Source of the DNA: Adineta ricciae
Lineage: Eukaryota; Rotifera; Eurotatoria; Adinetida; Adinetidae
DNA: 64,000 nt
Direction of reading: 5' to 3'
Assembly (NCBI GenBank): GCA_905250025.1
Contig: CAJNOJ010000233.1
Coordinates: 97,205 to 161,204, forward strand
The position numbers were made by a program, and so were the translations under genes. Under the pieces are notes generated by a model that worked only from the letters and a program-made list of their open reading frames with translations, did no database searches and was not told where the DNA came from. Each line of letters opens with the position of its first letter. The stretch's first letter is position 1. Positions 1-64,000 of the stretch are shown here, one piece after another.

Positions 1-671
1 ATTTTCCCAAAAATCTTTACTTTGTACTTGTCGAAGTTGTTCTTTGAGCTGTTGAATCTCATATTGCGATTCTTGTTGTAAATCTCGAAGTTGCTTTTTA
101 AGACACATCAAATCCGAATGTCGTGTGAGAACTTCTGCGCGTTTATAAATCATTTTACATTCATCACATTTCGCTACAATTGCCGAACACGAAGATTGAT
201 GTTCAATAACATTCTTTTGTAACATTTCCAATTGACAACCATTACAAATGACACGTTGATAACCACACATCATTTCGTGTTTTTCAAGTGCTTCATATGG
301 AACAACCTGGAATAAATACATAGACGATGGTTTTCAACAAAATATGTAGGACAAAATGGTATCTAATTGAACTGTTTACAACCATTTGGCTGATAAATGC
401 AGATTACTTCCAATTTAGCCAATTGCTTGACAATGAATTTCGAACATGGTCGTTGGTTGAAATTATCACATCGCAATGGACATTGATTTGGATTATTTTT
501 CAGCCATTTCGCAATGCATTTCGAACAGAAATGAGTCTCACATTGTTGACATGAGACTGGTTTCCATAGAATATCTTCACATATCGTTGAACAATGAAGA
601 TCGTCTAGATCCATTCCGATCGGACATCGAATTCGTTCAGCACTAAGTCCTAATTCATTAGTCGATGTCAT
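1..671 (-). CDS. RING plus TRAF-type zinc-finger protein, 3' part outside window
   Basis: The first visible exon (ATG at 671) encodes about 100 residues with a RING-like cysteine pattern: a CSTICEDIL start, a CQQCETHFCSKCIAKWL core and a closing CPLRC. This is followed by GCKQ, the start of a TRAF-type zinc finger. A second exon starts at 306 after a TTTATTCCAG acceptor and continues open to base 1. It carries a second zinc-finger segment (EKHEMMC, then CNGC, H and C) and then a glutamine-rich coiled-coil start (LRDLQQESQYEIQQLKEQL). RING plus TRAF-type fingers plus coiled coil is the layout of TRAF or RNF41-like E3 ubiquitin ligases, so ubiquitin transfer in signalling is the likely role. 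I could not find a canonical GT donor in the right phase for the first intron. An AG sits directly before the ATG (TTTCTGTTTAG), which suggests an upstream intron or a trans-splice acceptor. Confidence 0.7.
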
Positions 672-1339
672 CTAAACAGAAACTTATGAACTTGCACATA
701 TCTTTTCAAAAGAAAAGTATCATGTGTTACAGTATCCTCCAGGAACAAAGTGCGAGATACTCGATATACTGTCATAACGCGTCGTAAGTGAGCTATCCAA
801 AGCCTATCACATTTTCGTGGGATCCGGTGAAAAATTTCTATATAAGAATATCTTGTTTCAACGTTTCCCCGTTCGATATTTTCCACTAAATCCGAAAAAG
901 TAATCGCTTTTATATATCGTCCAAAAGAAAATGCCTTGTTCAACTTCGAAGTAAAACTCGGTAAGCAGAGAGTCATTTTTACCGACTACCATTTCATTTT
1001 CGTAAATATTTGATAATGATGACGCGTCGTCACATATTGCTTTAATGTTTATTTTTACGTACGAATAAACCAGTATTCTCACAAGTCAACAGAGTGCGCC
1101 GTTCTCCGTTTTTTACATCGAATAGCTGCTAAAAAAGACACGCTGAAGACATGAGAAATTCTTTGAAATGACTGTTTATGATATATGTGTCAATCAACGT
1201 AAGTATTAGGCATCACTTTCATTCTGAACTAGTTCATATCGAGAACGCAAATTTCAATACACGCCTTTTACAGAAAAAGCAAGTTATTGAAGATTTTTTC
1301 GATATGAGAATAGAACGATATTTTTATATTGCAACAATG
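672..1339. other. intergenic region and 3' flank of the FG-GAP gene
   Basis: No gene is supported here. Open frames in 668-1082 lack family features. From about 1138 to the stop at 1340 the sequence is nearly identical to 36117-36318, so the 3' flank belongs to the duplicated block. Copy homology starts close to 1135, opposite the single N at 36111. Confidence 0.5.
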
Positions 1340-4300
1340 TCAAGCTACACAACACTGACATATATTAGAGAGAGTATATTGAACAAACGACTGTAGATTA
1401 CCAACTGCCAGATCTTGAAAACCATCATTATTCAAATCTCCAGCAATGAAGGAAGGAATGGAATATATATCATCTTGTGTACTTAGTATTGTTTGGAGTC
1501 GAAATTCTCCATTTCCATTACCTATTAAGATGATTAAACCAGATGGTGCAATTTGTCCAATGATTATATCAAGGTATCCATCACAATTGAAATCATTAGC
1601 AATAAGTGGAGAACTATCAACATATGATTCCAAGGTAATCTTTACTTTATTACTAAATGATCCATTTACATATCCAAACATAATACCAATAGAGTACATT
1701 GTTGTGTAGGAGAGAGCGACATCAAATACAGAATCACTATTGAAATCAGCAATAACTACATAATATGGATAGATAGAATTGCCTCCACCAGCGAAAGATG
1801 TTATTGGCACTTGGAAATTTCCATTGCCGTATCCAAGAAATAAAGCAATAGTTTTACTCATATGATTCACTACTAGGATATCTACGTGATCATCTCTATT
1901 AAAGTCGACGATGGCAATTGATGTTGGACAACTGTTACGTCCAGTGTAAAGATTTGTTTGTGGCAAAAAACTACCATTACCATAGCCAAGAAATATGGCA
2001 ATATAATGTTCACAATAATTAACAATCGCTACATCGGAATAACTATCATTGTTAAAATCAGTGGCAATCAGGTCGAATGGGTAACTGTTATTTCCAGTTG
2101 AGATTAGATCTGATATTGCAAAACTTCCGTTACCAAAACCGATCATAATACCCATCTGCTGTACATTCGTCTCAATGAAAGCGATGTCTAGCTGTTTGTC
2201 TTGATTGAAATCACTTAAAATAAGCTTATTTAGCAACATTGTGTATCCTATCACGGACATAATCGATGCTCGAAATGTTCCATTACCATTACCAAGTTGT
2301 GTGTTTATTGCATAAGTTGTTGAAGAGAAAAATATGAGATCAAGTTGATTGTCGTTGTTCACGTCACCCATAGCAGATAATTTCAAATTAAGATAACCGG
2401 GCAAATTGGTTCTTTTCACTTGAAATGCAGCTGGACAAGTCGAAACTACGAATGAGAAGAAAGTGGAAAATCACAACCATAGTTTTAAATCATGTACGTC
2501 AAATGCTCCATGGCAGAGAAACACAATCACACGTAGTTTACCTTTATCTTCAATGACATTAAACAAATCTTACCCGAAGCATTCGTACTTGTGCTTAGCA
2601 TTTCCATACTCGTTGTAGAATTGGTTATACTACTGGTTGCTTCGACCATTGTAGGTACTAATAAAGAAATGTTAAAACAAGCGATCTTCATTTGATGATT
2701 CATACGACTCGTTCTCATCGAAATCGTGTCTGATAGGACATGATCAGTAAACTGTTTTACTACAAGAGAATTTCATTTTTGTTTTTTTTATTTCCTAGGC
2801 CACATATCTTTCTAGTAGACATTCACTGACTCATAAAAAGAGCTCACCTGTCGACTGAACCGGATTGTCATTCTTCCGAATACCAAAAATGGAAAATATA
2901 ATCAAGATAGTGATTAGAAACAAGATCGATAGGAGTGCTAAACAAAGTTTGAAAGAATACCGAACTGATGCGTTTGCGACCGTTCTATAATTAGAGAAAG
3001 TGAACGAGTTTGATCAACATGAAAGAGAACATACTGATGAAGTTCAATAGTTGGTAACACTAATGTTACTTGAGCAAGAATTTTTCGTTTTTTTCTCAAC
3101 TGAAGTATTTGAATTATTTGCGGACAAATCCATTTGAGAACGATATTCAATCCTCCTTGAAAGCCAAGTATCAAAGTAATCGTATATAGAAAATTGATCT
3201 TCTGAACAAATGTATAAGAACATGATGAAGGTGAGCATTGTTGAAAATATAATGAATAATTTGGTGTTATTGACCATTGTTCAATGAACAAATTCGAAAT
3301 GAGTTCGTCAACCGTTGTGTTGATTACAAATCGACTTTGATTTAATGGAAGGGGATCACTATGATTTGTAGATTGTTGGAGAAGATCAAGACACGCTCGA
3401 TCGTAGAAACATTCAAGAGTGGATAAACGAAATGATTCACTAGGTATACAACCGATTTTCAAACCTTTGATTGGTACCATTTCCGAAGAATTTCCTTGAA
3501 AAATATATGCTTGAGTTGTACAATTTGGATAAAACGCACAAGAACAGTTGTTATCATAGATAATTGGTTGAGTAATTGCATATGTACTCGAAGGATTATT
3601 CAATGGATATAAATATCGAAAATTTGTTCCATAAGTTGACACAATAGCGTTTCCTTGATTGATATTTTGAATGAAGGATAAAAGTGTTAAAAATATCGTT
3701 GGAGCACTAGATATAACCGTTTGAATTCGTAATTGAAGACGATCATTAAAATGCTGTTCAGAAAACAGTTGATCACCAATGAATAATGAGAAAAGAAACT
3801 GTTGTACAGTAGTGTTTACTGATTGTCTAGAAAGTTCGCATAATCCTTGAAGATATTGCAAATGAGAGGAGAGAAAACGACGATAGTCAATTTGAGAATA
3901 ATCTAATAAATTTCTTCGCCATTCGTCCGAAGTAAATGTACTTGAACAGATCTAAATTGGATTAAACATAACAAATACCATTGTTGATCTTCTCCTTTCT
4001 TACCTGATGAAATGTCAGATTAACATTGACAAATCGATCGTATGTAAATGAAATTAATGAACATGAACATTTCAATCGTTCATTATATTTTTCATAAAGT
4101 TCATTGTAGATATCAAATGATGGTTTATCAAATGTTTTTCTTCCAACATAAGGTTCAATGGTCGTATACGATGTGAAAATAATGATACCGATGGTGAAAA
4201 GAACCATATAGAGACGTGTTGCCCATTGACCTAAACGTTTCACTGTCACGCTGTCGACATCATGTCCAAAATTTCGTGATGAGAACATATTTAGATTGAT

Positions 4301-7300
4301 TATTGTACTGTAGAGTAACATAATTCCATTCCATATGAATATTTTCATTCCGACGGACTCGTTCATTTGTACTATAGCAAAGTCAGAATTCATATTTTCT
4401 TCTTGTGAAAAGTAAATTGTGATTAATAATTACCTGTTTGTTGTTCTTGTCGTCTGTTGGTAATTATTTTCCATAATTTTGTAATAAATTTGACAAGACG
4501 CGGTATAATCAAGCGTAGTGAAACAGACAGACCACCAATCATCGATATCAATGCTACAATCACGTCAATCGACGTATTCTTACGAAGATTTTCCGAATAA
4601 GTGCAATACTTTGGTGCGCATAGTTTATAAAAACTTTCATATGACGAACCTGAATTCCATTGTTCAATCATCATATTTTCTACAACAGTGGAGATTGTTG
4701 TATTCGGAGGATAATTACTTGACATTGGATCATATACAAGTGGATGAACATCAAACCAGGATGGATTTTCCACATTATAAACATACATTTCTTTGATATA
4801 AGTCGTCAGAATTGGAAAACATCCGGAATCTGCATAGAAACATTCAAATGTCGATAATAAAAGAGATTCAGTAGCAGAACAGCCAGTGTATGCTCCAGGC
4901 ACTATATACACAACATTGTAGTCAAAATCACCATGAGAATTTGAATTAACAGTATAGATGGCAACTGGACTTTTACAGTTTGAATTTGTTGCACAAATAC
5001 AATTGATCGATGTGTAATTTGTGTTGACAGTTCTACTCAAACCGATGATTAACTAAAAGGAAAAAACAAAGCTTTCATCTCGCTGTTTTATTTTTATTGA
5101 AAAAAGTCCGTAAGTTTTACCTGTAAAAATTGTTCATCATCTGTTAGAACTGTTACAATATCTGAGATAGAATTTAAATTGTCTTTTGAATCCTGTTGAT
5201 GTATTCCCATTAAAGGTTGATCGACTTGCATAAGAAGTCGTACTGTTTCGACAAGAAGATTAAAGTAACGAATAGTCGATTGTAAAAGCTCATTGACTGT
5301 TGAATTCATTTGTAAAGTGAAATCATTTTCGGACAAGACATTTAAAGTAACAAAATATTGTAAAAGAAAACGATGAATAGCATCCTGAATTGTTTCATTA
5401 GCAAGTTGACAAAGATTTGACAAGAGCTGAGCTTGTGAAAAAGCTTCACTTCGCCAATCAATGGACACTTCATTCAAACTACTTTGATTCAATATTGACA
5501 TCCAACGATATGTGAGAAAATCACTCGTGCAGATCTGATGTAAAACTGGAGAAAATGAAATCAATTTCTGATAAGAAATTGTCATAATTGAACAAGGACA
5601 TTCAAGAGTATCCGAATAGAATTTTTTCAAATGATTATAATCATTTAGTGATGGATTCTGTTTTGTTAATGTTATTATTTGTGTACTTAGTGAATTGAAG
5701 AGTACGAGAATGAGTATTGATCCTAAAACAAATCCTTTTCATTATTGAATTCAAATATTTAGTTGAGATATGTCAATCAATGCTCTAGAAAGACTCTGTA
5801 CGTACCAATTAATAAAGTTAAGTAGACACGTGTCACTATTGTTTGTTGTTTGATACTATTTTCAGTTCGGTCATTGATATTTTTAAATAGATTCAATCGT
5901 TTTATTGGTTTGACAGTTACTCGCAAGTGTGTTGAAAAGTTTCCTACAAAAAACACTGTTTATGAATGAGATAAATTTGATTCGAAATATACTTAGTTGA
6001 ACACTGTGAAATCTTGTGAAGAAAAGGATGAGAAATGGTGAAATTAATCGTAATATAATGATGAGACCACCGTAGAGGCCAATGAAAATGGTAATTGCGT
6101 ACGAGAAATCGAATTGATTGGTCATCGTGTACGTACAAAACTGCGGCGAACATGCATGGAAATATTTGGAATAATTCACCGAGATAATTTGCTTTTCAAT
6201 GAAAACTGAAGATAAATAATCACTAACAGACATGTTTTCATTTTCTTTCAAAATTGAGTTTGTCCAATTGACATCAATCTATCAACGAAAAAAGAGATTT
6301 GAAAATTGAGAAAAAAGTCAATTATTATAGAGACTTGATTCAGATCAGGAAAGTATTTCGACCACAATTCAATACATTCGATATCATACAAACAATCAAG
6401 TGTACTGTGAAGAATACCGGCAAGTGGAGTACATCCTGCAAAAAAACCATTAGCCAATGTCGAATTCGATTCGGGTGGTGTCCAGATTAACCGATATAAT
6501 GTTCCTGGTCCTTTATGTGAGAAGAAACCTGTTTGGCTAAGTGGATTTCCATTAACGCACAAAACAGAATGGTAATCAATTCCATAATAATCATTATAAT
6601 TGTCGCTAAAAACTGTTGGTATTAAGTAGATACTATATCCAGAACCGGAATTGTAAACTGAAATGATTGAATTGGTATTGAGAGCTGAGACAAAAAAGTT
6701 TGCTTGAGTGATAATTTTGAGATAATTCAAAATTGAAATTATCCGAATGGAAATACTGTTAATGAATAATTCAATAGTTGTATTCACCTGGGACTGAACT
6801 TCCCTGTCAGATAGAAGATTTATACTAAGAAACTCGGTGTTACTAAGATCAATTTCATTTTGACTAATTGCATTTTGTATAGATGAACAAAGACTTGACA
6901 GAAGCTGGAACTAAATACAAAAATTTTGATCAGTGAATGAATACGAAAAGATTTTACTTGAGAATTAGCTATTGTTCGAAAATCTGCCGTTCCAAGCGCA
7001 CTTGCATTTGAAAAGTACAACGAATGTATCCAACGTTCAGTGACAAATACACTGGAACAAATTGGATACAATTGATTGGTACTATTCACGAAAGTATAAT
7101 AAGGAATTGCAACTGTCGAACACGGACATGTCAGTTTTTGGTGATGTTCAAGATAAAGTTCATCTAAGATACCAGGACGAGTAATATCCGAAATAATAAT
7201 AGTTTTGGACTGTTGTTTGATCAAAGTGATATAAAAGAGAACGTAGATCGATACTAGACGAAACAATAAAGACGATCTTTTGCTATGGGTTATAGTTTTA

Positions 7301-7499
7301 ACAATTCTAGTCAGCGTGTTTATTCGTTGGACTTACTTGTGAGAAGAAGAACGTATAACCACGTGGTATATTTCTGCTGACGGAGAGTGATTGTTTGATT
7401 ATTTGATTCTTCGTCGGTATATTCATCATTATCTGGTATGAAAAGATTGTAATTGTATAGAGAATTATACAACCAGCGTAATAGAACTTTCAGATTCAT
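1340..7499 (-). CDS. Three-module, seven-span membrane protein with C-terminal FG-GAP propeller (copy A)
   Basis: Hand splicing with introns of about 50 nt joins one long coding path from ATG 7499 to the stop at 1340, roughly 1,750-1,800 residues. It has a cytosolic N-terminus (MNLKVLLRWLYNSL), then three repeats of one module. Each module is a membrane span, a Y/L-x-CPCS motif (CSCS in module 3) followed by a FHQIC-type motif, a Cys-rich ectodomain with STLECFYD-like and EQW..Y..C-P-CTY motifs, and a second span with a GLYGGL-like turn. Modules join through open exons: module 1 to 2 across an intron at about 5942-5990, and 2 to 3 across an intron at about 4381-4434. A seventh span (FKLCLALLSILFLITILI) precedes a Ser/Thr linker and seven DxNxDxxxDL calcium-type repeats, a seven-bladed propeller. 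With an even number of spans before it, the propeller should be extracellular. I do not recognise the module; DEG/ENaC-like topology is superficial only. Confidence 0.7.
1400..2445 (-). other. FG-GAP/VCBS seven-repeat propeller region
   Basis: This is the last exon of the preceding gene, starting at 2445 after an ATTCGTAG acceptor. Seven repeats are visible: GDVNNDNQLDL, SDFNQDKQLDI, TDFNNDSYSDV, VDFNRDDHVDI, ADFNSDSVFDV, NDFNCDGYLDI and GDLNNDGFQDL. They are about 45-50 residues apart, each with GYGNGSF-like blade motifs. The acidic DxNxD loops are the calcium-binding loops known from integrin alpha propellers, so ligand binding or adhesion is the likely role. The chain ends shortly after repeat seven in a cysteine cluster (CQCC). 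Confidence 0.9.
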
Positions 7500-8459
7500 G
7501 TTCAGCTGGAAGATGAAGGAAAAACTAAATAACTAATTGTTTGTGGTCGGCTGCGCGTGAACAATTAAATGAAAATCCAATTTCTTTTAGAAGTTCTTTT
7601 CGAGTATCGTTTATGAAAGATGCATGCACTGCTTTGTTTCTACTTGTGTACATTTCAATTTCTAATGAAAGTAAAAAGGAAGAGTAGAATTTCGATTTTA
7701 CTTTACTGTTTCTTTTTCGCGGAATCAACAAGGCCGATTCAAGTTTTCTGTTTAATTTTGTGTTCAAAATGGAGGGAGTCGACATCTGTCTTCTCCACGA
7801 TCATCTCTATTCATATCCTAATGAGAAGCAACAATGCGGGTCTGTTAGTGCAAAATTACTGCGAACTAATAATGTGTTAAAAAGTGTTCAGTCATGACAT
7901 ACTACTGTTATGATTGAAAAATAAATTATTTTCTTTTTTAAAAAAAGCATTGTGTAGTTTTGAATATTTTGATGAAATTACATCCGTTTTAACTGTTTAA
8001 TTATGAACATTACCAGCAAACACAAGTGCCAACTAGACACAGATAAACTCAACTTATACTCTATGATCCCAACCGAAAGAAGGGACTTGATTTTCGCATA
8101 CAAATTTTTCGAATTTTGAAGCTGGAGTTTTAAAACTCGAAGAAAATGTTTAATATTTGGATCGAGTTAACGATTTCTACACTACTCCCCTCTCGTTAGG
8201 AAGAAGTTATTTTAGTTGTTGGTTTTTTTTTTCGAAGAATCACAACGATGAATAATCTTACGAAATATTACGATGTTTTTTCCGAGTAAAGTCTTGTCAC
8301 AGATTTTTATCAAGAAGATAAAAATATCATAAACTGTTGTCAAGAAATTGTGCTTGGAAATACTATATCGATGAATCGTCCGTGTTTATCTAAGATAAGA
8401 TGTCTACATATAAATGCAAAATAATAATACCCAGTATTTATTTCAAGTAGGGAACAAGT
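7500..8459. other. intergenic segment, partly duplicated at 41095-41640
   Basis: No gene is firmly supported. A 42-codon plus-strand frame beginning MEGVDICLLHDHLYS (7771-7899) is conserved in the copy at 41101-41228, but so is the surrounding non-coding sequence, so conservation does not prove coding. An opposite-strand frame of 86 codons (7525-7785) may be 5' untranslated sequence of the membrane-protein gene. Homology to copy B runs to about 8190, where copy B breaks. Confidence 0.4.
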
Positions 8460-11400
8460 ATGCTTCGAATACCGTTTATTCTCATTTTGATCCTTCTTAA
8501 CATCATAATTGAACGGCATAGTAGTGAAGCCATTCAATCGCTTGATGATTTTTTTCCCTTTGGCCCGGAAGCAGATGACATCCGAATGATACGTAATGAT
8601 GATAAAAGTCTTGGTCCTATACCATTACCTTACATATTCCCGTATTTCGATAACAATCATCGTCAAATCTATCAAGCAAATAATGGTCTTTTTTCTTTCT
8701 TGGGTGGAATATCTACTTACAATCCAATTGAATTCCCAATTGGTAACAATCAACGTTTAATTACCCCGTTCTGGTCTGACATTGACACACGTGGAGTCAC
8801 GAGTAATATCTCTGAAAATGCTGTTTATTATCAAGTTCATGTTAGAAACGCGAACAACTCGAGTAATGTGACAGCATTTGTATTTGACAAGGCTACACGC
8901 TTTGTTCGTCAATATTTTCCCCGAGAACAAATATTTGAACCAATGATGGTCATTACCGGTACATGGTATCGAGTTGGATATTGTTGCACACATATAGACC
9001 GTCTTAATACTTTTCAAATGGCATTAATTACTGACCAATCACGTAGTTTTGCATTCTTTTTCTACAATGATTTACAATGGGCTAGCCCATCTTCAAATGG
9101 ACCATATGCTCAAGCAGGTTTTAATGCTGGTGATGGTGTTGTATCAAAAATGCTTAAATATTCTCGGACAGGGAATATTACATTACTTGTTAATGAAAGT
9201 AATGTTAATGTGCCTGGCCTATTTGCTTTTCGCATAGATACAACAGATATTGAAGCAGGTGGATGTAACGAGCACGAGAGTCTTACTCATTTACCCGTGC
9301 GTGGTCCACAAATAGGTGACACAACTATAAATTTACAGGGGCCATGTTTTGATTCAAATACAACGGAAGTTCTGTGCCGTTTTGGTGAATTCGGAACTGT
9401 CAATGGTATGATTTTGAATGAATTTCGAGCTGTTTGTGTTTCACCACTTGCAACATACCCTGGTAATGTTGAATTAACTGTATCTCTTGATGGAGGCAAT
9501 ACATTCGTATCTTCTGGAACTTTCACATACATGCCCATGACAAACGATGTTCTTATCAATGAAGAAATCATCCTCCGTCAGAATGGTACTGCTACACAAG
9601 CTGTTAGTTGGGGAGATACAATTGAACTTGAATGGGTGATGTCTGAAGCATTATTCGCTGGAATTGATTCAGATGCTTTGATTGATATTGAATATGAATC
9701 ATTGATACCAGACGAAGAAAGTACACGTCGACGACAGAAAGATTCAAATGCAGATGTTGATATTAAAATCGATAAAGTTATAACATTGGCTTCAAATATT
9801 CGTCCACAAGTCGGTCGTCAAACAATACAAATTGATCTAGCAGAAATTGCGCGAAAACAGCCTCGTATTATTCCTCTAGCAGGTGTTGCAGTTGGTGCTA
9901 TTCGCGTTGGTATATTTGTATATCGAGCTTACAAAATTTACCGTGCAGTTAAAACTGCGATCAAAATCATAAAAGCAACCGCAGAAGTGACATGTGACAT
10001 TTGGAGTTCTACTCAGCCGAATCCTTCGACATGGAATCAAAATCTTCCGCCGTGTCCGAACACTCTTCGGCAAGCTCAGGTTGCACGAGCTCAATATGTA
10101 CCTGATCCCGCATGCAAGGATGGAGGATTTCTTCCTTCATTTATTCCCGTTGTTGGTAATTGTTGGTTTCATCAAGGACGACCACAGTTTCAAGAAGACA
10201 ATGCGGCAGCGTGTTTTCGCTCAGTTCAATCTAATCAACACGGCGCTGGTGGACAATGTTGTTACAATACCGCCGGACAAATTATCACTCGAGGAACTGG
10301 GGCTGGCAGCGATGATCGTTATCACAGTGATAAAACATTCTGGAAACACCAGTTTCATGATGTCGCCACGTTTGTTGCTTGCTGTAAATTACAATCGAAT
10401 CCGGAGCAATGCGATAAGTATCTTCAACATCGACCTTCACGACCAGGAAGTGATACTATGGGTCAATTTGGTGGTACTTGGGGTGATCCACATTTTTTAA
10501 CACTTGATGGAACTGCTTATACATTTAATGGTTACGGAGAATACATATATCTGGTAAGTAGAAGTTCGATGGATAGATTACATATCTGATGAAATATATT
10601 TTTATAGGCAGTTCCTTTGCAACAAACGATCTCGTATAATTTCAATACTACTTTTCGATTCGAATCACAAATTCGTACTACACCGATAGGATCTGGGGCA
10701 GCTACTGCAACAGCGATCAAAGCTTTTGCTGTTAGAATTGGTATGCAGAAACTTGCCATCACAGTATCTCGAAGAAATCAACTTCTTATTCTTCTGAATA
10801 ATGATGAGCTGATATTTGAAACTGATCAAGATACATCGACGAACTTAGATCTCATTACTTTCCGTTTCGAAGAGTTTTTCATTTCGAAAAATCGGACAAA
10901 TAATCAACTTACACTGGTATGTGCACAAGGTGTTAGTATTCAGATCACACCAGTCTATGTAGCCACAGCGTCAACTATGGTTCTGAATATCGGCGCAGCA
11001 ATTAGTGGAGAATTAAAAGGTGAATGGACATTAGGTTTAATTGGTTCTTACGATGGTAATCCTTTAAATGATTTACGAGATCGTTCTGGTGTCGTTATTG
11101 GCACTGTTGATGAACTTTCGTCACAAGAAATACATGAAGTAAGTTTTTATGCACACCAGTTTTGTTTTCTTCTAAGAAGAATTCTTCATTTTCAGCAATT
11201 TGGCATGACATGGGCGATTGACCCTACTCGATCTCTTTTCTTTTACGAATCAGGTGATAATGCTTCGTTTTATTCATTTCAAAATCAAAATTACCGACCA
11301 ATGTTCAATGCTCTTATCGTCGATTCTGACAACGCAAATGCTCGTGATGCTTGTGAGATTCCTCACAATGCAACTGATTCATCGCAATGGTCTACTGTTC

Positions 11401-11864
11401 AACGCACTTGTTACTATGATATTGTTGTTACCGGTGATATTGATTTCGGCCGTACTTCACGTCAAGCAGCAGAACAACAAATAGAACAACGTGAAGCAAT
11501 GCGTAATCCTCCAAAATTCAATTCTGGCCTATCTCTCACTCGATCAGTACAAATCGGTGAAGAAGTACGTCTTTCTTTTCGAGCCACTAGTGAATTCAGT
11601 TCGAGTATTAGCTACAAACTCCTTCGCGCGCCAAATGATGCATCTCTTAACGCAATGACAGGTGAATTTCAATGGAAAGTTTCGAAGAAACTTGAAACCA
11701 CGAATCAAATTCCTGTTCAAGTTAGCGCACAAGATACAGTTTTCAATTTAACATCAACTTATGAAGTTCTACTTCAGATTCAAGAAAAGAGTAAGGCTCT
11801 TTCACGTACAAGTTGTATGTTTTTACTTATTTTTACATTCGTTTGCCGTGTAATGCTTTCATAA
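8460..11864 (+). CDS. Mesh-like secreted or surface protein: NIDO, IPT, AMOP, VWD, cadherin-like domain
   Basis: Three exons (8460-10553, 10608-11138, 11196-11864) give about 1,097 residues. A signal peptide (about residues 1-23) is followed by a NIDO domain (about 50-265; FWSDIDTRG and ANNGLFSF motifs). Next come an IPT/TIG-like fold (about 275-365), an AMOP-like Cys-rich region (about 525-640; GGQCCYN), and a VWD domain opening with GGTWGDPHFLTLDGTAYTFNG. An FGMTWAI..SLFFY segment typical after VWD follows, then a CADG/Ig-like domain near the end (PPKFNSGLS to YEVLLQI) and a hydrophobic tail (CMFLLIFTFVCRVML) that may be a GPI signal or membrane anchor. The family includes insect Mesh and vertebrate MUC4/SUSD2, extracellular proteins of epithelial junctions or mucosal surfaces. 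Here a cadherin-like domain stands where Mesh has sushi repeats. Intron 2 is 57 nt without stops, so retention would also stay in frame. The gene is absent from copy B. Confidence 0.88.
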
Positions 11865-12895
11865 AATGTAGAAGCTCATTTGGCTTCTTTTCAATAAATT
11901 TTTTTATGAAGCGTCGGATTGAAAATGCTTTTATCCGAGGGCTGGCGCTTTCTTTCAGAATGAAGTTTCATTTGATAAAAGTGTGACTATCCCATCCGAA
12001 TAATTCTATATGAAAGATAACTCGCCGAGATATATCGTATTGACTGATTCCATGAAGTTTTTGTCACGTTATACAAATATGTCGCCTGTCCATGTGAAAA
12101 TTTCAGGACTTATAGAGCTCAATGACGTGATCATTTTGACCAATCGAGAACACGATGAACTCATAAATCTGCACATATACAGTCTTTAAAAACACTTGCA
12201 ATATGTTCTACAATTTCATTGAGAAAACAGTCGTTTCTCCAAATTCTCGTAATGACAGACTTATAGGGAAAGATGGAGCAGAACTTGCTCTGTAAACGGG
12301 TATACATAGCTTTTCGAGACATTCCGAAATTTGGAAACGACAAAGACATGATTTAAAGAGTTGAGAGTGTATTTTTGTTCAACTCCATGTTCTGTATCTC
12401 GACTTATTCTTCGCTTGCAAATCTATGACAATGCTTGTGCTCACTTTGATCACATTGAGTCTCTCTTAGAACAAGTATGACCAGAGTTGACGCGACATGG
12501 ACACTAAAATATCTCCTACGTGTAGTTGACCGTCTTTACATGAAAAAAAACTATTCGAAGGTATCTGAAAAGCCCGAATGGAGTGATAAGGTGTCTTATG
12601 TATCAACTGCCGTATCAAAAGCAAACGCATTTTAGAGCACTATCAATAACGAGATGCGCGTTTCCAAACGATTCGAAGCGTCTATGACTCGCATTGAAAC
12701 GCGTCGCAAGCGCTTTTAATTGCTTATGATACATACATCGGGAAATGGCTATTTATTGATACTAAAACGTGCGTTCGTTTCTTTTTCTCCTTTTATAACG
12801 TCCCACTCGCGATTTTTCTTCAACTCGAAGCAAGTGAGATTAAAGTACACTAAAAACATTTCGTTGCTTTTTGCTTCAACATAGGATAGGGCAGA
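11865..12895. other. intergenic region with a possible gene relic
   Basis: No complete gene is seen. Around 12370-12478 the plus strand reads LRLQIYDNACAHFDHIESLL, which resembles the leucine-rich part of F-box-type proteins in this window, but it soon meets a stop and has no start. It may be a decayed fragment. A 62-codon minus-strand frame at 12161-12349 has no recognisable features. Confidence 0.25.
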
Positions 12896-14797
12896 ATGGA
12901 TCGAATTAAGCGTCAACGATGTGACAATTTGGACGGCCACGAAAGAAAAAGGACAGCATACGGGTGAGTCGTAACAGTAGACGGTCCATAAGAACTTCTT
13001 AGGTTCATTGTTTAGTCATGTTACATGCTTCGAACATCTTTCCAATGAACTTATTTACGAAATCTTTGACTATCTCGACTTTTACCATATTTATCGAGGA
13101 TTTTCCAGTCTCAATTCCCGTTTTCACTCTATTCTCATCAGATCGAATCTTCCACTGAGAATCAAGATTCCCCTCATGTCTCCATCAACCTTCGATCGTT
13201 ACAATAATGACACCATTAAACCCAACTTGCAACGAATTCTTTCAATCCGCATTCCAAACTATTTTTTGTATCATAATCAAACATTTCCATTCACACAAGC
13301 CACGTTCCTTCGGTCACTTATCATCGAACATATCGAGTCCAAGTACTTGGAACATCTTCTCAACCAACTAATTCCATTATCTCATTTATCTTCATTGAGT
13401 ATTGCAACTATTGATGCAGTTAAAGATCTCGCTCCTATTTATCAACAAACCTTTCGTTTACCTTCATTGCGTTATTGCAAATTATCACTGAAACACGTCA
13501 TGACATGGAAACACCTGGTGGATTCGATACCAGCATGCCGTCATAACGAGTCAGATTCAATCGAGCATCTGATTATTGATGATGATATATCGTGTAGCCA
13601 ACTGGATAATCTTCTTTCATATGTTCCTCGACTACGCCATCTATCCATAAAATTATTCGACAATCACGATCCATTGCCAAACAGTGGATCTTGTCATCTG
13701 TTGGCTAATTTGACAGTTCTTTCTCTTGAATTTTATTTGAATGTGGCATTCGAAACGTTAGAATATATCTTTATCAATAATTTTCCTTCTGTCGAAGTTT
13801 TACACATATCAGGAGACGATGAATCTGTCGATGCAAACAGATGGCAGCAAATCATATCGACTCATTTGCTCAAATTGCGCATTTTTGACGCGAGATTTGA
13901 TTCTCATTTAGATTTTCCTGCTGAAAGAGTCGCCTACGATGAGAAAATCAAATTCTTTCAATCACCGTTTTGGATTGAACATCAATGGTTTTTTCGCATT
14001 CAGTTCCATAAAAAATCCTATATATATGGAAGGATTCTCTTTTCAACAGATCCATATCGGTAAACAACCAATAAGATCTTCAACACGATTGTATAGTTCT
14101 GTTCTATTGATTTAAAAGAAAGACTTATGAAATACATACAAAAGTCTCGGAAGAACCATTCAAAAACGAAATGGAAAGAGTGTTATCATCAGTTGACCAT
14201 GTTCAAGTTCGAGAAGACGAAGGAGTGTATCAACATATGTATTCGTTTCCAAATGCTATTGAACTCACTCTACGTGATTCTCTCGCTTCCGCTCCTCAAC
14301 TTTTCACAATCGGTCTCAATCGTATTTTGTCGTTGCAACGGATAAAAACTCTAACGGTCAAATCTAATCCTTTCTATTTCAAAACAATGCTCGATTTGTT
14401 ATTCTCTGCCCCGAATGTTCAAACATTAACAGTTGAAACGATCACTTCTTATAAGGAAGACAGAAGATTCATTGAACAATATCAAATATTTCAAATATTA
14501 TCAAAGAGAAATCGTGTTACGAACGTCACTGTGAAACAAAAGCGTGCATTCGACGTATACGAATTGTTTGTTAAGTTATTTCCGCGTGTGGAAAACCTTT
14601 CAATTCACATATTGATCAAAGATATGAAATCAATATTACAACTTCTATCAAAAGACAATGCTCGTCATCTACTTTTAATATGTTTTAACCCTGCAAGTAA
14701 AGCTTGTTTTCGACATTTCAATGGGTTAATTCGTTCTGAAGCATCAGCGCCTGATTATAAAGTGACGTATGCTGGTGGAAAGCTGTATTTATGGTGA
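12896..14797 (+). CDS. F-box protein 1
   Basis: Exons 12896-12963, 13016-14059 and 14119-14797 give about 596 residues. A short basic N-terminus (MDRIKRQRCDN) leads into an F-box-like motif, FEHLSNELIYEIFDYLDFYH, at about residues 27-46. The rest is leucine-rich with strand-like repeats (LRSLIIEHIE, LSHLSSLSIATID, RLRHLSIKL), consistent with an LRR-like substrate-binding part. F-box proteins recruit substrates to SCF ubiquitin ligases. The intron positions and lengths match F-box genes 2 and 3 exactly, so this is a diverged paralogue. It has no counterpart in copy B because of the deletion there. Confidence 0.85.
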
Positions 14798-15104
14798 CAT
14801 TGTTTATCCTTCAGCGGCTATTGCGAATTATTAAGAAAGTTAAAATCTCTTCTCATAAACGTGTCTTTTAGTTTTGTATCATTGGACTTTTTTGTTCTAC
14901 ATAAAGCATATCTATTCAAATTGTCTTAGTCACGCGTAAAAAGCACGTCTTTCATGATTTTCAGTTTTGGAATTGGCGAAGTTAGCAACCAATTTGCAAG
15001 AACTCGAATTTCTTTTCAAGATCTCATTTCCGTTAGGTATCATGCTCGTATAAAATCTCACAGAAACTATTCTTTGTCGAGGGTAAACACGACAAAACTC
15101 GACT
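14798..15104. other. intergenic stretch
   Basis: I see no gene in this stretch. It ends where homology with copy B resumes (about 15085), just left of the relic module gene. Confidence 0.5.
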
Positions 15105-17918
15105 ATAACTTTCCTCATCTCACTCAAATCGGTAGCAAAACATGGATATGCTCATCTTCTTACATGAAATGCTTTTGATTCTCGATCATCAGATCCGACA
15201 ATCACACGCTGTGAATTGTTAACAACTCGTTTGTATCTCATTCTTCTGCTTATTTGTGTCGGTGTTTTAACAGCTTATACATCATTCAGTGTGCGATCCA
15301 AAAGCGAATTCGTTCTCACTCCAACTTATTCTCAATATCAGAAACTTCAACGGCAAACGAGTCTCAGTGCCATGTGGAAATTCATTCGATCATTTTGTCA
15401 AAATGCTCACCGAATCATCGAAGCAAATGCACTACTAACCGCATCAGGAAACAACTATGTTCTTCGCGTGGTGTATGATAATCAATCTACTGATCCAAAC
15501 CCGGATTTTTATGCCGCGATACATCGAAATCAATTTATACAAAACAATTCGAAGAAAGCCTGTGTCTGTGAGAATGATCGTTCGTGTCCACTTCCTGCTA
15601 ATATTTATTTGTTCGACATCACACATTGATCTGTAGTTTATGACATGAACACAATACCATTCAATGAAACTTTGCTTGGCCTAGTTGTTACAATTGTTTG
15701 CCATTTCAAATGACATTTCGATCAACATTGGAATACTTTTATCACCAATCATATCTTGACTTTCATCTTATCAACAAAAGATCAATATTTCCATTCTAAA
15801 TTCATCTCAGTCAAGTCAATTTGACCCAACAACAACAATCAAATCACTTTTCAGTGAACTTTTTCTTGAAGAAATCCACAATGAAACAAATTATGAAGAT
15901 TATTACTTGACATGTTTTCTCAAAACATGTTCCTATTCATTCAATCATCGATTTAATTGGATCCACGCTTTGTCAACCCTGTTCGGACTTGAGGGTGGCA
16001 TATCAGTCGTTTTACGTGTTATTACTCCCTATCTCATTCTTTTGTTTCTCTTCTTATACAAAGTGTTTTTTTGCAAAGAATCGACCAATGAGACAACCAT
16101 CAGGTAGGAGAATTTCAACAACAAGAAGGATCGACGATCGGCTTATCATTTTAGGTGAAAATTTCCCTAATCGATTCAAACGAATTTTAAAGAAGATAAA
16201 AGACAAAATTGTAAGTTTAAACATCTACACAAAATATTCTCATGACGAAACATGTGTTCGTCATGGTCATCTACTCATCTGTATTAATTGAAACTATCAC
16301 TGAACAAGTTGTTCATCCAACACTAGACGAAGAATATCCGTTAACATTGATGTGTCCTTGTAGTCAAATGCCTATTCCGTACGAAGATTTTGTTCAAGTC
16401 TGGTGGTATCAAACTTTATCATTCCCGAATAATCCAACGGCAGACGTTCGTTTTATTTAGCTATCTTCATCATACTTGCAAACATTGGCAAGTTTTTGTG
16501 AATTAGTCAATGAAACAGTGAAGAACGGAGTTGAACAATATCTCTCCACTACATTTGTCAATGGTTTTACTTTATCCAATGATTCATTTCATGCATAAAT
16601 GAGTTCATTGATCAACTCATTCATCGAACATCGTTGACACAACTGTTTCTTCAGAGTGGTCAATACGCGAATCGTTTGCCGTTAAGTACATATATTGCAC
16701 TAGTAAAATCTTATGTCGATTCTGACTTACAAGCTGTAAATGTATGCGCAATGCCCTCATACGTCAAGAAATATATCGATGGTACGAAATGTTTTTGTGC
16801 ACTTGATTCCAGTTGTAATTTAGAAGATTGGGTGTTGACAGCAGCTTCACTCAAGTCCGTGTCTTGGGGACTTCCTGGAATAATTGGAGGTTATACTATG
16901 GTTGATACTGTGTTCAGATCATCGTTTGTATCTTGGTTAAATGATGACTTGAACTCTACGTTGACACGAGTCTTGAAGGATGCGGGTGCAGCTGTACCTC
17001 GTTTCCCAAGAATACTTAGCTCAACAGTTCCGAATCGATATGCCACAACAGCATCAGCTGAGTCGATTTTGAATCATCTGATGATTGAAGATTGGAATGT
17101 GACTTATTCCTACGAGAATTATTATTTTAAATGTTTTTGACAGCGAATCAAATGATACCAGAACTATTCATCACGAACGAATAACTACACAAGTGTATCT
17201 ATTTCTCTTATTGTTCCCGTTATATTCCATAATACTTTATTCAATGTTTTCCAACGGAACTATGAACATCACGGTCTACAATCCCATGGAAAGTGATTAC
17301 AAAAAGTTAATGACGTTGTATTCAACGTCATTTCAATGTCCTTGTAATAATATTTCAGTTCAATATAAGAGTTTTCTTCGTGTTGATGCCATCTTTCATG
17401 AGATTTGTTCGAGTGACTTCGTCCAGGCAGAATGGCGTGATTATTTGTTTGATCAAGGCAATTGGCTGGATCATTATCGAGTGGATGTACGTTCACGTCG
17501 AGGAATCTATTTTACATTTCTTTCCACTTTATGACAATTATCAAAGACCACAGTTCAACATGCGATTGATCAATTTCTTAATGAAACCTTTATCAATACT
17601 CAACTGATTCCTCGATCGGAGTTTCAGCTTCGAATTAACATCAGCAATTTTATCTTACAATCTCAGCAAATAACAACAGCACAGTTTTCGCGCAGTGTAG
17701 ATCTACTGCACAATGTGATGGATGGCAATGGTTTAATCTCTTCCTACCTTCTGAATTATAAGTGGTCGATCGATTTAAACAGAACTTACACGACAATTCC
17801 AATTAGTTCAGTGACGATGAAAACTGGATGTTCGTGTGGAACACGAACTGACTGTATTGAATCAGGAGGAATATATTATGATAGGACGAATAGTCAAGTA
17901 TTCGCAACACCCGGATGA
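15105..17918 (+). pseudogene. Decayed relative of the CPCS two-span module protein (copy A)
   Basis: Aligned with copy B at 41877, the start codon is ATA (15105-15107) instead of ATG, and a Trp codon is TGA (15165-15167). The first span is still readable (LYLILLLICVGVLTAYTSF). The CPC segment is missing: 172 bp present in copy B (42129-42300) are gone at 15356, and about 157 bp more are gone at 15397-15409. Further pieces follow out of frame: a second span (LFGLEGGISVVLRVITPYL, about 15985-16041), a module start with LMCPCSQMPIPYEDFV (16300-16400), an ectodomain part (16634-17140), and another span plus FQCPCNNISVQYKSFL (17193-17534). Multiple frameshifts mean it cannot encode the original protein. 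It is a relic of a multi-module gene like that at 1340-7499 on the other strand. Confidence 0.75.
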
Positions 17919-18213
17919 AATGTTAGTTGTTCTCGTTGTAAATCAAATGAAATTGTTCCGGCTAATTAAAATCCTGTAAATCAAAAGATTCCTTTTATGA
18001 TGTAACAAATTCGAATAAACTTTGAAAAACAATATATTTTCAATGCAATCTTTCACCACATTAACATCCAAATGCATCACTTTGATTGTTTCTACAAAGA
18101 AGATGATAAGTTCACTTTCATCCTCATTCATGCTCTTTCGTTCAGCTTGCTCCACATATGCTATGTATATTTCTTTTTTATTCGCGAATATTTATTGAAA
18201 AAAATTTCTTCGA
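17919..18213. other. intergenic stretch
   Basis: There is no gene here. A short stretch (17935-18000) still aligns with 43720-43790 of copy B and marks the left edge of the second block missing from copy B. Confidence 0.45.
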
Positions 18214-20814
18214 TTAAATAGAGCACGCTGGTTTGTAGTCATACAGTTTGGCTGAATCGATATCCAATATATTTGCCCACGTTTCCCTTTTCTGTTTTAG
18301 CTGAATTTGAAAACATTTTCGGTAATTCTCATTACGAAATGCCAGAAAATATTCGTCGTCTGTGCCATGCACGAGGACGTGAGAAAAATTATTTTCCACT
18401 TTTGGTACCTTGTGTCGGTAGGCATTAGTATTTGAAACCAGAGTTGGGGCCGGAGTCAATGGAATTTGGTGCATAAGGACAGCCAATGAACTTGGGAACC
18501 AAGTCGAAGCCGACATCATAAACAGCTCAGTCTCGAAGTCGGACTGGAGTCCAGACGAGTAGAGACCGGAGCTACCCAATTTTGGAGACACATGGGAACT
18601 TTCTAATTGTAGTAAAGCTCTGTATATTGAACCGGTAGAATTTGATTTGGATTTCTTAAATAGAATACACCAATATGGCTCAGCAATCGGTTGATGCTCA
18701 CCGAATTGATCCCAACACTTTTTGAGATCGTAGAATTTAAGAAGACGTTCGTACTGCTCTTCGTTTTCAATAGTTGACTTCCAAGTCCAGACATCGACTG
18801 AAATGTTGTTTTCGATCGCCAAATCTATTGCAGGTCTAAGTGCGGTAACTCTATCGGAAATAATACAGAGACGTGCTCTTTTTGTATTTTTCTGACAGAC
18901 AACTCTGGTGATCTGCGTCGCCAGTATGCACAAAGTTTGTGAATCATCGTTGCAGGGCAGTGTGCTTAGCAGATATGGATCCGAAACGTTGCGTGAAGCA
19001 AAAAATGAACCAGATTTGGATTTGTCTCGAGGATCGCGTTTGTTGGGATAAGACAGAGTTGATACTTCAGTTAGGGAAGTGTTTAAAGTTCTTGCGTCTG
19101 ACGAAACGACAAAGCATTGATCTTTCGGTGGTAAATACGACTCAGTTGATTCGACGTGAGCACATATACGTAATAACATCGATGGATTATTAATATGGTA
19201 CGGGATTGGTCTACCATTCTTCAATTCATCGAACTTTTCAGATTTTTTGTTGAAACGACGGTGAATCTCCTCCTGTGAGTCAAACATTGACTCTTCAGCA
19301 AATAATTTTTTGTCAAGTTTGTCCTTAGTCATGTAATAATACAAAACTGCAGCTTCGCGCAACGTCCCTTTACGTTCAAGACTGTCCAAGTCGATGATTA
19401 TATAAACATTGCCCTATTAAAGATGTGTAGTAGTAGGATTTCTAGTAATGAGCAAGATAAAAAATAATACTCACACTTGATGGTGAATCTACAGGCTTCG
19501 ACACCGCTTGCTCAAAGGTTGGTTCTTCAGTTGATAATTTCACCGTGGAGACACCTGTTGCTGTTATGGTTTCACTCCACGTGATGGGCATAATTTTATT
19601 ACCATTCTTAAATACAAATTGCATTTTATATATAAATGTCTGCATAAAAGAAAAGATGTCATACATGAAATACACGAAATGCATCTACGATGGGCTCGAA
19701 AAGTGATTCCATACAAGGTTTTATCAAATCAACAGTACGCAGTACTGAGTGAAGTTCTCGAAGGTGGCGTATGGGCGTGGATAGACCTTAGTAAGTAATC
19801 CTCTGGTATATTCAAGGTTTTATCTAAAATCTTGTCAAATCACTTACCGTCTCCTGCCTCGCACACCTTCGTTTCTAGAATTCGTGACTCTTCATCCTCC
19901 TATAAGGTGGAAGTTTATATCATCAATCAGCGTTCAAATTATCAATCGGTACATACTGTTTTTGTTTTTGCATACCCAATAGTTCCTTGGCGAAGTTTTT
20001 GCGCATAGGATTTGAATAGAGTAGTGTAATATTCTTCGACTTTAAAAGTAAATTTGTTAGATTTAACAAAATCATCTATTGATATATCTCTTTGTTCTTT
20101 ATCACACATCTGAATGTACTCTTGCAACGAATTCGCCAAGGTAAAATTATAATATATATCGATTTTAACATTGTCTGTAATAAATTCAAGCAACCAGCTT
20201 CTTGGTAATTTGAGATCTTTTTCGATCTCCTGAATGATCGTAAACGTCTCTTGCACATATTCGTTTTCATTGTATTTTTCCGCTCGTAAGTAAGCAAGTA
20301 CATCTTCACTGAAATAGTTATTGTAAGACTTATTGGCTTTCATAAGCTTTGTGATTATATCATCACGGGCCGTAGTCAGAAGTTCTTGAAGTAAAGCGCC
20401 CTTTTCTTTGGGTATTTTTTCTATCATTTTCGAATAAGTAATTGGACAAGAAATAATCAAGAATAGACTGTTAAAGCACGAGTAGAACTTGGACAAAACG
20501 GTCAAAAAGAGAAGTTTTGGTTCTAATGATTGTTTGGTAGCTTCAGCGGTTGCTTGAAGTCTATGCGATACAGAAGTTAAAGTGTTCTTTATAATTTGAT
20601 CGGTAATTAGTGGCGATTCATGTACATCGCATAGTTTTTCATGCACACCAGTAATCAATTTTGTTCTAGTTTCATCGAATATGGGTACATCTTCCACTTT
20701 CCTTAAATACTCTTGGATGGTGATTAACGAGCTTTTCGACGACTCATGTTCACAGAGATTAATCAGTCGTGAACACCATTCTATCGTAAAATGAACCGAA
20801 TTTATGTTAAACAT
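18214..20814 (-). CDS. NYN-domain protein (putative RNase) with helical N-terminal half
   Basis: Five exons splice in phase (20814-19957, 19899-19848, 19786-19665, 19639-19475, 19413-18214) to 798 residues. The last exon opens with NVYIIIDLDSLERKG, the first acidic motif of the NYN/PIN-like nuclease fold, and later has LCIISDRVTALRPAIDLAIENN and ISVDVWTW, the usual second motif (S/D-D-x-x-x-x-P-hydrophobic, then V-x-V). NYN proteins are predicted metal-dependent RNases acting on RNA decay or silencing (for example the MARF1 type). The 290-residue N-terminal region is alpha-helical in character with no family I recognise. I see no LOTUS or zinc-finger companion. The gene is divergent from the unknown gene at 21389 and absent from copy B. 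The start is the first ATG in frame; an upstream exon cannot be excluded. Confidence 0.72.
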
Positions 20815-21388
20815 TGTGAGCTTTCTTAATGATCAATACATCCCCCACAAAAACGAAGACAGCAACTCGACGAAAATAATCATCTATTCGAGTCGAATAG
20901 AGGATATATATCCAGACATATCTTCTCTCTCTCAAGAACAAAGAACAAAAGCCGAAAAGAATGTTACTGTAGATAACATTCTTGCACGCATACAAGACGT
21001 GAGAGAGAAGAGTAGCGAGAATGATATGATCGCTAACAAACATAGTTAGATAGTTGTATTAAAATTTGAAAACGGGAAGAAAAAACGTTAATGGTGTATA
21101 TACACACTTGTTGCCAGAACGAGGAAACAGTAACGATAAGAACAGTTCATTGGACGACAAAAAATGCAGTATTCTACTGTGAATTTTTTTCTTTTTGTCC
21201 CATTTTATGTTGGTTTAGTTGGAGAGATCGAATGAGACTAGTACTGGGAACAGCTTGCCGTCTATAGTTTCTTATCACTATTTTTCTTTTTTAGTTTGCA
21301 AGAGAAACTCTGGTTTTCTCACTTTTTCTGCAGTTATATCTATCAAGTATTTAATTTTACTTTACTACGTTCGAATTTCGTCACAGAA
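20815..21388. promoter_or_regulatory. Shared upstream region of a divergent gene pair
   Basis: About 570 bp separate the starts of the NYN gene (-) and the unknown gene (+). Short frames inside (20804-21049) have no homology that I can see. By position it should hold both promoters; no clear TATA element was identified. Confidence 0.35.
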
Positions 21389-22700
21389 ATGTCGGAATTG
21401 TTCGAATCGACGATTTCAAACATTGTTGAAACTGCGGAAGAACATATCTGTCTTACTATGTACCACATAAATAATTATTATGCAACATTAACAGATGAAA
21501 ATGAAAAACAATTTCTGCGTGATTTTTATGATGATTTTATCATAGCATGTATGGGAAATCAAAGATTTCTTGATGCTAGGTCGGTTGAAGTAACTACTTT
21601 GACTCAGGCTCTAATAGATTTGTACCTCATCGGGTGTAGTGCAAATGACGGAACTCAAATGTGGATAGATACAATGAAAGCTCGTCTACAACTTTTAATA
21701 ACAGAAATGCTAGAAGATTTCTCCGTTAGTCTTTCTTCAATGCAAAGTGCACTTCAAAAAAGCATTAACAATCTGGAGAATAATCAAATTCGGCTGATAT
21801 TAATTGCTGATTTGTTCAATGTTGCTGTACGTGATATTCATGGCTACGTATATCAGAGGAATCATATTTGCGAAACAAGAGGATGTAATACGCACATACT
21901 TAATGTCATCGGCGAAATGGCAGAAATTGAAAGACGATCTGATGTTCCAAACGTAAATCGAGATTTCCCAGCCAGTCTTATTGGAGAAGTACAACTGAGA
22001 GAACTAGCATTATCTTGGTGTTCGGCAGAGTTAGAAAACAATCCATACGATGCCATGCCACAAGAGAACAGATCAGTTTTGCACAATAGAATCCGCAGAG
22101 CACTCCATTCTCTATTGGACATATACAGGGACATAGCAAATAATTATGGTTTGGGTTTGATACCGTTTATAAATTACTTAAAACAAAAACAACAACGTAA
22201 TCAGCTTGCCCATTATAATCAAGCTATTCAACAATACATTCACAATTCTAACAGATGGAACTTTTCATTTAACAATTTTCTTCAGATTCCTGATAATCAA
22301 CGCATTCGCAGAGCGATGGACGACGCGGAGAATCTTCAGCGTATATTTAGGCACACCTGTGACTGGCAAAAACGACCGCGGCACCGGCGGTAAACTTTCA
22401 GTTAATATATTACGAGATATTTTTTTACTATATGTGCCATTATTGATTTAAGATTTTGGCCTCGAGATGAAATCACAGTAGGTCCTCCAACATCACCAAA
22501 TAATTCATCGAATAATCAGGTATTCTGACAATGTGTCCTTATATTTTGTGTTGTTTTCCTTACAAGAGGATTTCTATACTTTTTTATAGGCGTATCCTGC
22601 ATTTTTCATACGAGATCAAGACCAGATGTGCTTAGTTCGTCTTGAAAATAACCAGGGGGACGTACAAGTACATTGGAAATGTGTACATCGACGCTCTTAA
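21389..22700 (+). CDS. Unknown helical protein, three exons
   Basis: Exons 21389-22389, 22453-22519 and 22590-22700 splice in phase to 392 residues. The protein begins MSELFESTISNIVETAEEHI and is mostly helical, with scattered cysteines and an Arg-rich stretch (KRPRHRR) at the first splice. The tail FWPRDEITVGPPTSPNN leads to a short final exon ending VHWKCVHRRS. I do not recognise a family. The splice phases, the lack of stops and the compact introns argue for a real gene. It lies head to head with the NYN gene and shares its absence from copy B, so the two may be inherited as a unit. Confidence 0.6.
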
Positions 22701-24717
22701 ATAAACTCAATGGACCGTTCAATTTTTCAGACATTTCTTCTTTTATGAATTGATTGATTTTTAATTCGTAGTTTTCATTACCCTTAGGCAGCGATCCCGG
22801 ACTATTTTACAGATATATCTTGGAAAATAAAGAAAAGAAAAGAAGTGACCCTCATGATAAAAGCCTTTTCACAACATATTTGCTTAATTTTCAGGTGAGG
22901 TTGTAAGTATAGATGAAAGGAAAATGATCAAATTTACACTGGAACATTCACCCTCCTTTGATATGGCTGTCACAATCATAAGAATGAAGTTATTTCGGGC
23001 ACTCACTGTCAACACTATTAATACTAAATTCAGCACGAATAAAATTAGTTTGAAATAGAGCAATAAAAGTGGCGGCGATCATGAAATGTACTAAAAGGAA
23101 TATTAAAAAGTTCTGTGACTTCAATGTTAGCTAGATATGAACCAAATCCCATTCCAGTCAAATTCAAATTCACGCTTTCTTGAATTTCATTTCAATACGA
23201 ATTAATAAGAAATGGGAATGAATGGGAACAAACATGTTTTGCACAGTTCTCTGAATTTCTTGATGACAGGACTCAAATACGACCAAGTCTTCGTTAGAAT
23301 TCGATTAACTTTTCCAGACGTGTATTGGCGATTCTTTGTTATTTAAAAACGATGAAGATTTCATTGAATCTGACTGGAATTGGATTTGCTGCATACAAAA
23401 TCTCAGCTTCAGCGAAAACATCAAGCTCGATAAATACCATTCTTTGAAAAAAGAAAGATATACGATTACTTTTTTTGCAGCAATGGCAAACCTTTGGTAC
23501 CAGTCTCTGTTCGTATTTTTTTACTCTCGCAGTAGCTGCAATGTAGGAAAAGCTGCAAGTGTAAATATTTATAGAAACCTAAATCTGACACATAACTCAC
23601 TTCAGGTTGTGTACCAGTCTTTAGTTCTTTACTGACCACGTGCCATGATAGAATCCTTAAATATGTGGATATTTCAAAAAGAGCCTATCAGGGGTTAGTA
23701 AGAGTTACTGTAGTATCAACAGCGTATTACTTACCAGAGCAGCGTTGATGTTATCTCAAATAAATGGAGTAATTGTCTGAATTTTTTGTCATATTTTAGA
23801 TGTTTCACATGAAAATAAAATATCTATGGAAGAACAATTGTTGTTTGTTTTTCCGTCAAAATATTTAGATCGCCGTCTATTTCTAATGTGAATCAATTGT
23901 TACCATGCGACTGTGCGAAAATACGATTTAGATTGCATGAAGCAGATAGCTATAAACAACAGTATCTACACAAGTCTTTGTTAGTTCTTTGTAAATAGTG
24001 CTTTGATCGGTGTTGAGTATACTACCGAGAGGATTGTCTCACAAAAGAAGACGGAAGGCTCTACAGTATAGATTTTACGTCACTTACCAATCCCCACTTC
24101 GTTTAATCTTCTATGCGTGCTTATTTCTTAGGACTTCAACTATTCTCTTGACTTCATGGCTCCTTCGTGTTTTAGAGCCTTCCTCTCTCATATCAGTAAC
24201 GTCTTTTCTCAAGATCTCTGGAATTCTTGCTTTATTCTTTATTAGTCCAAGATGTAAATATTTTCTAAATTCTAATATAAATGATAAAATCTAACCATAT
24301 TGATCATTTGAAGAACTTTCGAAGTCAATCGAAGTTGGTTTAAAGCATTCTTGTCGTAAATGCTCATTTCCTTTCTCTCCTATTATACTACTTATATCAG
24401 CTTAAATTGTGTGTTCTATAATTGGATTTACCACATCCGGACAATAATTCTATTCGTTTGGATGCGATGCAAATTTGGACTTAGCAAATGTCTAACGCTA
24501 TACTTATTGTATTGGCAAACACACAAGTAGGAATTCTTGCTAAAGAATCCGATTACTCATTCGCATGTTGGAAATTTTCAATATATCGTCCGAATTGAAT
24601 GACTCATTTGTGTTTTTTCCTTTTCTACGTCTCAGTCGCAATTTCATCGACTCGAAGTAAGTCACATGAAGAGATATAAACAAATGAAAGTTTTCGTTAA
24701 ACATCGAATAGTTTCGA
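22701..24717. other. Long intergenic region, right part duplicated
   Basis: No gene is supported in about 2 kb. The 99-codon frame at 23336-23635 lacks features. From about 23990 to 24717 the sequence matches 43940-44657, so the upstream region of F-box 2 is part of the duplicated block; the stretch 22701-23980 is not in copy B. Confidence 0.45.
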
Positions 24718-26628
24718 ATGGATCAAATCAAACGTCAACGATGTGATAGTTTCAACGACAATAAAAGACAGAAAACCGATGATTGGTATGTTGAAAAGAA
24801 TTAATCTTCCATGAGAATTTCTTTTTTTATTATTTCTATGATTTAGTTGTGTTACACGATTTGAAGATCTCGCGAACGAAATTATCTATGAAATTTTTGA
24901 TTATCTTGATTCTTATCATGTTCACAAAGCATTTTCCAGTCTCAATTATCGATTTCAATCTTTTCTCATAGAATCAAATCTTCCACTTCGAATCAACATT
25001 CCTCTCATGTCTCCATCAACATTTCATCGTTACAATAATGATATTATTCAACCCAACATTCAACGAATTCATTCCATTCACGTTTCACATTATTTTATGT
25101 ATGATGAACAAACACTTCCATTAACACAAATGACATTCCTTCGATCACTTGTCATCGAAAACATTGAGTCTGAATGCTTACAAAATCTGGCCAATCAATT
25201 AATTTCGTTATCACATTTATCTTCATTGAGTATTATGATTATCGATACAGTTAAAGATAAAATTGGTATTTATGAACAAATCTTTCGTTTACCTTCATTA
25301 CGTTATTTCAAATTATTATTGGAAAATCCAAGGTATCAATCATGTGATGTATCATCGATTCACCTGAACGAACAAAGTTCGATCGAACATTTAGTTATTG
25401 ATCATCAAATCAAATATATCCAGCTCAATAGTTTTCTTTCATATGTCCCTCGACTACGTCATCTTTCTTTACAATTATCATCAGATTATGAATATTCACT
25501 AATCAATGTACCATGTCATGTTCTAGACAGTTTAACACATCTATCTCTGAAATCAACTTACCAACTGAGATTCGAGACATTGGAACGTATTCTTATCAAT
25601 CATTTTTCTCTTGTTGAGGTTTTACGTCTCTCTGTATCGCTAACGACTTTAGATGCGAACAAATGGAAACAATTGATATCGACACATCTATCAAAATTAC
25701 GTATTTTTGATGTCAGGTTTAAATTTTATTCATATAATAATGCAAAAGATGTAGCGTATGAAGAGCAAGTTACTCAATTTCAATCATCGTTTTGGATTGA
25801 ACGTCAATGGTTTTTTCATTCTGAAATAATTCGACTTCGATACCCAGAGCAAAAACTTTTCTTTTCAGTGAATGCATATCGGTAAATACTAATGACGAGG
25901 TTTTTCACAAGGTTTAAGAGTTATGTTTCATAACGTATTTTAGAAAAAAAGATTATAGAATATATAAACAATCCAATGAAGAAAGTTTCACAGATGAAAT
26001 TCGAACAATGTTCTACTCAGTTGACCATGTTGAAATTGGAGATGAAAGAGCAATGAATCAGTCTATGTCTTACTTCCCGAATGCTAATAAACTTACTTTC
26101 GAAGATCAATTTTCAAGCGCTGGCTATTTGCTACTTTCAGTCGGTGTCAATCGTATTTTATCTTTACAACGAATAAAAACTTTAGTGATCAAATGTCATC
26201 ATTTTTCTCTGATGAAAATGATTGACTTATTATCATGTATTCCTAATCTTCAAATATTAGCATTTCAAACAATGCCTCTTTACAAAGAAGAAGGAAAATC
26301 CATTGAACAAAACGACAAATTTCAATTATTGTCAGAGACAAATTCCATCACGAATATCAGTTTTAAAGAACGATCTACGCCAGACAAAATCGAATTACTT
26401 ATAAAGTTATTTCCTCGTATTCAGTATCTTGCAATGAATACATATATGAAAGATATGAAAGTTATATTACAACTTTTAGTAAAGCAAAATACCCCTGATC
26501 TACTATTAACATGTTTTACATATGCAGGTGAAGTGTATTTTCGACATCTGACTGGCTTAATTCAATCTAAAGTATTATCTACTGATTACAAAGTAACACA
26601 TGCTGGAAGAAAATTATACTTATGGTAA
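24718..26628 (+). CDS. F-box protein 2 (copy A)
   Basis: Exons 24718-24785, 24847-25881 and 25944-26628 give 595 residues. The N-terminus MDQIKRQRCDSFND is followed by the F-box-like motif RFEDLANEIIYEIFDYLDSY, and then leucine-rich repeats (LRSLVIENIE, LSHLSSLSIMIID, LRHLSLQLS). It is predicted to be a substrate-recognition subunit of an SCF ubiquitin ligase. All frames are open, and the partner in copy B is the same length. It differs from F-box 1 throughout but keeps identical intron phases. Confidence 0.87.
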
Positions 26629-26778
26629 TAATGTATTGATCTCCTGACAGACAGTAAAGTTTTGTTTTGTTTTCGTGTACGTGCTAACAACTTTGTGTTT
26701 CAGACTTCCGCTTTTTTGTATATCTTTGATTCAGATAATCTGCATTAACCATGAAAAGGATCGATTTTCTATTGTACG

Positions 26779-27475
26779 TCATACTATCAGAGTTTTTCCT
26801 CTATATTCATAGAACGCAACTGATTTAATAGTAACTCCATCTGTTGACAAAAGTTGCGTGGGTCGACCAACCAATCCGACGTCGCCTAAACTTGTATTGT
26901 AAGCTGGATTTTGTCTTTGAATGCATTTCGGTGCTTGTAAATCGAAATAAGAACAGAGATTCGAATTGAAATTATCATAAGTCAAACAAATCTGATGAAG
27001 TAATCCATCGTAGAATAAATTGGAATGTGAAGATTATCATAATCTTCATATCTTCCCAAAACATTCTCAAGTGTTTCATTATGAATCGCCATTGCAAAAA
27101 ACGAAATCTTTTCATCAATAAATTTCTTCGCAGGAAACAAAACACAAACACTACGATTTTGATTTCCATTGATCAACGTATTCGTATTAGCATACATAAA
27201 ATTTGTTCCTTGATCTTCCGACGGCATCTTCCAAAATGGATCGCAGGTCAAATCTTGAAAAAAAGCCAAGATTCTATGCAAAACAAAGTTTCTATAAGCA
27301 CTCACGTTCGGTTTCACAAGATAACTTCACCGTTTGCAGCACGGCGAGTTCGACGAGAATTGGATTTTTCGCATTGATAACTCGGGAGATAAAACAAGTT
27401 CGAATCAAAATCGATGGAGCAAAAAGGAGAAAAACAATGAAGAATCTCTATCCGATGTTTCAAACGCATTTGCAA
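26779..27475 (-). pseudogene. Decayed small secreted-protein gene (copy A)
   Basis: The copy B partner begins with a clear signal peptide (MRFFVVFLLFTPLVLVQS) followed by RRTRRAA, a dibasic processing-like site. In copy A the equivalent ATG is followed, within the signal peptide, by two extra bases, so signal and mature parts are in different frames. Downstream pieces KMPSEDQGTNFMYANTN and ICLTYDNFNSNLCSYFDL to LIV (stop at 26779) are in separate frames without convincing splice sites. I infer a formerly secreted protein that is broken in both copies; the function is unknown. Confidence 0.45.
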
Positions 27476-27657
27476 AACGTTCTTTCTTTTATACGTCAGC
27501 AGATTTTTCTTCAAACACCGACAATATTTAAATCTGATGAAAGCATTCATTCATTTAGATCAACAGAGCCTTTCCGTTTGAATAATATCATAAGTTTATT
27601 TTTTGATAAAAATCTCTTTTTATCTGTACATTATTAGAAAAACCTTCGTTAAATCGC

Positions 27658-27981
27658 TTAATAATATCCATAACCACCTCCATAACCACCATTATAACCT
27701 CCACCGAAACCTCCGCCATAGGGCTGATGGCCTCCAAATCCACCACCCATTCCAAAGTTTCCACCCATTCCACCGCCCATTCCAAATCCACCATTTGGAT
27801 TTCCGCCGAACATATTGTCAACAATCATTCCCATTGGACCTGAAACAAAGAAATTGCATAAAAAAAAGAAGAATTTTCCGTCGTAGACTTTACTGTTCAA
27901 TCCACCAGGTACGAGACTGTTGATGGCAAAATCCGAGGCTAATTCTCCAAAGCCACCAGCGAAGGGATTACTTCCGTACAT
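27658..27981 (-). CDS. Small glycine-rich protein (copy A)
   Basis: Two exons (27981-27894 and 27839-27658, intron 54 nt) give 89 residues. The first exon, MYGSNPFAGGFGELASDF, leads to PMGMIVDNMFGGNPNGGFG. The C-terminus is GFGM/GGG/GGY repeats ending GGGYGYY. Such Gly/Tyr-rich tails occur in structural cuticle, shell or RNA-associated proteins. There is no signal peptide, and the function is unknown. The Gly blocks are permuted compared with copy B. Confidence 0.7.
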   Translation of the reverse strand: MYGSNPFAGGFGELASDFAINSLVPGGLNSKVYDGKFFFFLCNFFVSGPMGMIVDNMFGGNPNGGFGMGGGMGGNFGMGGGFGGHQPYGGGFGGGYNGGYGGGYGYY

Positions 27982-28666
27982 ATTGTATTGAAAACGAATA
28001 AGCAACCTTTGGTATTTAGAAATAAAAATGAGACTGAAAACAAGATAATATTGTTCTGTTATTTATACATTTTGTTCTTCATGGACAAAAAAAATATAAT
28101 CACTCGAGCATAAAAATGCGTCATTGTTTCGTATTATCTTTTCATCATTCATTATTTCGTTTATTCTTCATACCACGTTTTGGTACAATCAACTCGATTT
28201 TTTTCTACATACTTTTATCATAAAAGTAGCCACGTCATTAGTTTTACTCGAAAATACCGAAGATTATTCACATTTGAAATCACGCTCAGTCTTAAAATAC
28301 TCAGTTTTTCATCAACAAAATCACTGTTTACTTGATAACTTCGCCAAGTCCATACATCTCATCTCTTTCTCTCCAACTAAAAATAGTCTAAACACACAAC
28401 CTCCAAGTGAAGGATCACGTCTTGGTTTGAAAAACTAACCGTTTCGCCACTCATCTATTGTTCTTTCACGAACGCTCCAATATGTGTAATAGCAATTAAT
28501 AAAAATGATTTCATATAAGATTTCACGCCCAGTACGTGTAGAATCTTTGATTGTGGATCGATTTCTATCATGTGAAGGTCATGATGATGAAGATGAGATT
28601 GAATTGTGAACGTGATGGTTGAGCGGAGAATAAATGTGATTTGAGGAATTTGATCATTTGAAGAAA
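27982..28666. promoter_or_regulatory. Region between divergent Gly-rich and SLC43-like genes
   Basis: About 680 bp lie between two divergent starts and are conserved with 47689-48406. No gene is supported; T-rich and short low-complexity tracts are present. By position it should carry both promoters. Confidence 0.35.
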
Positions 28667-30335
28667 ATGGAATTTGTGAGAAGGAATCCGAATTTTTATA
28701 AATCGTTGGGAGTTTTGATTTTGCTGATTGAAATGAATTTACTTGGTGGAACTATTTTCGGCTTTCCAGCACTTTTTCCTATTTTAAGTCAAATGAAAAT
28801 TTATCAAAATTCATCTCAAATTAAACATTTTCAAGTAATGTTTTGTCCTTTTCTGCTTTGTCTTTATTATTTTTTTCTCGAAAGAACGCATTGACAATTG
28901 GAATCGCTGCATTCGATTCACCCGCTTTTTTCATCGGAATTCTAATCGACAAATTCGGTTGTCGATTTGTTAAACTAATTTCAATGTAAAATCTCATTTT
29001 CTCCCAAAATTTCCGCGAAAAACTTCTTTTTTTTTTCAGAATTTTTCACATCATCGGATGGTTATCCTTGGCATTACTTAAGCCAGGTGACTGAAAATTC
29101 TTTTTTTTCCATCCTAATAATCTCGTTTACCCAAAGGTCGCGATTGGTTAATGTATCTTCATTGTATATTTTCCTCCATCAGTGGAATTATGATCCTGCT
29201 GACGAGTTATACATCTGCGAATTACTTTTCCAAGTCCCGTGCGCTTGTTTCTTCACTTTTAGCAGGAGCGGGAATCTCCGCGACGATGTGGTTCGCAGTT
29301 TTTCAAGTAATCAAACGGAAAAAATGAATACTTTCGAAAAATTTCGTTTTTCAAGATTTTGATTGATAGAAATTCTTGTGAATTGAGCACATTGGCATAC
29401 GTTTGGTTGGGATTCGGTCTGCTGATCTTCTTAACGTCGTTTCTTTTCCTCGATTGGAATTATTCGTTTTGGAATTTACCCTACAAATTTGATATTCAAC
29501 TTGAATCAACTGCCGATCAAAATCACGAAATTAATTTCTGGAAAACTCTTCGAGATCCTTTGTATATCTCCGTTGTTTTGTTTCTGAGTGTTCTTATCAT
29601 TCCAACCGTATTTCTTTCGGTTGTTTGGCAACCGTTGATACAGTTTATTACAAATCAAAACAAATCATCAAGTCGATCGTATACATTCGCATATAACATT
29701 TCAACACTATCGGCAATCGTTATTTGTCCACTTAATGGTTATTTACTCGGCTTCAAAGCGGATCGAAGTAAATGGGAAAAGCTTTTTTTTGGAGAGAATA
29801 AAGTTTTGTTTTGAAGGTCAAAAACAGAAACTGTTGAATATTTCGATCGTTGAAACGATTTCTTGGTTATTAAATGCGATTTTGTGTTTGATAACTATGT
29901 TTCCATCGACACCGAACATCGTCATTCCAATTTTAGTATTGAACTGTTTCTGTCGTTCGACAGTTGTCGCTGGATGTCAATCGGTGATTTCAACGTTGTA
30001 AGTTTCACTTCTTCTCGATAATTTAAAAGAATAATTCAAAGAAAACAGTTTTCCATCTCGATACATCGGCCGTTTGACTGGAATTATGTGGAGCTTCGTC
30101 GGTGGTTTTACTTTTATTCAACTTTTATTAATAAAACTAGTCGATGAGATCAATCAATCATGGAAAGTAAGTGAAACTTAATTGTTTATCTTTCAAAATT
30201 TTTCGTTAGGCTTGGTTAATCATCTTAATCATGGCCCTATTGATGAGTTCACATCTGATTCAAGTTTGGATCAAATATTTCAAATTTCAAACTCCACAAA
30301 TTAACAATTCGTACTTGACAAACACAAGATTCTGA
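28667..30335 (+). pseudogene. SLC43-like major facilitator transporter with frameshift (copy A)
   Basis: The first exon (MEFVRRNPNFYKSLGVLIL) contains LLGGTIFGFPALFPIL, a span typical of the SLC43 (LAT3/LAT4/ENBT1) family. A short exon follows with the MFS loop GILIDKFGCRFVKLIS. Later exons carry about ten more spans and end WIKYFKFQTPQINN. Introns of about 50 nt separate about seven exons. In copy B the frame is open. In copy A a TTTT run at 29809-29812 has one T more than copy B and shifts the frame to a stop (GTT TTG TTT TGA). A 3-bp difference lies just before it. Either this allele is recently broken or the base is a homopolymer error. The family moves large neutral amino acids or nucleobases across the plasma membrane. 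Confidence 0.75.
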
Positions 30336-30465
30336 TCGGTACTCTTTCTGACAAGACGAGGAAAAGACATGTTCGATTTTATCAACATATTTCCGTGCGA
30401 TACGAAACAAAACATAACAAAGAAAAGAAAGTCGAATATATTTCTTGTATAAACAATATCCATTA

Positions 30466-31847
30466 TCATCCGTCAATATCTTGTTTTTCTTCTACCTGAG
30501 TGAATTCTGTCAGAGATTTTAATATCGAAGGAAGTTCTTCATTTGGCTGATTTAACTCCTGTAAATAATCATGTCGTTGTTGTTCATTGTCGCAATGAAA
30601 ATATTTCTCATTGTTATTCAATTGGTCGATCATAGATTTCAGCGAAATATGCAGTGCTTGACATAACTGATGAATTAATCTCATTTGTCGATGACATTCC
30701 TTTACAATCAACGATCGCGTTCCCATCAAACTCATTCGCTCATCTCCGGAAGTCAATAGTTTGTCATTGAGAATCTAAAATGATATCTGCTGGTCAAATC
30801 AGGAGAGAAAAAAAGCAAAACAGACTTGTTTTGTGAATTGAACATGTTGTGAAAGTATCGCGAAGGACTGCTGAAAGTGTGACCAATGTTCGGATAATGT
30901 CTTTACTTCGTCGGTAATGTTTGTTAAGAACTCCAAATCATATTCGCGTTTGATTTGTTCGAATTGGATGGTTTGATTTTGGTCAACTGTTGATTGAAGA
31001 CATGTCTGTGCGTAAATGTGTTCTTCACGAGCCTTTTTCACAGCTGCTAATGCTTTTTCGACATCTTCTTTTGTTCCTCGACGATTTTTGTATGAAAGTA
31101 ACATTTTGTTGTAATGTTCGTCAGCGCGTTTTTCAAGTTCGGATTTGGATTTGATTTCTTCCGTTTTTTCGTCGATTTGTTCATCTGAAGGAATTTGAAT
31201 CCATGTTTCATCGTAAATCTTTTGCTTATTTGAAGATGTTATGGTCAAAATACGAATAAATTCATCGAATTGTGAACTTTGCTTCAGAGGAAATTCATTG
31301 ACAAATCGTTCGAATGTTTCTTTGATATCTGTGATGTTTTTCCAAAAGAAATCCAATGTTTCCGGATCATCAGCTTCACTTTGAATACTGTGAAAAGAAG
31401 ACAACCAGTTTGAAGAATTTTCCAAGATGAGATCATTGATTTGGTTGAATTTATTTAGAAGATTTTTCATTTCAACTGATTGTTGCAATAGAAAAGAATG
31501 TAATTCGTCATTGGAATCCAATTGTAGATGGTCTTTAGAGGAAAATATTATCACACGATTCAGATGATTCACAGCTCGAGATCCCTTAGTGAAATGATCT
31601 ACCCAATCTTTGTCCAGTTCAAATCGCTGTGGTTGTTCTGGTTGTGTAGTCAGCCATGGAATGAAGAGATATATTGATAATAATACAATTGATAGAGCGG
31701 CAATCTTTGAAATTGAAACTATAAAAGAAAAAGACTCCGTTTCAGAAGAAAGTTCATTCGTTGGTTTTCAAGTTACAAAAATGTATAATAGTTCAAATTT
31801 AGGTATACAATCATCCAAGTCATACTACGTCTACTATAGTTCTTCAT
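30466..31847 (-). CDS. Single-span membrane protein with coiled-coil domain (copy A)
   Basis: A short first exon (ATG 31847, MKNYSRR) splices to an exon with a membrane span near the N-terminus (ISKIAALSIVLLSIYLFIPW). A long charged helical domain follows, with EKRADEHYNKMLLSYKNRR, VEKALAAVKKAREEH and other heptad-like stretches. A third exon starts ILNDKLLTSGDERMS and ends EEKQDIDG. One span at the N-terminus with a large helical domain suggests type II orientation or a tail facing the cytosol. No family is recognised. It lies 82 bp downstream of the GTPase 1 stop on the same strand and is convergent with the transporter (130 bp). Confidence 0.7.
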
Positions 31848-31929
31848 AGTCGAAATGAATCTGACGGTATACTGATGAAAATGATTTATTTCGAAGATAG
31901 GTAAACTAGCAGAAGAACATCTGACTATA

Positions 31930-32793
31930 CTACAAAATCTCACAGCATTTTCGATGTTGACGAACGCCATCGTGCGACCTAGAAGTACCGGGTAGAATTG
32001 CGCGTCTTTCGTCTGGTTGCGATCGTTGTCTTTGATCAATGTTAAATGGTTTTTTAATATTCCGAAGCAATTGAATAAGATTTCGTCGGTAATCATAAAC
32101 AGTTTCAAATTGCTCAGTAACCAATTCCAAATCTTTTCGATTCACTCCATCGTGGCTTATTGAACCAGAAAAATAAATTCCTTGACGAAAATATGGTACA
32201 ACTGTTCGAAAATTGACATCGTTTTCAATTTCATCTAATAGACGTTGACGTTCTCGTTCACCTTTCAATTCACATCGAGTAATGACCAAACATAAATTCG
32301 AACAAATCGGTTCGCCGAAATAATTGACTAGTTTATGTAAAATATCAATATCTGCGTCATTGACTCCCGCTTCGAACGATGTACAAAAACATATCAGATG
32401 AACTTTTCGGATGTTGTTTTCAATGCAAAAGTTATGCACATTGTTGATCGATGTGTCTTTTTGTCTCATTGATCCATTGAAAGGTTCAGATGTTTCGATA
32501 ATAGTTAATGAAAGATTTGAATCGCGCAATGAAAATGGTGGATAAAGAATCGTTGAAGGTGCTCCCGAAAATAATGAGGAGTTATTTGGTATGTAACAAG
32601 GATCTTGTAGAACATTTTTTAAAGTCGTTTTTCCGATGTGTTGCCGACCGATGATGAGGATGTTTTTCTGTAGATTATTTTGATTGGATGGCGTGTTTCT
32701 TTGTTTTGCTCTGTAAAGTTCTTTTATCTGATTGACTATTGATTCTTGTGTGACGTGTTTATTGGAATTCGACTGATTTTCTCGAGGAAACAT
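31930..32793 (-). CDS. AIG1-like GTPase 1, CaaX ending (copy A)
   Basis: This is a single exon of 287 residues. G1 is GRQHIGKT (about residues 49-56). G4 is TRCE in the ITRCELKGE segment, as in AIG1/GIMAP proteins. G3, normally DTPG, is degenerate (IIETSEPF). The chain ends KCCEIL, so the last four residues CEIL form a CaaX box, with Leu favouring geranylgeranylation. AIG1 GTPases act on membranes in immune or stress signalling; the altered G3 suggests binding without normal hydrolysis. The sequence TTTCAG sits 4 nt before the ATG, like a splice acceptor. It forms a minus-strand pair with GTPase 2 immediately upstream (47 bp). Confidence 0.8.
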   Translation of the reverse strand: MFPRENQSNSNKHVTQESIVNQIKELYRAKQRNTPSNQNNLQKNILIIGRQHIGKTTLKNVLQDPCYIPNNSSLFSGAPSTILYPPFSLRDSNLSLTIIETSEPFNGSMRQKDTSINNVHNFCIENNIRKVHLICFCTSFEAGVNDADIDILHKLVNYFGEPICSNLCLVITRCELKGERERQRLLDEIENDVNFRTVVPYFRQGIYFSGSISHDGVNRKDLELVTEQFETVYDYRRNLIQLLRNIKKPFNIDQRQRSQPDERRAILPGTSRSHDGVRQHRKCCEIL

Positions 32794-32839
32794 TATCTGA
32801 AAGATATTTTAAAAAATAACGAACGTGTCGCATTTATTT

Positions 32840-33817
32840 TTATGAAATGGTACAGAATTTATTATTGTTTTGCTCTGATTTTAATCTTTCGATCTCCTCT
32901 AAAAGTTCTTCATTGCTTTCTGCAAGTTTTCGTAATTCCGTAAAATCACAATTCTTGATTTCGTATGGATCAGTTGCCGTACTGAATAGCTTGATTAACT
33001 TTGTTCGATATCCGCAAATCGTTTCGAATTGATGTTCGAGTGTCTCCTTGTGGCCCTGCGACCAATTATCTCGGTTTAAAACACCGTTAAAATAAATCCC
33101 TTTCTGAAAGTACGAAACAATATCCTTGAAATGGACATCACTGTTGATTTCGTTGACCAGTAGCTTACGATCTTCTTCGCTCTTCGATTCGCAGCGAGTA
33201 ATGATCAAACAGGAATTCTTGGAAACATCTTCTCCAAGAAAATTGATTAAGAGTTTTAAAGATTTTATATCTTCATTGTTAATACCGGATTCGAATGACG
33301 CACAGAAACAAACCAGATGAAATTTCGTAATTTCTCGGTTGATACATGTTTCAATTGTGTTAAGAATCGTTTCGTTGTCTTTGATTTTGTGAGATGCCGA
33401 TCCATGTTCAAATAATCCGGGTGTATCAATGATATTCAACACAGTAACGGCTTCTTCTTCTTTCATAAACTCTAAATTTGTGTTCGTTTTTTCATTGCGT
33501 TGTTGTTCTCCTTCATTTTCTGTATTTATTGAATCAGTTGATTGGTCTATGTCAGCTTTTGCACCTTCGACGATATATGATTGGAATTCAGCAACTCGTG
33601 TTTCTGCGTAGAGTGTCGATGATGTACCTATCTTACGAGGATCGACTAGAACATTTTTTATTGTACTTTTGCCAGTACGAGTTCGACCGATCAGCAGGAC
33701 ATTCTTGAGAACAACTTTTCTTACTTTTTCCTGAACATATACATCATAAGCTTCATTAATAGACTTCGTGGTTTCTGCCTGTTTTTCTTGAACAGTCTTG
33801 TGCGATGATTTGAACAT
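32840..33817 (-). CDS. AIG1-like GTPase 2, CaaX ending (copy A)
   Basis: This is a single exon of 325 residues. It has G1 GRTRTGKST, G3 IIDTPGLFEHG and G4 ITRCESKSE, all canonical for AIG1/GIMAP-type GTPases, and an insert (about residues 85-120) rich in Glu/Asn between G1 and G3. The C-terminal helix is coiled-coil like (ELLEEIERLKSEQNNN) and ends CTIS, a CaaX box whose Ser favours farnesylation. Membrane-bound immune-type GTPase activity is the likely role. It is paired with GTPase 1 and the coiled-coil membrane protein on the same strand, and its upstream block is repeated twice more in the window. Confidence 0.86.
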   Translation of the reverse strand: MFKSSHKTVQEKQAETTKSINEAYDVYVQEKVRKVVLKNVLLIGRTRTGKSTIKNVLVDPRKIGTSSTLYAETRVAEFQSYIVEGAKADIDQSTDSINTENEGEQQRNEKTNTNLEFMKEEEAVTVLNIIDTPGLFEHGSASHKIKDNETILNTIETCINREITKFHLVCFCASFESGINNEDIKSLKLLINFLGEDVSKNSCLIITRCESKSEEDRKLLVNEINSDVHFKDIVSYFQKGIYFNGVLNRDNWSQGHKETLEHQFETICGYRTKLIKLFSTATDPYEIKNCDFTELRKLAESNEELLEEIERLKSEQNNNKFCTIS

Positions 33818-34140
33818 CTTTCAATGTATTAATAGACGAAGAACGCTGAAAATATGAATATGAAATCGATCCACTTCACTATAACTCAAAGTTTTTATCT
33901 TTCCAACATACCTTATTGATTTTTTTTCTCGTCCTTTCAGTTGCAAGCGACAAATGCGTAATAATAAACTCGCATATCACACAACATACATATATATTTG
34001 ATTCTATTGCCGTCTGCACGGCGTCCTCTTTCTTCTTCTATGTGAAAGAATGTTTTGTCGTTCTTATCTGCACATGTGTACCGAGTGGACTACACGTCAG
34101 TGGTTAGTTTCTCAGTGAAATAAAATTACGAATACTTTCT
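33818..34140 (-). promoter_or_regulatory. Upstream block of GTPase 2, first of three copies
   Basis: This roughly 320-bp stretch is nearly identical to 53528-53865 and to 63725-64000. It contains a T-rich segment, a conserved element including TGTGTACCGAGTGGACTAC, and a poly-T stretch at its left-strand end. Position immediately upstream of GTPase 2 in both complete copies suggests promoter or 5' untranslated sequence. Confidence 0.4.
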
Positions 34141-34266
34141 TTTTTTTTCGTTCTTGTGTTTCTTTATACGTCAGACACAGACGACAACGCATTCAATGTA
34201 GGAAAAAACCCAACGACTATCATTTCAGGTAATAGTAAGAGACAACTCTACAAGTTATTTCGAAAA

Positions 34267-35372
34267 TCAAAGTCCAACCGCTTGACAACTGAGATCCCAT
34301 AGTTTTCGTGCCGATTCAGGGTCGATACTTAATGGCGAGGATTGGCAAACAGCACAGTTTCTATTGAAAACAAAAGAAAAAGAAATTTTTTCAAAATGCA
34401 AAAGACAAAACGAACTGAAAGTATAACGATTTTGCTCTGTCTAAACTTGGTTCAACTGCACAATAAATCGATGTTTGCGCACCGCATTGAGCAGTTTTTG
34501 CGAACACCCATTTAGAAATACACATGATCGGATAATAAATCAGCGAAAGGAGACTTCCGATTTTCTCTTCCAATGGATCTTTGATTGATGTTGAGACAAA
34601 ACCTGGAGTCAAACAAAAGACATTCACATGTTCATCATCAGACAAATTCTTTTTAAATTGATACGATGATAAAATTTGAAATAATTTCGACACGGGATAC
34701 GATCCCATCATCCCCGACGAATTTCTTTGTGTAAATGCATCGGACCAATCAATTGGTTTTTTGACTAATCGATGAAGATCAGATGAAACATTGATAATCC
34801 TTGCTGATTCGGATTTCTTCAATTTGTCTAACAAAAGATTTGTCAATAAGAAATGTGAAAGGTAATTGCTCTGAATAACAGAATCGAAACCATCTTCCGT
34901 TTGTTTTTGTGGAGAATAACCTAAACCAGCATTACAGATCAACACATCCAAGTGTCTTTCTTCTTCGTTGAATAATTTCGCGAATTTTCGAACAGAATTC
35001 AATGAACTCAAATCACATTCCATTAAACGAAGATTTGTTTTGGAGCAATTCGTTTCTTTGAGAAGATTTTCAATAGCTTCGCGACCTTTAATCAAATTTC
35101 GACAAGCGATGACGACACGAGCATTTCGTTTAAGTAGATCCTTGGCTGTTTCATAACCAATTCCAGTATTTCCACCGGTGATTAAAATTGTTTTTCCATT
35201 CATTAATTGATTTGTCGATAAATATCGACGATTAACCCAATACTTATTGTACAACCATCCCGTTAGAACTAACAAAGAAAAAGAAGTAGGTCAATTTTAT
35301 TTTCACTTGAATAGAAGTACCAGTTCCACCGAAAACTAACAAAATTGATCGATATTTATGCAGACTAGTCAT
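34267..35372 (-). CDS. Retinol-dehydrogenase-like short-chain dehydrogenase
   Basis: Exons 35372-35321, 35268-34416 and 34360-34267 splice in phase to 332 residues. An N-terminal hydrophobic anchor (SILLVFGGTVLTGWLY) precedes the Rossmann motif TGGNTGIG (about residues 42-49). The family motifs CNAG, NVSS and the catalytic SYPVSK (Tyr and Lys) follow. The last short exon restores the family C-terminus (YFQNCAVCQ then ARKLWDLS). This layout is that of RDH11-14-type enzymes, NADP(H)-dependent reductases of retinal or related aldehydes anchored in the endoplasmic reticulum or mitochondria. The gene appears intact and has no copy B partner because copy B ends in Ns. Confidence 0.88.
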
Positions 35373-35655
35373 TGTTTTATTTCAAATGAATGATATCTTG
35401 TTCTATGTAGATAAGGAGGTCGTTCGTTCGTTCAATTAACAATTAATACATGACTCACTGGTGACATCTATACTTCTGTGATTAAATCGAGACTATCTGG
35501 AAAATCTTTTTCTAAGATTCTACTGAATAATGTCGAAAGTAAAAAGATCGAATTTAAAAAGATCGAAAATAAAAAAATATCGAATACGCAAATTATACAA
35601 ACATCGAAAAATGGACAAGGTGCGAATGATTTAGTTTGAGAAAGGTATTGTTCTT

Positions 35656-35672
35656 CACCCTCACCCTCACCC
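35656..35672. repeat. Telomere-like C-rich tract
   Basis: Nearly three CACCCT units (CACCCTCACCCTCACCC) lie 20 bp left of the point (35692) where similarity to 56516 and onward begins. The other strand reads GGGTGA repeats, close to the G-rich telomere repeats reported for bdelloids. Confidence 0.5.
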
Positions 35673-35691
35673 GATCAATTTTCAGGTTAAC

Positions 35692-36110
35692 CTTTCAAGT
35701 TTACATGTTTGATCATCTAACAATGTGTTTTGCCTTCATTATCTTTCGGATCTGTCCTGTTTCTTTCTTCTTTCCACCATGTTGGTTTTTTCCAACTTGT
35801 TTAATCGTAAAATGCGCATTGCCATAATTTTCTTCGTCATAAAATCTTAGTGAATATAAGAAAAATGTTATTGATCACAATCAAAGCGACGAAACAAATA
35901 GGGTATTTCCCTTAAAAGTGCACTACCACAGTTAGTATAAATTTAATCAACGTAACAATGACTGATATGCTCCACACGTTCACAATAGCCTGTCTTGATT
36001 TAAATACTAATCCGCATGAAGGAAAAAGACGACAACTATTGGCTAAATGTTTCAAATTATTTCGTACTGTAGCAGATTGTCGACAATACATGGAAGAAAA
36101 TAAAAGCGAA
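35692..36110 (+). pseudogene. Truncated 5' copy of the ART-TPR gene
   Basis: The block matches 56516-56937 closely. Its coding part starts at ATG 35958 (MTDMLHTFTIACLDLN) and runs 51 codons to KSE, where the single N at 36111 switches the sequence to copy B. The rest of the gene is missing, so as assembled it is a 5' fragment. It may be a true duplication remnant or an assembly join. Confidence 0.75.
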
Positions 36111-36111
36111 N
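36111..36111. other. Single N at a homology switch
   Basis: To the left the sequence follows the ART-TPR 5' end. To the right it follows the 3' flank of the FG-GAP gene, at a place equivalent to 1135. A single ambiguous base exactly at the switch suggests an assembly join. Confidence 0.8.
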
Positions 36112-36317
36112 AAAGACACGTCGAAGACATGAGAAATTCATTGAAATGACTGTTTATGATATATGTGTCAATCAACGTAAGTATTAGGCATCACTTTCAT
36201 TCTGAACTAGTTCATATCGAGAACGCGAATTTCAATACACGCCTTTTACAGAAAAAGCAAGTTATTGAAGACTTTTTCGATATGAGAATAGAACGATATT
36301 TTTATATTGCAACAATT

Positions 36318-39300
36318 TCAAGCTACACAACACTGACATATATTAGAGAGAGTATATTGAACAAACGACTGTAGATTACCAACTACCAGATCTTGAAAAC
36401 CATCATTATTCAAATCTCCAGCAATGAAGGAAGGAATAGAATATATATCATCTTGTGTACTTAGTATTATTTGTAGTCGAAATTCTCCATTTCCATTACC
36501 TATTAAGATGATTAAACCAGATGGTGAAATTTGTCCAATGATTATATCAAGATATCCATCACAGTTGAAATCATTAGCAATAAGTGGAGAATTATCAGTA
36601 TATGATTCCAAGGTAATCTTTACTTTAGTACTAAATGATCCATTTACATATCCAAACATAATACCAATAGAGTACATTGATGTGTAAGAGAGAGCGACAT
36701 CAAATACAGAATCACTATTGAAATCAGCAATAACTACATAATATGGATAGATAGAATTGCCACCACCAGCGAAAGATGTTATTGGCACTTGGAAACTTCC
36801 ATTGCCGTAACCAAGAAATAAAGCAATAGTTTTACTCATATGATTTACTACTAGGATATCTACGTGATCATCTCTATTAAAGTCGACGATGGCAATTGAT
36901 GTTGGACAACTGTTATGACCAGTGTAAAGATTTGTTTGTGACAAAAAACTGCCATTACCATAGCCAAGAAATATGGCAATATAATGTTCACAATAATTAA
37001 CAATGGCCAGATCGGAATAACTATCATTGTTAAAATCAGTGGCAATCAAGTCGAATGGGTAACTATTATTTCCAGTTGAGATTAGATCTGATATTGCAAA
37101 ACTTCCGTTACCAAAACCAATCATGATACCCATCTGCTGTACATTCGTCTCAATGAAAGCGATGTCTAGCTGTTTGTCTTGATTGAAATCACTTAAAATA
37201 AGCTTATTTAGCAACATTGTGTATCCTATAACGGACATAATCGATGCTCGAAATGTTCCATTACCATTACCAAGTTGTGTGTTTATCGTATAAGTTGTTG
37301 AAGAGAAAAATATGAGATCGAGTTGATTGTCGTTGTTCACGTCACCCATAGCAGATAATTTCAAATTAAGATAACCAGGTAAATTCGTTCTTATCACTTG
37401 AAATTCAGCTGGACAAGTCGACACTACGAATGAGAAGAAAGTGATAAATTACAACCATAGTTTAAAATCATGTACGTCAAATGCTCCATAGCAGAGAAAC
37501 ACAATCACATGTAGTTTAACTTTATCTTCAATGACATTAAACAAAAATCTTACCCGAAGCATTCGTATTTGTGCTTAGCATTTCCATACTCGTTGTAGAA
37601 TTTGTTATACTACTGATTGTTTCGACCATTGTAGGAACTAATAAAGAAATGATAAAAAACAAGCGATTTTCATTTGATGATCAGTAAACTGTTTTACTAC
37701 GAGAAAATTTCATTTTCGATTTTAATTTCGTAAGCCATATATCTTTCTAGTAGACATTCAATAATTCATAAAAAGAACTCACCTGTCGATTGAACCGGAT
37801 TGTCATCCTTCTGAATACCAAAAATGGAAAATATAATCAAAATAGTGATTAGAAACAAGATCGATAGAAGTGCTAAACAAAGTTTGAAAGAATATCGAAC
37901 TGATGCGTTTGCGACCGTTCTAATTAGAGAAAATGAATGAGTTTGATAAACATGAAAGAGAACATACTGATGAAGTTCAATAGTTGGTAACACTAATGTT
38001 ACTTGAGCAAGAATCTTTCGTTTTTTTCTAAACTGAAGTATTTGAATTATTTGTGGACAAATCCATTTGAGAACAATATTCAATCCTCCTTGAAAGCCAA
38101 GTATCAAAGTAATCGTATATAGAAAATTGATCTTCTGAACAAATGTATATGAACATGATGAAGGTGAGCATTGTTGAAAATATAATGAATAATTTGGTGT
38201 TATTGACCATTGTTCAATGAACAAATTCGAAATAAGTTCGTCAACTGTTGTGTTGATTACAAATCGACTTTGATTTAATGGAAGAGAATCACTATGATTT
38301 GTAGATTGTTGGAGAAGATCAAAACATGTTCGATCGTAGAAACATTCAAGAGTGGATAAACGAAATGATTCACTAGGTATACAACCGATTTTCAAACCTT
38401 TTATTGGTATCGTTACCGAAGAATTTCTTTGAAAAATATATGCTTGAGTTGTACAATTTGAATAAAACGCACAAGAACAATTGTTATCATAGATAATTGG
38501 TTGAGTAATTGCGTATGTGTTCGAAGGATTATTCAATGGATATAAATATCGAAAATTTGTTCCATAAGTTGACACAATAGCGTTTCCTTGATTAATATTT
38601 CGAATGAAGGATAAAAGTGTTAAAAATATCGTTGGAGCACTAGATATAACCGTTTGAATTCGTAATTGAAGACGATCATTAAAATGCTGTTCAGAAAACA
38701 GTTGATCACCAATGAATAATGAGAAAAGAAACTGTTGTACAGTAGTGTTTACTGATTGTCTAGAAAGTTCGCATAATCCTTGAAGATATTGCAAATGAGA
38801 AGAGAGAAAACGACGATAGTCAATTTGAGCATAATCTAATAAATTTCTTTGCCATTCGTTCGAAGTAAATGTACTTGAACAGATCTAAATTGGATTAAAC
38901 ATAACAAATACCATTGTTGATCTTCTCATTTCTTACCTGATGAAATGTTAGATTAATATTGACAAATCGATCGTATGTAAATGAAATTAATGAACATGAG
39001 CATTTCAATCGTTCATCATATTTTTCATAAAGTTTATTGTAGATATCAAATGATGGTTTATCAAATGTTTTTCTTCCAACATAAGGTTTAATGGTCGTAT
39101 ACGATGTGAAAATAATGATACCGATGGTGAAAAGAACCATATAGAGACGTGTTGCCCATTGACCTAAACGTTTTACTGTCACTCTATCAACGTCATGTCC
39201 AAAATTTCGTGATGAGAATATATTTAGATTGATTATTGTACTGTATAATAAAATAATTCTATTCCATATGAATATTTTCATTCCGACGGACTCGTTCATT

Positions 39301-41093
39301 TGTACTATACAAAGTCAGAATTCATATTTTCTCCTCGTGAGAAGTAAATTGTGATTAATAATTACCTGTTTGTTGTTCTTGTCGTCTGTTGGTAATTATT
39401 TTCCATAATTTTGTAATAAATTTGACAAGACGCGGTATAATCAAGCGTAGTGAAACAGACAGACCACCAATCATCGATATCAATGCTACAATCACGTCAA
39501 TCGACGTATTCTTACGAAGATTTTCCGAATAAGTGCAATACTTTGGTGCGCATAATTTATAAAAACTTTCATATGACGAACTTGAATTCCATTGTTCAAT
39601 CATCATATTTTCTACAATAGTGGAGATTGTTGTACTCGGAGGATAATTACTTGACATTGGATCATATACCAGTGGATGAACATCAAACCAGGATGGATTT
39701 TCCACATTATAAACATACATTTCTTTGATATAAGTCATCACACTTGGAAAACATTCGGAATCTGCATAGAAACATTCAAATGTCGATAATAAAAGAGATT
39801 CAGTAGCAGAACATCCTGTGTATGCTCCAGGTACTATATACACAATATTATAGTCAAAATAACCATGAGAATTAAAATTAACAGTATAGATGGCAACTGG
39901 ACTTTTACAGTTTGAATTTGTTGCACAAATACAATTGATCGATGTGTAATTTGTATCGAGAGTTGTACTCAAACCGATGGTTAACTAAAAGGAAAAAATA
40001 AAGCTTTCATCTCGCTGTTTTGTTTTTATCGAAAAAGCCCGTAAGTTATATACAGAAATGACATACCTGTAAAAATTGCTCATCATCTGTTAGAATTGTT
40101 ACAATATTTGAGATAGAATCTAAATTGTCTTTTGAATCCTGTTGATGAATTCCCATTAAAGGCTGATCGACTTGCATAAGAAGCCGTACTGTTCCGACAA
40201 GAAGATTAAAGTAAAGAATAGTCGATTGTAAAAGTTCATTGACTGTTGAATTCATTTGTAAAGTGAAATCATTTTCGGACAAGATATTTAAAGTAACAAA
40301 ATATTGTAACAGAAAACGATGAATAGCATCCTGAATTGTTTCATTAGCAAGTTGACAAAGATTTGACAAAAGCTGAGCTTGTGAAAAAGCTTCACTTCGC
40401 CAATCAATGGACACTTCATTCAAACTACTTTGATTCAATATTGACATCCAACGATATGTGAGAAAATCACTCCTGCAGATCTGATGTAAAACTGGAGAAA
40501 ATGAAATAAATTTCTGATAAGGTATTGTCATAATTGAACAAGGACATTCAAGAGTATCCGAATAGAATTTTTTCAACTGATTATAATCATTTAGTGATGA
40601 ATTCTGTTTTGTTAATGTTATTATTTGTGTACTTAGTGAATTGAAGAGTACGAGAATGAGTATTGATCCTAAAACAAATCCTTTCTATTATTGAATTCAA
40701 ATATTTAGTTCAGATATGTCAATCTATGCTCTAGAAAGACTCTTTACGTACCAATTAATAAAGTTAAGTAGACACGTGTCACCATTGTTTGTTGTTTGAT
40801 ACTATTTTCAGTTCGATCATTGATATTTTTAAATAGATTCAATCGTTTTATTGGTTTGACAGCTACTCGCAAGTGTGTTGAAAAGTTTCCTTCCAAAAAC
40901 ACTGTTTATGAATGAGATAAATTTTATTCGAGATATACTTAGTTGAAAAATGTGAAATCTTGTGAAGAAAAGGATGAGAAATGGAGAAATTAATCGTAAT
41001 ATAATGATGAGACCACCGTAGAGACCAATGAAAATGGTAATTGCGTACGAGAAATCGAATTTATTGGTCATCGTGTACGTGCAAAACTGCGGC
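36318..41093 (-). CDS. Multi-module membrane protein with FG-GAP propeller, 5'-truncated (copy B)
   Basis: This is the same gene as 1340-7499, with about eleven amino-acid differences over the propeller. Modules 2 and 3, the seventh span (FKLCLALLSILFLITILI) and all seven FG-GAP repeats are present and open. An intron at about 37925-37972 is 48 nt here against 50 nt in copy A. The sequence stops inside module 1, at CTYT just before its second span, because of the N at 41094. The first span, most of the first ectodomain and the start codon are missing. No internal stops were seen in the spliced frame, so the gene may be intact in the real genome. Confidence 0.75.
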
Positions 41094-41094
41094 N
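41094..41094. other. Single N at a second homology switch
   Basis: Left of the N the sequence equals about 6145 of copy A; right of it, 7766. About 1.6 kb of the membrane-protein gene is skipped. This is consistent with an assembly join or with a deletion patched by an ambiguous base. Confidence 0.8.
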
Positions 41095-41474
41095 TCAAAA
41101 TGGAGGGAGTCGACATCTGTCTTCTCCACGATCATCTCTATTCATATCCTAATGAGAAGCAACAATGCGGGTCTGTTAGTGCAAAATTACTGCGAACTAA
41201 TAATGTGTTAAAAAGCGTTCAGTCATGACATACTACTGTTACGATTGAAAAATAAATTACTTTCTTATTTAAAAAAAGCATTGCGTAGTTTTGAATATTT
41301 TGATGAAATTACATCCGTTTTAACTGTTTAATTATGAACATTACGAGCAAACACAAGTGTCAACTAGACACAGATAAAATCAACTTATACTCTATGATCC
41401 AAACCGAAAGAAGCGACTTGATTTTCGCATGACACGACCCTAGTTTAAACAACTAATACAAACTTAAACTCCTA

Positions 41475-41508
41475 AGGGTGAGAGTGGGTGTGGGTGAGAG
41501 GGTGGAGA
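41475..41508 (+). repeat. G-rich telomere-like tract
   Basis: The stretch has GGGTGAGAG, GGGTGTGGGTGAGAGGG and similar TGTGGG/TGAGGG units on the plus strand. It lies inside about 140 bp that copy A lacks at the matching place (about 8100). Confidence 0.5.
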
Positions 41509-41810
41509 GCAGAAGTTGTAAATTCGAACCTTCGAATTTTAAGTTTAGAAGTTGAAAACTCGAGTATTCGAATTTTGAAGCTGAAGTTTTAAAACTCGAA
41601 GAAAATGTTTAATACTCGGATCGAGTTAATGATTTCTACACTACTCATCTTCACCCCCAAAACTCAAAATCTAAAAATAACACCCCAAGGAACCTCAAAC
41701 TGCAGAAGAGTCCGGGCAGATTCGACTTACGGCCACCTGTCTCAATTCCAGTGCTGATTTTAAATCAAACTCGACGTCCTCTATCGATTCCAATCATAAA
41801 ATTTTTACCT

Positions 41811-41865
41811 ACACCCTCATCCCACACCCACCCTCACCCTCACCCTCACCCACACCCTCACACAC
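41811..41865 (-). repeat. C-rich telomere-like tract at a deletion junction
   Basis: Repeated CACCCT, CCCACA and ACACCC units run for about 55 bp, and at 41866 the sequence continues with the homologue of 15090. This is the exact point where copy B skips about 6.9 kb of copy A (8190-15085). The minus strand carries GGGTGA and TGTGGG units. Confidence 0.6.
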
Positions 41866-41876
41866 AAAACTCGACT

Positions 41877-43554
41877 ATGACTTTCCTCATCTCGCTCAAA
41901 TCGGTAGCAAAACATGGATATGCTCATCTCCTTACATGGAATGCTTTTGATTCTCGATCATCAGATCCGGCAATCACACGTTGTAAATTATTAACAACTT
42001 GTTTGTATCTCATTCTTCTGCTTATTTGTGTCGGTGTTTTAACAGCTTATACATCATTCAGTGTGCGATTCAAAAGCGAATTCGTTCTCACTCCAACTTA
42101 TTCTCAATATCAAAAACTTCAACGGCAATATTCGGATAGTTTACAGTGTCCATGTACGAAGATTTCGATATCCTACGGGCAATTTGTGAGAACAAGTCCA
42201 AGATTTCATCAGGTGTGTTCAAGTGATTTCGTCACACAGGAATGGATTAATTCCCTATTCCTTGAAAATCTCGTCTCTCTTTGACCTATCGATGTGCGAA
42301 CGAGTCTCAGTGCCATGTGGAAATTCATTCGATCATTTTGTCAAAATGCTCATTGAATAACCAATGACATTTTTAATCAATTTGCTAATACTTCATTGAT
42401 CAGTCCAACGTTGTTGAACAAAGAATTGTTAAACGTAAAAAGTCAAAGTACCCTGTCATCGCTTCGTCAAATGGAAACCGTTCATTTGATTCAATCCGTC
42501 AAAATTGCTCATCGAATCATCGAAGCAAATGAACTACTAACTGCATCAGGAAACAACTATGTTCTTCGCGCGGTGTATGATAATCAATCTACTGATCCAA
42601 ACCCGGATTTTTATGCCGCGATATATCGAAATCAATTTATACAAAACAATTCGAAGAAAGCCTGTGTCTGTGAAAATGATCGTACATGTCCACTTTCTGC
42701 TAATATTGATTTGTTCAACATCACACATTGATCTGTAGTTTATGATATGAACACAATACCATTCAATGAAACTTTGCTTGGTCTAGTTGTTACAATTGTT
42801 TGCCATTTCAAATGACATTTCGATCAACATTGGAATACTTTTATCACCAATCATATCTTGACTTTCATCTTATCAACAAAAGATCAATGTTTCCATTCTG
42901 AACTCATCTCAACCAAGTTATTTCGCTCCAACAACAATGATCGAGTCACTTTTCAATGAACTTTTCCTTGAAGAAATCCACAATGAAACAAATTATGAAG
43001 ATTATTACTTGGTATGTTCTCCCAGAACATGTTCCTATTCGTTCAATTATCGGTTTGATTGGATCTACACTTTATCAGCCTTGTTTGGACTTGAGGGTGG
43101 CATATCAGTCGTTTTACGTGTTATGACTCCTTATCTCGTTCGTTTGTATCGCTTCTTATACAAATTGTTGTTTGCAAAGAATCGACCAATGGGACAACCT
43201 TCATTAACATTGACATGTCTTTGTAGTCAAATGTCTATTCCGTATGAGAATTTTGTTAAAATCGAAGTGAAATATTATCAAATATGTTCAAGCGATTTTA
43301 TTCAAGTCTGGTGGTACCAAATATTCATACGAGAATTATTATTTTCAATGTCAGCCGTTATTCTGTTCATTTACTTGAGGGAGAGGGTTCACTGCTATAC
43401 TATGCAACAACTATTCAAAATCGACTTCCTTATCGAACGAATATATCACCGATTAATTCTTCAAAAAAAAAGTCGGTTCAGAAGAGATACAGTTAGTCAA
43501 GACTTCGCTGATGAATTATTTGTTGAAACATGGCAGATTTACAAATCCTATTGA
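41877..43554 (+). pseudogene. Decayed CPCS module gene (copy B)
   Basis: It starts with an intact ATG (MTFLISLKSVAKHGYAHLL), a Trp where copy A has a stop, a first span (LYLILLLICVGVLTAYTSF) and the module signature LQCPCTKISISYGQFV then FHQVCSSDFV. It stops after LFLENLVSL (42284). Later pieces at 42396-42731 and 42937-43554 carry ectodomain and second-span parts (LFGLEGGISVVLRVMTPYL) and are then fused out of register to another module (TCLCSQMSIPYENFV). It is less damaged than copy A but still not a full protein. Confidence 0.7.
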
Positions 43555-44657
43555 GTTTTTTATAGAGCTTGCACTCCGATCTCTTGTTCATATACAGTTC
43601 GTAAAGATGATTATTTTATATACAGTGCGTCCTGAGTACTTTGTTTGTATGGCAGATTGATTATCCTATTATAACTAATGACTTTACTCGCGAGGAAAAT
43701 TTTCTTCACAATTCAAACCCGTTGTAGATCAACTGAAATTGTTCCGTTTAATAAATACACATTTTAAAGACTCGTTTTATGATACGCCTTCAATACAAAA
43801 TTCAAATTTTAAAAAATCTTTTAAAAACTAACAGATTTTCATTCTACCGACGAGGTTGTGCGTTGGTGTGTAGACAGCACCTCGCAGTTGACACCTTTAT
43901 CTTTGTCTGAGTCTATACACGCATCCCCTCGAATACTTTTTGTAAATCGTGCTTCAATCGATGTTTCACAAGAGAAGACGAAAGATCTCAGAATATAAAC
44001 TTCACCACTTCGTTTTATCTTTGATGCATTTTTTTTTCTAAGGACTTTATAACTCCTTCGTGTTTTAGAGCCTTCCTCTCTCATATCAGTAACATCTTTT
44101 CTCAAGATCTCTGGAATTCTTGCTTTATTCTTTAGTTCAAGATGTAAATATTTTCTAAATTCTAATATAAATGGTAAAATCCAACTATATTAACGAACTT
44201 TCGAAGTCAGTCGAACTTAGTTTAAAGCATTCTTGTCGTAAATGCTCAGTTTCTTTCTCTCCTATTATACTATTTATATCAGCTTAAATTGTGTGTTCTA
44301 TAATTGAATTTACCACAACCAGACAATAATTCTATTCGTTTGGATCCGATGCTCTCATTCATCTGGGTTTCACTGCAGTGCATTCATTTTGTGTTTATGG
44401 TTTGAGTTCAATTTTGGGCTTGACAAATATCTAGCGCTATACTTGTTGTATTGATAAACACACAAGTAGGGATTCTTGCTAAAGTATCCGATTACTCATT
44501 CGCATGTTGGAAATATCCAATATTTCTTCCGATTTGAATGACTCATTTGTTTTTTTTTCCTTTCTTACATCTCAGTCGCAATTTCATCGACTCGAAGTAA
44601 GTCACATGAAAAGATATAAACAACTGAAAGTTTTCGTTAAATATCGAATAGTTTCGA
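43555..44657. other. Intergenic region upstream of F-box 3
   Basis: No gene is supported. The left part has a short match to 17935-18000, and the right part (from about 43940) matches 23990-24717. The junction between them marks the roughly 6-kb block (NYN and unknown gene) missing from copy B. Confidence 0.5.
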
Positions 44658-46565
44658 ATGGATCAAATCAAACGTCAACGATGTGATAGTTTCAACGACA
44701 ATAAAAGACAGAAAACCGATGATTGGTAAGTTGAAAAGAATTGATCTTCCATGAGAATTTCTTTTATTATTTCTATGATTTAGTTGTGTTACACGATTTG
44801 AAGATCTCGCTAACGAAATTATCTATGAAATCTTTGATTATCTTGATTCTTATCATGTTCACAAAGCATTTTTCCGTCTCAATTATCGATTTCAATCTTT
44901 TCTCATAGAATCAAATCTTCCATTGAGAATCAATATTCCTCTTATGTCTCCATCAACATTTCATCGTTACAATGATGATATTATTCAACCCAACATTCAA
45001 CAAATTCATTCCATTCACGTTTCACATTATTTTATGTATGATGAACAAACACTTCCATTAACACAAATGACATTTCTTCGATCACTTGTCATCGAAAAAA
45101 TTGAATCTAGATGTTTACAAAATCTGGCCAATCAATTAATTTTGTTATCACATTTATCTTCATTGAGTATTATGACTATTGATACAGTTAAAGATAAAAT
45201 TGGTATTTATGAACAAATCTTTCGTTTACCTTCATTACGTTATTGCAAATTATCATTGGAAAATCCAAGATATCAATCATATGATGTACCATCGATTCAC
45301 CTAAACGAACAAAGTTCGATCGAACATTTAGTTATTGATCATCAAATCAAATATATCCAGCTCAATAGTTTTCTTCCATATGTCCCTCGACTACGTCATC
45401 TTTCTTTACACTTATCATCAGATTATGAATATTCACTAATCAATGTACCATGTCATGTTCTGAACAATTTAACACATCTATCTCTGAAGTCAACTTACAA
45501 ACTGAGATTCGAGACATTGGAACGTATTCTTATCAATCATTTTTCTCTTGTTGAGGTTTTACGTCTCTCTGTATCACTAACGACTTTAGATGCGAACAAA
45601 TGGAAACAATTGATATCGACACATCTATCAAAATTACGTATTTTTGATGTCAGGTTTATATTTTATTCATATGATAATGCAGAAAATGTAGCGTATGAAG
45701 AGCAAGTTACTCAATTTCAATCATCATTTTGGATTGAACGTCAATGGTTTTTTCATTCTGAAATAATTCGATTTCGATACCCAGAGCAAAAACTTTTCTT
45801 TTCAGTGAATGCATATCGGTAAATACTAATGACGAGGTTTTTCATAAGGTTTAAGAGATCTGTTTCATAACATATTTTAGGAAAAAAGATTATAGAGTAT
45901 ATAAACAATCCAATGAAGAAAGTTTCACAGGTGAAATTCGAACAATGTTCTACTCAGTTGACCATGTTGAAATTGGAGATGAAAGAGCAATCAATCAGTG
46001 TATGTCTTACTTTCCAAATGCAAATAAACTTACTTTAGAAGATCGATTTTCAAATGCTGGTTATTTGCCATCTTCGATCGGTATCAATCGTATTTTATCT
46101 TTACAACGAATAAAAACTTTAGTGATCAAATGTCATCATTTTTCTCTTATAAAAATGATTGATTTATTATCATGTATTCCTAATCTTCAAATATTGGCAT
46201 TTAAAACAATGCCTCTTTACAAAGAAGGAAGAAAATCCATTGAACAAAACGACAAATTTCGATTATTATCAGAGACAAATTCCATCACGAGCATCAGTTT
46301 TGAAGAACGATCTACGCCAAACAAAACCGAATTACTTATAAAATTATTTCCTCGTATTCAGTATCTTGAAATGAATACATATATGAAAGATATGGAAGCT
46401 ATATTACAACTTTTAGTAAAGCAAAATACTCCTGATCTACTATTAACATGTTTTACATATGCAAGTGAAGTGTATTTTCGACATCTGACTGGCTTAATTG
46501 ATTCTAAAGTATTATCTACTGATTACAAAGTAACACATGCCGGAAGAAAATTATACTTATGGTAA
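44658..46565 (+). CDS. F-box protein 3 (copy B of F-box 2)
   Basis: Exons 44658-44725, 44784-45818 and 45881-46565 give 595 residues, the same length as F-box 2. The F-box motif reads RFEDLANEIIYEIFDYLDSY, followed by AFFRLNYRF where copy A has AFSSLNYRF. Leucine-rich repeats follow as in F-box 2. The divergence of a few percent is spread evenly and all frames are open. It is a predicted SCF substrate receptor. Confidence 0.87.
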
Positions 46566-46799
46566 TAATGTATTGGTCTCCTGGCAGACAGTAAAGTTTT
46601 GTTTTGTTTTCATGTACGTCTTAACAACTTTGTGTTTCGGACTTCCGCTTCTTTTTGTATATCTTTGATTCAGATAATTTGCATTAACCGTGAAAAGGAT
46701 CGATTTTCCGTTATACATCATACTGTCAGAACTTTTCTCTATATTCATAGAACGGAACTGATTTAATAGTAACTCCGTCTGTTGACAAAAGTTGATTGA

Positions 46800-47116
46800 G
46801 TCACCAGTCAATCCTGGCGTCGCCTAAACTTGTATTATAAGGTGTATTTTGTCTTTGAATGTATTTCGGTGTTTATAAATCGAAATAAGAACAGAGATTC
46901 GAAGTGAAATTATTATAAGTCATACAAATTTGATAAGTACCTTCGTCGCATAATAAACAATGTTCCTGCTTTACAAATCTTTGTATGGAGATCTTCATCG
47001 TTTGCAGCACGGCGAGTTCGCCGAAAGTTTGATTTTTTGTATTGATAACCCGGAGGACAATAACTTTGAACTAAAACTAACGGAGTAAAAAGGAGAAAAA
47101 CAACAAAGAATCTCAT
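46800..47116 (-). pseudogene. Decayed small secreted-protein gene (copy B)
   Basis: ATG 47116 opens a good signal peptide (MRFFVVFLLFTPLVLVQS), then CPPGYQYKKSNFRRTRRAA. After RRTRRAAND the roughly 300 bp middle part seen in copy A is missing. The continuation (TYQICMTYNNFTSNLCSYFDL) is in another frame and meets a stop. It is broken by different lesions from copy A. Confidence 0.5.
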
Positions 47117-47365
47117 TTTGATGTTTCAAACGCATTTACAAAATGTTCTTTCTTTTGTACCCAACAGATTATTGTTCAAACACAGATAATGTTTATAACT
47201 GATAAAAAATATTGTTCATTTGGATCGACAGAAACTTTCCCTTAATTACCATCTCGCGGTACAATGAAAACAACAGATTTTATCTTTGAATAATGTCATA
47301 AATTTATTTTTTGATAAAAATCTCTTTTTATCTGTACATTATTAAAAAAACCTTCGTTAAATCGC

Positions 47366-47688
47366 TTAATAATACCCATAACCACCTCCATAACCACCAT
47401 TGTAACCTCCACCAAAACCTCCGCCATAGGGATGATGACCTCCAAATCCACCACCCATTCCACCCCCCATTCCAAAGTTTCCACCCATTCCAAATCCACC
47501 ATTTGGATTTCCACCGAACATATTGTCAACAATCATTCCCATTGGACCTAAAACAAAGAAATTGAATAAAAAAAGGAGAATTTTTCGTCGTAGACGTTAC
47601 TGTTCAATCCACCAGGTACGAGACTGTTGATGGCAAAATCCGAGGCTAATTCTCCAAAGCCACCAGCGAAGGGATTACTTCCGTACAT
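47366..47688 (-). CDS. Small glycine-rich protein (copy B)
   Basis: Two exons with an intron of about 53 nt encode the same protein as at 27658-27981: MYGSNPFAGGFGELASDF, PMGMIVDNMFGGNPNGGFG, and a Gly/Tyr-rich tail ending GGGYGYY. Order of the Gly blocks differs (GNFGMGGGMGGGFGG here, GMGGNFGMGGGFGG in copy A), as expected from slippage in repeats. Confidence 0.7.
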
Positions 47689-48406
47689 ATTGTATTAAAA
47701 TGAACGAGCAACCTTTGATATTTAGAAATAAAAATGAGACTGAAAACAAGATAATATTGTTCTGTTATTTATACATTTTGTTCTTCATGGACAAAAAAAA
47801 ATGTAATCACTCGAGCATAAAAGTGCGTCATTGTTTCGTATTATCTTTTCATCATTCATCATTTCGTTTATTCTTCATACCACGTTTTGGTACAATCAAC
47901 TCGATTTTTTTTTCGTTTCTTTTTTCTACATACTTTTATCATGAAAGAAGTCACGTCATTAGTTTTACTCGAAAATACCGAAGATTATTCACATTTCAAA
48001 TCACGCTCATCCTTAAGATACTCAGTTTTTCATCAACGAAATCACTTTTTACTCGATAACTTCGCCAAGTTCATACATATCTCTTCTCTCTCTCTCTCTC
48101 AAACTAAAAATAGTCTAAACACACAAACCTCCAAGTGAAGGATCACGTCTTGGTTTGAAAAACTAACCGTTTCGCCATTCATCTATTGTTCTTTCACGAA
48201 CGCTCCAATATGTAATAACAATTAATCAAAATGATTTCATATAAGAGTTCACGCCCAGTACGTGTAGAATTTTTGATTGTGGATCGATTTCTATCATGTG
48301 AAGGTCGTGATGATGAAGATGAGATTGAATTGTGAAAAGAAAATTGCAAACGTGATGGTTGATCGGAGAATAAATGTGATTTGAGGAATTTGATCATTTG
48401 AAGAAA

Positions 48407-50078
48407 ATGGAATTTGTGAGAAGGAATCCGAATTTTTATAAATCGATGGGAGTTTTGATTTTGTTGATTGAAATGAATTTACTTGGTGGAACTATTTTCG
48501 GCTTTCCAGCACTTTTTCCTATTTTAAGTCAAATGAAAATTTATCAAAATTCATCTCAAATTAAACATTTTCAAGTAATTTTATGCCCTTTTCTGCTTTG
48601 TCTTTATTATTTTTTGCTCGAAAGAACGCATTGACAATTGGAATTGCGGCATTCGATTCACCCGCTTTTTTCATTGGAATTCTAATCGATAAATTTGGTT
48701 GTCGATTTGTTAAACTAATTTCAATGTAAAATCACATTTTCTCCCAAAATTTCCTCGAAAAACTTCTTTTTTTCCAGAATTTTTCACATCATTGGATGGT
48801 TATCCTTGGCATTACTTAAACCAGGTGACTAAAATTCTTCTTTTTTTCTCATCCAAATAATCTCGTTTATCCAAAGGTCGCGATTGGTTAATGTATCTTC
48901 ATTGTATATTTTCCTCCATTAGTGGAATTATGATTCTGCTGACGAGTTATACATCTGCGAATTACTTTTCCAAGTCCCGTGCGCTTGTTTCTTCACTTTT
49001 AGCAGGAGCGGGAATCTCTGCGACGATGTGGTTCGCAGTTTTTCAAGTAATCAAACAAAAAAAATGAATGCTTTCCAAAAATTTCGTTTTTTCAAGATTT
49101 TGATTGATAGAAATACTTGTGAATTGAGCACATTGGCATATGTTTGGCTGGGCTTTGCTCTGCTAATCTTCTTAACTTCGTTTCTTTTCCTCGATTGGAA
49201 TTATTCGTTTTGGAATTTACCCTATAAATTTGATATTCAACTTGAATCAACTGCCGATCGAAATCACGAAATTAATTTTTGGAAAACTCTTCGAGATCCT
49301 TTGTATATCTCCGTTGTTTTGTTTCTGAGTGTCCTTATCATTCCAACCGTATTTCTTTCGGTTGTTTGGCAACCGTTGATACAGTTTATTACAAATCAAA
49401 ACAAATCATCAAGTCGATCATATACATTTGCATATAACATTTCAACACTATCGGCAATCGTTATTTGTCCAGTTAATGGTTATTTACTCGGGTTCAAAGC
49501 GGATCGAAGTAAATGGGAAAAGCTTTTGATTTTTGGAGAGAATAAAGTTTTGTTTGAAGGTCAAAAACAGAAATTATTGAATATTTCGATCGTTGAAACG
49601 ATTTCTTGGTTATTAAATGTGATTTTATGTTTGATAACTATGTTTCCATCGACACCGAACATCGTCATTCCAATTTTAGTATTGAACTGTTTCTGTCGTT
49701 CGACAGTTGTCGCTGGATGTCAATCGGTGATTTCAACATTGTAAGTTTCACTTTTTCTCGATAATTTAAAAGAATAATTCAAAGAAAACAGTTTTCCATC
49801 TCAATACATCGGTCGTTTGACTGGAATTATGTGGAGTTTCGTCGGTGGATTTACTTTTATTCAACTTTTATTAATAAAACTAGTCGATGAGATCAATCAA
49901 TCATGGAAAGTAAGTCAAACTTAATTGTTTATCTTTCAAAATTTTTCTTTAGGCTTGGTTAATCATCTTAATCATGGCTTTGTTGATGAGTTCACATCTG
50001 ATTCAAGTTTGGATCAAATATTTCAAATTCCAAACTCCGCAAATTAACAATTCGTGCTTGACAAACACAAGATTCTGA
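48407..50078 (+). CDS. SLC43-like major facilitator transporter (copy B)
   Basis: About seven exons splice to an open chain: MEFVRRNPNFYKSMGVLIL, LLGGTIFGFPALFPIL, GILIDKFGCRFVKLIS, a span-rich exon ending AGISATMWFAVFQ, a long exon with WLGFALLIFLTSFLFLDW and SVVLFLSVLIIPTVFLSV, then RYIGRLTGIMWSFVGGFTF and a last exon ending NNSCLTNTRF. Twelve spans are plausible. The family SLC43 comprises facilitators of large neutral amino acids (LAT3/4) or purine bases (ENBT1); the substrate cannot be told here. The region that is frameshifted in copy A is intact (LLIFGENKVLFEGQ). Confidence 0.82.
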
Positions 50079-50208
50079 TCGGTACTCTTTCTGACAAAAC
50101 GAGGAAAAGACATGTTCGATCTTATCAACATATTTCCGTGCGATACGAAACAAAACATAACAAAAAAAGAAAAGTCGAATATATTTCTTGTATAAACAAC
50201 ATCCAGTA

Positions 50209-51573
50209 TCATCCGTCGATATCTTGTTTTTCTTCTACCTGAGTGAATTCTATCAGAGATTTTAATATCGAAGAAAGTTCTTCATTTGGCTGATTTAATT
50301 CCTGCAAATAATCATATTGTTGTTCTTCATTACCGTAACGAAAATATTTTTCATTGTTATTCAATTGGTCGATCATAGATTTCAGCGAAATATGCAGTGC
50401 TTGACATAACTGATGAATTAATCTCATTTGTCGATGACATTCCTTTACAATCAATGATTGTGTTCTCATCAAACTCATTCGCTCATCTCCGGAAGTTAAT
50501 AGTTTGTCATTGAGAATCTAAAACGAAATCTGTTGGTCAAATCCGGAGAGAGAAAAAAAGCAAAAACAGACTTGTTTTGTGAATTGAATATGTTGTGAAA
50601 GTATCGCGAAGGATTGCTGAAAGTGTGACCAATGTTCGGATAATATCTTTACTTCGTCGGTAATGTTTGTTAAGAACTCCAAATCATATTCGCGTTTGAT
50701 TTGTTCGAATTGAATTGTTTGATTTTGGTCAACTGTTGATTGAAGACATGTCTGTGCGTAAATGTGTTCTTCACGAGCCTTTTTAACAGCTGCTAATGCT
50801 TTTTCAACATCTTCTTTTGTTCCCCGACGATTTTTGTATGAAAGTAACATTTTGTTGTAATGTTCGTCAGCGCGTTTTTCAAGTTCGGATTTGAATTTGA
50901 TTTCTTCCGTTTTTTTGTGAATTTGTTCATCTGAAGGAATTTGAGTCCATGTTTCATCGTAAATCTTTTGCTTATTTGAAGATGTTATGGTCAAAATACG
51001 AATAAATTCATCGAATTGTGAACTTTGCTCCAGAGGAAATTCATTGACAAATCTTTCGAATGTTTCTTTGATATCTGTGATGTTTTTCCAAAAGAAATCC
51101 AATGTTTCCGGATCATCAGCTTCATTTTGAATACTGTGAAAAGAAGACAACCAGTTTGAAAAATTTTCTAAGATGAGATCATTGATTTGGTTGAATTTAT
51201 TTAGAAGATTTTTCATTTCAGTTGATTGTTGCAATAGAAAAGAATGTAATTCGTCATTGGAATCCAATTGTAAATTGTCTTTAGAGGAAAATATTATCAC
51301 ACGATTTAGATGATTCACAGCTTGAAATCCATTAGTGAAATGATCCACCCAATCTTTGTCCAGTTCAAATCGCCGCGGTCGTTCTGGTTGTGTAGTCTGC
51401 CATGGAATGAAGAGATATATTGATAATAATACTATTAATAGAGCGGCAATCTTTGAAATTGAAACTATAAAAGAAAAAAAACTTCGTTTAAGAAGAAAGT
51501 TCATTCGTTGGTTTTCGAGTTACAAAAATCTATAATGGTTGAAAGTCATACTACGTCTACTATAGTTCTTCAT
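50209..51573 (-). CDS. Single-span membrane protein with coiled-coil domain (copy B)
   Basis: This is the partner of 30466-31847. The first exon (ATG 51573, MKNYSRR) splices at a TTTTATAG acceptor to ISISKIAALLIVLLSIYLFI, the only membrane span. The charged helical domain and the last exon (ILNDKLLTSGDERMS to EEKQDIDG) are open. An alternative unspliced start at 51504 (MNFLLKRSFFSFIV) reads in frame into the same protein in this copy but hits a stop in copy A, which favours the spliced model. Confidence 0.7.
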
Positions 51574-51655
51574 AGTCGAAATGAATCTGAAGGTGTACTG
51601 ATGAAAATGATTTATTTCGAAGATAGGTAAACTAATAGAAGAACATCTGACTATA

Positions 51656-52519
51656 CTACAAAATCTCACAGCATTTTTTATGTTGACGAACACGATCGTG
51701 CGATCTAGAAGTACCGGGTAGAATTGCGCGTCTTTCCTCTGGTTGCGATCGTTGTCTTTGATCAATGTTAAATGGTTTTTTAACATTCCGAAACAACTGA
51801 ATAAGATTTCGTCGGTAATGATAAACAGTTTCAAATTGTTCGGTGACTAATTCCAAATCTTTTCGATTCACTCCATCTTGGCTTATTGAACCAGAAAAAT
51901 AAATTCCTTGACGAAAATATGGTACAACTGTTCGAAAGTTGACATCGTTTTCAATTTCATCTAATAGACGTTGACGTTCTCGTTCACCTTTCAATTCACA
52001 TCGAGTAATGACCAAACACAAATTCGAACAAATCTGTTCGCCGAAATAATTGACTAGTTTATGTAAAATATCAATATCTGCGTCATTGACTCCCGCTTCG
52101 AACGATGTACAAAAACATATCAGATGAACTTGTCGGATGTTGTTTTCAATGCAAAAGTTATGCACATTGTTCATCGATGTGTCTTTTTGTCTCATTGATC
52201 CATTGAAAGGTTCAGATGTTTCGATAATAGTTAACGAAAGATTTGAATCGCGTACTGAAAATGGTGGATAAAGAATCGTTGAAGGTGCTCCAGAAAATAA
52301 TGAGGAGTTAGTTGGTATGTAACAAGGATCTTGTAAAACATTTTTTAAAGTTGTTTTTCCGATGTGTTGTCGACCGATGATGAGGATGTTTTTCTGTAGA
52401 TTATTTTGATTGGATGGCGTGTTTCTTTGTTTTTTCCTGTAAAGTTCTTTGATCTGATTGACTATTGATTCTTGTGTAACGTTTTTATTTGAATTCGATT
52501 GATTTTCTCGAGGAAACAT
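51656..52519 (-). CDS. AIG1-like GTPase 1, CaaX ending (copy B)
   Basis: The protein has 287 residues, the same length as copy A, with about a dozen substitutions. G1 GRQHIGKT, the unusual G3 IIETSEPF, G4 ITRCELKGE and the C-terminal KCCEIL CaaX box are all kept. Retention of the odd G3 in both copies indicates it is a fixed feature rather than decay. The start is preceded by TTTCAG 4 nt before ATG. Confidence 0.8.
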   Translation of the reverse strand: MFPRENQSNSNKNVTQESIVNQIKELYRKKQRNTPSNQNNLQKNILIIGRQHIGKTTLKNVLQDPCYIPTNSSLFSGAPSTILYPPFSVRDSNLSLTIIETSEPFNGSMRQKDTSMNNVHNFCIENNIRQVHLICFCTSFEAGVNDADIDILHKLVNYFGEQICSNLCLVITRCELKGERERQRLLDEIENDVNFRTVVPYFRQGIYFSGSISQDGVNRKDLELVTEQFETVYHYRRNLIQLFRNVKKPFNIDQRQRSQPEERRAILPGTSRSHDRVRQHKKCCEIL

Positions 52520-52563
52520 TATCTGAAAGAAGTAGAAAAATTAGAAGTGTTGCGTATTTCTTC

Positions 52564-53527
52564 TTATGAAATGAAGCATCTGTTATTATTTTGCTGACGT
52601 TTATATTCTTCCAATTGTTTAGAGAGATCTTGACGATCCCTTAAAAGTTTTTTCAATTCTGTAAAATCACAATCTTTTATGTCGAATGGATCACTTACCA
52701 TGCTAAATAAGTCGATTAACTTCGTTCGATACCCGCAAATCGTTTCGAATTGATCTTCAATTGTATCCTTTTGGCCCTTCAGCCAATTATCTCTATTTAG
52801 AACGCCGCCAAAAATGAATACCTTTTTGAAAGTACGGAGCAATATCTTTAAAATGAACATCATTGACGATTTCATTGACCAGCTTATCACGTTCAGCTTT
52901 GTCCTTCGATTCACAACGGGTGATGATTAAACAGGAATTTTTCTAAACATCTTTTCCAAGAAAGTCGGTCAAGATTTTCAAAGATTCGATGTCTTGATTG
53001 TTAATTCCGGAATCGAATGATGCACAAAAGCAAACCAGATGAAATTTCGTAATTTCTCGGTTGATACATGTTTCAATAGTTTTAAGAATGGTTTCATTGT
53101 CTTGAATCGTATCAGATGCAGCTCCATGTTCAAATAAACCGGGTGTATCAATGACATTTAGAACAGTAACTGCTTCTTCGGCGATATTCGTTTCAGTTTC
53201 TTCATGAAGTAGCTGTTCTCCTTGCGTTTCTGTCGTTGTTGAATCGCCTGTTCGGTCTCTTTCGGCTTTTGTACCTTCGACAATATATGATTGGAATTCA
53301 GCAACTTTTGTTTGTGCGTAAAGTGTCGATTCAGCACCTATTTGACGAGGATTGACCAGGACACTTTGGATTGTGCTTTTGCTAGTACGAGTTCGACCGA
53401 TGAGTAAAATGTTCTTGAGAATAACTTTTCTTACTTTATACGGAACAAATTTTGCGTAAGCTTCGTCAATAGACTTCTTGATTTCTGTCTGTCGTTCTTT
53501 AACACTCTTTTTCGATCCTTCAAACAT
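52564..53527 (-). pseudogene. AIG1-like GTPase 2, inactivated (copy B)
   Basis: The reading frame begins intact (ATG 53527, MFEGSKKSVKERQ) but carries three lesions. The P-loop Gly is Ser (GRTRTSKST; codon AGC at 53381-53383). A TAG at 52943-52945 replaces a Ser codon of copy A (in the segment DVSKNSC). A one-base shift lies near 52810-52815, after which the frame resumes as GGVLNRDNWLKGQ to the end (CFIS, a CaaX box). The first lesion alone should abolish nucleotide binding, so loss of function probably came first. G3 (VIDTPGLFEHG) is still readable. Confidence 0.85.
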
Positions 53528-53865
53528 CTTTCAATGTATTAATAGACGAAGAACGCTGAAAATATGAATATGAAATCGATCTACTTCACTATGACTCAAA
53601 GCTTTTATTTTTCCAACATACCTTATTGATTTTTTTCTCCTTTTTTCAGTTGCGAGCGACAAATGCGTAATAATAAACTCGCATCTCACACACCATACAT
53701 ATATATATATATATTTCATTCTATTGCCGTCTGCACGGTGTTCTCTTTCTTCTATGTGAAAGAAAGTTTTGTCGTTCTTATCTGCATATGTGTACCGAGT
53801 GGACTACACGTCAGTGGTTAGTTTCTCAGTGAAATAAAATCACGAATACTTTCTTTTTTTTTTCG
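53528..53865 (-). promoter_or_regulatory. Upstream block of GTPase 2, second copy
   Basis: It is nearly identical to 33818-34140, with an expanded TA run near 53698-53715. It ends in a T-rich tract next to the N gap. Confidence 0.4.
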
Positions 53866-53874
53866 NNNNNNNNN
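53866..53874. other. Assembly gap of nine Ns
   Basis: Nine Ns sit inside a poly-T stretch. Homology to copy A ends here, so any SDR partner in copy B is lost or lies elsewhere. Confidence 0.95.
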
Positions 53875-53901
53875 TTTTTTTAACACTTTCGTTTGTTCTA
53901 G

Positions 53902-54043
53902 GAGCAATTATATATTGTATGCAATCATATGTGCGGCTGCAGCGATCATCTTGATCGCGTTACTGTGTAATAAAACTTCATCAATTGTCATACTAAATGA
54001 ATATAGACGTCGTCCGAGCGAAGAAAGAGAATCTTCTGCGTGA
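53902..54043 (+). CDS. Orphan last exon with a membrane span
   Basis: After a good acceptor (GTTTGTTCTAG at 53891-53901) the frame reads SNYILYAIICAAAAIILIAL, then LCNKTSSIVILNEY and RRRPSEERESSA, to a stop at 54041-54043. A single hydrophobic span followed by a short basic tail is the usual ending of a type I membrane protein. The upstream exons are not in the window and would lie in or beyond the N gap. It is below the size at which a gene call is safe, but splice site, span and charge pattern agree. Confidence 0.45.
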
Positions 54044-54638
54044 CATTATGACGACGTTTGAGCACGCTTGATTCTCTTTAACAATTTTGCATAGATATCT
54101 AGCATATTTGTAGTTGTCTCCTTTGAATACTTATGTGTGTGCTGTGCAGTTTTATTGAAAACAACCTTGAACTTTCGTTCAATTTGATTTAAGTTATTAA
54201 TTCTTCTTTATTCAATTGTTTTTTCTGTCTTTGCACGGGAACGATCGCTACGCGGATGAAAGAAAAATCAATCGTTCGACGTTTTTCACTGGCTATCTTC
54301 TTATTGTCACGTAATTAGAAACATTATCAACTGAATTCGAATTCATTACTATGTAAATTTTAATTAGTATCTTACAAAGATTTATTTCTTATGAACTTTA
54401 TACAGAAACAAAATTAGTCGATGCAAGAAGATCCGTTAAAATTTGAATTTTTCCGTGTGCTTCCAAGAAAGCGAAAGATCCAATAAGCAATCTGGATTAT
54501 CGGATCAACGCAGCCTTAACTTTTCTTCCTTTCAACAACTAATATTTTCGAACAAGACAAAAATAATCTTTTGTTGTACATTTCTAGATATAAAATCTAT
54601 CGCTAATTCAAATTAACTCCTGTTTCATTCTTGAGAAA
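54044..54638. other. AT-rich intergenic stretch
   Basis: I see no gene or repeat that I can support in this stretch. Confidence 0.4.
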
Positions 54639-55008
54639 ATGAAAACTGTTGCTGCCTCACAAACAAAATTATTTAAAATGGTTTGCAAACAAGCAGCACT
54701 ATTGAGAGCACCCTATCGCCACTCCCCATGTGCAATAAATCGATTGAAACAACAAAAGCAAAATAAATCAGATGAATCTAACACCACCGAACTCTCCCAA
54801 TGTAATAATAAAATCAAAAGAAACGTCTGCCAAAAGTCATCATCAATTGCTAAGGTATGTACCATCCAACAGTATATTTCACCGCATGTAAAGCACATTC
54901 TTACGAAATACTATGTTTTAATTTTCTTTTTCATAGAAAAAGCCGTTGACACACACAACCAAATATTTCGACTACAAGAATGCTCCTTCTATCGATAAAA
55001 AACTATAA
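54639..55008 (+). CDS. Small basic protein of unknown function
   Basis: Exons 54639-54854 and 54937-55008 (GTATGT donor, TTTTTCATAG acceptor, 82-nt intron) give 95 residues. The protein begins MKTVAASQTKLFKMVCKQAA, is rich in Lys, Gln and Ser, has five cysteines, and ends YFDYKNAPSIDKKL. There is no signal peptide or span. No family is recognised; the in-phase splice is the main support. It has no counterpart elsewhere in the window. Confidence 0.5.
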
Positions 55009-55459
55009 AATTTTATAATAAAAACGAAGTGGAATTTGTTTTCCATGTTTGTAGTGTTTATTTGTGTCACTGTAGCAAGTTTCTGTATATCTCCTTTAAT
55101 CAACAATTTCTATCTATATCTCATGAGTGACATTTTATGTACTTTTAACTATTTCTACTAGTCTCAAAAGATTTCACAAAAATATACAGCATCCAATCCT
55201 AAAGAATTTCGTAGCAATATACAAGTCAAATTTATTTCATGAAGCTGTTATACTGAACTGTAACACGAAACCTACCTTCCAAAAGGTAGCACATGATCAA
55301 AATCATAAGGAAAAAAGAAAAAAAGAGTTCGTAAGTTCAATGATCACATCTATCGGTATTCAGCATTGTCTCAATGGCTTTATGGCAATGAAAATACTAT
55401 GTGCTCAGTTTCAACATCTTCTTCATTCCCTGCCATAGTTGTAGCTCCGTAACAAGGCG
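55009..55459. other. Intergenic stretch
   Basis: A 103-codon frame (55127-55438) reads LKRFHKNIQHPILKNFVAIY and similar but has no recognisable features. I leave it uncalled. Confidence 0.3.
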
Positions 55460-55830
55460 GGTCCTTTGTTGTAAAAAAACGAAACGAAAAGTTTTTTCGA
55501 AAAACTAATCACGGATTCGTGATCCTCGACCCCGATTACCCTTCGGTCAACCCTTATAAAAAACGTTTTTTTCGCAAAAAAGTGGTCCTTTGTTGTAAAA
55601 AAACGAAACGAAAAGTTTTTTCGAAAAACTAATCACGGATTCGTGATCCTCGACCCTGATTACATAAGGTGAATCATTTTTGTGTGACCATTATCAAGTT
55701 TTCTCTGATTTATTGAATGCTGCAATCTGATTGGCTTGGACAGACAGAATGACAGACAGACAAACTTTAAGCATTTTGAGCCCAGTATTTAACCGCTGTA
55801 TAACCCTTTCTTTCAGAAAAGGGAATAACT
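55460..55830. repeat. Dispersed repeat, with a tandem 124-bp unit
   Basis: A GGTCCTTTGTTGTAAAAAAA unit starts at 55460 and again at 55584; each runs about 80 bp to CTCGACCC(C/T)GATTA. It is followed by about 160 bp ending in a hairpin-like CCCTTTCTTTCAGAAAAGGG (about 55804-55823). Most of this composite recurs, diverged, at 63405-63724. It is non-coding and looks like a mobile-element fragment or satellite. Confidence 0.6.
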
Positions 55831-56515
55831 CACCGAAGTGGATCATTCAAGCTTTATCCCATATTCAAGACCAATGACATGCCACTATATATCTCGTACG
55901 ATATTCTTTTTTTCTGATTTTAATAGATTTTAAACAGTATTGCAAACTGATTGATAATGAGAATGAAGCGATTCACTCTGACACACATGTTCAATTTGAA
56001 AACGAAATGCATAGATAATAATTTGGATTCCTTATCTGAAATTATCAAAAAAATACACTTCAAGATCAGAAGAATTCCAGTTTTAGTAAAGGATGATCTT
56101 TAGAACAACTAAATTGTTCTTTTCTTGTTCATTTTGATTGAACTTGGTGATGTGCAGAGAAATCAGCAAGATTTGCCATTATCAAACAATAAATTACAAA
56201 TTCACAAAAGGATGCCAAATGTTTTATTCCAGATCAGATTTTTCCTCAACAAATTTTTGCTGATTAAAATCAAAATGTTTCTATTGTAGATTTTCAAAAT
56301 GATCGAATCATACGTTGATGTGAAAGCACACTGAAACGAATCGGCTCGAAGGTAGCCTACGTGCTTTATTACAAATCTTCTGCGGCTGTATTATTGCGCA
56401 TTAATACTATCGCAGATGCCGATATGTATAAATGTGCCCATATAATTTTTTCTCTTTGGCTGAAGAAGGTTTTCTCCCTCCCTCTGAGGAACATGAAACG
56501 ACAGTCCTAGTTCAT
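55831..56515. other. Intergenic stretch
   Basis: I see no gene here. It ends where similarity with 35692 and onward begins. Confidence 0.4.
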
Positions 56516-56782
56516 ACTTTCAAGTTTACATTTTTGATCATTTAACAATGTGTTTTGCCTTCATTACCTTTCGGCTCTGTCCTGTTTCTTTCTTCCTTCT
56601 ACCAGGTTGGTTTTTTCCAACTCGTTTAATCATAAAATGCGCATTACCATAATTTTCTTCGTCATAAAATCTCAGTGAATATAAGAAAAATATTATTGAT
56701 CACAATCAAAGCGACGAAACAAATAGGGTATTTACCTTAAAAGTACACATCCACAGTTAGTATAAATTTAATCAATGTAACA

Positions 56783-58881
56783 ATGAGTGATATGCTCCAC
56801 ACGTTCACAATAGCATGTCTTGATTTAAATACTAATCCACATGAAGGAAAAAGACGACAATTATTGGCTAAATGTTTCAAATTTTTTCGTACTGTAGCAG
56901 ATTGTCGACAATACATGGAAGAAAATAAAAGCGAAAATATCATCTTAGTAACAGTGGATTCTTTGGGGAAAATAATTCTACCGACCATACACGATCTTCC
57001 TCAATTAACTGCCGTCTATATACAGTGCGCAGATAAAGAAAAAACCGAAGACTGGACACGATGTTATACAAAAGTAAGTAGTATCAAGCTCGTGGAATTT
57101 TGGCGAGTTGCATCTTGAAGATTTATTCACATTATGTTTCAAACGGTCGTCAATATTAATATTGTTTTATAATTTAGATAAAAAATGTCGATACCGATTC
57201 TTCTTCTCTGTTACAACAGTTATATCTCGATGAAATCAAATCTAAAAATACATCACAAAATTCATTTCGAGGAATCGATTTACAAGATCAAACGTCAACA
57301 ATTAGTATTTACAATCGATCCGAAGCTTCATCAACAAAATTGAATGGAAATTTTTTATGGTTTCAATTGTTCATCGAAATTTTACTAAAATTATCATTTA
57401 CGATTTCAACTGCGAAAAAGGAGTTGATCGATTTATTTAAAAATACATATGACAATGATGAAATCGAACAACGTAAAATTAGAGAGTTCGACAACGATTA
57501 TGTGTCTGATAAAGCAATAAACTGGTATACGAAAGATTTTTGTTTATATAGACTCCTTAACAAAGCTCTAAGAAAACAAGATATTGATTTACTTTATACA
57601 TTTCGATTCTATATAGCAGATGTACACCAACAATTACAAAGAGAATATAAACATTTGAAAGCATCAAGTACGACGTCAGTGTTGCATGTTTATCGATCGC
57701 AAGCAATCAGTTCTATTGAATTACAACGCATAAGGCAATCTCAAAATGAATTTATATCAATGAATTCGTTTCTATCAACAAGTAAAAGCAAAGAACAAGC
57801 TTTATCCTTTATATTGGGTGCTGAATCAACAGATGATTTAGCTTATGTTCTTTTTGAAATGTATATTGATCTTAAATTGAATTCGTCGAAACCATTTGCT
57901 GATATCACAATGTTAAGCGCTATTGAAGGTGAAGAAGAAGTCCTTTTTATGTTGGGATCAATATTTCGTATACAAAATGTTACTCAAGATGTCAATAATA
58001 ATCTTTGGATTGTGTCTTTAGAATTATGTAGTCAAGATGATACCGAATTAAATTCTATATTTAAATATTTTACAAATAATTTTGGCGAAAAAACAAGTTT
58101 GTGGCATTTAACTGATTTACTTTTTGATATGTATGAACTTGATAAATCAGAAAAATTCTATAAGCGTTTGATTCCTGAAGTATCGGAATGTGAAGCAGCC
58201 ATATGTTATGACGCTCTAGGTGTTATTGAAAATGAAAGAGCTAACTACAATCTCGCCTTAGCATACCATAATCAGTCATTAAACTATTTGATAAAAATTG
58301 TTGATGATAATCATCCTTTACTTGGTTATACATACGATCATCTTGGTACTGCTTACAGAAATTTAGACGATTATGATCAAGCTTTGAAAAATCATCTGCT
58401 AGCGTGCGAAATTTGGTTAATGGTCTATGGTGATAATCATACCGAGATTGCCAGATCTCTCATTAATATTGGCCTTATTCATGATAAAAAGCAAGATTTT
58501 GACAATGCACTAAGTCATTATTTCTATGCTTTAAAAATATATGAAGAAAATCATCTCCCAAATGATCATCCATTGTTTGGTTTACTATTTAATAATATTG
58601 GTTATATCTATTTTCAACAAGATGATTACATTGAAGCATTAAATTATTACAATAAATCGCTAGAAGTTCGATTGAAATGCTTACCATCATTGCATACCGA
58701 TATTGGGGTTACTTATCATAATATGGGTGCATTGCATTTTAATCACAAAAGTTACCTTCAGGCATTGGATTGTTTCCTAAATGCTAAGGAAATTTATGAA
58801 CATTCCTATGAAAATACACATCCGCGTATACTCAATCTACGAGATGACATACAAAAATGCCAGTTTTTGATAGTAAGTTAG
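56783..58881 (+). CDS. ADP-ribosyltransferase fused to TPR repeats
   Basis: Exons 56783-57073 and 57178-58881 give 664 residues. The N-terminal domain (about residues 15-110; NIILVTVDSLGK, TAVYIQCADK) is of a kind I associate with bdelloid ART-TPR proteins but cannot name. The ART domain (about 200-400) shows the arginine-specific R-S-E pattern: VYRSQ, SMNSFLSTS, and EGEEEVLF with its Glu-x-Glu. About five or six kinesin-light-chain-like TPRs follow (ALGVIENERANY, HLGTAYRNLDDYDQAL, NIGLIHDKKQDFDNAL, NIGYIYFQQDDYIEAL, NMGALHFNHKSYLQAL). The enzyme would transfer ADP-ribose from NAD to protein arginines, with TPRs picking partners. There is no signal peptide, so it is cytosolic. A 5' fragment of the gene is at 35692-36110. 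Confidence 0.88.
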
Positions 58882-60532
58882 ACTAATAAAATACCATTGA
58901 ATATAACAAAAAATATACGAAATTCTGTTTTATTTCGTATTATATTCAATCCGTGTTCTTAAAGAAATTTCTTGTGAACATTTCAATGATTAACGTTATC
59001 GAAATTTTAACCTTTAAAAATAATCTCCACAAGAATTTTTCTCATTCCTTGACTTTGAAAAGATTGACTTATAAACACGTGCTTTTCTTCAGAGGATTTA
59101 TTTTTGAGTAATTCAATTTTCAACTTCACTACACTCATCATTCAGTTCTCTTCTTAGATTTTAATACAAATTCTTTCTTTAGAATCATTTCAATCAGAAA
59201 CATATTCAATAAAAAATGGGTTATTACTTAGCAAATCTACATATGGCACAACAATGAAAAAATTGTTCATTTTCATGATAATCTTTATTTCAATATATTT
59301 TCATGAAATTCTGACTATTGTTCAATATTTTTTGTTTTTATTTTTTAAATATTCATGTTTTTACTTTCCGAGAAAATTTGTTTTGACTTTTGGTATCATT
59401 GTAATATCCTCATACGAAATTGAACGAAAAATAGAGCAAATATCGCCACAAAGAATGTACATGAAACACACCGCAAAGTAATTAGTGTTACGTATTTCAT
59501 TGGGCATCCTCAAGATGTATATATAGTATCGAGTATTTCTTACATTCGAATGAAAATTGCTCAAAGTTTTAAACAAAACAAAAATCATATAATTCGATAG
59601 AATAAATAATACTTTACTGAAGCCTATCGAAAAAAAATAAAGACTAAAGATTTGATGTAGATATGACAATATGTTCAAATTATATGTAATACAATTTCAT
59701 CGTGTCATTTAGTTCCCATGAAAAAGAGACAAACACAAAATGTCAATTGCGTTTGATATCATTGCAGCAGTCTGTCTTTTATTCATATATTTCAAAATCT
59801 GCTTATAGAAATTCGATCACATAAGTTTTATTCATTATTTTATATGTAAATCATGCGCTGGATCATGCGTCATTTTAAAAAATATCTATTCTTTTCAATT
59901 CTTTTGTTATATGCAGACAAGAAAGGAACATATGCGCACTTTTATACTGATTAGAATTATAAAAGGACGAGAAAAGATCGACATACATTCTCTAAAATAA
60001 ACATTAACACAATGTAGTTTTATTTGTCATTAGAAACTTCCAACAATGATTCAAAATGTTCACATCCGGACATGTATGTCTTATGTAAAAAAGTAACAGG
60101 GCCATCGTGTGGAACGTCAATATGTCTTGGTAAAAAATGTGGTCTAATTCCTCTATGTTCTTTGAGTTTAAGTGGTAACTGTACCCATGATGTTGAATGC
60201 TCAATCAATTAACTTTGTAAAGAATGTCATAATAACAAAGGACCCATCTTGAGGGGTTTCACGAATTATACGATCGATATTTACTAATATATTCCAATGG
60301 CCTAACCAAGATTTTCAGACCTAGAGGCAAACGTTGGCTAGGTCGGAAAAAAAGTAGTAGACAAAATGGGCAAACTTTCTGTCGATAGGGTGAAACTTAT
60401 CCACTGGTTAAAATTTCAAAACACGACTGAAAACAACAGTGAAAAATAAGCATCTTTTTTCTAGTAGGTATATTCATGTCTGTTTAATGTGACGAAAAGC
60501 TAAAGATTGGCAAATAAAGTCAAAGTATCAGG
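58882..60532. other. Long intergenic region
   Basis: No firm gene is seen in about 1.6 kb. A TATAAAAG motif at about 59957-59964 precedes an open stretch at 60036-60212 rich in cysteine (CGTSICLGKKCGLIPLC) that follows an ATTAG acceptor-like site but has no ATG in a convincing place. It could be the last exon of a small Cys-rich protein. Confidence 0.3.
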
Positions 60533-61303
60533 TCATGGAGGAGCACCACTCGAGTTCCGAAAACGTTCTGACCATTCATACCAACCGGAATCGAGAACAG
60601 TGAGAGTTTCAGCGAGATTTAATTCATCAGCAAAGAGAACGGCCAAACTTGCTCGCCAACCGGTTCCACACATGTAGATCAATCGTTTGTGTTGTCGATA
60701 GTTTGGACACCTTTGTCGCATCAATTCGAGATACTCTTGCAATTCTTGCCACGTTAAATTGCCATCGATTTCTCCATAAATTCCATCGAGTAGATCGAAC
60801 TCAAAATGTGGAATACGTCCAGCCGTTTTGATGTATGAATAATCGGTAATTTCTCCGGAATATTCTCGATATGTCCGTACGTCAATAAATTTCGTTGTTG
60901 AACAGGAGAATTGGCTAATTAATTCGTCACAAGTTATCACAGCCTGTGGTCTTCGGGAATATGTTGGTAGACGGATCGATCCAGATGGAGACATTTCAAA
61001 TGGAATATGAGTTCTCCCGATCAGAATTTTGATCTGACTGTAACCGAGCCAGTATAAAAGCCAAGCGAATCTTGCTGCAACCATCAATTTATCATCGGTA
61101 TAGAGAACTATGAAAGATTCTTTTGAGAGATGATATTTTTTCAAAACATTCTCTTTGATTTCGTCATAGGAACAATATTTCCAATAATTATTCTTCTCAT
61201 CTGTCTCTATTTGATTCAGAAACTCTGCTGTGATGTTTAAAACCAGAAGATTTTCTCTCGAAAAAACTTCTTCAGGTTTAATAAACCATTTCAAATGATT
61301 CAT
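60533..61303 (-). CDS. Two-domain rhodanese-like sulfurtransferase
   Basis: This is a single exon of 256 residues. The N-terminal half resembles an inactive rhodanese domain (ESFIVLYTDDKLMVAARFAW). The C-terminal half has the family features TKFIDVRTYREYSGE, AGRIPHFEFD and the active-site loop YMCGTGWRAS, with the catalytic Cys and the Arg of the CxxGxR loop, then VLDSGWYEWSE. It should move sulfur from a donor to a thiol acceptor in the cytosol or mitochondria. The CGTGWRAS loop looks more like bacterial proteins than animal TST/MPST (which have CGSGV), so horizontal origin is possible. An AG (GCTTTCAG) directly precedes the ATG. Confidence 0.85.
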   Translation of the reverse strand: MNHLKWFIKPEEVFSRENLLVLNITAEFLNQIETDEKNNYWKYCSYDEIKENVLKKYHLSKESFIVLYTDDKLMVAARFAWLLYWLGYSQIKILIGRTHIPFEMSPSGSIRLPTYSRRPQAVITCDELISQFSCSTTKFIDVRTYREYSGEITDYSYIKTAGRIPHFEFDLLDGIYGEIDGNLTWQELQEYLELMRQRCPNYRQHKRLIYMCGTGWRASLAVLFADELNLAETLTVLDSGWYEWSERFRNSSGAPP

Positions 61304-62113
61304 CTGAAAGCATTATTTTTATTTTTTTGGAGTAAACGCTTTATTTGTAATTAAACAACCAGTTTACAGGAAACAAAAAACACGGAACGAAAGAAGAGAG
61401 AAGAAACAAACAACGGACAGACTGGTTATAAAGCTGGCAGGAGAGAAAAGATTAAAACAGAAATACTGTTAGAAGGTTGTGGTGTTGGTTGGGTTCGAAC
61501 GCGATGTGTCGGAGGGTTTTGGGCGGGGAGGGTGATGCGGGGTATCATCTTTGTGAGGGTGTGGGGCGGGTGTTGAGGGGTTATGGTGTAAGTAGCGGTG
61601 AGTTGCCTAGTTTCTGAAGAAAAACGAAGATGAAAATATTAGGCATAGCTATCTGGGACATTTTACATGCAGAGTTGGGCTCGTGTTAAATTGAGTAAAA
61701 GAAACTGGTGACAGAAACGGTAATGTCTAATGTATAGGGGCGATCGGTTTCGCTGTGTTTTTGGTCCAAATATATGCATATAGAACAAAGTTTGTTTGTT
61801 TGTTCGCTATGCGTTCAGTGCCGGTAATAGCTATCGTCGGCAAGTGTACATCGACACTTCCTTTTACTCAGAGGAAGATTGACATCTACTTTGTTGGAAT
61901 ACTCGAATACTCGAAGAGATAGTTGAATACTTGAATTCAAGTTTCGAGCTTGACACTACTGCCGTTAATGTCCAACTTTCATTCTTTGATCTAGTTTAGA
62001 ATTCTCTTCAGAATGAATCAAACCGTTTCCTTCCATTCCCTGCTGAAGAATCACCAACTTTGTGCCTTTGTGACTGTCCAAAATAACATTTGTCAGAGGA
62101 AGCATTACTTTGA
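61304..62113. other. Intergenic region with a G-rich stretch
   Basis: No gene is supported. At about 61495-61600 the plus strand is rich in GGG runs (GAGGGTGTGGGGCGGGTG), similar in composition to the telomere-like tracts but not cleanly repeated. A frame starting MNQTVSFHSLLKNHQ at 62013 runs into the hAT element. Confidence 0.35.
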
Positions 62114-63245
62114 GTGGTTAGCAGGGTTACCAACTGTACCCCATTTGGGGGTACAGCACCCCATTTCACTACTTTGCACCCCAAGAAAATCTGTACCTTT
62201 GGGGTACCCATTCTGTACCCCATTTCGATATTCTTCAATAGACTCTTATAAACAATACGTAGTGTAGCATCTTTTTATTAAAAACTAGAGCAGACTTTTT
62301 GCCACAACTTCTCTCCTGAATTTCGCGCAGATGAGAAATGTAAAACCACGTCGTCCAAATTGCTTAAAAGTTCACGATCTTGTCGTGGGCTTTGCGCCAG
62401 TTGTTAAAGAGATGATTTCGCAAGTTATTTCCAGGATCGAGAATTTTCTGAAACTCTTTCAACAAGGTGGTGACAATTAACCGATCACATCACTTTAGCT
62501 AAAGAAACTGATCGTATTAAACTATTCTGTCTCATTAGTTAAAAAAGAGTCGATGGCTCTACTACAAGTGAGTAATTAGACTAAGGATAAAACAATGAAT
62601 ATATAAGTTGCTAAAGCTGATGACTTTCATTGATTTTCACTACAACATCGTGGACAGTGTACGATTTTAACAGTGAAAATACTGACTGTTGGTGATTATA
62701 GCAAAAAATTTTAAAAAGAAACCGTGATTCTCTGGCAGTATTGTCGTAGTTGTGACGATACGGGAATTTCATTATCTGATGAGTGAACTATATATAAATA
62801 AAGCATTATCGTTTGTCAATGACTAGTTGTCTTAGTTTACATTTCTCACGACGTCCTGGGAGTCACAATCGATCTTAAATCGATTAACTCCTTGCATTTG
62901 AGAAGTTTACATGCTACTCTTTTAACTGGTTTGAAGAAAATCGAAAAATCATTGTGCATTCCAGTTTTTTCATTAAGAAACATATTGAAACTGGTTTTAT
63001 TTATATCACTTTTTTGTCTGAAAATAAACATCTCACAACATATCTTACAGAGAGAGAAGATAAAATGATTTTCCGGTAATAATGAGTCTTTTGTGGACTT
63101 CTTCGAATAGATCTGATATATTTCCGAATATTTTGTACCTCACGTCTGTACCCTATTTGGAGGAAAGCTGTACCTCTCGTGCACCCCATTTCTCATCTCC
63201 GATACCCCATTTGAGACCTGGACAGTTGGTAACCCTGGTGGTTAG
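62114..63245. mobile_element. Non-autonomous hAT-type DNA transposon with target-site duplication
   Basis: The element spans 62122-63237 (1,116 bp). Its ends are perfect 16-bp inverted repeats (CAGGGTTACCAACTGT at the left; the complement at the right end). It is flanked by a perfect 8-bp direct duplication GTGGTTAG at 62114-62121 and 63238-63245, which is the hAT target-duplication length. Inside both ends there are several copies of GTACCCCATTT or CACCCCATTT, probable subterminal transposase-binding repeats. No transposase-like frame is seen, so it must be mobilised in trans. Perfect target duplications indicate a fairly recent insertion. Confidence 0.9.
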
Positions 63246-63404
63246 CATCAGATAATGTTTGTGTAATATAACTGTTTCTATAATCGTGATATTATCAATG
63301 TGTTGATGTGTATGAATATCCAACAATCCGATGTTAATCAGCTATTTCGTTTCAGTTCTACATATTCGTGCTTCAAACACTATCGCCTAAAAAAATTTCC
63401 TTGC
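63246..63404. other. Right flank of the hAT insertion
   Basis: I see no gene here. If the element and one duplication are removed, the frame from 62013 would continue for a few codons (WLASDNVCVI) to a stop, which is too weak to call a gene. Confidence 0.3.
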
Positions 63405-63724
63405 AAAAATCGACCTTTGTCTAAAAAACAGAACAGAATTTTTTATTGAAAAACTAACAACAGATTACCCTTCGGTAAACCCTTATTTGACAATATAAGA
63501 ACTAATCATTAGCTAATTAAGCAATTAATTAGTTACTATTTGCAAAAAACTAACATCGGATTCGGGATGCTCAACCCCGATTACCTTGCAACAATCACTT
63601 CGTAAGGAACATCGTTAAGTTTTCATTGATTTATGAAATACTGCAATCTGATTGGTTTGAACAAACAAACGAACTTTAACCAGTTTTAACGCGGCTATAA
63701 CCCTTTCTTTCAGAAAAGGGAATA
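63405..63724. repeat. Dispersed repeat, second locus
   Basis: This is a diverged relative of 55460-55830, including GATTACCCTTCGG, CTCAACCCCGATTA, CTGCAATCTGATTGG and the closing CCCTTTCTTTCAGAAAAGGG. It ends exactly where the third GTPase upstream block begins. Confidence 0.6.
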
Positions 63725-64000
63725 GGCGAAGAACACTGAAAATATGAATATGAAATCGATCTACTTCACTATGACTCAAAGTTTTTATTTTTCCAACATA
63801 CCTTATTGATTTTTTTTCTCCTCCTTTCAGTTGCAAGCGACAAATGCGTAATAACAAACTCGCATCTCACACACCATACATATATATATTTCATTCTATT
63901 GCCGTCTGCACGGTGTTCTCTTTCTTCTATGTGAAAGAAAGTTTTGTCGTTCTTATCTGCATATGTGTACCGAGTGGACTACACGTCAGTGGTTAGTTTC
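63725..64000 (-). promoter_or_regulatory. Upstream block of GTPase 2, third copy (window edge)
   Basis: From GCGAAGAACACTGAAAATAT onward the sequence is nearly identical to 53545-53820 and 33835-34100. The GTPase gene itself would be to the left on the minus strand but is not here; the repeat replaces it. The block continues past the window end. Confidence 0.6.

Follow-up and report, generated by a model that had tools for sequence, protein, structure and literature searches.

The window, as we call the whole stretch of 64,000 nucleotides of Adineta ricciae DNA analysed here, carries on its minus strand a gene of 12 exons in which a single frame runs from an ATG at 7499 to a TGA at 1340 through 11 GT-AG introns of 47–190 nt; in the bdelloids studied, introns are mostly 30–100 bp (PMC5916493). 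Intron size, G+C and gene make-up accord with a bdelloid source. The predicted product has 1763 amino acids and comprises three two-span modules, a seventh span, a linker and an FG-GAP propeller (Table 1). This length takes in a revised start of exon 11, which comparison with a second copy in the window places most likely at 2657 rather than at 2759 as in the first model, because the indels of copy 2 (45 and 2 bases) are then intronic; the second copy is likewise free of internal stops under the revision. A first-pass annotation of this DNA had claimed that GT-AG splicing keeps the frame open across the module boundaries, and the frame is indeed intact from 7499 to 1340; the boundaries that it placed by eye coincide with the two phase 1 introns of Table 1, and every element that it claimed, from the three two-span modules to the seventh span and the propeller, is present in the gene.

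Table 1. Features of the three-module gene (7499–1340) and of its second copy in the window
Feature	Position	Strand	Details
Module 1	5993..7499	-	exons 7499-7337, 7253-6958, 6910-6335, 6278-5993; aa 1-440; predicted spans ~47-68, ~404-427
Intron between modules 1 and 2	5944..5992	-	49 nt, phase 1, GT-AG
Module 2	4434..5943	-	exons 5943-5806, 5722-5121, 5052-4434; aa 441-893; predicted spans ~473-495, ~850-873
Intron between modules 2 and 3	4372..4433	-	62 nt, phase 1, GT-AG
Module 3	3035..4371	-	exons 4371-4004, 3951-3035; aa 894-1321; predicted spans ~944-967, ~1266-1290
Exon 10, seventh span	2848..2984	-	predicted span ~aa 1336-1357
Exon 11 (revised), Ser/Thr-rich linker	2574..2657	-	copy-2 indels lie upstream of 2657
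Exon 12, FG-GAP propeller and stop	1340..2445	-	aa 1396-1763; seven Ca2+-loop motifs; Pfam FG-GAP_3
Second gene copy	36318..41093	-	~96% identical; end of module 1, modules 2 and 3, seventh span, linker, propeller

At a single N (41094) the second copy breaks off, short of the remaining part of module 1, apparently because an assembly gap has been collapsed there; N also occurs at 36111 and 53866–53874. Over 1322 codons the two copies differ by a dN of 0.0231 and a dS of 0.0811 (dN/dS about 0.28), a disparity that points to purifying selection. Jumbled module pieces, two C-terminal ones flanking one N-terminal, lie at 42862–43551 (plus strand), and the segments 15381–16102 and 42481–43203 share a 92% identical stretch; the pieces at 42862–43551 and 15381–16102 are probably relics of the module family. 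A segment of about 10 kb that carries an AIG1-like GTPase gene occurs twice in direct orientation (24150–34148 and 44043–53862; 91–94% identical over most of its length). Two further plus-strand features are a NIDO-TIG-AMOP protein with weak VWD and mucin-4 C8 matches (8451–11864), located upstream of the 7499–1340 gene and divergent from it, and a single open frame with an ADP-ribosyltransferase-like domain (ART, 3.2e-07) followed by TPR repeats (57178–58881).

The three modules of the window gene are mutually 25–27% identical over about 400 amino acids (E 1.2e-39 to 3.5e-28), a likeness far above chance, and each follows the same plan, in which two spans enclose the ectodomain and are themselves flanked by basic cytosolic sequence at the start and by a basic tail. 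Stretches assigned to the cytosol contain 8.7–20% K+R and no more than one cysteine, whereas the module ectodomains contain 4.2–6.7% K+R and 10, 12 and 12 cysteines in modules 1, 2 and 3, respectively; the charge and cysteine pattern of each module is thus that of two spans with a Cys-rich ectodomain and both ends inside. The spans were assigned manually, on hydropathy together with the alignment of the modules, and four more hydropathy peaks (near aa 202, 900, 1092 and 1685; 1.44–1.73) were left out of the count. The peak near aa 1092 scores 1.65, the same as the accepted span at 1270, and the region that matches it is modelled as a long ectodomain helix in the predicted structure of a relative. 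With spans set in this way, the proposed seven-span topology agrees with the distribution of charge and cysteines.

The window gene is, by its sequence, a member of a large gene family. In two protein searches of this genome, at least 91 and at least 98 places were scored out of 1357 and 1384 first-look candidates, respectively; both totals are lower bounds, and the lists overlap in part. Sequence matching module 2 lies upstream on the same strand in 29 of the best 30 relatives of module 3 (the exception is L010), a set that includes the window's own two copies (L001 and L002) and some partial matches.

That all three modules belong to one gene and one chain is well supported, as the first-pass annotation had it, by the in-frame introns, by the start of module 2 and by uninterrupted fusions elsewhere in the genome. 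In the window, no ATG in frame occurs from the stop upstream of module 2 to the first span of that module, which therefore cannot begin alone with an ATG in its own exon. In 16 of 73 loci (L001–L073, some of which overlap, e.g., L037, L071 and L072, so that counts are of loci and not of genes) one module is joined to the next by a single frame without interruption, and in two such a frame extends through three modules: L055, where the locus ends within the first module, and L049, where the third ends inside the second span (TM2). Altogether, 18 of 115 module starts, in these 16 loci, share a frame with the end of the preceding module, a further 30 lack an ATG in frame, and the other 67, which possess one, are uninformative on separate starts. 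The junction of modules 2 and 3 is read through in one open frame in 7 of the 30 close relatives. No frame holding more than three modules was found; among the matches listed (at least 99), six lie in frames of 1050–1400 amino acids and none in a longer one. A spliced leader is trans-spliced to more than half of the transcripts in two bdelloid species (PMC1925144), and the modules could accordingly be read as tandem single-module genes that are co-transcribed and separated by trans-splicing, with no fusion protein in the window. The in-frame ATG that module 3 of the window has a few bases past its acceptor and the 67 module starts with such an ATG would suit this arrangement. The uninterrupted frames, however, including those at the junction of modules 2 and 3 in close relatives, refute it for the loci that have them and render it unlikely for the window gene, where the absence of an in-frame ATG from module 2 and the in-frame, phase 1 introns that join the modules also count against it; we regard it as very improbable indeed.

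The C-terminal part of the product, which follows the seven predicted spans, is an FG-GAP propeller with seven DxNxDxxxD-type loops, matched by Pfam FG-GAP_3 (6.9e-31) and FG-GAP (1.6e-14), both above the cut-off; the predicted topology would place it outside the cell. That FG-GAP proteins are expanded in Adineta vaga has been published (PMC3846280); the available text names the repeat motifs only and does not describe the three-module membrane part. In 27 of the 30 close relatives, module 3 is followed downstream by a propeller in the same orientation; L011 and L013 have none within 1.5 kb, and in L029 it is on the other strand. None of the 30 loci L044–L073 showed a same-strand propeller, and two carry one on the opposite strand; this absence is soft, given that flanks there are at most 1.5 kb and many stop short of the gene end. 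The propeller was seen only in the clade of the window gene. The propeller could be a separate neighbouring gene, with the module gene stopping after module 3. In favour of this are the lack, in the fetched loci, of any open frame that contains both a module and a propeller and the lack of same-strand propellers in L044–L073; against it stand the same position of the propeller in 27 of the 30 relatives, the single open frame that carries module 3 through the seventh span in copy 2 (ORF 37766–38884) and the lack of an in-frame Met ahead of the first Ca2+ loop in the propeller exon, which together leave a separate gene very improbable.

The triplication of the modules is old in the window subfamily and in one other, as judged from a tree of 66 rows comprising the three window modules and 63 of 117 assembled modules, picked for clear order in their locus. 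Modules of the window family form clades by position, M1 (100/99; 2 rows), M2 (100/100; 6) and M3 (100/100; 13, one of unassigned position), as do those of a second subfamily, in clades a (100/98; 8 rows), b (100/100; 9) and c (100/99; 8). Because the tree groups modules by position, the triplications of these two best-sampled subfamilies are taken to be old; the deep forks between positional clades are weak, so that one triplication or several are both compatible with the tree. The pattern is not general: L061 has two modules that group with each other, and the modules of L058, L059 and L063 lie apart from the clades defined by position. The three neighbouring modules of L072 (C553) are most closely related to one another and form a young tandem array, in contrast to the position-specific triples, which are old.

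Among five segments of the module that were compared, the second span is the best conserved. In an alignment of 50 modules, twelve ectodomain cysteines are kept in 47–50 rows and, if they pair, would form six disulphides per ectodomain. TM2 follows the pattern T-x3-G-x2-GGL-x3-L-x4-P (G388 in 50 rows, L389 in 46, G387 and L393 in 44, P398 in 42, G384 in 40 and T380 in 36) and has the lowest mean entropy, 1.96 bits, of five segments (TM1, 2.17; ectodomain, 2.35); T380, G384 and G388 probably share one helix face, because they are spaced four residues apart. The window modules align with this family and its signature of twelve ectodomain cysteines and GGL-x3-L in TM2; the ectodomains of modules 2 and 3 have 12 cysteines and that of module 1 has 10. 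In L044–L049 (C262, C55, C447) the profile match of the third module stops at 389–395, within TM2, and the last span of that module may differ in this subfamily.

The first-pass annotation knew of no family in which such repeated modules end in FG-GAP repeats, and searches of Pfam and PDB bear this out. The families that Pfam reported for 18 modules were each hit by a single member (best E 0.026), none significantly, and PDB sequences likewise gave no significant match. Two AlphaFold2 models of a module, one of L005 with 15 rows (pLDDT 81) and a confident one with 50 rows (pLDDT 91.8, pTM 0.76), found nothing closer than E 3.0 and 4.5 with Foldseek against PDB, E 3.8 against viral models and low Z values (at most 6.0) with VIA-align. 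The profile search and the structure prediction brought no clear match to a known channel or receptor family; these negatives from predicted models do not prove a new fold. The literature searched yielded no publication on the three-module membrane part.

Close architectural parallels are two families of trimeric channels, DEG/ENaC (ASC) and P2X, of which the modules might be divergent members concatenated three to a chain. The general plan would be the same, with two spans, a large Cys-rich ectodomain and a strand beside each span; in the second model TM1 continues straight into a strand and another strand continues into TM2. When the module profile was run by hmmsearch with filters off against three ASC sequences of the same genome, one gave a weak in-register match at TM1 (3.4 bits, E 0.0035) and the other two gave E 0.14 and 3. 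Against such kinship, hhalign of the module profile with three ASC proteins of this genome returned a probability of 0.2%, and none of the 18 modules matched ASC or P2X in Pfam at E up to 10, findings on which the module is assigned to neither family by sequence. The genome does have genes of both families, with 90 exon matches for DEG/ENaC and 46 for P2X; compared by eye, none of these overlaps the module places among the matches listed. Foldseek matched neither family, and neither Foldseek nor VIA-align detected a palm-finger-thumb fold, an absence that is not exclusionary. We consider membership improbable. The module protein may nevertheless work, by analogy, like a trimeric two-span channel, yet it is not classed as one.

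Either an adhesion or a channel function is possible from sequence. We give an even chance to a seven-span plasma-membrane protein that acts as a built-in heterotrimeric receptor or channel with a Ca2+-dependent propeller head, its trimer, pore and ligand being those we infer as follows. The three modules fused in one chain would pack around a pseudo-threefold axis, with the TM2 helices inside and the TM1 helices outside; the ectodomains would do the sensing, and in the window's clade the propeller would stand outside the cell as a head that binds ligand in a Ca2+-dependent way, an event that could be relayed to the six-helix core to gate a pore or to alter cytosolic contacts. Trimer and pore are proposed by analogy only, because no known channel was matched by fold. 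That missing match, together with a propeller bearing seven Ca2+ loops and the precedent of LINKIN, a single-span type I FG-GAP protein of cell adhesion (PMC4275582), also accords with an adhesion or chemosensory receptor that has no pore, in which the modules serve only to hold the ectodomains in place and apart and the propeller attaches to matrix or cells in the manner of alpha-integrins and LINKIN. Such a receptor is possible, if on the unlikely side, since two subfamilies retain the three modules as separate old lineages and no other of the five segments compared is as conserved as TM2, both beyond what a mere anchor needs. The fuller version of the built-in heterotrimer is more tentative, and we think it unlikely as a whole: a single-chain ligand-gated channel of previously undescribed fold, with three ancient, non-interchangeable subunits, possibly hundreds of paralogues and a propeller grafted on in one clade. 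The expansion of the family suggests recognition of varied ligands, whether chemosensory, adhesive or immune. If the built-in heterotrimer is correct, this would be a large animal membrane-protein family for which we found no Pfam model or solved relative, which arose by internal triplication and was kept position by position in two subfamilies; it would also supply a candidate mechanism, open to test, by which these animals could use an expanded receptor set to sense or recognise what surrounds them.

Alpha-integrins are single-span chains with the propeller at the N end. The window protein shares with them and with LINKIN an FG-GAP propeller with seven Ca2+ motifs, but both of these are single-span, whereas here the propeller stands C-terminally after the last of seven predicted spans, and the protein is not placed among the alpha-integrins. 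DEG/ENaC channels (ASC, PF00858) have two spans per unit, a large Cys-rich ectodomain and cytosolic ends, and three units make one channel; the modules resemble them in these features of the single unit but are without significant sequence or fold match to them, are fused three per chain and carry GGL-L-P in TM2. P2X receptors (PF00864) are also trimeric, with two spans and a disulphide-rich ectodomain; the modules have a like plan, but none of the 18 examined matched P2X in Pfam, and the genome has P2X genes elsewhere. In Nav/Cav, two-pore and K2P channels, subunits have been fused in one chain by internal duplication to build tetrameric pores. The window protein is like these in the fusion of its units through internal duplication and unlike them in that their pores come from other folds and its units number three; a built-in trimer, if true, would join these known cases of one-chain fusion of channel subunits.
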